Shown piece after piece: positions 1 to 41,512 of a stretch of 41,512 bases of DNA; position 1 is the stretch's first letter; each line of letters begins with the position of its first letter. The notes beneath the pieces are model-generated. The model had not been told where the DNA came from. It saw only the letters and a program-made list of their open reading frames with translations, and made no database searches. The translations under genes and the position numbers were made by a program. The stretch is from Acidobacteriaceae bacterium (GTDB lineage: Bacteria; Acidobacteriota; Terriglobia; Terriglobales; Acidobacteriaceae): the NCBI GenBank assembly GCA_030041435.1, contig JASHNW010000129.1, forward strand, positions 1-41,512, read 5' to 3'.

Positions 1-664
1 CCATGCAGTTCACCCGCGCCACTCCCTCCTCGCCCCCCATCGGCGCCTCCTCGAGCGGTGCCGCCGCAATCTCCGCCGCAGTCCTCTCCCGCGGAGTCAT
101 CTCCGCCAGCACCTCCAGCGCAGCTACCTCCACGGGAGCCGTCTCCGCCGCAGCCGTCCCCGCCCGGCCCATCTCTGCCCGGCCGGCATCAGCCTCGCCC
201 TGCGCGGAGCTGCCCGCCGCCGCCGCCGAAGCCGCTGCCCTGGCCCCCTCCGCTGCCGCCTCCCGCCGCTCCTGCGCCAGGAACATCTCCTTCCTCAGCC
301 GATACTCCAGCACCCGCGTCGCCACGTGGCACCCGCGCAGCATCGCGTTCGCGTTCGCCACCGGAATCTCGTTATCCCCCAGCGCCCGCACAATGTGCGA
401 CACGGCCAGCACAATCGACGCCTCGTCCTCCAGCAGCGCCACGTTCACCGCCCCGCGCGAGCGCGCAAACTGGTCGTGCTTGAAGCAGTAAGGACGCCCC
501 AGCTTCGCCGTGCCGCTGCACCGCGCGCTCCCCATCTTGATGTACTCGCACACCCGCCGCTCCCGCGCCTTCGCCGCCGCTGCCGTCTCGCCCGCCCCGC
601 CCGTCCCGCCCGTCTCTGCCGCGTCCCTCATCTCTGTCGCCGTCTCCGTTTCCTCAGCCTGCAT
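1..664 (-). CDS. Hypothetical protein with a C-x9-C-x10-C-x2-H motif, cut by window edge
   Basis: This minus-strand reading frame stays open for 221 codons from ATG at 664 to the window edge, so its C-terminus is missing. A purine-rich ribosome site (GAGGAG) sits 7 bases before the ATG. An Ala/Glu/Thr-rich N-terminus is followed by C39, C49, C60 and H63, spaced like a small metal-binding knuckle, then a helical middle and an Ala/Glu-rich tail. Short proteins with a similar Cys/His block are, from memory, frequent in Acidobacteriota, and their function is unknown. The plus-strand frames over the same DNA are Ser/Ala/Pro-rich shadows. I do not assign a function; metal binding is an inference from spacing only. 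The gene reads away from the other genes in the window. Confidence 0.7.
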   Translation of the reverse strand, partial: MQAEETETATEMRDAAETGGTGGAGETAAAAKARERRVCEYIKMGSARCSGTAKLGRPYCFKHDQFARSRGAVNVALLEDEASIVLAVSHIVRALGDNEIPVANANAMLRGCHVATRVLEYRLRKEMFLAQERREAAAEGARAAASAAAAGSSAQGEADAGRAEMGRAGTAAAETAPVEVAALEVLAEMTPRERTAAEIAAAPLEEAPMGGEEGVARVNCM

Positions 665-1222
665 TCCATTTCTCCTCAAAATCCCGCCGGGCCGTCGTCC
701 CTCCCGCAAAAAAGCGCGGAGGATCCGCGCCCGCGAACCCTCCGCCAAAAAACGCCGGCTGCCGGCCGGCTTATTCCGAGAAACGACCATAGAAAAAAGC
801 CCTGCCGAACCGCGCAGAGCTTTTTCTTTACCCTATAAGTTCAGAATACCAAGTCCAGCGTCTAACTCTGCCAACTATTTTGGCCACTTACAAAAAATCC
901 GCGAGGCAAACAAACCCACTTACAAGCCATGTTACTTCCGTAAGGATTGACAAAAAAGCGAAGATACCACGAAACCCAGCAAAAACACCCCATCCACCCC
1001 CAACCGCCATCCGCCAACAGCTATCGACTATCCGCTCCCAGCTCCCCGCTCCCCGCTCCCAGCTATCTGCTATCCGCTCCCCGCTCCCAGCTCGCCCGGT
1101 AATATTACCAGGTAACTCCTTGATAACAAAGTGCGCAAACTTCGACATCCCCAAAACACGCACATTGGAGGCGGCCCCATGCCCCCCGCACTGCGGGGCA
1201 TGGGAACCGCCAGGGGGGAGGG
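665..1222. other. Intergenic region upstream of the leftmost gene
   Basis: This stretch of 558 bases has no convincing gene. It separates the start of the leftmost gene from the stop of the esterase-like gene, both on the minus strand. It is more AT-rich between about 780 and 990 than its surroundings, as expected for a promoter. There a 10-bp direct repeat (CCACTTACAA at 884-893 and 916-925, 32 bp apart, about three helical turns) could bind a regulator. The heptamer array at 1021-1097 fills much of the right part. Confidence 0.6.
1021..1097. repeat. Degenerate 7-bp tandem repeat (CTMYCNR type), about 11 units
   Basis: Read in steps of seven from 1021, the units are CTATCGA, CTATCCG, CTCCCAG, CTCCCCG, CTCCCCG, CTCCCAG, CTATCTG, CTATCCG, CTCCCCG, CTCCCAG and CTCGCCC. 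The register never slips, so this is a true period-7 array and not simple C-richness. Similar units recur at 3505-3581 and, in reverse orientation, at 3436-3490 and 5483-5531. Confidence 0.9.
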
Positions 1223-1999
1223 CTACTTCGCTGCCGGCGCCGCTGCTGCCGCAGGCGCAAAGGGCGCCGCCAGGTTAGCCGGTATCTGGTGTTGCTGGAA
1301 GAACTTCCAGCAGCCTTCGTTCACTTCGTCGTAGACATTGCCATAGGCCGCATCGGAGTTGGGAATCACCTTCAGGTCGAAGGGGAATCCCGCTGCCTTG
1401 AAGGCATCGCGCTCGTTGGTCATCATATGGATCGGGGAATCGGCATCGTTGTCGCCCACCCACACCTGGAAAGGCTCCTTCCAGGCCGCGTGCTGGAAGA
1501 GGCCGTAGTTGCTGGGGTCGAGGACGGCCGCATGGACGCAGGTCCCGCCCCAGGATTGCGCATCGTAGAGCCCGACGGCGAGGGCGTAGACCCCGCCGGA
1601 AGTCTCACCGAAGAGGTAGACCTTCGCCGGGTCGATTGGATGCTTCTGGTTCACATCGGCCAGAACGGCATGCAGGAAGGGCGGACCATCCACCTTCGAA
1701 TCCCACAGGGTGTTGCTCAGGGACTCGGGGGCGATGACGATGAAGCCGGCGTGGGAAGCGAAGCTGTGCCAGAGGCCCATCACATCGGAAGCCCATCCGC
1801 CCTGCGCGTGCAGCAGCACGACGGCGGCCAGCGGCGCGGTAGGAGCGGCAGAGTTGGGAATCATCACGGAGTACATCCGCTGGTGGCCGTCGAACTGGAA
1901 GTTGACCTTGTCGACCTTGTCTTTGTCTTTGGCCAAAGCGGAACCGGCGCAGGCCAGGAGGAGCAGCACAGCACAGGCAGGAAGCGCAGCACGTTTCAT
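1223..1999 (-). CDS. Secreted alpha/beta-hydrolase (LpqC/PHB-depolymerase-like esterase), probably catalytically altered
   Basis: A 258-residue protein with a signal peptide (about residues 1-23, ending ALA) and an alpha/beta-hydrolase fold resembling LpqC/feruloyl-esterase-like proteins: a VVLLHAQGG oxyanion-region strand near 60-68, a strand and nucleophile elbow VYLFGETSGG (127-136), an acid-loop candidate GDNDAD (182-187) and a late strand VIPNS. The family elbow is G-x-S-x-G-G. Here the nucleophile position is Thr133, with Ser134 next to it, and the segment where a catalytic His is expected (NSDAAYG, 214-220) has none. The fold is well supported, but esterase activity is doubtful. The C-terminus is an Ala/Pro-rich tail. 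It is divergent from the methyltransferase at 2214, so the 214 bases between them carry both promoters. Confidence 0.8.
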   Translation of the reverse strand: MKRAALPACAVLLLLACAGSALAKDKDKVDKVNFQFDGHQRMYSVMIPNSAAPTAPLAAVVLLHAQGGWASDVMGLWHSFASHAGFIVIAPESLSNTLWDSKVDGPPFLHAVLADVNQKHPIDPAKVYLFGETSGGVYALAVGLYDAQSWGGTCVHAAVLDPSNYGLFQHAAWKEPFQVWVGDNDADSPIHMMTNERDAFKAAGFPFDLKVIPNSDAAYGNVYDEVNEGCWKFFQQHQIPANLAAPFAPAAAAAPAAK

Positions 2000-2213
2000 G
2001 GACGAACTCCGAAAGAATGGTAATCGCGGGCATTCTCCGCGATTCGCAGGAACTGGTCCATATTACGCGCAGAATGGCGCAATGCAATGGCTGGCCGGGC
2101 AAGGGCAAAAATGGCAGGGCGCGGGAAGGGGAATTCCGCCGGGATAAGGGCTTCCGGCGCGGTCCGGCCATTACAATCCTTACAGGAACAGGCAGGCGAG
2201 GCGGCGCAGAGGC

Positions 2214-2867
2214 GTGATCGGCAATCCGTTTCGAAAAAAACAAGGCGAGGGGCGCGATCAGCCGACGCTGCTGAAGGGGCCGAGGATTCCGCGGCACTCC
2301 AGCGGCTGGCAGGCGCTGCTGAAGCACCTGAAGGACGAGAGCGGGCTGCGCGTGCTGGACATCGGGCCGACCTCGCCGCAGAACATCAACTTCCTCACCA
2401 ATATGGGCCACAGCGTCTACATGGCCGACGTGGTGCACGAGGCGCTGAGAGGCGGATGGGAGCTGCCGCCGGCTGAGAAAGGCGAGCCGCCGCGCTTCGA
2501 TGTCAAAGGGTTCTTCGAGCAGAATCTGAACTTCCAGGGGCGCCAGTTCGACGTGGTGCTGCTGTGGGCGACACTCGATTACATTCCCGAGGGGCTGACG
2601 AAGGCGCTGGTGGAGCATCTGCAGGAGGCGACGCAGAAGGGCGGAAGAGTGCTGGCGATCTTCCACTTGAAGAAGGAAGGTCCGTATACGGCGTACTGCC
2701 GCTATCACCTGACCGAGGGGACGGAGATCGAGATGCAGGAGTCGGAGCCGTTCCAGGTGCAGCGCGTCTACACCAACCGCCGGATCGAGCAGCTGTTCGA
2801 AGGCTTCGCGGCGAGCCGGTTTTTCCTGGCCAAGGACAATTTGTACGAAGTGATTCTGACGCGGTAG
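2214..2867 (+). CDS. Class I SAM-dependent methyltransferase-like protein
   Basis: A 217-residue soluble protein. The Rossmann motif I region is RVLDIGPTSPQN, with Pro/Ser/Pro in place of the usual glycines, followed by a motif II-like acidic residue after YMAD, a motif IV-like strand (FDVVLLWATLDYIP) and a motif VI-like segment (GGRVLAIFH). This order fits class I methyltransferases of the methyltransferase-11/12 type. The degenerate glycine loop means SAM binding is inferred, not certain. Start is GTG at 2214, preceded by AGAGGC. It converges with the DinB gene, the two stops lying about 30 bases apart. The substrate is unknown. Confidence 0.75.
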   Translation: MIGNPFRKKQGEGRDQPTLLKGPRIPRHSSGWQALLKHLKDESGLRVLDIGPTSPQNINFLTNMGHSVYMADVVHEALRGGWELPPAEKGEPPRFDVKGFFEQNLNFQGRQFDVVLLWATLDYIPEGLTKALVEHLQEATQKGGRVLAIFHLKKEGPYTAYCRYHLTEGTEIEMQESEPFQVQRVYTNRRIEQLFEGFAASRFFLAKDNLYEVILTR

Positions 2868-2898
2868 GGGCTAGGGTGGGTTAGACCTGCGCGCCGGT

Positions 2899-3435
2899 TC
2901 ATGCGCCGTGGGCGTTGCACTGCATCACGCCGAGGTAGGCGCGGAAGGGGCCGACGGGTTCGCGAACCTGGTGCGCCATGACGCGGGCGATCTGGTGCAG
3001 GTGGTTCAGGTCGTGCGCGGCCCAGGTAGCCAGCAGCTCGGATAAGGTGACGATGCCGAGGCCGGGATGGCGGCCGGGTCTGGCGAGGTCGGCTGCGCTC
3101 AGGTTGAGCGCGCGCAGCTCGGCGATGTTCTCGGCGCGGATACGGATCAGCTCGTCCAGCAACTGCGGCAGGGATTTGCCCTGGACGGCCTTCACGTGTC
3201 CCCAGCGGTCGAAGGGCGGGAAGGGCTGGGCGTCGCCGTGGGCGAGGATGGTGCGCACCCGCGGCATCCAGTCATCGTGCTCGCAGTGGATGAGATGGCC
3301 GATGACGTCGAAGGCGCTCCAGGTGTTCTCGCCCTCGTTGCGGCGCGTCCACTCGTCGGGGAGATCGCGCAGGAGCGCGTCGAGCGCGGCAGGCGTGCGG
3401 GTGAGGAGGGCGATGGTGCGATTGAGATCGTGCAT
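2899..3435 (-). CDS. DinB family protein (DinB_2-like four-helix metal-binding protein)
   Basis: A 178-residue helical protein of the DinB/YfiT superfamily, a group of putative metal-dependent transferases. The expected His positions are visible: the helix containing IGHLIHCEHDDW and the late helix AAHDLNHLHQ, which together supply the three-His metal site of the family. The start at ATG 3435 (MHDLNRT) is preferred because a longer reading to 3489 would be translated from a heptamer repeat tract. No strong ribosome site is visible before either start. Upstream lies the 145-base repeat block and then the VWFA gene on the same strand, so the two could be cotranscribed through the repeat. The substrate is unknown. 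Confidence 0.8.
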   Translation of the reverse strand: MHDLNRTIALLTRTPAALDALLRDLPDEWTRRNEGENTWSAFDVIGHLIHCEHDDWMPRVRTILAHGDAQPFPPFDRWGHVKAVQGKSLPQLLDELIRIRAENIAELRALNLSAADLARPGRHPGLGIVTLSELLATWAAHDLNHLHQIARVMAHQVREPVGPFRAYLGVMQCNAHGA

Positions 3436-3581
3436 GGAGACAGGGTACAGCGGGCAGCGGGGGCGGGGAGCTGGGGCTTGGAGCTCCATGCGGCCGACTT
3501 TCTGCTTTGGCCTTCACGCTACGCGCTGTGCGCTACCGGCTCCCCGCTCCCAGCTCCCGGCCACACGCTACCCGCTGTCTC
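3436..3581. repeat. Bipartite inverted heptamer-repeat block between two genes
   Basis: Nearly all of the gap between the VWFA stop codon (3581-3583) and the DinB start consists of 7-bp units. The right half (3505-3581) is C-rich in a constant register: CTTCACG, CTACGCG, CTGTGCG, CTACCGG, CTCCCCG, CTCCCAG, CTCCCGG, CCACACG, CTACCCG. The left half (about 3436-3490) carries the complementary G-rich units (ACAGCGG, GCAGCGG, GAGCTGG). GAGACAG near 3437 and CTGTCTC at 3575-3581 are complementary, as are GGGAGCTGGG-type and CCCAGCTCCC-type words, so the block could fold into one long imperfect hairpin. Confidence 0.85.
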
Positions 3582-4687
3582 TACTCATCCAGGGGTGGAG
3601 CGGGCTGGGCGTAGTAGCCGGGGCGGTAGCGGAGAGTGTCAGTGAGGGCGTGGGGTACGGCGCTCTGGTCCAGCGTGACCTGGATGCGACGGAAGTCGCT
3701 CTCCGTGCGGCGCGCGACGGGATAGTAGCCGATCAGATATTGCGTGCGCAGGTCTTCTGACACCTGCTGGAAGGCTTTGGTGAGGTCGCCGTACTGCGCG
3801 TAGTAGTACTTGCCGCCGGTGCCCTGGGAGAGCGTGATGAGCGCGTGCTCGCCGCCGGTGTCGCGACCGGCGTCGGCGAGGATGGGCAGGTCGATGATGC
3901 TGTAGACCATCACCTCGCTGCGGATGGCCTCGTCGAGCGCTTCGGGGTAGTCGATGCCGTGGACCGTGTTGCCGCCGTCGGAGATGAGCACGAGCACTTT
4001 GCGGCCGTGGCGCGGCGCGAGCGTCTGTGCGGCCAGATAGATGGCATCGTACAGCGCGGTGGCAGGGCCGCCCTCGAGATTGCTGAGGCCTTCGTCAAGG
4101 CGGTGGATGTCGGCGGTGAAGGGAACGACCTCGCGCACGTCGGAGTTGAACTCGAAGAGGTCGAGGCGGTCGACTGGGCGCAGGAGGGCGCGGATGAACT
4201 CGTGCGCAGTCCGCTTCTCCACGTCGAGGTCTTTGCGGACAGAGCCGCTGGTATCGATGGCGAGGACGAGGGAGAGCGGCATGTCGGTCTGGCGCTCGAA
4301 GTAAGAGATCTTTTGCGGGACGCCGTCCTCGGTGAGCGAGAACTCGTTCTGGGTGAGGCCGCCGACGGGCGCGCCGTTCTCGTCCGTGACGTTGACGAAG
4401 ACATTCACCAGGCGCACGTTGACGTGGTAGCGCGGCGTGCCCATGCCGGGCGGATTCTGGTCCTGCGCGAGGGCGGGCGGCGCCAGGAGAAACAGAGCGC
4501 AGAGCACAGAGATCAGGGCACAGGGGACAGAGCCAGGCCAACCGCTCCTCCAGGGAAAAGACAACCGCTGTTCGCCATGCGGCTCGGTTGCGCCGCAAAC
4601 TCGCTCAGGCCAGGCTCGCGACTTCGTCGATGGCGCCAGGCGAAACCAGCTCCGCTCAGGATGTTGGCAGCCCCTGGGAACGGTCAC
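3581..4687 (-). CDS. Secreted VWFA-related acidobacterial protein
   Basis: A 368-residue exported protein. A hydrophobic signal segment (about residues 53-74, ending PALA) is followed by a beta-sandwich-like stretch and a von Willebrand A domain with a good MIDAS motif DTSGS (145-149), a later Thr in GGPATALYDAI and the strand KVLVLISDGGNT. This matches the VWFA-related family typical of Acidobacteriota, of unknown cellular role. The GTG at 4687 overlaps the stop of the MoaD-MoaE gene (GTGA), so the pair is translationally coupled. That start leaves an unusually long N-terminus before the signal segment, and an internal TTG near residue 42 is an alternative. The signal codons are themselves a 7-bp tandem repeat. 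Confidence 0.85.
   Translation of the reverse strand: MTVPRGCQHPERSWFRLAPSTKSRAWPERVCGATEPHGEQRLSFPWRSGWPGSVPCALISVLCALFLLAPPALAQDQNPPGMGTPRYHVNVRLVNVFVNVTDENGAPVGGLTQNEFSLTEDGVPQKISYFERQTDMPLSLVLAIDTSGSVRKDLDVEKRTAHEFIRALLRPVDRLDLFEFNSDVREVVPFTADIHRLDEGLSNLEGGPATALYDAIYLAAQTLAPRHGRKVLVLISDGGNTVHGIDYPEALDEAIRSEVMVYSIIDLPILADAGRDTGGEHALITLSQGTGGKYYYAQYGDLTKAFQQVSEDLRTQYLIGYYPVARRTESDFRRIQVTLDQSAVPHALTDTLRYRPGYYAQPAPPLDE
4492..4540. repeat. Heptamer array inside the VWFA signal-peptide codons
   Basis: Units in register on the plus strand are ACAGAGC, GCAGAGC, ACAGAGA, TCAGGGC, ACAGGGG, ACAGAGC and CAGGCCA. On the coding (minus) strand they encode the hydrophobic core of the signal peptide. The same words occur outside a gene at 18827-18854. 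A gain or loss of one 7-bp unit would shift the reading frame. Confidence 0.85.
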
Positions 4688-5427
4688 CGGGAATGCTCCG
4701 AGGCTTCCGGTTGGGCCGCGTGCGGGGTGAGCTCGACGGGGAAGGGTTCGCCCTGGGCCCAGACGGCGCCGTCCTCGAAGAATTCCTTCTTCCAGATGGG
4801 GACGGTTTGCTTGAGCGTGTCGATGAGCCAGCGGCAGGCGTCGAAAGCGGCGGCGCGGTGCGCCGAGGCGACGGCGATGAAGACGCTGGTTTCTCCGATT
4901 TCAAGGCGGCCGAGGCGGTGCACCAGCGCAACGTCGCGAACAGGGTACGCGGCCAGGGCTTCGGCGGCGAGCTGCTTCATGCGGGCCAGAGCCATCTCAG
5001 GATAGGCCTCGTACATGAGGTACAGGGTGCGCCGGCCGCGGGTCTGGTTACGCACGATGCCGTCAAAGGTGACGACGGCTCCGTCTTCGCCGCGCCTGAG
5101 GGCGGCGGCCAGGCCAGTGGTGTCGATGGGGGCGTGAGTAAGGGCGACCGTGGACTGTTGAGCGAACGGGGCCGGCGGCTCGCCGGAGCCACCGCTGACC
5201 GGGGGCAGGAGGGCGACTTCGTCGCCCTCGGAGAGCGGGTGGGCGGCGGGGACGTATTCGCGATTCACGGCGACGGCGATAGAGGACCACGGGACGTTGT
5301 CTTCGGGCGCGAGGGTCCGGCAGCGGTCGAGCAGATCGCGGACGGTCGCGCCGGAGGGCAGGTCGAGCGGGCCGGCGGCGGGGAAGCGATCGCGGAGGAT
5401 TCCGAAGGCGAGAATGTTGACGCGCAT
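4684..5427 (-). CDS. MoaD-MoaE fusion, molybdopterin synthase (MoaX-like)
   Basis: A 247-residue fusion of both subunits of molybdopterin synthase, which adds two sulfurs to cPMP to make molybdopterin. Residues 1-80 are a ubiquitin-like MoaD ending at Gly79-Gly80 (PPVSGG). Residues from about 95 on are MoaE, with FDGIVRN, HRLGRLEIGE and the two catalytic lysines equivalent to E. coli K119 and K126, at K206 and K213 with the same spacing of seven. Free MoaD needs an exposed Gly-Gly C-terminus to carry the thiocarboxylate, so cleavage after Gly80 is expected, as reported for mycobacterial MoaX. ATG at 5427 is taken as the start; a TTG two codons earlier is possible. It overlaps the VWFA start. 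The b-type/sulfite-oxidase-fold enzyme at 34632 would use the cofactor. Confidence 0.9.
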   Translation of the reverse strand: MRVNILAFGILRDRFPAAGPLDLPSGATVRDLLDRCRTLAPEDNVPWSSIAVAVNREYVPAAHPLSEGDEVALLPPVSGGSGEPPAPFAQQSTVALTHAPIDTTGLAAALRRGEDGAVVTFDGIVRNQTRGRRTLYLMYEAYPEMALARMKQLAAEALAAYPVRDVALVHRLGRLEIGETSVFIAVASAHRAAAFDACRWLIDTLKQTVPIWKKEFFEDGAVWAQGEPFPVELTPHAAQPEASEHSR

Positions 5428-5482
5428 GAACAATTGATTATCAGCGAACTACTGGTGGTTTGGACGTTTTCTGCGCGATGAA

Positions 5483-5531
5483 GGGAGCGGGGGGGAGCTG
5501 GGAGCCGGGAGCCGGGAGCTGGCAGCGGAAA
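5483..5531. repeat. Heptamer array (GCYGGGA type), 7 units
   Basis: In register: GGGAGCG, GGGGGGA, GCTGGGA, GCCGGGA, GCCGGGA, GCTGGCA, GCGGAAA. It lies between the divergent MoaD-MoaE and membrane-protein genes and is the reverse complement type of the array at 1021-1097. Confidence 0.8.
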
Positions 5532-5541
5532 TTCTGCGTTG

Positions 5542-5570
5542 TTGCACTTTGCATCCGCGGCTGATAGATT
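5542..5570 (+). promoter_or_regulatory. Candidate sigma70-type promoter
   Basis: TTGCAC (5542-5547) and TAGATT (5565-5570) are 17 bases apart, and lie 72 bases before the membrane-protein start at 5643. The match to the consensus is moderate, and no experiment supports it. Confidence 0.35.
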
Positions 5571-5642
5571 GCGTGAAATTCGCCCTGGGGACGTTTACTA
5601 TTGCATCATCCTTCGTTGCGCAATTCCTGGGAGCCCTGATCC

Positions 5643-6287
5643 ATGGTTTATGACCTGAAGCGGGATCCCCGCCAGCCGAACTATGAAAAGCGCCTGCCCG
5701 GGCTGTACGAGATCAAGCGGGAGACGCAGATTGCGGAGAAGCTGCGCGAAGATCCGACGCCGAAGCGATTGGGAGCGCGCAGCCGGCAGCTGACGCTGGT
5801 GATGGTGATGGTGGGCATCGCCACGTTTGTGGCGCCGCTGATCGGGACGGTGCCGTCGGTATCGGGGCGGACGTACTGGTCGCCGTACGAAATCTTCATG
5901 GGCGTGACGGGGAACAGCCTGCCGGCCGCGGTGATCCTGAATGCGGAAGGCACGCGGGACGTGCACTGGCTGATGCTGGGGAACACGGTGGTGTTTGGGG
6001 CCGCGTTTGCCTACGCGATGCTGGCGACGATTCTGGTTTCCGTGATGGGCCACGCCTCGCGGCGGGTAGTGGGCAGCGCGGCGGCGCTGGGCCTGCTGGC
6101 GACGCTGATAGAGATGCGCGGTTTCCGCGATTTCCAGCTGGCAATTTTTGGCGGCCTTCCCGGATCCGTGGGCGGCCAGCACGTGGAGGGCTGGACGTGG
6201 AGCGTGGTGATGTTCGGGGTGATGGCGCTGCTGCTGGTGATTGCGGCGTTCAGGGAACTGGACGGGGAGATGCCCAGGCGTAGTTGA
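5643..6287 (+). CDS. Hypothetical four-helix membrane protein
   Basis: A 214-residue protein of no family I recognise. The first 45 residues are basic and soluble (many Lys/Arg). Four hydrophobic segments follow, at roughly 50-70, 108-132, 137-155 and 186-205, with a short exposed loop between the first two that carries YWSPYE and another after the third. Start ATG 5643 follows a weak purine run. Its TGA (6285-6287) lies just before the PH-domain gene, and the DUF4337 gene follows, so three small membrane proteins probably form one operon. The N-terminal charge suggests a cytoplasmic N-terminus. Confidence 0.7.
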   Translation: MVYDLKRDPRQPNYEKRLPGLYEIKRETQIAEKLREDPTPKRLGARSRQLTLVMVMVGIATFVAPLIGTVPSVSGRTYWSPYEIFMGVTGNSLPAAVILNAEGTRDVHWLMLGNTVVFGAAFAYAMLATILVSVMGHASRRVVGSAAALGLLATLIEMRGFRDFQLAIFGGLPGSVGGQHVEGWTWSVVMFGVMALLLVIAAFRELDGEMPRRS

Positions 6288-6355
6288 CCGGCCGAGCTGC
6301 CGGCGTGGGCCCGCGATCCGCGGAATCCGCATCGAACGAGGACAGGGCTGCGGGG

Positions 6356-6886
6356 ATGGGGTACATCGAGGGAAATCTGGTGGCCGGCGAGCGGGTGGTC
6401 TATAAGACCCGCCTGCACTGGATCGTGATGCTCGGCCACGTGTTTTCCGGCATCGTGCTGCTGGGGCTGGGGGTGGCGCTGTTCTACTACGCAGACACGC
6501 ATCGGGGCATGGAGCCGCAGAACCTGCACATCGTGGAAGGCGGAGCGGCGGCGCTGGTGCTGGCTGCCATTGTGGTGTTCATGGTGGGCAGCGTACGGCG
6601 CAACGCGACGGAGATGGCGGTGACGAACCGGAGGGTGATCATCAAAACCGGGCTGGTGAGCCGGCGAACCATCGAGATGCTGCTGAACAAGGTGGAAACC
6701 ATCGAGATCAGCGAGCCGGGAGCGGGGCGCATGCTGGGCTACGGATCGATCGTGGTGGTGGGGACGGGCGGCACGAACGAGCCATTCCACCGCATGGCGC
6801 ACCCGCTGGAGTTCCGCAACCAGGTGCAGCAGGAGATCGAGCGGATGCGGGACGGAGAGGCGCCGGGGGCAGTTAAGGCCGTGTAA
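6356..6886 (+). CDS. Bacterial PH (bPH2/DUF304-type) domain membrane protein
   Basis: A 176-residue protein. GNLVAGERVVYKTRLHW leads into a pair of transmembrane segments (about 25-43 and 62-80), followed by a bacterial PH domain recognisable by AVTNRRVIIKTGLVSR, then EMLLNKVETIEI and YGSIVVVGTGG. This is the architecture of the YdbS/YvcR-like PH-domain membrane proteins, whose role in membrane or lipid processes is poorly defined. The start is placed at ATG 6356, after a GC-rich purine run and just before the conserved N-terminal block; an upstream TTG at 6284 would add 24 residues that look unlike the family. Same-strand neighbours suggest an operon. Confidence 0.8.
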   Translation: MGYIEGNLVAGERVVYKTRLHWIVMLGHVFSGIVLLGLGVALFYYADTHRGMEPQNLHIVEGGAAALVLAAIVVFMVGSVRRNATEMAVTNRRVIIKTGLVSRRTIEMLLNKVETIEISEPGAGRMLGYGSIVVVGTGGTNEPFHRMAHPLEFRNQVQQEIERMRDGEAPGAVKAV

Positions 6887-6933
6887 GCGCCGGCCGCCAG
6901 GCTTCTGTTGTATGGTTTTGTGAAGAGAGCCCC

Positions 6934-7479
6934 ATGGAACCCTCGGAAGCCCAGGAACTGGAAGAACAACACGAACACGCGGCCGGCAATCCGAGTCTGC
7001 GGCCGGTGAGCTTCACCATCAGCGTGCTGGCGGTGCTGGTGGCCGTTGTGACGGTGCTGGGGCACCGCACGCACACCGAGGCGGTGCTGGACCAGGCGCG
7101 CGCCAGCGACCAGTGGAACTTCTATCAGGCGCACAAAATCCGGCAGTATGACACGCAACTGACGGCGGATTTGCTGGCCGCGATGCCGGTGCGCGACCCG
7201 GGGGACGCGAAAAAGGTTCTGGACGGCTACAAAAGCCACATGGAGAAGTGGAACCAGGACCTGACCGACAGCGAAAAGGCGGCGCGCGAGATGGAAAGCG
7301 AGGTCCGCAACGCGGAGAAGCGAGCCAACCGCTTCGACCTGGGCGAGGCGCTGCTGGATATCGGGCTGGTGATCACGTCTATCACGCTGCTGACGCGGCA
7401 GCGAAGCTACTGGTACATGGGGATGGTGTTTGGGCTGGCGGGGATCATTGCGGCCGCGCTGGGGTTTGTGGTGCGGTGA
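6934..7479 (+). CDS. DUF4337-like membrane protein
   Basis: A 181-residue protein matching the pattern of DUF4337. A short acidic N-terminus leads to one transmembrane helix (about 26-43), then a long charged, probably coiled-coil region containing QASDQWNFYQ-like residues (here ARASDQWNFYQAHKIRQ) and many Lys/Glu, and two closely spaced C-terminal transmembrane helices (about 138-155 and 160-180). The function is unknown. It is the last gene of the run starting at 5643 and converges with the TonB receptor across a bidirectional terminator. Confidence 0.8.
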   Translation: MEPSEAQELEEQHEHAAGNPSLRPVSFTISVLAVLVAVVTVLGHRTHTEAVLDQARASDQWNFYQAHKIRQYDTQLTADLLAAMPVRDPGDAKKVLDGYKSHMEKWNQDLTDSEKAAREMESEVRNAEKRANRFDLGEALLDIGLVITSITLLTRQRSYWYMGMVFGLAGIIAAALGFVVR

Positions 7480-7494
7480 GGCTCAAGGGGAACG

Positions 7495-7529
7495 CGGCGG
7501 GCGCGGCGAGCGGCCCGCCGGTTCTTTTA
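7495..7529. terminator. Bidirectional rho-independent terminator
   Basis: CGGCGGGC (7495-7502) and GCCCGCCG (7513-7520) form a perfect 8-bp stem with a 10-base loop, followed by GTTCTTTTA on the plus strand. It lies in the 68-base gap between two convergent genes. It should stop the DUF4337 operon, and possibly the receptor transcript arriving from the other side. Confidence 0.7.
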
Positions 7530-7547
7530 GGCTGCGGGGATGTGGCT

Positions 7548-10500
7548 TCAGAACATATATTTCAGCGACAGCTCCGTGATGCGGTTGTAGCCTGCCGGCG
7601 AGTAGGCGGTGCGGGTGTCCTGCGTGCCCCACGTGTAATTCGACGGCAGTCCAAGGATGGTGTTGTTGGTGGTGAATGTATGCCCGTTGTCCGGCGTGTC
7701 GTATTTCAGCGTCACGTCGTTTGCGGTGCTGAATCCCCACAGCGGATGGTTGAGGAAGTTGAAGGCGGAGGCGCGGAACTCGACCCTCTGCTGCTCGGTA
7801 ATGTTGAAGTCCTTATAGACGGTCAGGTCGGAGTCCTCGTAACTGGGGCCGCTGAGGTAAGGGGATACCTGGCGGACGCCCTGGTGGCCGATGGTGGGCG
7901 CGTTGAAACAGGCGAGGTTCGCCAGCTGGTGAGCGGCGAGCCCGCTTCTGGGGTTGCAGGTAGCGATGGGCAGGATCTCCTGCGCAGGAGTTCCGAACCA
8001 GGAGTTTGAGGTGAGGTATTCGCCCTTCGCCGTGTCGTAGATGGTGAGGCCGAGGTTCTGCGCGTCTTCTGCCTGCAGGTTGCCTCCGGACTGCCACGTG
8101 GTGATGCCGGAGATGGTCCAGCCGTTGACCGCGCCACCCAGCAGCTTCATTCCTCCGCTGTCGGGGTGGATGAAATTGCCGAGGCTGTAGGCGTAGGAGG
8201 TGTTGAGCACCTGCGGGCGGTCGATGTTGAGGATGCCGTAGTTGCCGTGCACTTGGAAGGCGTCGACGGTGCTGTTGACGATGCCCAGCGACTTCGACCA
8301 GGTGTAGTTGAGGTTGAAGGTCAGGTGTCCGGCCTGCTTGAGCCAGGCCACCTGCAGGCCGTTGTAATTCGAGTAGCCGACGTGCTCGCCGACATTGATG
8401 GAGTTGGTGCCGTAACCGGCGTAGTAGGGATAGTAATCGACGATGTTATAGGAAGAGGTGTTGTCGGGATCGGCGGGGGCCGGAGCGCCGGTGACGGGAT
8501 CGGGCTGGAAGAGGCCGCCGAGGGGAACCTTGTTGACGTTGGTGAAGCCGGAGCCTCCGATACCTGCGCCGCCGCTCTGCCCGCCCATCAAAAGATGGTG
8601 GGTGCTGTTGCCGACGTAAGCCGCTTCGAGGAGAGAATTCCACGGTAGCTGACGGTCGACGGTGAGGTTCCAGGCATAGGTGGTGGGGATCTGGTAGTCG
8701 TTGGGGTCGGCCGCATAGGCACTGCTGGGCAGAGCGCCCAGCTTGGCTCCGGCGCCGGTTTGGCCGAGCGAGCTGATTTCCTTCAGCGTGATCGCCTCGC
8801 CGGTGGGTGAGTTATAGTTCGCCACTTCGAGGGCGGTCGTCAGCGGGCCGGCGTAGTCGTTGTACTGGTCGTTCCACACATACTCGCCCCATCCGCCGCG
8901 GACCACATTCTTCGCGTCGCCGGTCACGTCCCAGGCAAAACCGAAGCGGGGAGAGGTATAGGCGATACGGGTGGGGGATCCGCTGTTGGGAATGCCGGGG
9001 TCGATTCCGTGCCAGTAGATGCCCGGGTAGGCCTTGCCGGAAGCGAGGTCGGAGTCATAGCGCCCGGGCAGCCACACGGCCAGGCCGACGCCGTTGCGAT
9101 CGTACCAGCGCCCGAGGTGATCCCAGCGGAGACCCAGGTTGGCGGTGAAGCGGGGACGCACCTGCCAGCTATCCATCACGTAAGCCGAGGTGGTGCGGTA
9201 GGCCATGTTGTCGTAGGGCTGCGAGTTCGCCTGGGTGAACCCGCTGCCGTTCGCGCCCTGATTGGCGACGCCCATCACCAGGTTGGCGACAGGGTTGTCC
9301 GAGCCGATTTTCACAGCCGGATTCGCTTCATCCGGATAGAGGCCGCTGTCGAAATACAGGCTGCCATTGGGGTAGTCGTAGGTTCCCTGGAAGTTGCCCA
9401 CCAGCTCAGTGAACGCACCGAACTTGAGGGTATGGGAGCGCCAGACCTTCGTGACATTATCGGAGAACGAAGGCGTGGCCTTCCTGAGGGGATAGGAACC
9501 GCTCGGCTCCCACAGGTCCGGCTGCGACATATCCGGAAAGGTCTGCGCGCCCGCGCTGTTGATGGAGGGGGCGACCCGGCTGATGGCGTTGTAGACGGTG
9601 CTGTAGGGGTAATCGATGGTGGATTTGTACGCGGCCTGCAGGCCGGTGGGACTGTACGGGCTGGTCACCCAACCCCATGCGGCGACGAATTCATTCGTCA
9701 GCGTAGGGCTGAAGGTATGAACAAGGTTGCCGGTGAGGACACGCGAGGTGGTTGGATTGGATATGTCGCCGCCCGGGTATAATACGGCATAACTCGGGTT
9801 GTAGTAGATGTGGGCCAGCTGGACGGAGCTGTTATTGCCGGTCTGATAAGTAACGAACGCGCGGGTGTTGTCGCTCAGGTTGTAATCGACACGGGCGCGC
9901 CACACATAGCCGTTCTGCTGCGTGCTGATGGGGAGGTAATAGTTATATCCGCCGGGCGTGGTGGCCGGGTTGATATTCGCGGTTGGGAAGAGCTTCATCA
10001 GGGCGGCCGCTCCGGGGTCCAGATACTGTCCGGGAATGGACCCGCCGGTAATGGCGGTGCCGTCGGGCGCGACCGAGCCGCTCAGGTCGTTGCACCAGTT
10101 GGTTGCGGTCGAGCTGAATCCATTGGGACAGAGGGCTGCATTGCCTGCGCCGGAGGGGGTAAAGTTGCCGCTCTCCATGCCTGCGCTGGGGATGTAGGAC
10201 TCCAGCGGCGTCGCGGCGGGCAGGGTCTGGTGGTAATACTCGTATCCGGCCCAGAACAGCAGCTTCTTGTTCTGGTTGAAGCTGGTATGCGGAACCAGAA
10301 TGGGTCCGCCGATGTTGCCGCCGGGATAGTAGTAGGCGCCGGGCTGGCGCGGCGAGCCGCTGTAGTTATTCAGCCACGTGTTGGAATTGAGCACCTCGTT
10401 GCGCGCGTAGAAATAAGCCTCGCCGTGAAAATTCGCCGACCCGCTCTTGCTGATCGCGTTCACAATCACGGGACCGTTGGGGGTGTCGGCTCCGAAGTTC

Positions 10501-11285
10501 GAGCTCTGCACCTTCACTTCCTGGGTCATGTCCGGGTTCACCACCGCGATCGACCAGCAGTTGCAGCCCGGGTCGATGATGTTGGCGCCGTCCAGCATGT
10601 ACGAGGTTCCGCCGCGGTAGGGCGCGCCGTTGGGGGAGAGACCCACCCCGATGGTGCTGCCGGTGGAGGAACTTGCCGAGAAATCGAACTGAACGCCGTT
10701 GCCCACGCCGTTGGGCACGGTGGTGACTCCGGGAAGGATCTTCAGCAGCTCGGAGATATTGCGGCTTTCCAGCGAGAGACGCTGGATATCCTTCGAGCTC
10801 AGGATGGCGGAGCGCTCGCCGGTATCGACAGGCAGCGTGTTCGCGGGGTTGGCCGTGACCTGGACGGTCTGGCTGCCGGCTCCAACAGCAAGGCGAATGT
10901 CGTGGACCTCGCGAATATCGCCGGGGTTCATGGGAATGTCTGTTTGCGTCCAGGATTTGAATCCGCTCGCGGACACGGTTACGGTATAGGCGCCCGGAGC
11001 GACGGCAGCGAACGTGAATCGGCCGGAGCCGTCGCTGACGGTGTTGACCCTGACCTGGGTCGTCTGATTGAGCAGCGCCACCGAGGCGTTGGGGATGACG
11101 GCACCGCTTGCATCGGTGACCGTTCCCGACAGACTGCCGGTGACAATCTGGGCGAAGCAGGGGACGGCGAGCGCGAGAGCGGCGAGCAGACAAGCGGCGC
11201 CGAGGAGACCAGCAAAGGCACGCAGGGAGCGAGGTCTCGAGCAGAACCGCGAAGCCACTGGGCTCGCGGATTCCTGATGCAACAT
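7548..11285 (-). CDS. Oar-like TonB-dependent outer-membrane receptor with carboxypeptidase-regulatory domain
   Basis: A 1245-residue outer-membrane protein. A signal peptide (about 1-45, ending CFA) is followed by a carboxypeptidase-regulatory-like beta-sandwich (about 48-135: GSLSGTVTDASGAVIP, SDGSGRFTF, PGAYTVTVSASGF), a plug domain (about 150-260, with SRNISELLKILPGV and later NGPVIVNAISKSG) and a long beta-barrel ending in LSLKYMF, whose terminal Phe is the usual barrel-assembly signal. The combination and length match the Oar/acidobacterial receptors thought to import large ligands such as oligosaccharides or peptides. The start ATG 11285 has an excellent ribosome site (GGAGG, 6 bases upstream). 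It stands alone, with no SusD-like partner adjacent. The substrate cannot be read from the sequence. Confidence 0.95.
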   Translation of the reverse strand: MLHQESASPVASRFCSRPRSLRAFAGLLGAACLLAALALAVPCFAQIVTGSLSGTVTDASGAVIPNASVALLNQTTQVRVNTVSDGSGRFTFAAVAPGAYTVTVSASGFKSWTQTDIPMNPGDIREVHDIRLAVGAGSQTVQVTANPANTLPVDTGERSAILSSKDIQRLSLESRNISELLKILPGVTTVPNGVGNGVQFDFSASSSTGSTIGVGLSPNGAPYRGGTSYMLDGANIIDPGCNCWSIAVVNPDMTQEVKVQSSNFGADTPNGPVIVNAISKSGSANFHGEAYFYARNEVLNSNTWLNNYSGSPRQPGAYYYPGGNIGGPILVPHTSFNQNKKLLFWAGYEYYHQTLPAATPLESYIPSAGMESGNFTPSGAGNAALCPNGFSSTATNWCNDLSGSVAPDGTAITGGSIPGQYLDPGAAALMKLFPTANINPATTPGGYNYYLPISTQQNGYVWRARVDYNLSDNTRAFVTYQTGNNSSVQLAHIYYNPSYAVLYPGGDISNPTTSRVLTGNLVHTFSPTLTNEFVAAWGWVTSPYSPTGLQAAYKSTIDYPYSTVYNAISRVAPSINSAGAQTFPDMSQPDLWEPSGSYPLRKATPSFSDNVTKVWRSHTLKFGAFTELVGNFQGTYDYPNGSLYFDSGLYPDEANPAVKIGSDNPVANLVMGVANQGANGSGFTQANSQPYDNMAYRTTSAYVMDSWQVRPRFTANLGLRWDHLGRWYDRNGVGLAVWLPGRYDSDLASGKAYPGIYWHGIDPGIPNSGSPTRIAYTSPRFGFAWDVTGDAKNVVRGGWGEYVWNDQYNDYAGPLTTALEVANYNSPTGEAITLKEISSLGQTGAGAKLGALPSSAYAADPNDYQIPTTYAWNLTVDRQLPWNSLLEAAYVGNSTHHLLMGGQSGGAGIGGSGFTNVNKVPLGGLFQPDPVTGAPAPADPDNTSSYNIVDYYPYYAGYGTNSINVGEHVGYSNYNGLQVAWLKQAGHLTFNLNYTWSKSLGIVNSTVDAFQVHGNYGILNIDRPQVLNTSYAYSLGNFIHPDSGGMKLLGGAVNGWTISGITTWQSGGNLQAEDAQNLGLTIYDTAKGEYLTSNSWFGTPAQEILPIATCNPRSGLAAHQLANLACFNAPTIGHQGVRQVSPYLSGPSYEDSDLTVYKDFNITEQQRVEFRASAFNFLNHPLWGFSTANDVTLKYDTPDNGHTFTTNNTILGLPSNYTWGTQDTRTAYSPAGYNRITELSLKYMF

Positions 11286-11840
11286 TTATAACCTCCAGGA
11301 TATTAGTGCAGACGTTAATCTATGGCGCGCAGACCGGAAATATCCGGGCAGACGGCACCCGAAGCGCTGCGTGGAGCAGACGCGGCGAGGCGACAAATTC
11401 GTGGTTGTGAGGAGCCCGGAAAGAGGTACAGGAAGTAGTGCTTTTTGCCTTAATTAATCGATTTATCCGACTATTCGGTATACGCCCTGGATGTAACCGC
11501 TGTCAAACGGCGGCAAGACGGGGACGATGCACGGCTGCAGGGGAGCAGGGAAGATTAAGAAGGGCGGGATTTTGGGTGGGAGCGGGGAAGCGAGCGGGAA
11601 GTGAAAACACAGTCCCGGCAGGTTATTAATTAAATGATTAGCCGGGCGAATCGGCATTTCTGCGCCGGCAAAGATCGCGGGCGCCGGCGCGCAACGCGGA
11701 TTTTGCCGGTGAGCCGGGGCTATGATGGCTGGCGGGACACAGCGCGTGGGCTGGGGCGGGATCGAGACCGGAGAACCGGTCAACCTTGCAGACAGACGAG
11801 GGAGCGCACCGACGTTGCGGTGTGGTGGAAAGGGGAGACG
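11286..11840. other. Divergent intergenic region between receptor and MBL-fold gene
   Basis: This stretch of 555 bases lies between two divergent starts. The part near 11440-11480 and 11620-11640 is AT-rich (TTAATTAA words) and is the likeliest promoter zone. A 63-codon plus-strand frame at 11438-11629 has an early AGGAAG, but its composition is not protein-like and I do not call it. I see no RNA gene or clear operator. Confidence 0.5.
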
Positions 11841-12914
11841 ATGGCGTTGGGTCAGAATGCAAAGAACAGGGCGATGCTGCGGCGGTTGCTGGCAGTGGCC
11901 GCGAGCCTGGGGCTGGCGGCGGGGCTGACTGCGGGCGCGCAGGCACAGGCTTCGCACGGGCAACTGCACATCTATTTCATCGATGTGGAGGGCGGGCAGT
12001 CGACGCTGTTTGTGACGCCGGAGAAGCAGTCGCTGCTGATCGACACGGGATGGCCGGGGAACGGCGGACGGGACGCGGACCGCATCGTGGCAGCGGCGAA
12101 GAAGGCGGGCATTACGAAGATCGACTACGTGCTGCTGACGCACTATCACGTGGACCACACGGGCGGCGTGCCGCAACTGGTGGAGAGGTTTCCGGTAGGG
12201 ACGTTCATCGATCACGGCCCGCTGCGCGAGCCGAACGACAAGCCGACGGCCGATGCTTACGCGGCCTACCAGCAGGTGCTGGCTACCGGCAAATACGGCC
12301 ACATCACGGCGAAGGTGGGCGAGATTCTGCCCATCGCCGGGATGAAGATCGAGGTGCTGACGGCGGACGGGAACATGATCGATCGGCCGCTTGCGGGGGG
12401 CGGGGAAGCGAACCAGTACTGCAAGGCTTCCCAGGTGCGTCCGACAGACCAGACGGAAAACTCGCGCTCTGTGGGCGTGAAGATGTGGTTCGGGAAGACG
12501 CGCATCCTGGACCTGGGCGACCTGACCTGGGACAAGGAGATGCAGCTGGAGTGTCCGGCAAACCGGATTGGGCGCGTGGACCTGCTGGTGGTGTCGCACC
12601 ACGGGTGGTATCAGAGCTCGAGCCCGGCGCTGGTGGACGCGATCGAGCCGCGCGTGGCGGTGATGGACAACGGGGAGAAAAAGGGCGGATCGAAGCCGAC
12701 GGTGGAGACGATCAGGGCGATACCGGGGCTCAAGGCCGAATATCAGCTGCACTATTCCGACGAAGCGGGCGCGGATAATCCGCCGAGTGCGTTCCTGGCG
12801 AATCTCGAGGGCCCGGACACGGGAAATGACATCGAAGTGACGGCGAACGAGAGCGGAAACATCTCCGTGACCAACGGGCGCACCGGCGCGACGACCGACT
12901 ACGCGGCTCGCTGA
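11841..12914 (+). CDS. Secreted metallo-beta-lactamase-fold hydrolase (ComEC C-domain-like)
   Basis: A 357-residue exported metallo-hydrolase. A signal peptide (about 1-35, ending AQAQA) is followed by an MBL domain: the LHIYFIDVEGGQSTLF strand, LLIDTGW, the metal motif THYHVDH (H101, H103, D105, H106), an Asp in LDLGDL and a late His pair in VVSHHGWYQS. This pattern is close to the nuclease-like C-terminal domain of ComEC and related stand-alone proteins. A phosphodiesterase role (nucleic acid or small phosphoester) in the periplasm is plausible but unproven. Start ATG 11841 has GGGGAGACG upstream. It is single, divergent from the TonB receptor. Confidence 0.88.
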   Translation: MALGQNAKNRAMLRRLLAVAASLGLAAGLTAGAQAQASHGQLHIYFIDVEGGQSTLFVTPEKQSLLIDTGWPGNGGRDADRIVAAAKKAGITKIDYVLLTHYHVDHTGGVPQLVERFPVGTFIDHGPLREPNDKPTADAYAAYQQVLATGKYGHITAKVGEILPIAGMKIEVLTADGNMIDRPLAGGGEANQYCKASQVRPTDQTENSRSVGVKMWFGKTRILDLGDLTWDKEMQLECPANRIGRVDLLVVSHHGWYQSSSPALVDAIEPRVAVMDNGEKKGGSKPTVETIRAIPGLKAEYQLHYSDEAGADNPPSAFLANLEGPDTGNDIEVTANESGNISVTNGRTGATTDYAAR

Positions 12915-13258
12915 GGGGCGGCAAAATTTCCGTTTGCGGCGCTGACGATTTGCCACGACGGCGGGCAAACGCCTGCTCGCCGATGTGAAGCGCCGGTAAA
13001 AAGCCGCGACCGGCGCGGCGCGCGGCATCGCGCCTTCGAGGCGGATGACGTCACGGCATCCTGTGACGCATGGCGAAGCGTCCAGCGCGGGCAACTTGGC
13101 AGAGGGAACGCACCTTCTCAGGCAAAAGTACCCAGGAGATGTGCCGTGCGCGATGGCTTGTATAAGTTGACTTTGCGCCAGGCAGACGGAATAATGACGC
13201 AACCGTCTAATGCAAAAAGAGCAGGGCACCCTCCTTCTGTTGTTTGTCGGTGCGACAC
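12915..13258. other. Intergenic leader before the phosphoesterase gene
   Basis: These 344 bases have no convincing open frame. The left part contains GC-rich inverted words (GCCGCG and CGCGGC near 13003-13020) without a T tract. The right part holds the candidate structured RNA at 13052-13148 and then about 110 bases of likely leader before the ATG at 13259. Confidence 0.5.
13052..13148 (+). ncRNA. Candidate cis-regulatory RNA with glycine-riboswitch-like 3' core
   Basis: CACGGCA (13052-13058) pairs perfectly with TGCCGTG (13142-13148), and TCCTG (13059-13063) pairs with CAGGA (13133-13137), giving a 12-bp closing helix with a 4-base bulge. Inside are a hairpin (GACGC 13065-13069 with GCGTC 13078-13082) and, just before the closing strand, TCTCAGGCAAAAG, which is identical to the conserved 3' core of glycine riboswitches. 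A GCGAAG word and GGGCAA are present but separated by extra bases, and the 5' GAGAG partner is not evident. It may be a diverged aptamer or another RNA. It precedes the phosphoesterase gene by 110 bases. Confidence 0.35.
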
Positions 13259-14581
13259 ATGATGCGTTTTACCGGATATTCATTTTCGGGGCGGGGATTA
13301 ACAGTCTGCATTTATGCCGTAGTTATTTGCTGCGTATGTATCCTGCCCTGGGGCTGTGCCTCGACGCCGGGCACCGTCAACTCGACGGCGAAGATCCAGC
13401 ACGTCGTCGTGATCATGCAGGAAAACCGGTCCTTCGACAATTTGTTTAACGGGTTTCCGGGCGCGGACACCGTGTCCAGCGGCGACAGCGCCGGCACAAC
13501 CGTTGCGCTGAAGGCTGTTCCGCTGGAACATGGGACCGATCCGCCGCACAGCCACACCGACTGGTGGGCGGACTGGGACGGCGGGAAGATGGACGGTTTC
13601 GCCCATTACAACCCGTATTTCACTTATCCTTACCCAAACTATCAATATGCGTACGTTCCGCAGAGCGAAACGGTCCCCATCTGGACGCTGGCGGAGCGTT
13701 ACACGCTGGGCGACCGGATGTTTGAGTCGAACTCGGGACCGAGTTTTGTGGCGCACCAGTACATGATTGCGGGCCAGTCCGGCGACACCGACGAGAACCC
13801 GAACGATGCCCAGACAGATGGGTGGGGCTGCGATGCGCCGGCGGCGACGCGAGTGCATCTGATCGGGCCGAACGGGACGGATCTGCCGGGAATTTTTCCC
13901 TGCCTGGATTACGAGACGATGGCGGACCTGCTGGACGGGAACGGCGTCACCTGGCGGTACTATGCGCCGATGGCGGGAGACCGGGGGTACATCTGGTCGG
14001 CGTACGACGCCATCCGGCACATCCGCTACGGGCCGGACTGGACCAAAGATGTGATCACGCCCAATACGCAGGTGCTCACCGACATCCAGGCCGGCACGCT
14101 GGCCCAGGTGACGTGGGTGGTTCCGGACTACAACTATTCGGATCATCCAGGCCCGAACGCAACGGCCGAGGGGCCCGACTGGGTGGCGGATGTGGTGAAT
14201 ACCATCGGCGCGAGCAAGTTCTGGAATTCGACCGTCATCCTGATCGCGTGGGACGACTGGGGCGGATGGTACGACCATGTGAATCCGCCGCAGGTGGACA
14301 AGATGGGCCTGGGGTTTCGCGTGCCGCTGATTGTGGTTTCGCCCTATGCGAAGCACGGGTACATCTCGCACCAGCAGCACGAGTTCGGCAGCTTCCTGCG
14401 CTTCACGGAAGAAGTGTTCAATTTGTCCAGCCTGGGGGCGCGGGATGCGATGTCCGACGATCTCTCGGACTGCTTCGACTTCACGCAGACGCCGCAGCCC
14501 TACGTGCAGATTCCCGTGGTTTTCACGCCGGATTATTTCCTGCATGAGAAGCCGTCGGATCTGCCGCCGGACGACGATTAA
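13259..14581 (+). CDS. Phosphoesterase family protein (phospholipase C/acid phosphatase AcpA-like)
   Basis: A 440-residue exported enzyme of the phosphoesterase family that includes bacterial phospholipases C and AcpA. The N-terminus is a hydrophobic export signal (about 13-30) with a Cys at 33 that could be lipidated, although the residues before it (LPWG) fit the lipobox poorly. The hallmark QENRSFDN (54-61) supplies metal/nucleophile residues. Later come NSGPSF, the WDDWGGWYDHV block and a C-terminal-half HEFGSFLRF segment, all in the family order. It probably hydrolyses phosphodiesters or phosphomonoesters outside the cytoplasm. ATG 13259 is taken as start (ATG 13262 is equally possible), and the ribosome site is weak. 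A possible structured RNA lies upstream. Confidence 0.88.
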   Translation: MMRFTGYSFSGRGLTVCIYAVVICCVCILPWGCASTPGTVNSTAKIQHVVVIMQENRSFDNLFNGFPGADTVSSGDSAGTTVALKAVPLEHGTDPPHSHTDWWADWDGGKMDGFAHYNPYFTYPYPNYQYAYVPQSETVPIWTLAERYTLGDRMFESNSGPSFVAHQYMIAGQSGDTDENPNDAQTDGWGCDAPAATRVHLIGPNGTDLPGIFPCLDYETMADLLDGNGVTWRYYAPMAGDRGYIWSAYDAIRHIRYGPDWTKDVITPNTQVLTDIQAGTLAQVTWVVPDYNYSDHPGPNATAEGPDWVADVVNTIGASKFWNSTVILIAWDDWGGWYDHVNPPQVDKMGLGFRVPLIVVSPYAKHGYISHQQHEFGSFLRFTEEVFNLSSLGARDAMSDDLSDCFDFTQTPQPYVQIPVVFTPDYFLHEKPSDLPPDDD

Positions 14582-14664
14582 GCCGGACCGGGCGACGGCA
14601 GGAACGGGCGCACACTTTGTCAGCATGCGGCGGCGGAGCGCCGTGGGCGCAGGCTCAGGAAAAA

Positions 14665-15348
14665 ATGAAGTCAGTCAATCTGTTGGTGTGGTCCGCCGGA
14701 GTGGTGCTGCAGATCGTGCTGCTCGTGGTGTTGCTGGTGGGCGGCCCTGCGCGCCGGTTTCCGCTGTTCACGACGCTGATCGCGTTCTACGTGGTGCGGG
14801 GCATCGCTCTCGACGGCCTGTTCGGGCATCTGACGCGGGCCGGATACGCAAACCTGTACGACGCCCTGTCGCTGGCTGACGTGGGCCTGCAGATTCTGGT
14901 GGCCGCGGAGATTGCGATCTGCGTCCTGGGCGGGCGGGGTGCATGGACCTGGCGGCGGGGCGTTGAGTTGGGGGGCATGTGCATGGGAGCGGTTGCAGCC
15001 GCGGCCGCGATCAGCGCGGCCCTGCCATCGCGCGGGCCGGCGCCGCTGGACCGGGCCTCGGCGTTTGCCTCGCTGCTGCTGCTGCTGGCCGGTGTGTGGG
15101 GCGTGAGCGCGGGGGCTGGAGGGGCGGTGCGGCGGATTGGCGCCGGCTTCGCCGCCTATGGCGGGGTCGCGGTGCTGGCCGCCGTGGAACGCAACTACGC
15201 GGCGCTCCATCGCAACCGGGCGGCGTATGCGGCAGGCGAGTACGCGCAGGCGGGAATCTATATGGCGGTGGTTCTGTTCTGGATCGTGGCGCTGTGGGAC
15301 GGCAAAGCCAAAGCCACGAGAGCGCGCATGGCGCCTGCAAAAGCCTGA
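14665..15348 (+). CDS. Hypothetical multi-pass membrane protein
   Basis: A 227-residue very hydrophobic protein with about six transmembrane segments (roughly 5-24, 33-50, 68-88, 97-117, 128-150 and 192-212), joined by short Arg-rich loops. I do not recognise a family with confidence. The start ATG 14665 is chosen because AGGA lies 5 bases upstream and the first helix begins at once; longer frames add an implausible Gly/Ala stretch. It follows the phosphoesterase by 83 bases on the same strand and may be cotranscribed. No catalytic motif is visible. Confidence 0.7.
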   Translation: MKSVNLLVWSAGVVLQIVLLVVLLVGGPARRFPLFTTLIAFYVVRGIALDGLFGHLTRAGYANLYDALSLADVGLQILVAAEIAICVLGGRGAWTWRRGVELGGMCMGAVAAAAAISAALPSRGPAPLDRASAFASLLLLLAGVWGVSAGAGGAVRRIGAGFAAYGGVAVLAAVERNYAALHRNRAAYAAGEYAQAGIYMAVVLFWIVALWDGKAKATRARMAPAKA

Positions 15349-15519
15349 GCGCGGTGCCGGAGCCTGGCTTGTTTCTGCAACTGGCAGCAGGATTGCATCA
15401 TCGAAGCGACCAACGGCAAGAAGCCGGGATAGCCGGCGGTCCTGTCCTGCGTTCGCCATGGGGTGGCGGCGGGCGTCTGATATTCTCTGCGCAGAGTCCT
15501 TTGTTTTCCGAGGGAAACA

Positions 15520-16596
15520 GTGCCAGGTCAGCGGGAAGTGCGGTGGTCACAACTGAAGGTGGGAGTGCTGGTGATCGTCGCGCTGGCGACTCTGGCGGCG
15601 CTGATCTTCCTGATGTCGGGCAACACCGGCGGGTTCTGGGCCGGACACGTGAAGCTGCGGTCGTATTTTGAGAATTCGGCGGGGCTGAAGATCGGCGCTC
15701 CGGTCAATCTGGACGGGGTGACCATCGGCAATGTGGAGGCGATCCACATCGACGCGTCACGGCGGCTGACGCCGGTCGAAGTGGTGATGAAGATCAACAA
15801 GCTCAGGGCGAAGGATATACGAACAGATTCGAAGTCGAGCCTGGAGCAGGTAGGCGTGCTGGGCGATACGGTTGTGGATATCAGCAGCCGCCACGCGAAT
15901 GGGCCGCCGGTGGAGAATGACGGCGAGCTGCCGACGACGGAGACGCCGAACCTGCAGGACGTGATCCAGGCCAGCCAGGGGACAATCGAGCAGCTGGACA
16001 CGATCCTGGGTAAGGTGAACACAATCGCCGACGCGCTAAGCACGGACAAGGGATCGATCGGAGCGCTGATCAACGACCGGACGGTTTACAACAAGGGCCT
16101 GCAGACGCTGAACGAACTGCAGTCGCTGGTCGACGAAGTGAGCAACGGCCAGGGATCGATCGGCAAGCTGGTGAAGGACGATACGCTCTACGACAACCTG
16201 AAGAAGGCGACTGACGGGCTGAATCAGATTGTGGACACGGTGAATTCCGGCAAGGGCTCCATCGGCAAGCTGATGAAGGACGACACGTTGTACAACAATC
16301 TGAACGCGTCGACGAAAAGCCTGAACGAGATTCTGTCGCGGATCAACGAGGGCAAGGGGAGCCTGGGGATTCTGGCGAAGGATCCGGAGTTTGCGCGCAA
16401 GCTGAACGACGCGGTGACGCAGATGGATTCGCTGCTGCAGCAGGTGAACAACGGTCAGGGAACGGTGGGGGAGCTGTTCAAGAGCCGGGAGACGGCCGAT
16501 CATCTGAACCGGCTGCTGGACAGCTCCAACGATCTGGTGAAGGCGATCCGCACGGATCCGAAGAAGTATCTGACCATCCGGCTGAAGATTTTCTGA
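15520..16596 (+). CDS. MlaD/MCE-family protein with repeated GxGSIGxL modules
   Basis: A 358-residue protein anchored by one N-terminal helix (about 12-32), followed by an MCE/MlaD domain (about 38-125: GLKIGAPVNLDGVTIGNV, LGDTVVDIS). The rest is a helical tail with five copies of a module about 35-40 residues apart, of the form G-x-G-S-[IL]-G-x-L-x-x-D followed by L (GSIGALIND, GSIGKLVKD, GSIGKLMKD, GSLGILAKD, GTVGELFKS). MCE proteins form hexameric rings that carry lipids between membranes with an MlaEF-type ABC transporter. No permease or ATPase gene is next to it. GTG 15520 has GAGGG 5 bases upstream. Confidence 0.9.
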   Translation: MPGQREVRWSQLKVGVLVIVALATLAALIFLMSGNTGGFWAGHVKLRSYFENSAGLKIGAPVNLDGVTIGNVEAIHIDASRRLTPVEVVMKINKLRAKDIRTDSKSSLEQVGVLGDTVVDISSRHANGPPVENDGELPTTETPNLQDVIQASQGTIEQLDTILGKVNTIADALSTDKGSIGALINDRTVYNKGLQTLNELQSLVDEVSNGQGSIGKLVKDDTLYDNLKKATDGLNQIVDTVNSGKGSIGKLMKDDTLYNNLNASTKSLNEILSRINEGKGSLGILAKDPEFARKLNDAVTQMDSLLQQVNNGQGTVGELFKSRETADHLNRLLDSSNDLVKAIRTDPKKYLTIRLKIF

Positions 16597-16745
16597 CGAA
16601 AACGATGGCGGGGGGGCTGGGGCTGCGGTCGATACGGGTCGCGGCCGACGCTTCGCATTCACACGCCTGCGTGCTATCGTTTGGGGACATGACCGGAGCA
16701 GGGGTCACGATCCCGCCGGATTTCTTTCCGGCTTCGAGGAAGCTC

Positions 16746-18824
16746 ATGCGCGCAGCACGAACCGTGTGGACGGCGGCGGCAGTTCTGCTGGCCGCCGGAG
16801 CACTTTCTGCCCAGCAACTCTCGTTCTCGCCCGATACCACCACGTCCACCACGCCGACGGAGCCGAAGGCGCCGCACAGCTTCGATCTGAGCGCAATCGA
16901 CAAGACGGCCGACCCCTGCGTGGACTTTTACCAGTACGCCTGCGGGAACTGGCGGAAGGCGAATCCGATTCCGGGCGACCAGTCGCGGTGGGGACGGTTC
17001 AACGAGCTGGCGGAGCGCAACCGCTATCTGCTTTACGAGGATCTGGAGCGGGCGGCGACGCAACCGAAGACGGCGCTGGAGCGGAAATACGGGAACTTCT
17101 TCGCGGCGTGCATGGATTCGGACCGGGCGGATGCGCTGGGAGACACGCCGATTCTGCCGACGGTGAAGCGCATCGAGGCCATGAAGAACAAGAAGCAACT
17201 GGCGGCAGCGGTGGCGTGGATGGACGCGAACGACGGGACGGGCGGATTTTTCCGGTTTGAGGTGCAGCAGGACCAGAAGGATTCGTCGCAGCAAATCGAA
17301 GGCGTGGGCCAGGGCGGTCTGACGCTGCCGGACCGCGATTACTACATCGAAGACAACCCGCGGATGGCGAAGATCCGGGAGGAGTATCGCAGCTACATCG
17401 TGACGGTGCTGAAGCTGACGGGCGACTCCGAAGAGCAGGCGGCGACGGAAGCGGGGCAGGTGATCGGGATCGAGACGGCGCTGGCGAAGGCGTCGACGCC
17501 GCGGGCGGAGCTGCGCGATCCGGACAAGCGATATCACATTATGACCATCGCGGAGCTGGAGGGTCTGGAACCGAACTTTGACTGGGCGGTTTATTTCAAG
17601 GGGATTCACGCGCCGGTGGTGGACACGCTGAACGTGGCGCAGCCGGACTTCTTCAAGGCGCAGAACCAGGTGCTCAACGACGAGAGCCTGGATGCGCTGA
17701 AGGCGTACATGAAGTTCCACGCCATCAACGGCGCGGCGCCGTGGCTTTCGCAGCCATACGAGGATGCGAACTTCGATTTCTTCCAGAAGACGCTGCAGGG
17801 GCAGATGGAGCAGACTCCGCGGTGGAAGCGGTGCACGGCCGCGACCGACCGGGCGATGGGCGAAGCGGTGGGGCAGGACTGGGTGAAGGAGAATTTCCCG
17901 CCGCAGGACAAGGAAGCGATGGAGCAGCTGGTGGCGGCGCTGAAGAAGGCGCTGGCGGACGACATTCAGTCTCTGCCGTGGATGACGGACGCGACCAAAG
18001 CGCAGGCGGAGCAGAAGCTGGACGAGTTTCGGCAGAAGATCGGCTATCCGGACAAGTGGCGCGACTACAGGGCGCTGAAGGTGACGCGGACGAATTTCAT
18101 CACCGACCTGCACCACGCCGCGGAGTTCCAGTTCAATTACGAGCTGAATAAAGTGGGCAAGCCGGTGGACGAGAAGGAGTGGGGCATGACGCCGCCGACG
18201 GTGAACGCCTATTACGATCCGCCGATGAACGACATTAACTTCCCGGCGGGCATTCTGCAGCCGCCGTTCTACGACGCGAAGATGGATCCGGCGGTGAACT
18301 TCGGCGGCATCGGGGTGGTGATCGGCCACGAGATGACGCACGGCTTCGACGACGAAGGCAGCAAGTACGACGGCCACGGGAACGTGAAGAACTGGTGGAC
18401 TCCGGCGGACCGTGCGGCGTTCGAGCAGAGAACGGACTGCGAAGTGAAGGAGTACGACGGCTTCGAGCCGGTGGCGGGAGTGCATCTGAACGGGAAGCTC
18501 ACGCTGGGCGAGAACACGGCGGACAACGGCGGCATCCACATTGCGTGGCAGGCGCTGCAGGCAACGCTGGCGCAGCAGGGCAAGAGCATCTCCGACAAGA
18601 TTGACGGCTACACGGAGGCGCAGCGGTTCTTTATCTCGTTCGCGCAGATCTGGTGCGAGAACCGGACCGACCAGTCGTCAAGGGTTTCGGCGAAGACCGA
18701 TCCGCATTCGCCGGGAAGGTTCCGCGCCGACGGAGTGGTGCGGAACTTCGACGAGTTCGGAAAGGCCTTCGGCTGCCACGAGGGGCAGCCGATGATGCCG
18801 GAAGACGCCTGCCGGGTTTGGTGA
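16746..18824 (+). CDS. M13-family (neprilysin/PepO-like) zinc metallopeptidase
   Basis: A 692-residue exported endopeptidase of family M13. After a signal peptide (about 1-22, ending LSA) come the M13 N-terminal domain, beginning at DPCVDFYQYACGNW, and the catalytic domain. Zinc ligands and catalytic residues are complete: HEMTH (528-532) and the downstream ENTAD (Glu589, Asp593), with the usual NAYY, GGIGVVIGHE and final CRVW-type C-terminus. It should cleave peptides outside the cytoplasm. ATG 16746 is chosen for its GAGGAAG ribosome site and because the signal peptide starts there; ATG 16689 would add 19 residues. It is single, and a heptamer array starts 3 bases after its stop. Confidence 0.95.
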   Translation: MRAARTVWTAAAVLLAAGALSAQQLSFSPDTTTSTTPTEPKAPHSFDLSAIDKTADPCVDFYQYACGNWRKANPIPGDQSRWGRFNELAERNRYLLYEDLERAATQPKTALERKYGNFFAACMDSDRADALGDTPILPTVKRIEAMKNKKQLAAAVAWMDANDGTGGFFRFEVQQDQKDSSQQIEGVGQGGLTLPDRDYYIEDNPRMAKIREEYRSYIVTVLKLTGDSEEQAATEAGQVIGIETALAKASTPRAELRDPDKRYHIMTIAELEGLEPNFDWAVYFKGIHAPVVDTLNVAQPDFFKAQNQVLNDESLDALKAYMKFHAINGAAPWLSQPYEDANFDFFQKTLQGQMEQTPRWKRCTAATDRAMGEAVGQDWVKENFPPQDKEAMEQLVAALKKALADDIQSLPWMTDATKAQAEQKLDEFRQKIGYPDKWRDYRALKVTRTNFITDLHHAAEFQFNYELNKVGKPVDEKEWGMTPPTVNAYYDPPMNDINFPAGILQPPFYDAKMDPAVNFGGIGVVIGHEMTHGFDDEGSKYDGHGNVKNWWTPADRAAFEQRTDCEVKEYDGFEPVAGVHLNGKLTLGENTADNGGIHIAWQALQATLAQQGKSISDKIDGYTEAQRFFISFAQIWCENRTDQSSRVSAKTDPHSPGRFRADGVVRNFDEFGKAFGCHEGQPMMPEDACRVW

Positions 18825-18826
18825 TG

Positions 18827-18861
18827 ACAGAGCACAGAGCACAAGGCTCAGGGTGCAAAAG
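18827..18861. repeat. Heptamer array (ACAGAGC type) after the peptidase stop
   Basis: In register: ACAGAGC, ACAGAGC, ACAAGGC, TCAGGGT, GCAAAAG. More divergent sevenfold units may continue to about 18889. The words match the array inside the VWFA gene at 4492-4540. Confidence 0.7.
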
Positions 18862-19056
18862 CCCGGAGCCGCGGGGCGGCGTGTGCCGGCCGGATGAGGC
18901 AGCCTGGAAGATGCGAGCGGACCCGGAAACGCTCTTCCCAAAATCGGGGCGGCTGCGTCTAACGCGCAACGCTGATTTTCCATTTACAATGGTCCGGGAA
19001 CAACCCTACAGCTTATCCAGCACGTTCTGCGGGGCGTGCCGGTTTGAAGGAAGCGC

Positions 19057-20370
19057 ATGAAGTTGAGCAATATCGGCCGGATCGGTCTGGCCCTGGTGGC
19101 GTCTCTTATCCTGACATTCGGCACTGACTCCTGCTACAACTACACCGAGGCGTACATCATCGTCACCGGTTCGCAGTACAACCAGGTGGCTTCCTACAAG
19201 GAAGATAACGACACAGGGCAACTGACGGCGGCCATCGCGCCGGTGAGTTCGGGCGGGGCCAACCCCATCCGGGCCCTGCTGCTGACGGGCGGGCGCTACG
19301 TTTATGTGCTGAACCAGGGCACGCAGACGGTGGACAGTTCCGGGAACATTACCTGGAAGGGCGCGAACGTATCGTTGTTCTCGATCGGCGGCGACGGATC
19401 GCTGTCGTACCAGTTGTCGTATACGCTGCAGGGACTGGGATCGAAGCGTCTGGCGCTCTCCGCGGGCGGGAACTATCTGTATGTGCTGGACCAGTACCAG
19501 CCGGGGCTGACGGCGGGCGTGACGAACGCATCGCCGGCGCAGAGCCCGACGTATCCGTGCTACAACGCGACGAACAGCATGTACTATCCGGCGGGGGCAG
19601 TCGAAGCCTATTCCATCGACAACTCGACGGGGCGGCTGTTTCTGATTCAGAACCTGCAGCAGCAAAATGCGCTGGGGACGCCGCTGTCGTACTTCCCGGT
19701 GGGCTGCGGTGCGATTGACTTCTACCTGGCGTCGGGCTACCTGTACACCGCCGAGGCGAGCGATCCGGCGAGCGGCAACACGCAGGTGGTTTACGCCTAC
19801 GCGGCGAGCAGCTCGACGGGACAGCTGACGCTGGTTCCGGGCGGCGCGCAGCCGATTATCGGAGCGACGAACATCAGCGTGATCAGCGCCAGCGCGGGCG
19901 GCTCGTGGATCTACGTGCTGGACGCCGGGACCAACACCATCTTCATCTTCTCTCCGGGGTCGAACGGGCTGCTGAATGCGGCTTCGATTCCGTCGGAGCC
20001 GAACGATGCCAATCTGGCAGGCATGGACGCGATGACCACGGACAGCCAGTCGAAATATCTGTACGTCGCGAACACGCAATCCGCGAGCCTGGGGCAGCCG
20101 GGCAGTGCGCTGTCGATCTTCACCATCACCAGCGGTTCCGGGGCGCTGACACCGGCGACGCCACCGTCTTACCCCACGGGATCGGGACCGGCCTGCGTGT
20201 TTGAGGATCCCTCGAAGCAGTATGTCTACACGGCGGATTCCGGCAGCAGCACGATCGTGGGGGCGGCGTTCGACGCGAATACCGGAACGCTGACCAATCT
20301 GCCCAGAGGGTCGACCTTCCCGGTGGTCGGAACGCCCACCTGGTGCCTCTACAGCTCGAATACGGACTGA
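19057..20370 (+). CDS. Lactonase-like beta-propeller protein, paralogue 1
   Basis: A 437-residue exported protein with propeller blades of the 6-phosphogluconolactonase/YncE type, shown by recurring strands such as GGRYVYVLN, GNYLYVLDQ, GSWIYVLDAG, SKYLYVAN and KQYVYTADSG at intervals of about 40-90 residues. The signal segment (about 1-26) ends in TDSC, an imperfect lipobox. Compared with its two neighbours it has extra insertions and several Cys (CYNYTE, PCYNAT, VGCGA). It begins MKLS after GAAGGAAG, as its paralogues do. Lactonase activity should not be assumed, because such propellers are often surface or binding proteins in this phylum. It is the first of three tandem copies. Confidence 0.85.
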   Translation: MKLSNIGRIGLALVASLILTFGTDSCYNYTEAYIIVTGSQYNQVASYKEDNDTGQLTAAIAPVSSGGANPIRALLLTGGRYVYVLNQGTQTVDSSGNITWKGANVSLFSIGGDGSLSYQLSYTLQGLGSKRLALSAGGNYLYVLDQYQPGLTAGVTNASPAQSPTYPCYNATNSMYYPAGAVEAYSIDNSTGRLFLIQNLQQQNALGTPLSYFPVGCGAIDFYLASGYLYTAEASDPASGNTQVVYAYAASSSTGQLTLVPGGAQPIIGATNISVISASAGGSWIYVLDAGTNTIFIFSPGSNGLLNAASIPSEPNDANLAGMDAMTTDSQSKYLYVANTQSASLGQPGSALSIFTITSGSGALTPATPPSYPTGSGPACVFEDPSKQYVYTADSGSSTIVGAAFDANTGTLTNLPRGSTFPVVGTPTWCLYSSNTD

Positions 20371-20390
20371 TGCCGGCAGGAATGAAGCGA

Positions 20391-21653
20391 ATGAAGCTGA
20401 GCATTTTCGGCAAGCGGCTGCTGGCCGCTGTATCCACCGCGGCGGTGGCGGTGGGTATGGTTTCCTGCGGCGCCGGCAACACCGTGGACTACGTCTACGT
20501 GACCAGCAACAAGGTAAACCCGGGACAGATCAACGCCTACGCCCTGGATTCGGAGTCGGGGGCGCTGCACCAGCTGCAGGATTCGCCGTATCCTTCGGGC
20601 GGACGCAACCCGGTTTACGACGTGACCTCGCCGGACGGGAAGTATCTGTATGTAGCGAACCACGACGACAACACGATCGTGCAGTTCGACATTGGAACGG
20701 ACGGCAAGCTGTATCCGCTGCACACGGTGAATACGCCGGGAACGGAGCCGGTGGCCATGGCGGTAGATCCGGCGGGCGCTTACCTGTACGTGCTGGACTA
20801 CTACGCGCCGGCAGCGCCGGGGCAGCCGTCGTACACGGATCTGAATCCGGGGCCGGGGGCGGTGGTGATCTTCCCGATCAGCTCCACGGGCAGCCTGGGG
20901 ACGCCGGTCAGCGTGGGCGCGACGAACTACTTCCAGGTGCAGTGCTTCCCCAGCAACCTGGCCATCACACCGAACGGCAGCTACGTGTACGTGACCAACA
21001 CGAACGCCGTGGTGACCACCACGTCACCGCCGGTGACGGGCACGGTGCCGACACTGCCGGCCGGCTGTCCGGCGTACGGAACGGTTTCGGGGTTCTCGAT
21101 TGCCGCGTCTTCGGGCGGTCCGGTGCTGACGACGGTGGCGGGCAGCCCATTCAGCACGGGCGCGTCGTCGGAGCCGACGGCCATCCTGGCCGATCCGTCG
21201 AGCGGAGCGATCTATGTGGCCGACGCGGGGCTGAACCAGCTTTACACATTCACGGTGGGGTCGAGCGGGGCATTGTCGCTGGCCTCGACGGTGGCGACGG
21301 GAACGGAACCGATGGGCGGGACGGTGGTGAGCAACTCGTCGGGCAAGTTCCTCTACATTTCGAATTACATCGACGGGACGCTGAGCTCGTATGCGCTGGC
21401 CTCAGGGACGCCGGCGCCGATGGCGACCGCGACCGCCGGGGCATCGGGGCCGCTGTGCGTGCTGGCCGATCCGCGGCTGCAGCGGTTCCTGTACACCGCC
21501 GATTACACAGGCGGCCGGGTGGGCGGGGTTGAGCTGAACCCAGCCACCGGCGCTCTGATCACGAATCAGGGATCGCCCTATATAACATCGGGGCAGCCAA
21601 CCTGCGTTGCAGGGGTCACACACGAGCACGGAAATCCGAACGGGCTCGAGTAA
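20391..21653 (+). CDS. Lactonase-like beta-propeller lipoprotein, paralogue 2
   Basis: A 420-residue predicted lipoprotein. The signal peptide ends in MVSC at the expected place for lipidation, followed by blades with GKYLYVANHDDNTI, GAYLYVLDYY, GSYVYVTNT, GAIYVADAG, GKFLYISNY and RFLYTADYTGG, that is, six or seven repeats. The start is placed at ATG 20391 so that the N-terminus (MKLSIFGKR) aligns with the paralogues; ATG 20382 and 20370 are upstream alternatives. It begins 20 bases after paralogue 1 stops, so they are in one operon. Its closest relative in the window is paralogue 3, sharing the DYY/DFY, TNTNPG-like and CFPSN/CFPTG blocks. Confidence 0.88.
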   Translation: MKLSIFGKRLLAAVSTAAVAVGMVSCGAGNTVDYVYVTSNKVNPGQINAYALDSESGALHQLQDSPYPSGGRNPVYDVTSPDGKYLYVANHDDNTIVQFDIGTDGKLYPLHTVNTPGTEPVAMAVDPAGAYLYVLDYYAPAAPGQPSYTDLNPGPGAVVIFPISSTGSLGTPVSVGATNYFQVQCFPSNLAITPNGSYVYVTNTNAVVTTTSPPVTGTVPTLPAGCPAYGTVSGFSIAASSGGPVLTTVAGSPFSTGASSEPTAILADPSSGAIYVADAGLNQLYTFTVGSSGALSLASTVATGTEPMGGTVVSNSSGKFLYISNYIDGTLSSYALASGTPAPMATATAGASGPLCVLADPRLQRFLYTADYTGGRVGGVELNPATGALITNQGSPYITSGQPTCVAGVTHEHGNPNGLE

Positions 21654-21741
21654 ATGGCTGACACCGGAGCACACGCCGGATTTTAGAATGAAGCGGGAGC
21701 GATCCCGAGACTTTGGCGCCCGCAAGGGACGAAGGAAGAGC

Positions 21742-23016
21742 ATGAAGTTGACGAGAATCGGTCAGGGGTTACTGGCCACCGCAGCGAGTCTGGCAGTGGG
21801 GCTGGGCATCGCCTCGTGCAACCCCGGCAGCACCATCGACTATTTGTTTGTCACCTCGAGCAGCACCGGCTCGGGCTCGAGCTGCACGGGGTGCGTCAGT
21901 GCGTACCACGTGAATTCGTTCACGGGCACGCTGACCGAAGTGGCTGGGTCGCCGTTCTCGTCGCAGGGAACCGACCCGGTAGCTGAAGTGGCCTCGCCGA
22001 ACCAGCAGAATCTATACGTGGCCAACAACGGCACCAACACGATTGTGGAATTCACGATCGGCACCAACGGTCAACTCTCGGCCGGGCAAAGCTACACGAC
22101 GCCGGGCGCCCAACCGGTGGCGCTGGCTATCAACCAGACGGGCACGCTGCTGTTCGTGGTGGATTTCTACCAGGCGGGATTCACGGACACGAATCCTGGG
22201 CCGGGCGAGCTGATCGTCTATCCCATCAACTCCGACGGAACCCTAGGGTCGCCGGTGGCGAATGGCGGAGCCTCCTACACCCCGCTGCAGTGTTTCCCCA
22301 CCGGAGTTGCGATCACGCCGAGCGGCACGAATCTATATGTGAGCAACACTAATTCGTTCATCGTGACGACGGCGGCGCCGAGCACGTCGACACCTCCGCC
22401 GACGCCCTCCGTATGTCCGTCGCAGGGGACGATTTCGGGGTTCACGGTAGGCTCAGGCGGGACGCTGACGGCCGTGTCGGGCAGCCCCTTCCAGGCGGGA
22501 TCGACTCCGACCGCGCTGGCTATCGACCCAACCAGCCGGTTTCTATATGCGACGGACAGCGTGCAGAACCAGCTGATTGCCTATCAAATTCAGACTGCGG
22601 GCGTGCTGTATCCACTGACGAACGGGCCGTTTGCGACGGGGGGAACGTTTCCGGTGGGAATCACGGTGGACCCGCGCGGGCTCTATCTGTACGTGACCGA
22701 TTACAACTCCAAACAGATCAGCGAATATGCGATCTCGCAGGCGACGGGAGCACCTTCGGCGAGCGCGTCGGCTTCGTTCTCGACCAGAGCGGCCAGCCCG
22801 ACCTGCGTCGTGGTGGATCCGGCGCTGGGCCGCTATCTGTATACATCGGATTTCACGGGCGGATCGCTGACGGGCGCATCGCTGAATCCCAGCACCGGCG
22901 CGCTGACCGCGCTGCAGAATATGCCGTACGCGGCGAACGGGTCGCCAACCTGCGTGACGGCCATACCGCACGGCAACCACTCGACACAGTTTGTGTCGCC
23001 GGTTTCCGGCAACTAG
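21742..23016 (+). CDS. Lactonase-like beta-propeller lipoprotein, paralogue 3
   Basis: A 424-residue predicted lipoprotein. A signal peptide with a clean IASC lipobox is followed by blades marked QNLYVANNG, GTLLFVVDFY, GTNLYVSNTN, RFLYATDSV, GLYLYVTDYN and RYLYTSDFTGG. Ribosome site GAAGGAAG and start MKLT copy those of paralogue 1. A CTGCVSAYHV segment near residue 50 adds two Cys not present at that place in paralogue 2. The family is known for seven-bladed propellers; the ligand or enzyme function here is unknown. It ends just before the tRNA-derived junction and is the last clearly chromosomal gene. Confidence 0.88.
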   Translation: MKLTRIGQGLLATAASLAVGLGIASCNPGSTIDYLFVTSSSTGSGSSCTGCVSAYHVNSFTGTLTEVAGSPFSSQGTDPVAEVASPNQQNLYVANNGTNTIVEFTIGTNGQLSAGQSYTTPGAQPVALAINQTGTLLFVVDFYQAGFTDTNPGPGELIVYPINSDGTLGSPVANGGASYTPLQCFPTGVAITPSGTNLYVSNTNSFIVTTAAPSTSTPPPTPSVCPSQGTISGFTVGSGGTLTAVSGSPFQAGSTPTALAIDPTSRFLYATDSVQNQLIAYQIQTAGVLYPLTNGPFATGGTFPVGITVDPRGLYLYVTDYNSKQISEYAISQATGAPSASASASFSTRAASPTCVVVDPALGRYLYTSDFTGGSLTGASLNPSTGALTALQNMPYAANGSPTCVTAIPHGNHSTQFVSPVSGN

Positions 23017-23093
23017 AACTGCGACCCTACGGCGATGTAGCTCTGCCGGCACTGGTGCGGGCGGAAAGCGGCCTGAACCGGGTTCATGCAGAA

Positions 23094-23139
23094 ACACCAT
23101 GGTGTGCATGGGTGTCCGGACAAGCCTGTCTTTAAAGAC
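23094..23139. other. Cluster of three perfect palindromes
   Basis: ACACCATGGTGT (23094-23105), TGTCCGGACA (23113-23122) and GTCTTTAAAGAC (23128-23139) are each perfect and loopless, within 46 bases. They lie immediately beyond the CCA end of the tRNA fragment, on the chromosomal side. Confidence 0.7.
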
Positions 23140-23151
23140 GCCGATTCTGTT

Positions 23152-23194
23152 TGGCGTTTCCGACGGGATTTGAACCCGTATTATCGCCGTGAAA
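23152..23194 (-). other. 3' half of tRNA-Glu(UUC): candidate integration site of a mobile element
   Basis: On the minus strand this reads, 5' to 3', the anticodon loop TTTCAC, anticodon-stem strand GGCGA, a short variable loop, the T arm ACGGG-TTCAAAT-CCCGT, the acceptor strand CGGAAAC, a discriminator G and an encoded CCA. The order and spacing match tRNA-Glu with a UUC anticodon. The 5' half (acceptor GTTTCCG, D arm, 5' anticodon stem) is absent beyond 23195. A fragment that starts exactly in the anticodon loop and keeps the 3' end is what tyrosine integrases leave at the far end of an integrated element. Confidence 0.75.
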
Positions 23195-23248
23195 AATTGA
23201 AACTACAAAGCACGATTGGCCTCAAATAGTGCGTTTCGGCTCCCTGGG

Positions 23249-23275
23249 AACCCATATCGAACCCATATCGAACCC
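23249..23275. repeat. 11-bp direct repeat beside the tRNA fragment
   Basis: AACCCATATCG occurs at 23249-23259 and 23260-23270, followed by AACCC. It is 55-80 bases from the tRNA core on the presumed element side, a position where integrase arm-type sites are found in other systems. No protein evidence is available. Confidence 0.75.
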
Positions 23276-23649
23276 GCGATCGATGCCGCAGAGTTTAGAT
23301 GGGCTTGCGCGCACGAAATCGGAACGCATACAGGCTCAGATCGACCCGCGCTCCCGCTAAACCAGCGGCGGTCGAGTTCTCCGACTCCAATCCCCGAGGA
23401 GGTACGAACGTCAGCCTATTCCGAAATTTCGAACCTCTGCGGCAGACCGTGACTAAAGTCACTGAGGCGGGCTCGCGCCGACGTCAAAATTGCCTGGGAT
23501 GTGCCGTAAATCGATCTCCAGGGAGCGATTTCTGAGAGTCCATTCATTGCAATAACGAGACTTAGGTCGGGGCCAAAGGACAGGCGAGCCGGCTCGGGGC
23601 GCAAGGCAAGAGTGTTGCAATTGCAACTCAACTACACCAGAGAAAAGTC
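23276..23649. other. Intergenic region at the island edge
   Basis: These 374 bases have no convincing gene. Short frames on both strands lack ribosome sites and family resemblance. The right end carries the palindrome at 23614-23627 and the presumed nnrS promoter. Confidence 0.5.
23614..23627. promoter_or_regulatory. Perfect 14-bp palindrome upstream of nnrS, candidate operator
   Basis: GTTGCAATTGCAAC is a perfect palindrome ending 22 bases before the GTG start at 23650. Its position suits an operator for a dimeric regulator. It is not an Fnr consensus (TTGAT-N4-ATCAA). Confidence 0.45.
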
Positions 23650-24975
23650 GTGAATCCATTGGTTTCAATCGGCACGCCGGAATCAGAAACTGCGCGGATC
23701 ACCGGCGAACGTCGCAGCCAGCATCTGGTGACGGCATTTGTTATCACAGGTCTGCTGTTCATGCTGTTGCCGGGCACCTTTCTGGGCGTGTGGAACCTGC
23801 TGAACATCTCCCAGGAACATGGATCTGGCTCGATTTCGCAGGCCTGGATTCAGGCGCATGGGCAGGCACAGATTTTCGGCTGGGTTGGCTCCTTCATCCT
23901 CGGGATCGGCTTCTACTCCCTGACGAAGATGAAGAGCACGAGAGGGTTTCCGGCGAGAGCCGCATGGCTGTCCTGGGCGTTGTGGTCTGCAGGTGTGCTG
24001 GCGCGCTGGTTCGGCGGCGTAACGGGCGACGGCTGGAGGATCGTACTGCCACTTTCTGGTGCCCTGCAACTGGCGGCATTTGTCCTGTTCTTCTTGTCGG
24101 TGCGGAGGCATCGGCCGGAGCCTGGCGGGAAAAAGCCGGAAGTCTGGGCGCGGCTGGTCGTCGCGTCCACCGTCGTCTTTATGCTTGCTCTGGTGTCGAA
24201 CTGCGTTCTGCTGTTCCACCAGGCACTCGTCGCGAATACTCCCGCGCTGCCTCATGTACTGGATGAGCAGTTTGTGGTCCTGGCGGTATGGGGCGTCCTG
24301 GTTCCAACGATCTGGGGATTTAACGCGCGATGGCTGCCGGTGTTTCTGGGTCTGCCCCAACCCGCCGAACGCACACTTTACGCAGCATACGATCTCAGCC
24401 TCGTCGGCATCGGCGCCACTTTCCTTTCGTGGTTGCCGGTCGCCGCAGTTGCCTTCTTCGTCTCCACATGGCTGGCGATCGATGGACTGCACATCTGGAA
24501 GCCGGCAATCAACCCGCCCAAAATTGTGCATGTCGATCCGCGATTTCCATGGTTTGTACGCCTTACCTATACCTGGTTGGCGATCTCGAGTGTTCTCGGC
24601 ATGCTTGCCGTAGTCTGGGACTCTTCGGGAGGAATCTGGGGCGCCAGCCGACACGCCGTCACTGTTGGATTTGTCGCAGCGATGGTGTTTTCGATCGGAC
24701 TGCGCGTGCTGCCGGCGTTCTGCGGGATGCGCATCCTCTGGAGCACGCGGCTCATGTTCTGGTCGCTGGTCCTGCTTTTCACCGGATGCTTCCTGCGCGT
24801 TCTGGCCGAGCCGCTCGCTTATCAGAACATCTGGGCTCCTGCCTGGAAGATTCTGCCGGTGTCCGCGATCATCGAACTGAGTGCTGTAACGTTTTTTGCG
24901 CTGAACATGGCCGTGACGCTGCTGCAGCCGCCGGCCCATTTGCGGGCTCAGCCGGCCGCGGCGGCTCGCGGTTGA
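23650..24975 (+). CDS. nnrS: NnrS family haem-copper membrane protein
   Basis: A 441-residue integral membrane protein with about twelve hydrophobic segments. NnrS signatures are present: an early His-containing block AHGQAQIFGWVGSFILGIGFY (about 75-95), the FNARWLPVFLGL segment and the late block SRHAVTVGFVAAMVFSIGLRVLPAF. NnrS proteins bind haem and copper and protect cells from nitric oxide; they are usually controlled by NO-responsive Crp/Fnr regulators. Start GTG 23650 is preceded only by a weak AGAGAAAAG. It is the first gene inside the presumed island. Its neighbours, a GAF protein and an Fnr-like regulator, and the nirK further along support the NO role. Confidence 0.9.
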   Translation: MNPLVSIGTPESETARITGERRSQHLVTAFVITGLLFMLLPGTFLGVWNLLNISQEHGSGSISQAWIQAHGQAQIFGWVGSFILGIGFYSLTKMKSTRGFPARAAWLSWALWSAGVLARWFGGVTGDGWRIVLPLSGALQLAAFVLFFLSVRRHRPEPGGKKPEVWARLVVASTVVFMLALVSNCVLLFHQALVANTPALPHVLDEQFVVLAVWGVLVPTIWGFNARWLPVFLGLPQPAERTLYAAYDLSLVGIGATFLSWLPVAAVAFFVSTWLAIDGLHIWKPAINPPKIVHVDPRFPWFVRLTYTWLAISSVLGMLAVVWDSSGGIWGASRHAVTVGFVAAMVFSIGLRVLPAFCGMRILWSTRLMFWSLVLLFTGCFLRVLAEPLAYQNIWAPAWKILPVSAIIELSAVTFFALNMAVTLLQPPAHLRAQPAAAARG

Positions 24976-25004
24976 GGTGGTGACACATCTGCCCGTGTAT
25001 CGAT

Positions 25005-25499
25005 ATGCAGTCTGATGGTATGAGGGATTCGCAATTTCAGGAGATTATCGAGGAGATCCGGCGCTTCGCGGACACGGCGCCGGATCTGGCATCGCTGCAG
25101 GATTTCTGCGTTCTGCGCATCTCCGAGAGTCTGCCCTGTTACGACTGGGTTGGTTTCTACATGCTGGATGAGAACGATCCGGGCGTTCTGAAGCTGGGAC
25201 CCTACCGTGGCGCTCCCACGGAACATGTGCGGATTCCGATCACTGAGGGAATCTGCGGCGCAGCGGTGGCACAGCGCGAGATCATCGTCGTGGATGATGT
25301 CAGGGCAGATCCGCGGTACCTTGCCTGCTCGGTGGAAACGAAGTCGGAGATTGTAGTGCCGATTCGCGCGAACGGAGACATTGTCGGCGAGATCGATGTC
25401 GACAGCCATACGCCTCGCGCCTTCGGCCAGCAGGATCGGGAGTTCCTGGAGCGGGGCGCGGCCATTGTTGGCGAGTACATCACGGGACATCGGGCGTAA
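25005..25499 (+). CDS. GAF-domain protein resembling free-methionine-(R)-sulfoxide reductase
   Basis: A 164-residue single GAF domain. The stretch from RIPITEGICGAAV through VVDDVRADPRYLAC to SEIVVPI and IDVDSHTPRAF aligns well with the fRMsr (YebR/MsrC) family, which reduces free methionine-R-sulfoxide. Of the three Cys used by that enzyme, two are present: Cys84 in GICG and Cys108 in LAC, the catalytic position. The first is replaced by His74. Two Cys can still make a working thiol pair in principle, so activity is plausible but uncertain. It starts 29 bases after nnrS and is probably in its operon. ATG 25005 is used; ATG 25020 is an alternative, and neither has a clear ribosome site. Confidence 0.8.
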   Translation: MQSDGMRDSQFQEIIEEIRRFADTAPDLASLQDFCVLRISESLPCYDWVGFYMLDENDPGVLKLGPYRGAPTEHVRIPITEGICGAAVAQREIIVVDDVRADPRYLACSVETKSEIVVPIRANGDIVGEIDVDSHTPRAFGQQDREFLERGAAIVGEYITGHRA

Positions 25500-25966
25500 A
25501 ATCCACAGGCCCGAGTCATCTGCTTCGATACCCGGGTACGGCGAGTCATTTGCAAATGAGACAGCCCCCGATAGCAGCCGCCTGAAAGTGGGTGAAATTC
25601 GAATCGATCGGGCCCAATACCTCCTGGGACTTCTGTGCATCGCGAAGGTATGAATGCTTCATTGATTCAGACTGCTCAACCTCCAAGACTGGAACTATGA
25701 GATACGGCGGAATCCATGAATATGAGCCTGGAAGAATTCGCCCGATTGCGCCGGTTGCCGCTTCGATGACTGCTGTTGCGCCGCGAGCGCAACGTTCTCG
25801 TCGGGAACCCACAGTATTGGTCGCGGAGGGATCTGCAGGACGAAGCGCGCAAACTTGCGACCGAAGCCTCCGATATTCTGCACCGATCCTCAGGAAAGCA
25901 GCGCGAGGGAACGAACCTCCGCGGGCAGTATCAAAACGGTGCAATTCCCTGAAGGCGCTGCGGAGA
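25500..25966. other. Leader region of the Fnr-like regulator, with palindrome and interrupted small frame
   Basis: This stretch is 467 bases long. A perfect 14-bp palindrome TCATTTGCAAATGA lies at 25546-25559. An ATG at 25716 opens a frame of 17 codons ending in TGA at 25767-25769; the same frame then runs open for about 60 more codons to a TGA near 25950, with protein-like composition (LLLRRERNVLVG, DLQDEARKLATEASDIL). The regulator's own frame is also open upstream to at least 25697, so a longer N-terminus cannot be excluded. Confidence 0.45.
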
Positions 25967-26701
25967 GTGCTGTTGTTCAGAAATCTTCCCGGAGACGCAT
26001 GGAGCCTTCTCATGCAACAAATCGTTCGCATGACACTCGAGCCGGACGAGATTCTGTTTGTGGAAGGCGAGGCAAGTAAGGGCCTGTATGTCGTGGAATC
26101 TGGTCTCCTGAAGCTGTACAAGGTTTCCCGGGAAGGCCGCGAGCAGATACTGGCGACATACGGGCTCGGCCACACCCTGTCAGAACTGCCGACGGTCGAT
26201 GGCGGTCTGCAGCCTTTCTGTTCCGCGGCAGTGATTCGATCGGCGGTGCTCCTGATCCCAGGAGCGACCATTCAGCAGCTTTGCAGACTTCATGCCGGGT
26301 GTGCTCAGCAAATGCTTCACATCGTGGCCAGGCGGCTGCGCAACGCTCTCGGCATGATTGAAGAGCTGTCATTTTCCACCGTCCGGACTCGCCTGGTCGC
26401 TTACCTGCTGCGTCTCGCAGCCCCAGTCAGAGCACAACCCAATGCCGCGTACCTGCATTTGTCAGGCAGCCAGGAAATCGCGGCCCAGATTGGCACCGTC
26501 CGGGAAGTGGTCTCGCGCCACTTGAGCCGGCTGCAGGAGCAGGACCTCATCCGGATCAACCAGCGTACCGTTCACATTCCCGACGTCCGGCGCCTCGCGA
26601 CAGAAATCGCCGATGCCTCCCTCTACCTCACGCATGAGGCTCGCAATCCGGAGGTGCAAGCCGCCACGGAGAAGCAGGCGGGCTGCAGCAGGGATTCCTA
26701 A
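25967..26701 (+). CDS. Crp/Fnr-family transcriptional regulator
   Basis: A 244-residue regulator: cyclic-nucleotide-binding-like effector domain (about 1-115, with LEPDEILFVEGEASKGLYVV and SGLLKLY), a long dimerisation helix (about 118-145) and a winged helix-turn-helix with SQEIAAQIGTVREVVSRHLSRL. The recognition helix keeps the E-x-x-S-R pattern of Fnr. No N-terminal Cys cluster for an iron-sulfur sensor is seen, so the signal may be haem/NO as in Dnr-type members, or something else. The GTG at 25967 gives a family-typical length, but the frame is open further upstream (ATG 25697) and the true start is uncertain. It is probably the local regulator of the NO genes. Confidence 0.85.
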   Translation: MLLFRNLPGDAWSLLMQQIVRMTLEPDEILFVEGEASKGLYVVESGLLKLYKVSREGREQILATYGLGHTLSELPTVDGGLQPFCSAAVIRSAVLLIPGATIQQLCRLHAGCAQQMLHIVARRLRNALGMIEELSFSTVRTRLVAYLLRLAAPVRAQPNAAYLHLSGSQEIAAQIGTVREVVSRHLSRLQEQDLIRINQRTVHIPDVRRLATEIADASLYLTHEARNPEVQAATEKQAGCSRDS

Positions 26702-26779
26702 GCCCATGATCGGACAGGCATCTCCTCAGAGTGAATCGCGGCAGGAGCCCCGGCGTCATTTCGGAAGAGGAGAGTCATC

Positions 26780-26905
26780 ATGGAAAAACAGATCACGGGT
26801 GCGCGAGGGTACGCCTGTCCCATGCACCGGGATGGCGCTTCCATTGTTTCGCCGGGTCCGCAGCAGCAGAATGCAAACGGAACTTCGCGATGGGAGCACC
26901 GATGA
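26780..26905 (+). CDS. 41-residue micro-protein with a CPMH motif
   Basis: ATG 26780 is preceded by a strong GAGGAGAG site at ideal distance, and the frame runs 41 codons to a TGA that overlaps the next gene's ATG (ATGA at 26902-26905). The peptide holds GYACPMHRDG near residues 10-19. This resembles the start of the heavy-metal-binding YxCPMHP domain found in copper resistance proteins, but the second Cys pair of that domain is missing, and the tail is Gln/Asn/Ser-rich. Strong ribosome site plus stop-start overlap argue for real translation. It may bind a metal, or act as a leader that couples translation to the guanylyltransferase. No name is assigned. Confidence 0.6.
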   Translation: MEKQITGARGYACPMHRDGASIVSPGPQQQNANGTSRWEHR

Positions 26906-27951
26906 CAGAACGACTGCAGAATCCGGAAACGCATCACCACTGGGGCGTAATTCTCGCCGGCGGTGACGGTGTTCGTCTGAAACCGCTCACCCGCCTGGCC
27001 TGTGGCGACAACCGCCCCAAGCAGTTTTGTTCGTTGTTCCGGGGCAAGACACTGCTCAGACAGACGCAGAACAGGATTTCCGGCGCCATAGCACCCGATC
27101 GCGTGTTGTTTGCCCTGACCCGTACGCACGAGCAGTTTTTTGCAGAGGCGCTGGAACAGGTGCCGTCCGTTCGCAAGGTTGTGCAATCGGTGAATCGCGG
27201 GACGCTGCCTGCCATTCTCTGGAGCCTTCTGCGGGTTCTCCGTCTCGACCCGCTTGCCACGGTTGCGTTCCTTCCCTCGGATCACTATTTCGGGGACGAG
27301 CCGGGATTTGGATCCGCGCTCGACCGGGCCTTTGTTCAGGCTGAATCCACGGATTCGATTGTGCTGCTGGGTGCAACTCCGAATCGTCCCGAGACCGAAT
27401 ACGGCTGGATCGAGCCAGTGGACGCTGCGTGGGAAAGAGCGGGTGTCTCCAGGGTGAAACGATTCTGGGAAAAACCTTCGCATGAGGTGGCCGAGCGGCT
27501 CTTCGCGCAGGGGTGCCTCTGGAACACCTTTGTGATGGTTGGGGCGGCCCGCGTGTTTCTGGCGATGATTCGACGCGCCACTCCCGGTATTTGCGAGGCA
27601 ATGGACTCCCTGATGTCCGGGGTCTACCTCGGCGGGGAGGAAGAGGGAATGCAGAGGCTCTACTGGCAGCTGTCGCCCTGGGATTTCTCGCGGGACGTGC
27701 TGTCGGCCAGCGCAGACCTTCTCACCATTGTCAGCTCCGGTGATATCGGATGGAGCGACCTGGGCGATCCCCGGCGTTTCATCGCCGCACTCATCGCAGA
27801 AGGAGAGGAGATTCCGAGCCGTCTCGAAGGCTTCTGCTCCGAGTGCTGCCCGCGGCCGTCGTCTCCGGCATCCGCCAATCCCGGCATTGTGCCACCGATG
27901 AACGCAGTGCCGGCGGCGTCCAGTCATCATCGTCAGGAGCGCACACTATGA
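26902..27951 (+). CDS. Mannose-1-phosphate guanylyltransferase-like sugar nucleotidyltransferase
   Basis: A 349-residue soluble enzyme. The N-terminal nucleotide-binding signature LAGGDGVRLKPLTR followed by RPKQF is typical of mannose-1-phosphate guanylyltransferases (GTP plus mannose-1-P to GDP-mannose). FLPSDHYF, TEYGWIEP, FWEKPS, WNTFVMV and GWSDLGDPRRF follow in the expected order. The C-terminal isomerase domain of longer ManC proteins is absent, and the last 40 residues are Ser/Pro-rich. ATG 26902 has GGGAGC upstream and overlaps the micro-protein stop. Its own TGA overlaps the ATG of the RIC-like gene. A sugar-nucleotide enzyme locked between a CPMH peptide and an NO-repair-type protein is an odd context; glycan modification under the same control is one idea. 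Confidence 0.88.
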   Translation: MTERLQNPETHHHWGVILAGGDGVRLKPLTRLACGDNRPKQFCSLFRGKTLLRQTQNRISGAIAPDRVLFALTRTHEQFFAEALEQVPSVRKVVQSVNRGTLPAILWSLLRVLRLDPLATVAFLPSDHYFGDEPGFGSALDRAFVQAESTDSIVLLGATPNRPETEYGWIEPVDAAWERAGVSRVKRFWEKPSHEVAERLFAQGCLWNTFVMVGAARVFLAMIRRATPGICEAMDSLMSGVYLGGEEEGMQRLYWQLSPWDFSRDVLSASADLLTIVSSGDIGWSDLGDPRRFIAALIAEGEEIPSRLEGFCSECCPRPSSPASANPGIVPPMNAVPAASSHHRQERTL

Positions 27952-28646
27952 TCCGAACCGCCGATTCTATTCGTCGTATCGTCAGGAGCCAGTCACCGTC
28001 CGCGGAGAGCATCGCTGCAGCAGGCATCGATCCCTGCCGCCCAAACGGGCCGTTGCCAGGCGAAGTATGGTGCGAGCTGGAAGTTCCCACGAACGAAATG
28101 TCCCGCGCCGTCAGGACGGGCAGCACCTGTGAGTTCCTGATTCTCCGTGTCCTGCGCCGGGAGCATGCAGATTTGAGAGCCGAGCTTCGCCAGCTACAAG
28201 CTCGGGCCGCAGCCATCGCCGACCGTCACGGCTCCAGGCATCTCGAACTGCACGTCATCCGGGAACTCGTCGAGGAACTAGCGTCCAAACTGGTCCTCCA
28301 CATGAATGCAGAGGAGAGCACCGTGTTTCCCGCCCTATTGGATCTGGAACTGGCCTATCTGGGCGAGCGCTACTTACCTGCGGCGAGCATGAGAGTCGGC
28401 GATCTGCTCGAGAGTATGGCCGAGGAACATCGATTGGCCGGACAAACGCTCCAGCGGCTCTGCCGGGAAACGTCCGGATTTTGCTCACCGGGAAACACCG
28501 GCAGCGAATCTCAGGAATTCTATGGCCGTCTCCGCACGCTCTACAGTGGGCTGCGCCACGACCTGGATGTGGAAAACAACGTCCTGTTTCCCCGCGTTAC
28601 GCAGATGGAAGCAGAGCTTTTGCGCGGGACAAGCCTTCTTCACTAG
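27948..28646 (+). CDS. ScdA/YtfE (RIC)-like hemerythrin protein
   Basis: A 232-residue protein with the architecture of RIC di-iron proteins that help repair iron-sulfur clusters after NO or peroxide damage. An N-terminal ScdA_N-like block (about 5-34: SIRRIVRSQ, AAAGIDPC) precedes a hemerythrin four-helix domain with His73, His118 and Glu122, His161 and His204 with Glu209 (REHADL, LHMNAEESTVFP, EEHRLA, RHDLDVENNVLFP). The usual Cys-Cys of ScdA_N is reduced to a single Cys30, followed by RPNG. ATG 27948 has AGGAG 8 bases upstream and overlaps the previous stop (ATGA), so it is translationally coupled. It fits the NO theme of the region. Confidence 0.85.
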   Translation: MIRTADSIRRIVRSQSPSAESIAAAGIDPCRPNGPLPGEVWCELEVPTNEMSRAVRTGSTCEFLILRVLRREHADLRAELRQLQARAAAIADRHGSRHLELHVIRELVEELASKLVLHMNAEESTVFPALLDLELAYLGERYLPAASMRVGDLLESMAEEHRLAGQTLQRLCRETSGFCSPGNTGSESQEFYGRLRTLYSGLRHDLDVENNVLFPRVTQMEAELLRGTSLLH

Positions 28647-28675
28647 CGGATTCAGACCGCCGGGCGGATCGTCGA

Positions 28676-29170
28676 TCAGTAGTCGGCGACGAACTTCCGG
28701 ATGCCTTTTGTCGTCAGCTCGTGCCGGATGTCGAATGTTTCCCAGCGCTGGTTCAGGTTCAGCTCTTCGTAAGGGATTGGTGCGCCGGCAGGCTTACAGA
28801 CGAAGTTCTCACCGGGCAAAGGCATTCCCTGGGCGGCCCACTCTGCCAGGACTTTCATGGGGACCGTAACGAGTTCCGCGTCATAGTGGAACGAACAAAG
28901 CAGATGCTGGAGGCTGCGAATGCTGGCCGCGAGGACCAGCACGTTCACCTCGGGATTTTCGCGATCAGCGACGGATTCGTCGTTTGCCCGTCCACGAATC
29001 GAGCAGGCTCCGGATGTACTGGGTGCCGTGGGGGCATCCGGGTCGACGAGGATTTTGGAGGGAGGACGCTTTGAGAGGATCTTGCCCTTTGCGTTCGCTG
29101 CTCCTGGATCGGGCATCGGAGTACCTGGAGAGTCGCCGTAAGTTAAGTATGTCGCTTCACGATATAACAT
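28676..29170 (-). pseudogene. Frameshifted and internally deleted transaldolase-like gene
   Basis: The minus-strand frame from ATG 29170 is open for 164 codons, and its C-terminal half is clearly transaldolase/fructose-6-phosphate-aldolase-like: VLAASIRS, LVTVPMKVL, then FDIRHELTTKGIRKF. The N-terminal family signature is present but in other frames: KILVD in the open frame near 29050, GTQYIRSLLDS one frame away, and FVDGQTTNPSLIAK in the third frame near 28960-29010. Then about 140 residues, including the barrel centre with the Schiff-base Lys, are missing before VLAASIRS. A good ribosome site (AGGAAGGAC) still precedes the ATG, so a scrambled 164-residue product might be made, but it cannot be an active transaldolase. 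Confidence 0.75.
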
Positions 29171-29288
29171 GTCCTTCCTGAGAGTTGCGGCCTGCGATGG
29201 TATGTTCGTGCGCCGCGATGGTACGCGCACTCCATTGTGAGTTTCGAGGTTCGGTGCGGAAATAGGCGTGAAAAGGAGGAAACGCCCA

Positions 29289-29867
29289 ATGAAAGCCACC
29301 GAAGTCCTGGAACGAGAGCACAGGGTAATCGAGCAAGTAGCGGAGACATGCGGAACCTGCGCCGAGGCTCTGCGGAAGGGAATGAAAATTCCATCCAATG
29401 TGCTCGAGAGCATCGTTGCATTCATGCGCATCTACGGCGGTCAGTACCACGAACAAGAGGAGGAGCGCCTGTTGAGCATGCTGCGCGCGAAAGGCGTGCC
29501 CGCCGGAAGCTGTCCCGTCGCGTCGCTGGAACACGAGAAACAGAGGCTGTCGGTGCTGCTCGATCAGCTCGCCAGCGCTGTTGAGGTCTATGGGCAGAGC
29601 GGGGGCAGTGTGAGCGGCACGCTGATCGATACGCTGCTGTCGATTGCCGAGTCCTGGCCGGATCACATCTGGAAGGAGAACTATCTGCTGCTGCCCATGG
29701 CAGACAAATTGTTTTCGGAAGAGGATCAGCGGGTCCTCGGGCAGGCCCTGCAGACGATCGACTCCAGCAACGGTGAAAAGGCGCGGAAGACAGTCGACGA
29801 GTTCAATGCCGCCATCCGGCTGTGTTCGGAGAGCGCAGCGTTGTGGGAGCGCGCCAGCGTTGCGTGA
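29289..29867 (+). CDS. Hemerythrin-domain protein
   Basis: A 192-residue four-helix protein of the hemerythrin HHE cation-binding family. Metal-ligand candidates are His11 (EREHRVI), His54 and Glu58 (GQYHEQEEE), His82 (LEHEKQRL) and a late His with Glu in PDHIWKENYLLLP. Such di-iron proteins bind O2 or NO, or act in iron and redox sensing. Three Cys lie outside the metal helices (CGTC near 21-24 and GSCPV at about 75). The start ATG 29289 follows AAGGAGG. It is divergent from the broken transaldolase and followed after 29 bases by a cupin, with which it should be cotranscribed. It is the second hemerythrin in 2 kb. Confidence 0.88.
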   Translation: MKATEVLEREHRVIEQVAETCGTCAEALRKGMKIPSNVLESIVAFMRIYGGQYHEQEEERLLSMLRAKGVPAGSCPVASLEHEKQRLSVLLDQLASAVEVYGQSGGSVSGTLIDTLLSIAESWPDHIWKENYLLLPMADKLFSEEDQRVLGQALQTIDSSNGEKARKTVDEFNAAIRLCSESAALWERASVA

Positions 29868-29896
29868 GCAGTCAATCAGAGGAACGGAGGATTGAG

Positions 29897-30409
29897 ATGC
29901 AGGAAGCGATGAGCAACACGCAGAGTACTGAGGGCGGCGGCGCACAGCCGTTTGGATTTCTCACGGGGACGCGTCTTCCGATACCGACCGGGGGGCCCGT
30001 CCTGAGCATCGATCTGGCGGGTGCCTTACGGCTGATGCAGCACGAACAGAGATGGTCCGGCAACCGGAATGCGATGATCCTGATCAAACACCGGGATCTT
30101 CGGCTGGTGCTGTCGGCACTGCGTGCGGGTGCGCGACTGGCTCAGCACAATGTTCGCGGTACAGTGCTGCTTCAGGTCCTCAAGGGCAAGATTCGTGTCG
30201 GGTTTCTGGACGCTGTGCTGGAGGCAAGCGCCGGCGAGGTTGTATCCCTGGACGCCAATCTGGGACACGAAGTGAAAGCCCTCGAAGATGCGGTCCTGCT
30301 GATTGCGATCGCCTGGCCGGAGGGCAGCAGGCTGACCCCTGCCACACCTCCGTCTCAGGCTGAGGATCCGTTCTGGGACTGGCGTGCCGATGAGTCCGTG
30401 TGGAACTGA
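29897..30409 (+). CDS. Cupin-domain protein, larger form
   Basis: A 170-residue protein. A Gly/Pro-rich N-terminal part (about 1-45) leads into a small beta-barrel cupin (about 55-155), recognisable by NAMILIKHRDLRLVL, ALRAGARLAQHNV, GTVLLQVLKGKIRVGF, LEASAGEVVSL and LGHEVKALEDAVLLIAIAW. Metal-ligand His positions are partly kept (AQH, GHE). The C-terminal tail ends in DPFWDWRADESVWN. Start ATG 29897 has GGAGG six bases upstream. It follows the hemerythrin gene closely and reads toward the ferredoxin gene, with which it converges. The function is unknown; a second, smaller cupin is at 40207. Confidence 0.8.
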   Translation: MQEAMSNTQSTEGGGAQPFGFLTGTRLPIPTGGPVLSIDLAGALRLMQHEQRWSGNRNAMILIKHRDLRLVLSALRAGARLAQHNVRGTVLLQVLKGKIRVGFLDAVLEASAGEVVSLDANLGHEVKALEDAVLLIAIAWPEGSRLTPATPPSQAEDPFWDWRADESVWN

Positions 30410-30481
30410 CGGGCCGAACGAAGGCTGCCACGCCTCCTCTCTCCCATGGAAAAGGGCACGGCAGCCAGATCCACGGAGTGT

Positions 30482-30742
30482 TCAGCGTCCGTAATGTTTG
30501 GCGTTGATTTCGGCGTATTGCTTCCATTTGTCGGGAAGATCGTCGCCGGCAAAGATGGCGGAGACCGGACAGACCGGCACGCAGGCGCCGCAGTCAATGC
30601 ATTCGACGGGATCGATGTAGAGCTGTTGTGCCGTTTCGTATTCCGATTCCCGCTTGCTGGGATGGATGCAGTCCACCGGGCAGGCATCGACGCAGGCGGT
30701 GTCTTTTGTACCGATGCAGGGTTCAGCGATGACATAGGCCAT
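30482..30742 (-). CDS. Seven-iron-type ferredoxin (3Fe-4S plus 4Fe-4S)
   Basis: An 86-residue ferredoxin with eight Cys: Cys9, Cys17, Cys21 and Cys25, then Cys48, Cys51, Cys54 and Cys58. The wide Cys9-x7-Cys17-x3-Cys21 spacing is the mark of the FdxA-like class that carries one 3Fe-4S and one 4Fe-4S cluster, while the second group (CxxCxxCxxxCP) is a standard 4Fe-4S site. It is an intracellular low-potential electron carrier. ATG 30742 follows GAGGAG at a good distance. It is divergent from the PAS-LuxR regulator, 124 bases apart, and may be controlled by it. Its likely partners in the window are unclear, since the 2-oxoacid enzymes nearby are NAD-type E1 components and not ferredoxin-linked. 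Confidence 0.93.
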   Translation of the reverse strand: MAYVIAEPCIGTKDTACVDACPVDCIHPSKRESEYETAQQLYIDPVECIDCGACVPVCPVSAIFAGDDLPDKWKQYAEINAKHYGR

Positions 30743-30866
30743 GGTTCAAACTCCTCAATCCAGTGTGGATCCAAATCTTTTGAAGGTCTGTGACAAAAGT
30801 CCCGGAAATCGGCAGGGCATTCCCGTACGCTCCTCAACAGTGATGCTTCGCACGAGGAGCTGCCCA

Positions 30867-31520
30867 ATGCTGGAGAGTGAATTGTTTACATTTCTGGGCC
30901 GAACCGCCGATGCTGTGTTCGTTCTTTCGGACCAGGGAGAGATTGCATTTTGGAACAAGGCCGCGGAGCGCCTGTTTGGATATCCGGCCGAGGAAGTGAA
31001 AGGTAAGACGTGCTACCGGGTTCTGCAGGGGATTGGAGCACTCGGTACGCGCGTGTGCCATGAGGGGTGCACCGTGCTGGAATGCGCGGGAAAGCAGTCC
31101 GAAATCCCCAATTTCGATATGAGTGTAAAGACGCGCTCCGGGCAGCGAGTGTGGATCAACATGTCGACAGTCCTCTTCGACAATCCGCGAACCGGGCACC
31201 GACTGCTGGTCCATCTTGCTCACGACATCAGCGAGCAGAAGAAGACAGAACAATTGGTTCACAAAGTGCTCGATCTGACGCAACAGCTCAATCACGTGGG
31301 CGAAGCGACCTGTCGCGCCGCGCCCGTGTCCGATTTGTCAGAGCAGGAAAAGCAGGTGCTGCGGCTATTCGCGGAGGGCAAAACTCCCGTAAGCATTGCC
31401 AAATCGCTGGATATCAGCTCACAAACCCTGAGAAACCACCTGCACCACATCAACCAGAAACTGCGCACGCATAACCGGCTGGAAGCGGTGATGCACGCGA
31501 TGCACAGAAAGCTCATCTGA
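30867..31520 (+). CDS. PAS-domain LuxR-type regulator with Cys cluster
   Basis: A 217-residue one-component regulator. A PAS domain spans about 1-125 (ADAVFVLSDQGEIAFWN, FGYPAEEVKGKTCY, TGHRLLVHLAHDISEQ), and a LuxR/GerE helix-turn-helix closes the protein (LSEQEKQVLRLFAEGK, then SIAKSLDISSQTLRNHLHHI). Cys49, Cys64, Cys68 and Cys73 lie in the PAS domain as C-x14-C-x3-C-x4-C. Cys in this region occur in related PAS proteins and could hold a metal or cluster, which would suit redox or NO sensing; this is inference. ATG 30867 is preferred for its GAGGAG site; ATG 30843 is weaker. It is upstream of the dehydrogenase operon by 20 bases and divergent from the ferredoxin, and could regulate both. 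Confidence 0.85.
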   Translation: MLESELFTFLGRTADAVFVLSDQGEIAFWNKAAERLFGYPAEEVKGKTCYRVLQGIGALGTRVCHEGCTVLECAGKQSEIPNFDMSVKTRSGQRVWINMSTVLFDNPRTGHRLLVHLAHDISEQKKTEQLVHKVLDLTQQLNHVGEATCRAAPVSDLSEQEKQVLRLFAEGKTPVSIAKSLDISSQTLRNHLHHINQKLRTHNRLEAVMHAMHRKLI

Positions 31521-31540
31521 CTCGCAGGACAGGAGCAGCC

Positions 31541-32629
31541 ATGGCAACCACAGTCGAACCAACCCGAATTGCCGCCGACGTGCTGATGGAGAAGCAGTCC
31601 CCTGAACCGGACGGCGCACTCTACCGCCGGCTGTACTCCTACATGCTGAAATGCCGCATGGTGGAGGAGCGCATTCGCGTTCTCTATCGCCAGGGGCGCT
31701 TCGCCGGAAACTACTTCGCGGCCGTAGGACAAGAGGCAACCGAGGTTGGCGTCACGCTCGATCTGCTGCCCGAAGACACGATCGCTCCGTCGCATCGGAA
31801 CTTCGTTACGCACATCATGAAAGGCACGCCGCTGCCGCTGATGTTTGCCCAGATCTACGGACGGAAGACGAGTCCGGACCAGGGCCGCTCAGCACCGGCA
31901 CACTGCGGGTACGCACCGCTGAATGTCATCACGCCCTCTTCGACGATTGCTGCGCAGCTCAATGTCGGAACGGGGATTGCGCTGGCGTACACAATGCGGC
32001 GCCGCCCCAATGTGGTCGTAGCGCTCTCCGGAGAAGGATCGACCAGCCTGGGATTCTGGCATGAAGCCGTGAATTTTGCCGGCGTCCGGCGGCTACCGAT
32101 CCTCATCGTCGTCGAGAACAACGGCTATGCGGAATCAGTTCCCGTTGCGCTGCAGACCGCCGTCGACGACATCAGCGTCAAAGCTCAGGCGTATGGAATT
32201 CCGGGAGTCTCGGTGGATGGCAACGATGTAGTTGCCGTGTACGCGGCCGCTCGCGAGGCCATCGATCGAGCGAGGAAGGGCGAGGGGCCGACCCTGCTCG
32301 AATGCAGGACCTACCGCTGGTACGGCCACTCCGAAATCGATCCGGCCAAATACCGCGATCCAGCGGAAGTCGCGTACTGGAAGGCCAGGGACCCCATCAC
32401 CGCCATGGAACTCCGTCTGGAATCGGCGCAGCTCTGGACAGAGCGGTGGAAGCGAGAACTGGAGTCGGAGTTCACGCGGGAAATCGATGAAGCCATCGCG
32501 TTTGCCGAGAGTTCACCGGCGCCCGAAGGGAAAGAAGCTCTGGATGAGGTGTATTCGTTCAGCATTCGCGAGCGAGAACTGGAGCGGAAGGTTTGGGAGC
32601 CGCGCTTTACCGTCGGGCGGGCGGAATAG
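31541..32629 (+). CDS. 2-oxoacid/acetoin dehydrogenase E1 component, alpha subunit
   Basis: A 362-residue thiamine-diphosphate enzyme subunit. Signatures are GNYFAAVGQEATEVG, the thiamine-binding motif beginning GEG (164-166; usually GDG) and ending ENN (192-194), and the phospho-loop region YRWYGHSEIDPAKYRDP. It resembles the pyruvate/acetoin dehydrogenase E1 alpha type (PdhA/AcoA). With the beta subunit it decarboxylates a 2-oxoacid or acetoin and passes the acyl group to a lipoyl E2. ATG 31541 has CAGGAGC upstream. The beta subunit follows after 9 bases. No E2 or E3 gene is adjacent, so the complex must borrow them or use another acceptor. The exact substrate is not readable. Confidence 0.92.
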   Translation: MATTVEPTRIAADVLMEKQSPEPDGALYRRLYSYMLKCRMVEERIRVLYRQGRFAGNYFAAVGQEATEVGVTLDLLPEDTIAPSHRNFVTHIMKGTPLPLMFAQIYGRKTSPDQGRSAPAHCGYAPLNVITPSSTIAAQLNVGTGIALAYTMRRRPNVVVALSGEGSTSLGFWHEAVNFAGVRRLPILIVVENNGYAESVPVALQTAVDDISVKAQAYGIPGVSVDGNDVVAVYAAAREAIDRARKGEGPTLLECRTYRWYGHSEIDPAKYRDPAEVAYWKARDPITAMELRLESAQLWTERWKRELESEFTREIDEAIAFAESSPAPEGKEALDEVYSFSIRERELERKVWEPRFTVGRAE

Positions 32630-32638
32630 GAGATCGAT

Positions 32639-33625
32639 ATGGCAGTGATGACCTACATTGACGCAATCAACAGCGCACTCCGCGAGGAAATGGCGCGCGA
32701 TTCCAGCGTGTTCCTCATCGGCGAGGACATCGGAAAGATGGGCGGCGCTTTCCGCGCAACAAAAGGCCTGCTGGAGGAGTTTGGCGGGGATCGCGTTATT
32801 GACTCACCGCTCGCCGAAGGCGTTATTGTCAGCTCTTCCATCGGAGCAGCCATGGCCGGCATGCGGCCGGTGCCAGAGATCCAGTTCGTGGACTTTATCA
32901 CACCGGCGATGGACGCTATTACGCAGCAGGCGGCGAAACTGCGCTATCGCAGCGCGGGCACGCAGACCTGCCCCATGACGGTACGCGTGTGCTACGGCGG
33001 CAGCGTTGGAGGCGGGCTCTATCACTCGCAGAGCAACACCAGCTGGTTCATTCACTGCCCGGGTCTTGTGGTGGTGGCCCCGTCCCGGCCTTACGATGCC
33101 AAGGGTCTGCTGAAGGCTGCGATTCGCGACGACAACCCCGTGATGTTTTTCGAGCACAAGAAGCTTTATCGCTCGATGAAGGAAGAGGTGCCGGAAAGCG
33201 ACTACATCGTCCCGCTGATGAAGGCGGCGATTGCTCGTCCCGGCCGGGACATTACAGCTATCTCGTACGGATACACATTGCAGCTGACGCTCCAGGCGGC
33301 CGAGCAGATGAAGCAGAAGCACGGCGTGGATGTCGAAGTGATCGATCTGCGCACGCTGGCGCCGCTCGATACAGACACCTTCCTCGAATCGGTTGCGAAG
33401 ACCAGCCGCGCGGTCGTGATCCATGAGGATAACCGCACGCTGGGCATCGGAGCGGAGGTGGCGGCCACGATTGCAGAGCAGGCGTTCGATTGCCTTGATG
33501 CGCCGATCCTGCGCGTAACTGCTCCCGATGTGCCGCTTTTGCCAGCCGCGGCTGATCTGGAGAAGTTCTGCACGGTGTCTGAAGACAAGATCGTTGCCGC
33601 CCTTGAGCGCAGCATGGCGTACTAA
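32639..33625 (+). CDS. 2-oxoacid/acetoin dehydrogenase E1 component, beta subunit
   Basis: A 328-residue transketolase-like beta subunit. Visible are the N-terminal block YIDAINSALREEMARD, FLIGEDIGKMGGAF, SPLAEGVIVSSSIGAAMAGMRP, the QFVDFITPAMDAI segment, then PGLVVVAPSRPYDAKGLLKAAIRDDNPVMFFEHKKLY and the C-terminal VIDLRTLAPLDTDT with VIHEDN. All are typical of PdhB/AcoB. It pairs with the alpha subunit as an alpha2-beta2 E1. Start ATG 32639 follows AGGAG. The stop is 10 bases before lactate dehydrogenase, so the three genes make one operon around pyruvate: one consumes it oxidatively, the other reduces it to lactate. Confidence 0.93.
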   Translation: MAVMTYIDAINSALREEMARDSSVFLIGEDIGKMGGAFRATKGLLEEFGGDRVIDSPLAEGVIVSSSIGAAMAGMRPVPEIQFVDFITPAMDAITQQAAKLRYRSAGTQTCPMTVRVCYGGSVGGGLYHSQSNTSWFIHCPGLVVVAPSRPYDAKGLLKAAIRDDNPVMFFEHKKLYRSMKEEVPESDYIVPLMKAAIARPGRDITAISYGYTLQLTLQAAEQMKQKHGVDVEVIDLRTLAPLDTDTFLESVAKTSRAVVIHEDNRTLGIGAEVAATIAEQAFDCLDAPILRVTAPDVPLLPAAADLEKFCTVSEDKIVAALERSMAY

Positions 33626-33635
33626 CGAGGTTCCT

Positions 33636-34583
33636 ATGAGCAGTGATCAAAGGCAGAAGATCGGTATTGTCGGCGCGGGAAGCGTCGGGGCGACTATCGC
33701 CTATGCATGCATGGTTCGAGGTGTGGGAAAGCACATCAGCCTTTTTGATATTGCGAAGAATAAGCTCGATGCCGAAGTACTGGATCTGAACCATGGACTG
33801 ATGTTTGTGCCCGAAGCAAGGGTCGACGGGTCGGATGACGTAAGCGTGCTCGAAGGATCGGACGTAGTCGTGATCACAGCCGGAGCGAAGCAGAAGCCCG
33901 GGCAGACTCGCATGGATCTGGCAGAGACCAATGTCGCGATCTGCCGCAAACTGATCCCTGAACTCCTCCGCGTTGCCCCGAACGCTATTCTGCTGATGGT
34001 GACAAATCCAGTGGATGTGCTCACGTATGCGACACTGAAGCTGAGTGGGCTGGACCACAGCCGCGTCCTTGGCAGCGGGACCGTTCTGGACAGTTCACGC
34101 TTCCGTTTCCTGCTGGCGCAGCAATGCCAGGTGGCGGTGCAGAACGTTCACGCCTACATTGCCGGAGAACACGGGGACAGCGAGATCCCGTTGTGGTCGA
34201 GCGCCAGTATCGGCAACATTCCGTTGCGAGACTGGGATCGACCGCGGTGTTTGACCGATAGGGAGCGCACCGCCATCTTCGAAAGCGTACGCACTTCCGC
34301 TGATCGAGTGATTGCGGGAAAGGGAGCAACAAATTATGCGGTCGGGCTGGCAGTCAGCAGCATCCTGCAGGGAATTCTGTGGGACGAGGGGCGCGTGCTG
34401 CCTGTCAGTTCACTGCTCAATGATTATCGCGGCCTCAGCGATGTTTGCCTTTCTATGCCATCGATTGTGAATCGTCGCGGCGTCGACTCCATTCTGCAGG
34501 TCCCGCTGAGCAAGCAAGAGGAGAATGGATTGCGCGCCAGCGCCGATGCCATTCGGAAGGTTGCTCGCTCGCTTGGAATCTGA
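33636..34583 (+). CDS. ldh: L-lactate dehydrogenase
   Basis: A 315-residue NAD-dependent lactate/malate dehydrogenase family enzyme, assigned to lactate. The Rossmann loop is GAGSVG (13-18), and the NAD-selecting acidic residue is Asp38 in LFD. The mobile specificity loop reads AKQKPGQTRMDL; Gln86 occupies the position that favours lactate (Gln102 in standard numbering), with Arg92 as the catalytic Arg, Asp152, Arg155 and catalytic His179 in GEHGDSEIP. It reduces pyruvate to L-lactate, regenerating NAD+ when respiration is limited. Start ATG 33636 has GAGG five bases before it. It is last in the operon with the E1 subunits and converges with the b-type/molybdo fusion gene. Confidence 0.93.
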   Translation: MSSDQRQKIGIVGAGSVGATIAYACMVRGVGKHISLFDIAKNKLDAEVLDLNHGLMFVPEARVDGSDDVSVLEGSDVVVITAGAKQKPGQTRMDLAETNVAICRKLIPELLRVAPNAILLMVTNPVDVLTYATLKLSGLDHSRVLGSGTVLDSSRFRFLLAQQCQVAVQNVHAYIAGEHGDSEIPLWSSASIGNIPLRDWDRPRCLTDRERTAIFESVRTSADRVIAGKGATNYAVGLAVSSILQGILWDEGRVLPVSSLLNDYRGLSDVCLSMPSIVNRRGVDSILQVPLSKQEENGLRASADAIRKVARSLGI

Positions 34584-34631
34584 CTGCCAAATTCAACGGT
34601 TTCTCATAAGAGGCAGCATTTCTACCCTGGA

Positions 34632-36299
34632 TCAGATATTAGGCAACAGGTCAAAATACTCATGATCCTCGTTGCTGCCGCCTTCGCCCTCGCCCAGCAG
34701 CTTTTCCGATTCCACAAATTCAATACGCTCGATCCACTTCACCATCTTGTAGCCAAGCTGGTTCTCCACGCGGAGGCGCAGCGGAGCGCCGTAGACCAGA
34801 GGAAGCGGCTCTCCATTCATGTCGAACGCCAGCAGGCATTCCGGTTTGAGCGCGTCATAAATGTTCTGGGTGTCGTAGTAGGCTCCCCCGAAAAGCGATT
34901 CGCCGAAAGAATAGAATGCGATGGTGTGCGCATAAGGCAGCGGGCGCACCAGCTCGATGAGGCGACGCAGAGAGACGCCGCCCCACTGCGCAATACCTGA
35001 CCATCCCTGGATGCAGTGGTGCATCGTAATGTTCTCTTCAGCTCCGAGAGCCCGCAGCTGTTCGAGAGAGAGTTCGACGGGATTTTCCACCAGACCGGAT
35101 ACCTTCAGCCTGTAGTCCCTGAAATGGTTCTCGGCTTGCAGCTGCCAATCTTCCCGCGTGGGCATCTTGCCGTTCGGCCAGAAATAAGGCGAAATTTGTT
35201 CCTTTGTATAGCGCTCACTGGGTGCCAGACGGTCCAAGGTGAAAAGTTTTACCGGTTGCGTCAAAGCCTTCTGCGCATGCTGCAGGCCACGTGGGAACCG
35301 CCACGAAACGGAGTGCGCCACTATCCAGCTCAGAATCACCACACTTATGCCCACCAGTCCCAGAATCATCCCCATTGGACGCAGATTGTCCGTGCCGAGC
35401 ACGATATGGTTCATGTTTCTCCGGAAGCCGGTCATCACGACCAGCGTCAAATGCACGATCACGAAGCAGATAAATCCGACGAGATTCAGGAAATGTATCG
35501 ACCGCGCCGCCTGGCGGCCGCCAAAGATTTTTACGTACCGCGGCCAGCGGTTGACCAGCGCCGGTGACATAGCCATACCAGTCAGGATCGCCAGCGGCGC
35601 CATGATGAAGATGGTGGCGAAGTAAGCGAGTTGTTGGAGAGCGTTGTAACCGTAGAATCCGTTTGGCTCCGGAGGCAAATGAAAATTTGCATACTGCACG
35701 AAGGTGTTCCACCCGTTGAACAGAACGGTGGGCGAGGTGGGCACGAGCCGCCGCCACTGGTCGCTGGTCAGGAGACCGCCGACAAAGAAGATTCCGGTCA
35801 GGACAAAACCATAGACGCTGATAAAGTGCCAGGACCTGGCAACACCGATGGTATGACGGTAACCGGGGGTCGAAACCAGCGGAGAGATGTATCGTGCGTC
35901 GTCCTTGGCGGTCCAGATCCGATCTTTGGGAACACGAAGTGGCGTGAAACGGATCCACTCAGTCCCGGGTGTACAGTGATCGTTCCAGTACAGACGTGGA
36001 TGGTCCATCAGGATCGAAAGACCGCTGCGCATCAGCATGAAAACGAAAAAGAGATTAAAGAAGTGGCTCCATCGGATCCAGAACGGAAACCCATGGGGTC
36101 CCGCCGGGGAACCGGCAATGGACGCAGCCGTGGGTTCCAAATGAGGCAGTCCGAACGCAGCATGTTGAATCCATGCAGCTGCCAATGGGGTCAGGACGAG
36201 GATGAGCAGGAACATCAGGGCTCGCCGGCTCATCCAGATACGGAATCGCCGGTCCTTCGGATAAAACACTGCGCGATGAGCATCGTCGAACTGAATCAT
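34632..36299 (-). CDS. Cytochrome b561-type membrane domain fused to a molybdopterin (sulfite-oxidase-fold) domain
   Basis: A 555-residue fusion. Residues 1-335 hold about six transmembrane helices (near 28-48, 75-95, 158-178, 223-245, 268-290 and 311-331), with helix-borne His candidates for b-haems (His79, His158, His269, His283), as in hydrogenase/formate-dehydrogenase-type cytochrome b subunits. Residues from about 395 are an oxidoreductase molybdopterin-binding domain like YedY/MsrP and sulfite oxidase: GLVENPVELSLEQL, the molybdenum-ligand Cys429 in HHCIQGWSG, WGGVSLRRLI, and the dimer-side ENQLGYKMVKWIERIEF. There is no Tat signal of its own. It probably moves electrons between the quinone pool and a Mo-centre substrate (sulfoxide, sulfite or similar). 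The start is ATG 36299; a longer frame to 36377 is less likely. Confidence 0.88.
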   Translation of the reverse strand: MIQFDDAHRAVFYPKDRRFRIWMSRRALMFLLILVLTPLAAAWIQHAAFGLPHLEPTAASIAGSPAGPHGFPFWIRWSHFFNLFFVFMLMRSGLSILMDHPRLYWNDHCTPGTEWIRFTPLRVPKDRIWTAKDDARYISPLVSTPGYRHTIGVARSWHFISVYGFVLTGIFFVGGLLTSDQWRRLVPTSPTVLFNGWNTFVQYANFHLPPEPNGFYGYNALQQLAYFATIFIMAPLAILTGMAMSPALVNRWPRYVKIFGGRQAARSIHFLNLVGFICFVIVHLTLVVMTGFRRNMNHIVLGTDNLRPMGMILGLVGISVVILSWIVAHSVSWRFPRGLQHAQKALTQPVKLFTLDRLAPSERYTKEQISPYFWPNGKMPTREDWQLQAENHFRDYRLKVSGLVENPVELSLEQLRALGAEENITMHHCIQGWSGIAQWGGVSLRRLIELVRPLPYAHTIAFYSFGESLFGGAYYDTQNIYDALKPECLLAFDMNGEPLPLVYGAPLRLRVENQLGYKMVKWIERIEFVESEKLLGEGEGGSNEDHEYFDLLPNI

Positions 36300-36501
36300 G
36301 GATGATCTGTCCCGGGAAAGAAAGAAAATCGACCTGGCCGCTGCACCCAGTTTTATTTTCCGTCCGGGCATACTCAATGTGCTGCTCGTACCACGCGGTA
36401 GTACGATTATTTCCGGCTTTCACCTGTGGATGGTCCGTTTGACTCGCTCGCGCAGACTTCCGGATTTCTCTCGAGTGCGACGGGCGGGGGAATCTATCCC
36501 G

Positions 36502-37116
36502 ATGATGAGGGTGTCGGAACGAAATCACCGAAATCGTTTGATCCTGACGGTGGGACACTCGACGCGCCCGATCAGTGCGTTTCTTGAGCTTCTGGCGGCG
36601 CACAGGGTGAAACTGCTGATCGATGTGCGAACCATCCCGCGCTCCCGGCACAATCCCCAGTTCAACAGCGATCAGCTGGCTCGCTCGCTTTCCGAATCAG
36701 GAATTGGCTACCTGCATATGGCCGAATTGGGCGGTCTGCGGCATGCATGCCGAGATTCTGTGAATACCGCGTGGCGCAATCTCAGCTTCCGTGGATATGC
36801 CGACTATATGCAGACGTCTGAGTTCGAGAAGGCGCTCAACGAACTCATGCGACTGGCGCAGGAACGACGAACAGCGATCATGTGCGCGGAAGCCGTTCCC
36901 TGGCGCTGTCATCGCTCGCTGATCGCCGACGCTCTTGCTGCTCATGGCTTCGAGGTGCAGGAGATCACCAGCCAGACAAGCGTTCGACCTCACACTTTGA
37001 CGCCCTGGGCGCGGGTGGAGGAGGGCCGGATCACCTATCCCGCTCAGAATGCCAACGGCGCGATGGCAGGCCAGACCGGCTCCGCCACCGCGCCGGGGAG
37101 AAAGGCCCGCCGTTAG
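36502..37116 (+). CDS. DUF488 family protein
   Basis: A 204-residue soluble protein of DUF488. The signature order is complete: LTVGHSTRPISAFLELL, LLIDVRTIPRSRHNPQF, GIGYLHMAELGG, FRGYADYMQTSEFEKAL and AIMCAEAVPWRCHRSLIAD. The conserved Cys-rich turn (CAE-x4-WRCHR) resembles a catalytic or metal-binding site, but the family's biochemical role is unknown. A basic, low-complexity C-terminal tail follows. ATG 36502 (or 36505) is used as start. The frame is open to 36298, but that part overlaps the divergent gene's promoter and has no family resemblance. It converges with nirK, leaving 9 bases between stops. Confidence 0.88.
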   Translation: MMRVSERNHRNRLILTVGHSTRPISAFLELLAAHRVKLLIDVRTIPRSRHNPQFNSDQLARSLSESGIGYLHMAELGGLRHACRDSVNTAWRNLSFRGYADYMQTSEFEKALNELMRLAQERRTAIMCAEAVPWRCHRSLIADALAAHGFEVQEITSQTSVRPHTLTPWARVEEGRITYPAQNANGAMAGQTGSATAPGRKARR

Positions 37117-37125
37117 GCGGCCGCG

Positions 37126-39015
37126 TTACTGGCCGGCACTTTGCTTTCCCGATGTCGAGGCGATCATCGGTCCCGGCCTTACGATTACAGTTCCCCTCAT
37201 TCCGCTGGTTTCGTGCAACACGCACACATAGTGATAGGTTCCTGGCTTGTCGAATACTTTATAGAAGCTGGTCCCGGGCTGGACCAGCGGGGAACCGAAG
37301 GGAACGCTCCCGGATGGAAAACTGACATCCACGCGGTTCAGCACTCTCTCCGGATCATCCACAACGTTGTGGAAGTACGCCGATGTGTTTTTCCAGACGA
37401 CCTGTTCTCCGGCGGTGATCGTAATGGTTGGCGGGTCGAAGGACATGGAACCCATCGTCACCACGCCCCCAACCGGGGCGTCAGGAGGTGCCAGTGCCTT
37501 TTCAATATCAGCAACGGTTGTTCTCGATGAACAATTGTCAGCTATCGACTCGACCGTGTCGACAACATAGCTGGGGATATGCGGATCTTCTGCCAGTACG
37601 ACGCTCCCGAAACGACCGGTGACATGGACCAGATGGCCGGCATTCTGAGAAAAGAGAAGTGGCTGCGCCTCGAGACGGTAGACCTTCTGCGAATGGAAGA
37701 GCTTCAGCATCACCTTTCCGTCGCTGAGTTCGGTCATGCATCCGACGAGGCTGTTGCTGGAATCGATGGTAGCCTTCAGATCGAAGCGGGGGAGAACCGG
37801 AGTCGCGGCAGGGACGCTATCCGAAGGGGCGGGTGACATGCCCGCCATCGTCTCACCGCCTGATGATATGCCGACTCCTGAAGATCCAACGGCGACCATG
37901 GACGGCGCTTCCGTCGCTGCTTTTACATCTGCCGTGGTGATTCCGCTGATCTCCGTGGCCCCCGCCGGAGGAGGTGTAAGGCCGTCGTGCATCAGCGCAG
38001 TATTGTCTTGCCCTTTCACATTCAAGACCGCCATCAGCCCTTTGTCCATCCGGGCCATTGCGTGATCCATCAGGGTGTACTTTCCGGGCGTCTCGGTCTT
38101 CATTTCGAGAATGGCTGCGCCGCCCGGCGGTACGCTGGCCGTCTGGACCCCGGTCAGCGGCGGAGACGTCAGAGAGCCGAGAGTGTAGATCTTCGCGAAG
38201 ATCTCGCCGATCACGTGCTCCGAAGCGGTCGCGTTCGGTCCGGCATTGCCAAGAAAGATGCGTACCGTTTCTCCAACATTGGACTGTAGAGGGAATTGGG
38301 TGGTGAGCGCATTTACAGAACCGTTGTAGATGAAGTACTCAGGGCTTTCCTGCATCAGGCTCTGCTCGCTGAATTGCTGCAGGCCGGATTTCCCTTTGGG
38401 AGCATTCGTATAAATCTCCCCCTGCATGACGTAATACTCGTGATCCACGTGCGGCAATCCTCCCGGGGGCTCAACCAGAATCAGTCCATACATACCGTTG
38501 GCGATGTGGTCGGCCACCATCGGCGTGCCGCAGTGGTAGACAAAGAGACCAGGGGTTGTGGCCTCGAAAGAAAAGGTCTTTGACTGCCCCGGAGGGACCT
38601 GCGAGAGGACCGCGCCGCCACCGGGGCCAAGCGCCGCATGAAGGTCGACGGAATGCACCATCATATCGTTCTTGTCATTTTGCAGGGTGACTTCAACCGT
38701 GTCGCCCTGCCGAACGCGAATGAAGGGTCCTGGCACCTTACCGTTGAAGGTCCAGTAGCGGTAGGTCGTGCCAGTGGATGGATCCAGCACGCCAACGACC
38801 TCCCGAGCGGTGAGCATCACATGCACCACACCCGCCGGACGATCGCCCACAGGTGACGGCAGATCAGAAGGATCGCGCACAATATCGGCCGCCGTGGTCT
38901 GCGATGACTGGCTCGGCGGACGATCCGCAGCCCCTGCAGCAACTGCTGTTCCAGCTATTGCGAAGAATGTCGTAAGCACCAGGGATATGAATCCACGATT
39001 TCGAATGCCTTCCAT
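37126..39015 (-). CDS. nirK: Copper-containing nitrite reductase (NirK) with C-terminal cupredoxin fusion
   Basis: A 629-residue exported enzyme reducing nitrite to nitric oxide. A signal peptide (about 1-27) is followed by the two-cupredoxin NirK core (about 60-335). Type 1 copper ligands are His121, Cys162, His170 and Met175; type 2 ligands are His126, His161 and His318; catalytic Asp124 and His267 are both present, with the D1 motif H-S-V-D-L-H spaced as in known NirK. A low-complexity linker and an unidentified domain (about 410-495, with three Cys) precede a third cupredoxin (about 515-612) whose own type 1 site is complete: His549, Cys598, His601, Met606. This tail is likely an attached electron donor domain. 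A purine-rich site precedes ATG 39015. It is alone on its strand, 303 bases from the next gene. Confidence 0.93.
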   Translation of the reverse strand: MEGIRNRGFISLVLTTFFAIAGTAVAAGAADRPPSQSSQTTAADIVRDPSDLPSPVGDRPAGVVHVMLTAREVVGVLDPSTGTTYRYWTFNGKVPGPFIRVRQGDTVEVTLQNDKNDMMVHSVDLHAALGPGGGAVLSQVPPGQSKTFSFEATTPGLFVYHCGTPMVADHIANGMYGLILVEPPGGLPHVDHEYYVMQGEIYTNAPKGKSGLQQFSEQSLMQESPEYFIYNGSVNALTTQFPLQSNVGETVRIFLGNAGPNATASEHVIGEIFAKIYTLGSLTSPPLTGVQTASVPPGGAAILEMKTETPGKYTLMDHAMARMDKGLMAVLNVKGQDNTALMHDGLTPPPAGATEISGITTADVKAATEAPSMVAVGSSGVGISSGGETMAGMSPAPSDSVPAATPVLPRFDLKATIDSSNSLVGCMTELSDGKVMLKLFHSQKVYRLEAQPLLFSQNAGHLVHVTGRFGSVVLAEDPHIPSYVVDTVESIADNCSSRTTVADIEKALAPPDAPVGGVVTMGSMSFDPPTITITAGEQVVWKNTSAYFHNVVDDPERVLNRVDVSFPSGSVPFGSPLVQPGTSFYKVFDKPGTYHYVCVLHETSGMRGTVIVRPGPMIASTSGKQSAGQ

Positions 39016-39317
39016 GACTCGCCTCTTTCCGCCCTCTTTCAGCTAACCGCAGATGAGAGGCGTGAGGCAGCGACCAAAGTCACAAGCCGGTTCTGCATCT
39101 CGAACCCGACGATCCGGGTATCGACTGTGCAGAAGCCGCGCCCGTAAAGATGCATCCCGTCAGAGCGCCTCGTCCTGCGGCAGCTATGTCCAGCTTGAGA
39201 CGACAAGGAGTTCGGGACAATGAAGCAGGTGTACGGGCTAATAGCACAGTTGTCAGAGCGGGACCCAGGAAGGGCGAGAAGGCATGAAACTCCGGTCGAT
39301 TTCCTGCACGTTCCCGG
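39016..39317. other. Intergenic region upstream of nirK, with a possible small frame
   Basis: These 302 bases lie between nirK and the stop of the methyltransferase. A plus-strand ATG at 39220 preceded by AAGGAG opens a 44-codon frame to 39354 that would overlap the 3' end of the methyltransferase on the other strand. Its composition (Arg-rich) is not convincing, so I do not call it a gene. I found no TTGAT-N4-ATCAA Fnr box. Confidence 0.4.
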
Positions 39318-40148
39318 TCAACGTACGCTGACCAGCGCGATGGCGCCCAAATAATTCCTGTATTTGCGGAGAACGTCCCGCATCGCGGCCGTGCGGCGGC
39401 GGAGAATCGGATCTTGAATGACATTGAACGCGATCCGCAGGCAGCCCGAGAGGCCCTCATCCCGCAGCATGCGGCGGGGCTCCAGGAGATCCATCGCGGC
39501 TTCGCCCGTCCAGACCAGTTTCAGCCCGTGCCGTTCGAGCAAGGTCGCCCATTCGCTCGCGCAGAGCGGTTGCACTCCGACATGAATCTCGCTCGACATC
39601 GCCGAGGCGATCTCACGCCGCCTTTCCCGGGAAATGTCACAGGGGCGAAGGCAAAGCTCATGAATCCCGTAGCGCCCGCCCGGAGCGAGAAGGCGCACAG
39701 CTTCGGATACAATCCGCGCCTTCTGGTCGGCAGTCTGCATACTAAGCATTGCCTCGCCGTACACTGCGGTGGCCGAGTCACCAGGAAGTCCGGAGTCCTC
39801 AGCCGCTGCCTGAACGACCCGCGTTCGATCGCGCGGGAGCCGTGCTTCAAGGCGCTTCGCGGCGACAGGATCACGCTCGACTGCGCAATACTGCATTGGA
39901 TTTCTGCGCAATACCATGCGCGCCGTAATCCCCAGTCCCGGAGCAAACTCGACGATGCGGTCCTGCTCGGAGATGGCCAACGCATCGAGCATGCGTCGCG
40001 TGAGGTCGAGCCCGCCGGGACGCAGAATCTGCTTTCCCGCCCGCGCCAACAGCCAATGCCCCTGCATCCGTTCGATGCGCTGGCCTTCGCCAGGAAGGGC
40101 GAGGGACAAATCCGCCGAGCATCCACACCTTTCAACGGTTTCAGCCAT
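39318..40148 (-). CDS. Class I SAM-dependent methyltransferase
   Basis: A 276-residue soluble protein with a methyltransferase Rossmann fold. Motif I is VEFAPGLGITAR (66-77), with the usual acidic residue and glycine loop; motif II is AVERDP, motif IV the segment around ATAVYGEAML, and post-motif VI LLAPGGRYGIHEL. A short Cys-containing N-terminus (CGC at 8-10) precedes a helical lid with MQGHWLLARAGK. The family pattern is that of methyltransferase-11/UbiE-like proteins; the substrate is unknown. TGGAGA lies before ATG 40148. The cupin gene upstream stops 58 bases earlier on the same strand, so the pair is likely one operon. A small-molecule role linked to the cupin is only a guess. Confidence 0.85.
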   Translation of the reverse strand: MAETVERCGCSADLSLALPGEGQRIERMQGHWLLARAGKQILRPGGLDLTRRMLDALAISEQDRIVEFAPGLGITARMVLRRNPMQYCAVERDPVAAKRLEARLPRDRTRVVQAAAEDSGLPGDSATAVYGEAMLSMQTADQKARIVSEAVRLLAPGGRYGIHELCLRPCDISRERRREIASAMSSEIHVGVQPLCASEWATLLERHGLKLVWTGEAAMDLLEPRRMLRDEGLSGCLRIAFNVIQDPILRRRTAAMRDVLRKYRNYLGAIALVSVR

Positions 40149-40206
40149 AGTTTGGTCTCCAGAGGCTAATCCAGTTGCAATCCGTGATCCTATGCCGCCT
40201 TGCCGC

Positions 40207-40578
40207 TCATGATCGAATCATGATGAGCAGCATCTTGAACGGGGAAGTCGCCTGCACGGCATGCGGTCGGTTAGCCGGCATGAGAATCGCCTCGCCGGTA
40301 CTCAGCTGAGAAGGTTGACCGTCAATCGTAATTTCTGCGTCGCCTTCCAGGACGTATGCCAAAGCATCGAAGGGCGCGGTATGTTCGCTGAGGCTCTGAC
40401 CTTCGTCGAAAGCGAACAGCGTCACCGTTCCGGCGTTCCGATGAATAATGGCGCGGCTGACGACTGCACCGGGCTGATAAGCGACCATGCCGACCAGGGA
40501 AATGACTTCGCCCGCTGCGATCTCCGTTTGCCTGGTTCGGGGCGAAGCACCCCCGGTCTTCTCTTCACTTGTAGTCAT
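40207..40578 (-). CDS. Small cupin-domain protein
   Basis: A 123-residue single-barrel cupin. Cupin motif 1 is recognisable in SEHTAPFDALAYVLEGDAEITIDG (a His, a Glu and the closing Gly) and motif 2 in GEAILMPANRPHAVQA, with a Pro and His in the expected places. These residues normally hold one metal ion. The N-terminal 20 residues are polar and probably disordered. ATG 40578 is chosen because GGGAGG lies five bases upstream; a GTG two codons earlier is possible. It is the first gene of a pair with the methyltransferase. Similar small cupins are often sensors or isomerases of unknown substrate. A palindrome at 40665-40680 lies in its promoter region. Confidence 0.88.
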   Translation of the reverse strand: MTTSEEKTGGASPRTRQTEIAAGEVISLVGMVAYQPGAVVSRAIIHRNAGTVTLFAFDEGQSLSEHTAPFDALAYVLEGDAEITIDGQPSQLSTGEAILMPANRPHAVQATSPFKMLLIMIRS

Positions 40579-40937
40579 TCGCACCTCCCAGAGTGCAACT
40601 CTCGGCCTCTATTTACGTTCCTTCCTGATCGCGGCCCTCGATCATCTCGCAGTGTCTTCGCATCGATATGCTTGCATATCAGTTGCCGAAACGCGATCTA
40701 GCCTGAGTATTCTCTGCCGCGAAAAAGCGGGCAATGGCCTGGGCGTACTGTCCACGTCTACATTTGTACGCGCATGATCTCGATTGCAGCTGCATCAGCA
40801 AAGCAATAACATCCATCGCTAACCGCCTGATCACGTTCCCTTTCACCTCCTGCTCGCCTCGCCATGTGCCTGGATTGTGCCTCAAAACGATGGCTCAACT
40901 CGGGCTCGATCGGCCGGTTGGCCGACGGGAGGACAGC
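40579..40937. other. Intergenic region between cupin and integrase fragment
   Basis: This divergent gap of 359 bases has no gene I can support. The only notable element is the inverted repeat at 40665-40680. The frame leading into the integrase is open from 40734 but has no ribosome site before 40938. Confidence 0.5.
40665..40680. promoter_or_regulatory. Inverted repeat upstream of the cupin operon, candidate operator
   Basis: GATATGC-TT-GCATATC has perfect 7-bp arms and lies 87 bases before the cupin start. It is loop-poor, so it is better explained as a protein-binding site than as an RNA hairpin. Confidence 0.4.
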
Positions 40938-41261
40938 ATGCGATACGGAAGCCTGATTCGAGCACAGCATCGCCGCGGCGCTGACGTCCGGGAGTACCGG
41001 TGGCGTGAGCCTGGACCTGATGGGAAGCGCAGGCATCGGCGCATTGTCGTTGGCTCAGTTGACCAGTACGAACAAAGAGAAGAGGAATTACGAGCGATCG
41101 CGGCCCTGCAGCGCGATATCAACCAGACCGGCAAAGAACAGCGGAACAGCGCCATTACGGTCCGGGAAGTGTTTGACCATTATCGTCAGCGGGAGCTCGG
41201 CGACGGGAACACATCGAAGACGGATAGCACATATGTTCGGCGATCTGCGGTGACAGCGTGA
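40938..41261 (+). pseudogene. Truncated tyrosine-recombinase (phage-type integrase) N-terminus
   Basis: A 107-residue frame beginning MRYGSLIRAQHRR at ATG 40938, with GGGAGG eight bases upstream. The block YRWREPGPDGKRRHRRIVVG is, from memory, the N-terminal arm-binding-like region of integrases widespread in Acidobacteriota, and TVREVFDHYRQRELGDG is the start of the SAM-like core-binding domain. Where about 300 more residues with the R-H-R-Y catalytic set should follow, the frame leaves homology after about residue 95 and stops. No continuation is visible in the other plus frames, so this is a remnant left by deletion or recombination and cannot catalyse integration. Its TGA overlaps the GTG of the next frame. 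Confidence 0.75.
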
Positions 41262-41512
41262 AATCCATGTCCCTGCCTCAGCGCACCTTCCGCCTGCTCG
41301 TCCAGTGGGTCGGATATAGCTGCCGCCACTCGTTCCGTGTCCTTGCCTGCGGGGAGCCCGGAGTCCACGCCCACGCTGATTTCGCCACTCATCGCGCCCT
41401 GCATGATGCGCTCGATGCGGCGGTCCCCGATCTTGTACTGGACCTCGGCTCGGAAGGGTCAATCATCTTTGCCGGAGAGATGGAGCTGGATGAGACGCAA
41501 CGGAGGATCCTC
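41258..41512 (+). CDS. Hypothetical protein, runs off the window
   Basis: The plus-strand frame is open for 85 codons from GTG 41258 (ATG 41267 is the alternative) to the window end, so the C-terminus is missing. The protein-like sequence begins with basic and aromatic residues (QRTFRLLVQWVGYSCRHSF), then a His/Ala/Asp-rich helix (HAHADFATHRALHDALDAA) and a beta-like segment VPDLVLDLGSEGSIIFAGEMELDE. I do not recognise the family. There is no clear ribosome site, and the start sits on the ruined 3' end of the integrase, so this could be the remaining part of a longer gene fused at the junction. Minus-strand frames over it look like shadows. Confidence 0.5.
   Translation, partial: MKSMSLPQRTFRLLVQWVGYSCRHSFRVLACGEPGVHAHADFATHRALHDALDAAVPDLVLDLGSEGSIIFAGEMELDETQRRIL

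Follow-up and report, generated by a model that had tools for sequence, protein, structure and literature searches.

The closest described systems to the locus analysed here are the Islander-type islands in tDNA that use the anticodon subsite. As set out by Hudson, Lau and Williams (2014; PMC4383910), crossover takes place in the anticodon loop, the incoming element restores the tRNA gene, a 3′ half ending in CCA is displaced, and several islands can stand in tandem, every one with a fragment and an integrase of its own. Tyrosine recombinases are named there as the only enzymes known to have tRNA genes as targets.

The window spans all 41,512 nucleotides of contig C72 from the genome of an Acidobacteriaceae bacterium (G000; 5.77 Mb in 134 contigs). 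It contains a 3′ half of tRNA-Glu(UUC) that resembles the Islander-type systems in its CCA end and anticodon-loop crossover point. The window departs from those systems in its truncated integrase, in the decay of the half, in an intact tRNA-Glu found on a different contig, and in an outer flank of non-native appearance. The tandem islands on contig C98 of the same genome (C98:10501-41128) share with the window the tRNA gene, the break, and an integrase on the opposite strand beside the tRNA sequence, but their halves are undecayed, their integrases retain the catalytic domain, and their cargo comprises a primase/AAA-like protein and an ABC efflux operon. We interpret the 43 bases of the half as an old attR of a decayed tRNA-Glu island that was put in by a tyrosine integrase through anticodon-loop crossover, a reading to which we assign a probability of roughly 0.72. 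As a trace of island integration the scar is unremarkable; its use is that it sets the end and the direction of an island bearing copper nitrite reductase and NO-handling genes. A by-product of the analysis, a clade of large serine recombinases at tRNA genes, is more novel than the scar, which is of a known kind. The features of the window are as follows.

16605-18824, plus strand: M13 peptidase, host left flank, conserved together with the lactonases
21607-23016, plus strand: lactonase-like beta-propeller gene, third in a row, host left flank
23135-23146, minus strand: tentative P′ arm remnant, a weak match (9/12) to AATCAACGACTT
23152-23194, minus strand: displaced tRNA-Glu(UUC) 3′ half, anticodon loop to CCA, a decayed attR-like site
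23195-41218, no strand: putative island body, from the scar to the repeat that truncates the integrase
23638-40796, no strand: cargo collinear with pieces of the nitrite/NO clusters of G003 and G011
23650-24975, plus strand: NnrS-like protein (PF05940)
25005-25499, plus strand: GAF domain protein
25592-26701, plus strand: Crp/Fnr-type regulator
27750-28646, plus strand: hemerythrin domain protein
29268-29867, plus strand: hemerythrin domain protein
30741-31520, plus strand: PAS-LuxR regulator
34632-36377, minus strand: molybdopterin oxidoreductase fused to a cytochrome b561 domain
37126-39015, minus strand: copper nitrite reductase with a C-terminal plastocyanin-like domain (TIGR02376, 311 bits; NCBIfam cut-off 296)
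40938-41261, plus strand: tyrosine integrase remnant, N-terminal 107 codons, catalytic domain missing
41219-41512, plus strand: 294-bp repeat that cuts off the integrase and in which the contig stops; 98% identity to the end of C69

The displaced tRNA-Glu half and the related copies on C98

Read on the minus strand, positions 23194-23152 correspond to the 3′ half of tRNA-Glu(UUC), from TTTCAC in the anticodon loop through CCA. This bears out the initial annotation. The half is identical to the two copies on C98 at 40 of 43 positions. The three substitutions are transitions, and the two C98 copies are identical to each other across the 43 bases. A 35-base tRNA-Glu pattern has one match in the window, with one mismatch, and matched none of 100 dinucleotide shuffles at up to three mismatches, by which a chance origin of the half is excluded. 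The 5′ half, likewise described as missing, is indeed without a match in the window (20-base pattern, up to three mismatches). No complete tRNA was found in the window with ARAGORN or with Rfam at the gathering score; at permissive E-values, the single Rfam match over the site was below threshold and belonged to an unrelated plastid family (20.4 bits, E 0.18). The half lies between the open reading frames (ORFs) at 21607-23016 and 23650-24975 and overlaps no conserved protein-coding domain. It is a terminal, 3′-side tRNA fragment that reaches the end of the gene, and its break falls in the anticodon loop, one of the crossover subsites given in PMC4383910.

The placement of the break at the anticodon loop was upheld by comparison with other displaced tRNA-Glu halves from G000 and its relatives. 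Among the loci fetched, 13 tRNA-Glu 3′ ends lacked a normal 5′ half; setting aside the window half and L026, an intact variant gene, 11 others remained, as found with a pattern that begins at TTTCAC, to which halves broken further 3′ are invisible. The break of the window half is within a few bases of the break in these 11, all of which retain CTTTCAC and diverge from the tRNA within a few bases before it. The base preceding TTTCAC is T in the window half and C in the tRNA and the 11 other halves, and the start of the window half is not sharp to a single base. In 7 of the 11 (L011, L024, L028, L030, L205, L226 and L255), AGTTAC occurs exactly 15 bases before the break, a fixed spacing that looks like an integrase arm site. 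The AGTTAC-N15 arrangement is absent before the window half, a point against reading it as an attR.

A half of this kind might also be a dead tRNA-Glu duplicate with no tie to a mobile element. It is decayed, and its acceptor stem, paired with the present 5′ half, would contain two C-A mismatches. That reading is at odds with a break at the crossover point common to 11 other halves, and with the composition step and integrase remnant described below, and we consider it very unlikely.

The genome was searched with an 18-base T-arm pattern at up to two mismatches, which would miss a more divergent tRNA-Glu. Exact matches occurred at three places, namely the window half, an intact tRNA-Glu at C98:10501-10578, and a 3′ half at C98:20955-20997; a fourth place, at two mismatches, is within a tRNA-Thr. 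The intact tRNA-Glu that had been expected to the right is thus not in the window (ARAGORN), and the one found, on C98, is accompanied by two other islands. That the partner tRNA is not on the window contig counts against the attR reading. The Islander definition asks for an intact, correctly oriented cognate tRNA gene at a distance of 2-200 kb on one replicon; here the only intact tRNA-Glu(UUC) found is the C98 gene, and C72 stops in a repeat.

The order on C98 is an aminotransferase gene, the intact tRNA-Glu, an integrase (PF00589, 2e-28), a 10.4-kb island, the identical 3′ half, and a second integrase (PF00589, 1e-22), followed by about 19 kb to the contig end. From this arrangement, the tRNA-Glu of G000 took up two tandem islands (L005:10501-20000 and L006:1-20000), each with its own integrase; a TetR-ABC efflux operon and a large outer-membrane barrel protein are part of the second island. 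The single tRNA-Glu(UUC) found in G000 has accepted at least two islands, and probably three with that of the window. This use of one tRNA within G000 speaks for the attR reading. Other integrases or integrase remnants of G000 are found at the 3′ end of tRNA-Gln(CUG), tRNA-Met, tRNA-Arg and tRNA-Val, and near tRNA-Leu/tmRNA and tRNA-Ser (L147:177-1410; L185, L186, L189, L190 and L191). It is possible that G000 holds several tRNA islands.

The nitrite/NO cargo and the integrase remnant

The 3′ half displaced by a tRNA island is directed away from that island, which places the element to the right of 23194. Third-position GC is 0.78-0.89 in 18 ORFs left of 23150 and 0.62-0.75 in 20 ORFs to the right, in a set of ORFs chosen by a score that itself includes third-position GC. 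The orientation of the half and this step in composition agree with the earlier placement of the insert on the right, and the NO/nitrite gene content noticed there is confirmed in the block at 23638-40796. The right side also codes for a ferredoxin-like ORF, two E1 dehydrogenase subunits and an L-lactate dehydrogenase. A second, partial copy of the copper nitrite reductase gene (37126-39015) is located on contig C131 and is 80% identical.

Pieces of the cargo are collinear with the nitrite/NO clusters of the congeners G003 (contigs C9 and C27) and G011 (five contigs) at 67-86% DNA identity, and a weaker likeness (60-62%) starts at approximately 23397. The clusters of both congeners continue where the window block stops: that of G003 extends leftward through a DUF2249-cupin gene and a COX1 gene, and that of G011 extends rightward through a thiamine-pyrophosphate enzyme (named by eye). 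It follows that the window block is truncated at both edges. In G000, the COX1 stretch of G003 is matched on C131, and the genes further on are matched on C109. Its edges come to within about 200-450 bp of the half and within about 140 bp of the remnant of the integrase. The G003 cluster occupies another chromosomal place, next to the genes with matches on C131 and C109, and we count this in favor of the attR reading. A search of the fetched contigs, which are broken, gave no tRNA-Glu half next to the NO clusters of G003 and G011. Since the cargo is also present in two congeners without a detectable adjoining tRNA-Glu half, it need not have arrived by way of the window island. In a further congener, G007, relatives of NnrS and nitrite reductase lie about 160 bp from an intact tRNA-Lys(CUU) (L139:12155-13705, contig C414).

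The integrase remnant reported on the right is real, with 107 N-terminal codons (40938-41261, plus strand), its best match beside tRNA-Glu, and the polarity of an island integrase: the stop lies on the side remote from the half, as with both C98 integrases. The PF00589 catalytic domain has no match in the window contig at E 0.1, the gene being cut before the domain. Integrase models from Pfam, PHROGs and NCBIfam did not detect the remnant, a point against the attR reading. The remnant was compared by BLASTP with 1806 ORFs, all of 100 codons or more, taken from tRNA-Glu loci and the loci of other G000 integrases. There are 14 integrase places in G000, two of them on C98; two of the 12 others had fewer than 100 codons and were dropped, leaving 10 that were compared. 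Of the 12 rows returned, the first four are all at tRNA-Glu, two of the four being one gene fetched twice. The top match is an integrase beside tRNA-Glu in G003 (47% over 98 residues, E 1.6e-22), followed by integrases beside tRNA-Glu of G016 (E 3.4e-12, and 1.2e-9 for the gene fetched twice), an integrase beside tRNA-Met in G000 (E 2.8e-5), and the second C98 integrase (E 7e-4), with the rest above 0.4. By this comparison the remnant groups with the tyrosine integrases of the tRNA-Glu type, being closer to them than to other integrases of the genome, although the ranking is suggestive and no fair contest because the comparison set is richer in tRNA-Glu loci than in others.

The 294-bp repeat that cuts the integrase gene ends both C72 and C69, and elsewhere in the genome it matches only C69. 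The opposite end of C69 resembles a transposase gene by eye. Contig-end 25-mers were compared for C72, C69, C98 and C42 only; C72 and C69 were linked, and no link between C98 and C72, or any other among the four, was found.

The left flank and the proposed order of events

The left side of the window, with the M13 peptidase and the lactonases, is matched in 11 of 11 congeners, in G007 by the peptidase only, at a contig end. Behind the lactonases, no tRNA and no T-arm motif were found in any of the 10 congeners that are readable there (1.2 to 19.6 kb; G007 is not). At least one gene of a conserved block follows within 3.2 kb of the lactonases in eight of the 10, the exceptions being G003 and G004. 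The site behind the lactonases is unoccupied in those eight congeners, yet it is no empty tRNA-Glu attB. In G000, part of the conserved block is located at C42:13516-15861, about 12 kb behind an integrase and a tRNA-Gln.

The surroundings of tRNA-Glu in the congeners are of another kind. The tRNA-Glu pattern was matched in 9 of 11 congeners, and an aminotransferase gene precedes tRNA-Glu in each of the eight whose upstream sequence is long enough. A single contig of G003 holds tRNA-Glu and the lactonase block, 167 kb apart and in a relative orientation opposite to that required. The empty site sought in relatives was not found, as no relative examined joins tRNA-Glu to the lactonase flank; in that sense, the outcome that the initial annotation had named as a refutation, no empty site in any relative, is what was observed. 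The left flank of the window does not look like a native tRNA-Glu flank, so that the locus must afterwards have been rearranged or have lost one more island. The initial annotation had described the half as the left end of an integrated element. It was right that the scar is genuine, but the junction between scar and lactonase calls for one of these further events. As a complete account, plain insertion of the NO island into a tRNA-Glu next to the lactonases was discarded, since there is no tRNA at that place in any of the 10. A sugar-transferase gene (named by eye) follows tRNA-Glu in G007; its relatives, through which the native flank of tRNA-Glu was sought, are present in all 12 genomes of the genus searched, and the loci fetched around them gave no tRNA-Glu half, the sole match being the tRNA of G007 itself.

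The bases just outside the half bear on what once lay to its left. In tyrosine-integrase elements of the lineage, AATCAACGACTT follows CCA at a like offset. At 11 tyrosine-integrase loci the score after CCA is 7-11 of 12, with an offset of 3-5 in 10 of the 11, and at 12 loci with a downstream serine recombinase it is 4-6. The window scores 9 at offset 5, against backgrounds of 0.004 (random windows) and 0.016 (AT-rich windows) that flatter the match, because the motif was drawn from these loci after its likeness to the window had been noticed. With an earlier P′ arm matrix at fixed spacing, the window was not significant (0.06). The resemblance is a hint that the half was perhaps once a junction between two islands, combining the attR of the NO island with the P′ end of a lost left-hand island. 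The inner half on C98 is such a junction, and a lost neighbor would account for the foreign left flank. The lost island would have left about 136 bp before the lactonase stop. No left-hand island gene remains, and this, the post hoc origin of the motif and the value of 0.06 count against it. We regard this version as tentative, at clearly less than even odds.

Alternatively, a chance rearrangement or transposition could have brought a C98-type junction and the NO genes beside the lactonases, with no integration at this spot. The lactonase-block neighborhood seen in eight congeners is indeed broken here, part of the block is on C42, and the contig ends in a repeat common to C69. Taken alone, such an event gives no account of an integrase remnant and a tRNA half at opposite ends of one block with the right polarity, and we judge it unlikely.

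If the 43 bases are an old attR, as we prefer, a tyrosine integrase would have crossed over in the anticodon loop of tRNA-Glu(UUC). The element’s own copy of the 3′ half would have restored the tRNA, and the host’s original 3′ half would have been displaced to the far end, where, freed from selection, it could have acquired its three transitions. The island to the right of the scar (23195 to about 41218) would have consisted of the nitrite/NO cargo and then the integrase at the tRNA-proximal end; the repeat would subsequently have cut the integrase to its N-terminal 107 codons, with loss of mobility. Younger islands, of which the two in tandem on C98 are the presumed representatives, would later have entered the same tRNA-Glu, making the window island the oldest and outermost. 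A rearrangement, or the loss of a further island, would then have joined the outer island end to the lactonase genes.

Large serine recombinases at tRNA genes

The gene behind tRNA-Glu in the congeners G002 and G008 is a large serine recombinase, and entry of the window island through an enzyme of this kind has to be weighed, given that such genes occupy the same tRNA within the genus. Against it, the remnant belongs to the tyrosine type, the flank motif resembles that of tyrosine elements, and G000 has no match to the serine recombinase at E 1e-30. Displaced tRNA pieces were also sought in six stretches of 60-80 kb around such genes. Nothing longer than 12 bases was found in four (G055, G075, G102 and G199); G060 has a weak, partial tRNA match (E 0.07) besides an intact tRNA-Arg, and G240 has a weak, partial match of 28 bases (E 0.02). 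Serine-type entry of the window island is accordingly the least probable of the alternatives and seems highly improbable to us.

The clade is of interest in its own right. Its members have Resolvase, Recombinase and zinc ribbon domains, and a search of 397 genomes of the order with the G008 protein, at E 1e-30, hit 44, all in the window’s own family. The loci examined were the best 30 of 53 match rows (L203-L232); examples of such genes are L038:10002-11516 and L040:2377-3879. Among these best 30 of 53, the reading frame enters an intact tRNA from its 3′ end in 22. Inspection added four more, of which two enter tRNA-Glu halves, one enters a tRNA-Glu missed by ARAGORN, and one reads past a tRNA-Arg, for a total of 26 of the best 30 of 53. 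The four exceptions in that set (L228, L230, L231 and L232) are among the least similar proteins, at 29-33%. In the same best 30 of 53, the tRNA types entered are Glu(UUC), Glu(CUC), Met, Pro, Ala, Arg and Gln, with tRNA-Glu as the main one, and in 20 of the 22 the frame ends 21-64 bases into the tRNA, the other two reading past it. The last codons of these genes, usually including the stop, are thus supplied by the antisense of the tRNA. The G008 query itself abuts a tRNA, so near relatives may share this place by descent; the varied tRNA type among relatives speaks for repeated targeting. Against it stand the six long stretches, in which no displaced tRNA piece exceeded 12 bases in four and those in the other two were weak and partial, and the flanked case of G128, which holds a tyrosine integrase as well.

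These arrangements suggest that tRNA-Glu may be a docking site for two unrelated recombinase families, with the serine clade as putative integrases at the 3′ end of tRNA genes, and we put the chances of this at about even. If they are such integrases, they probably act without displacing a long tRNA fragment. In a 2023 Mycobacterium survey (PMC10654092), 16 of the 23 sites used by tyrosine integrases in M. abscessus are reported to overlap a tRNA or tmRNA gene, and satellites that carry serine integrases to insert elsewhere. Among the titles and abstract openings screened, we found no earlier report of tRNA-directed large serine recombinases, which does not prove that none exists. Should the proposal hold, tRNA genes would be no preserve of tyrosine integrases, and arrays such as that of C98 and the window could arise by the alternating use of both enzymes. 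Confirmation would alter the set of islands that tRNA-based finders are liable to miss, and serine integrases with conserved targets would become available.

Both recombinase types meet in G128 (contig C3, L253-L255), where a serine recombinase and a tyrosine integrase are present in one interval between two tRNA-Glu halves. Because the tyrosine integrase shares the interval with the serine-type gene, the outer half is assignable to neither enzyme. Another tyrosine integrase follows that interval.
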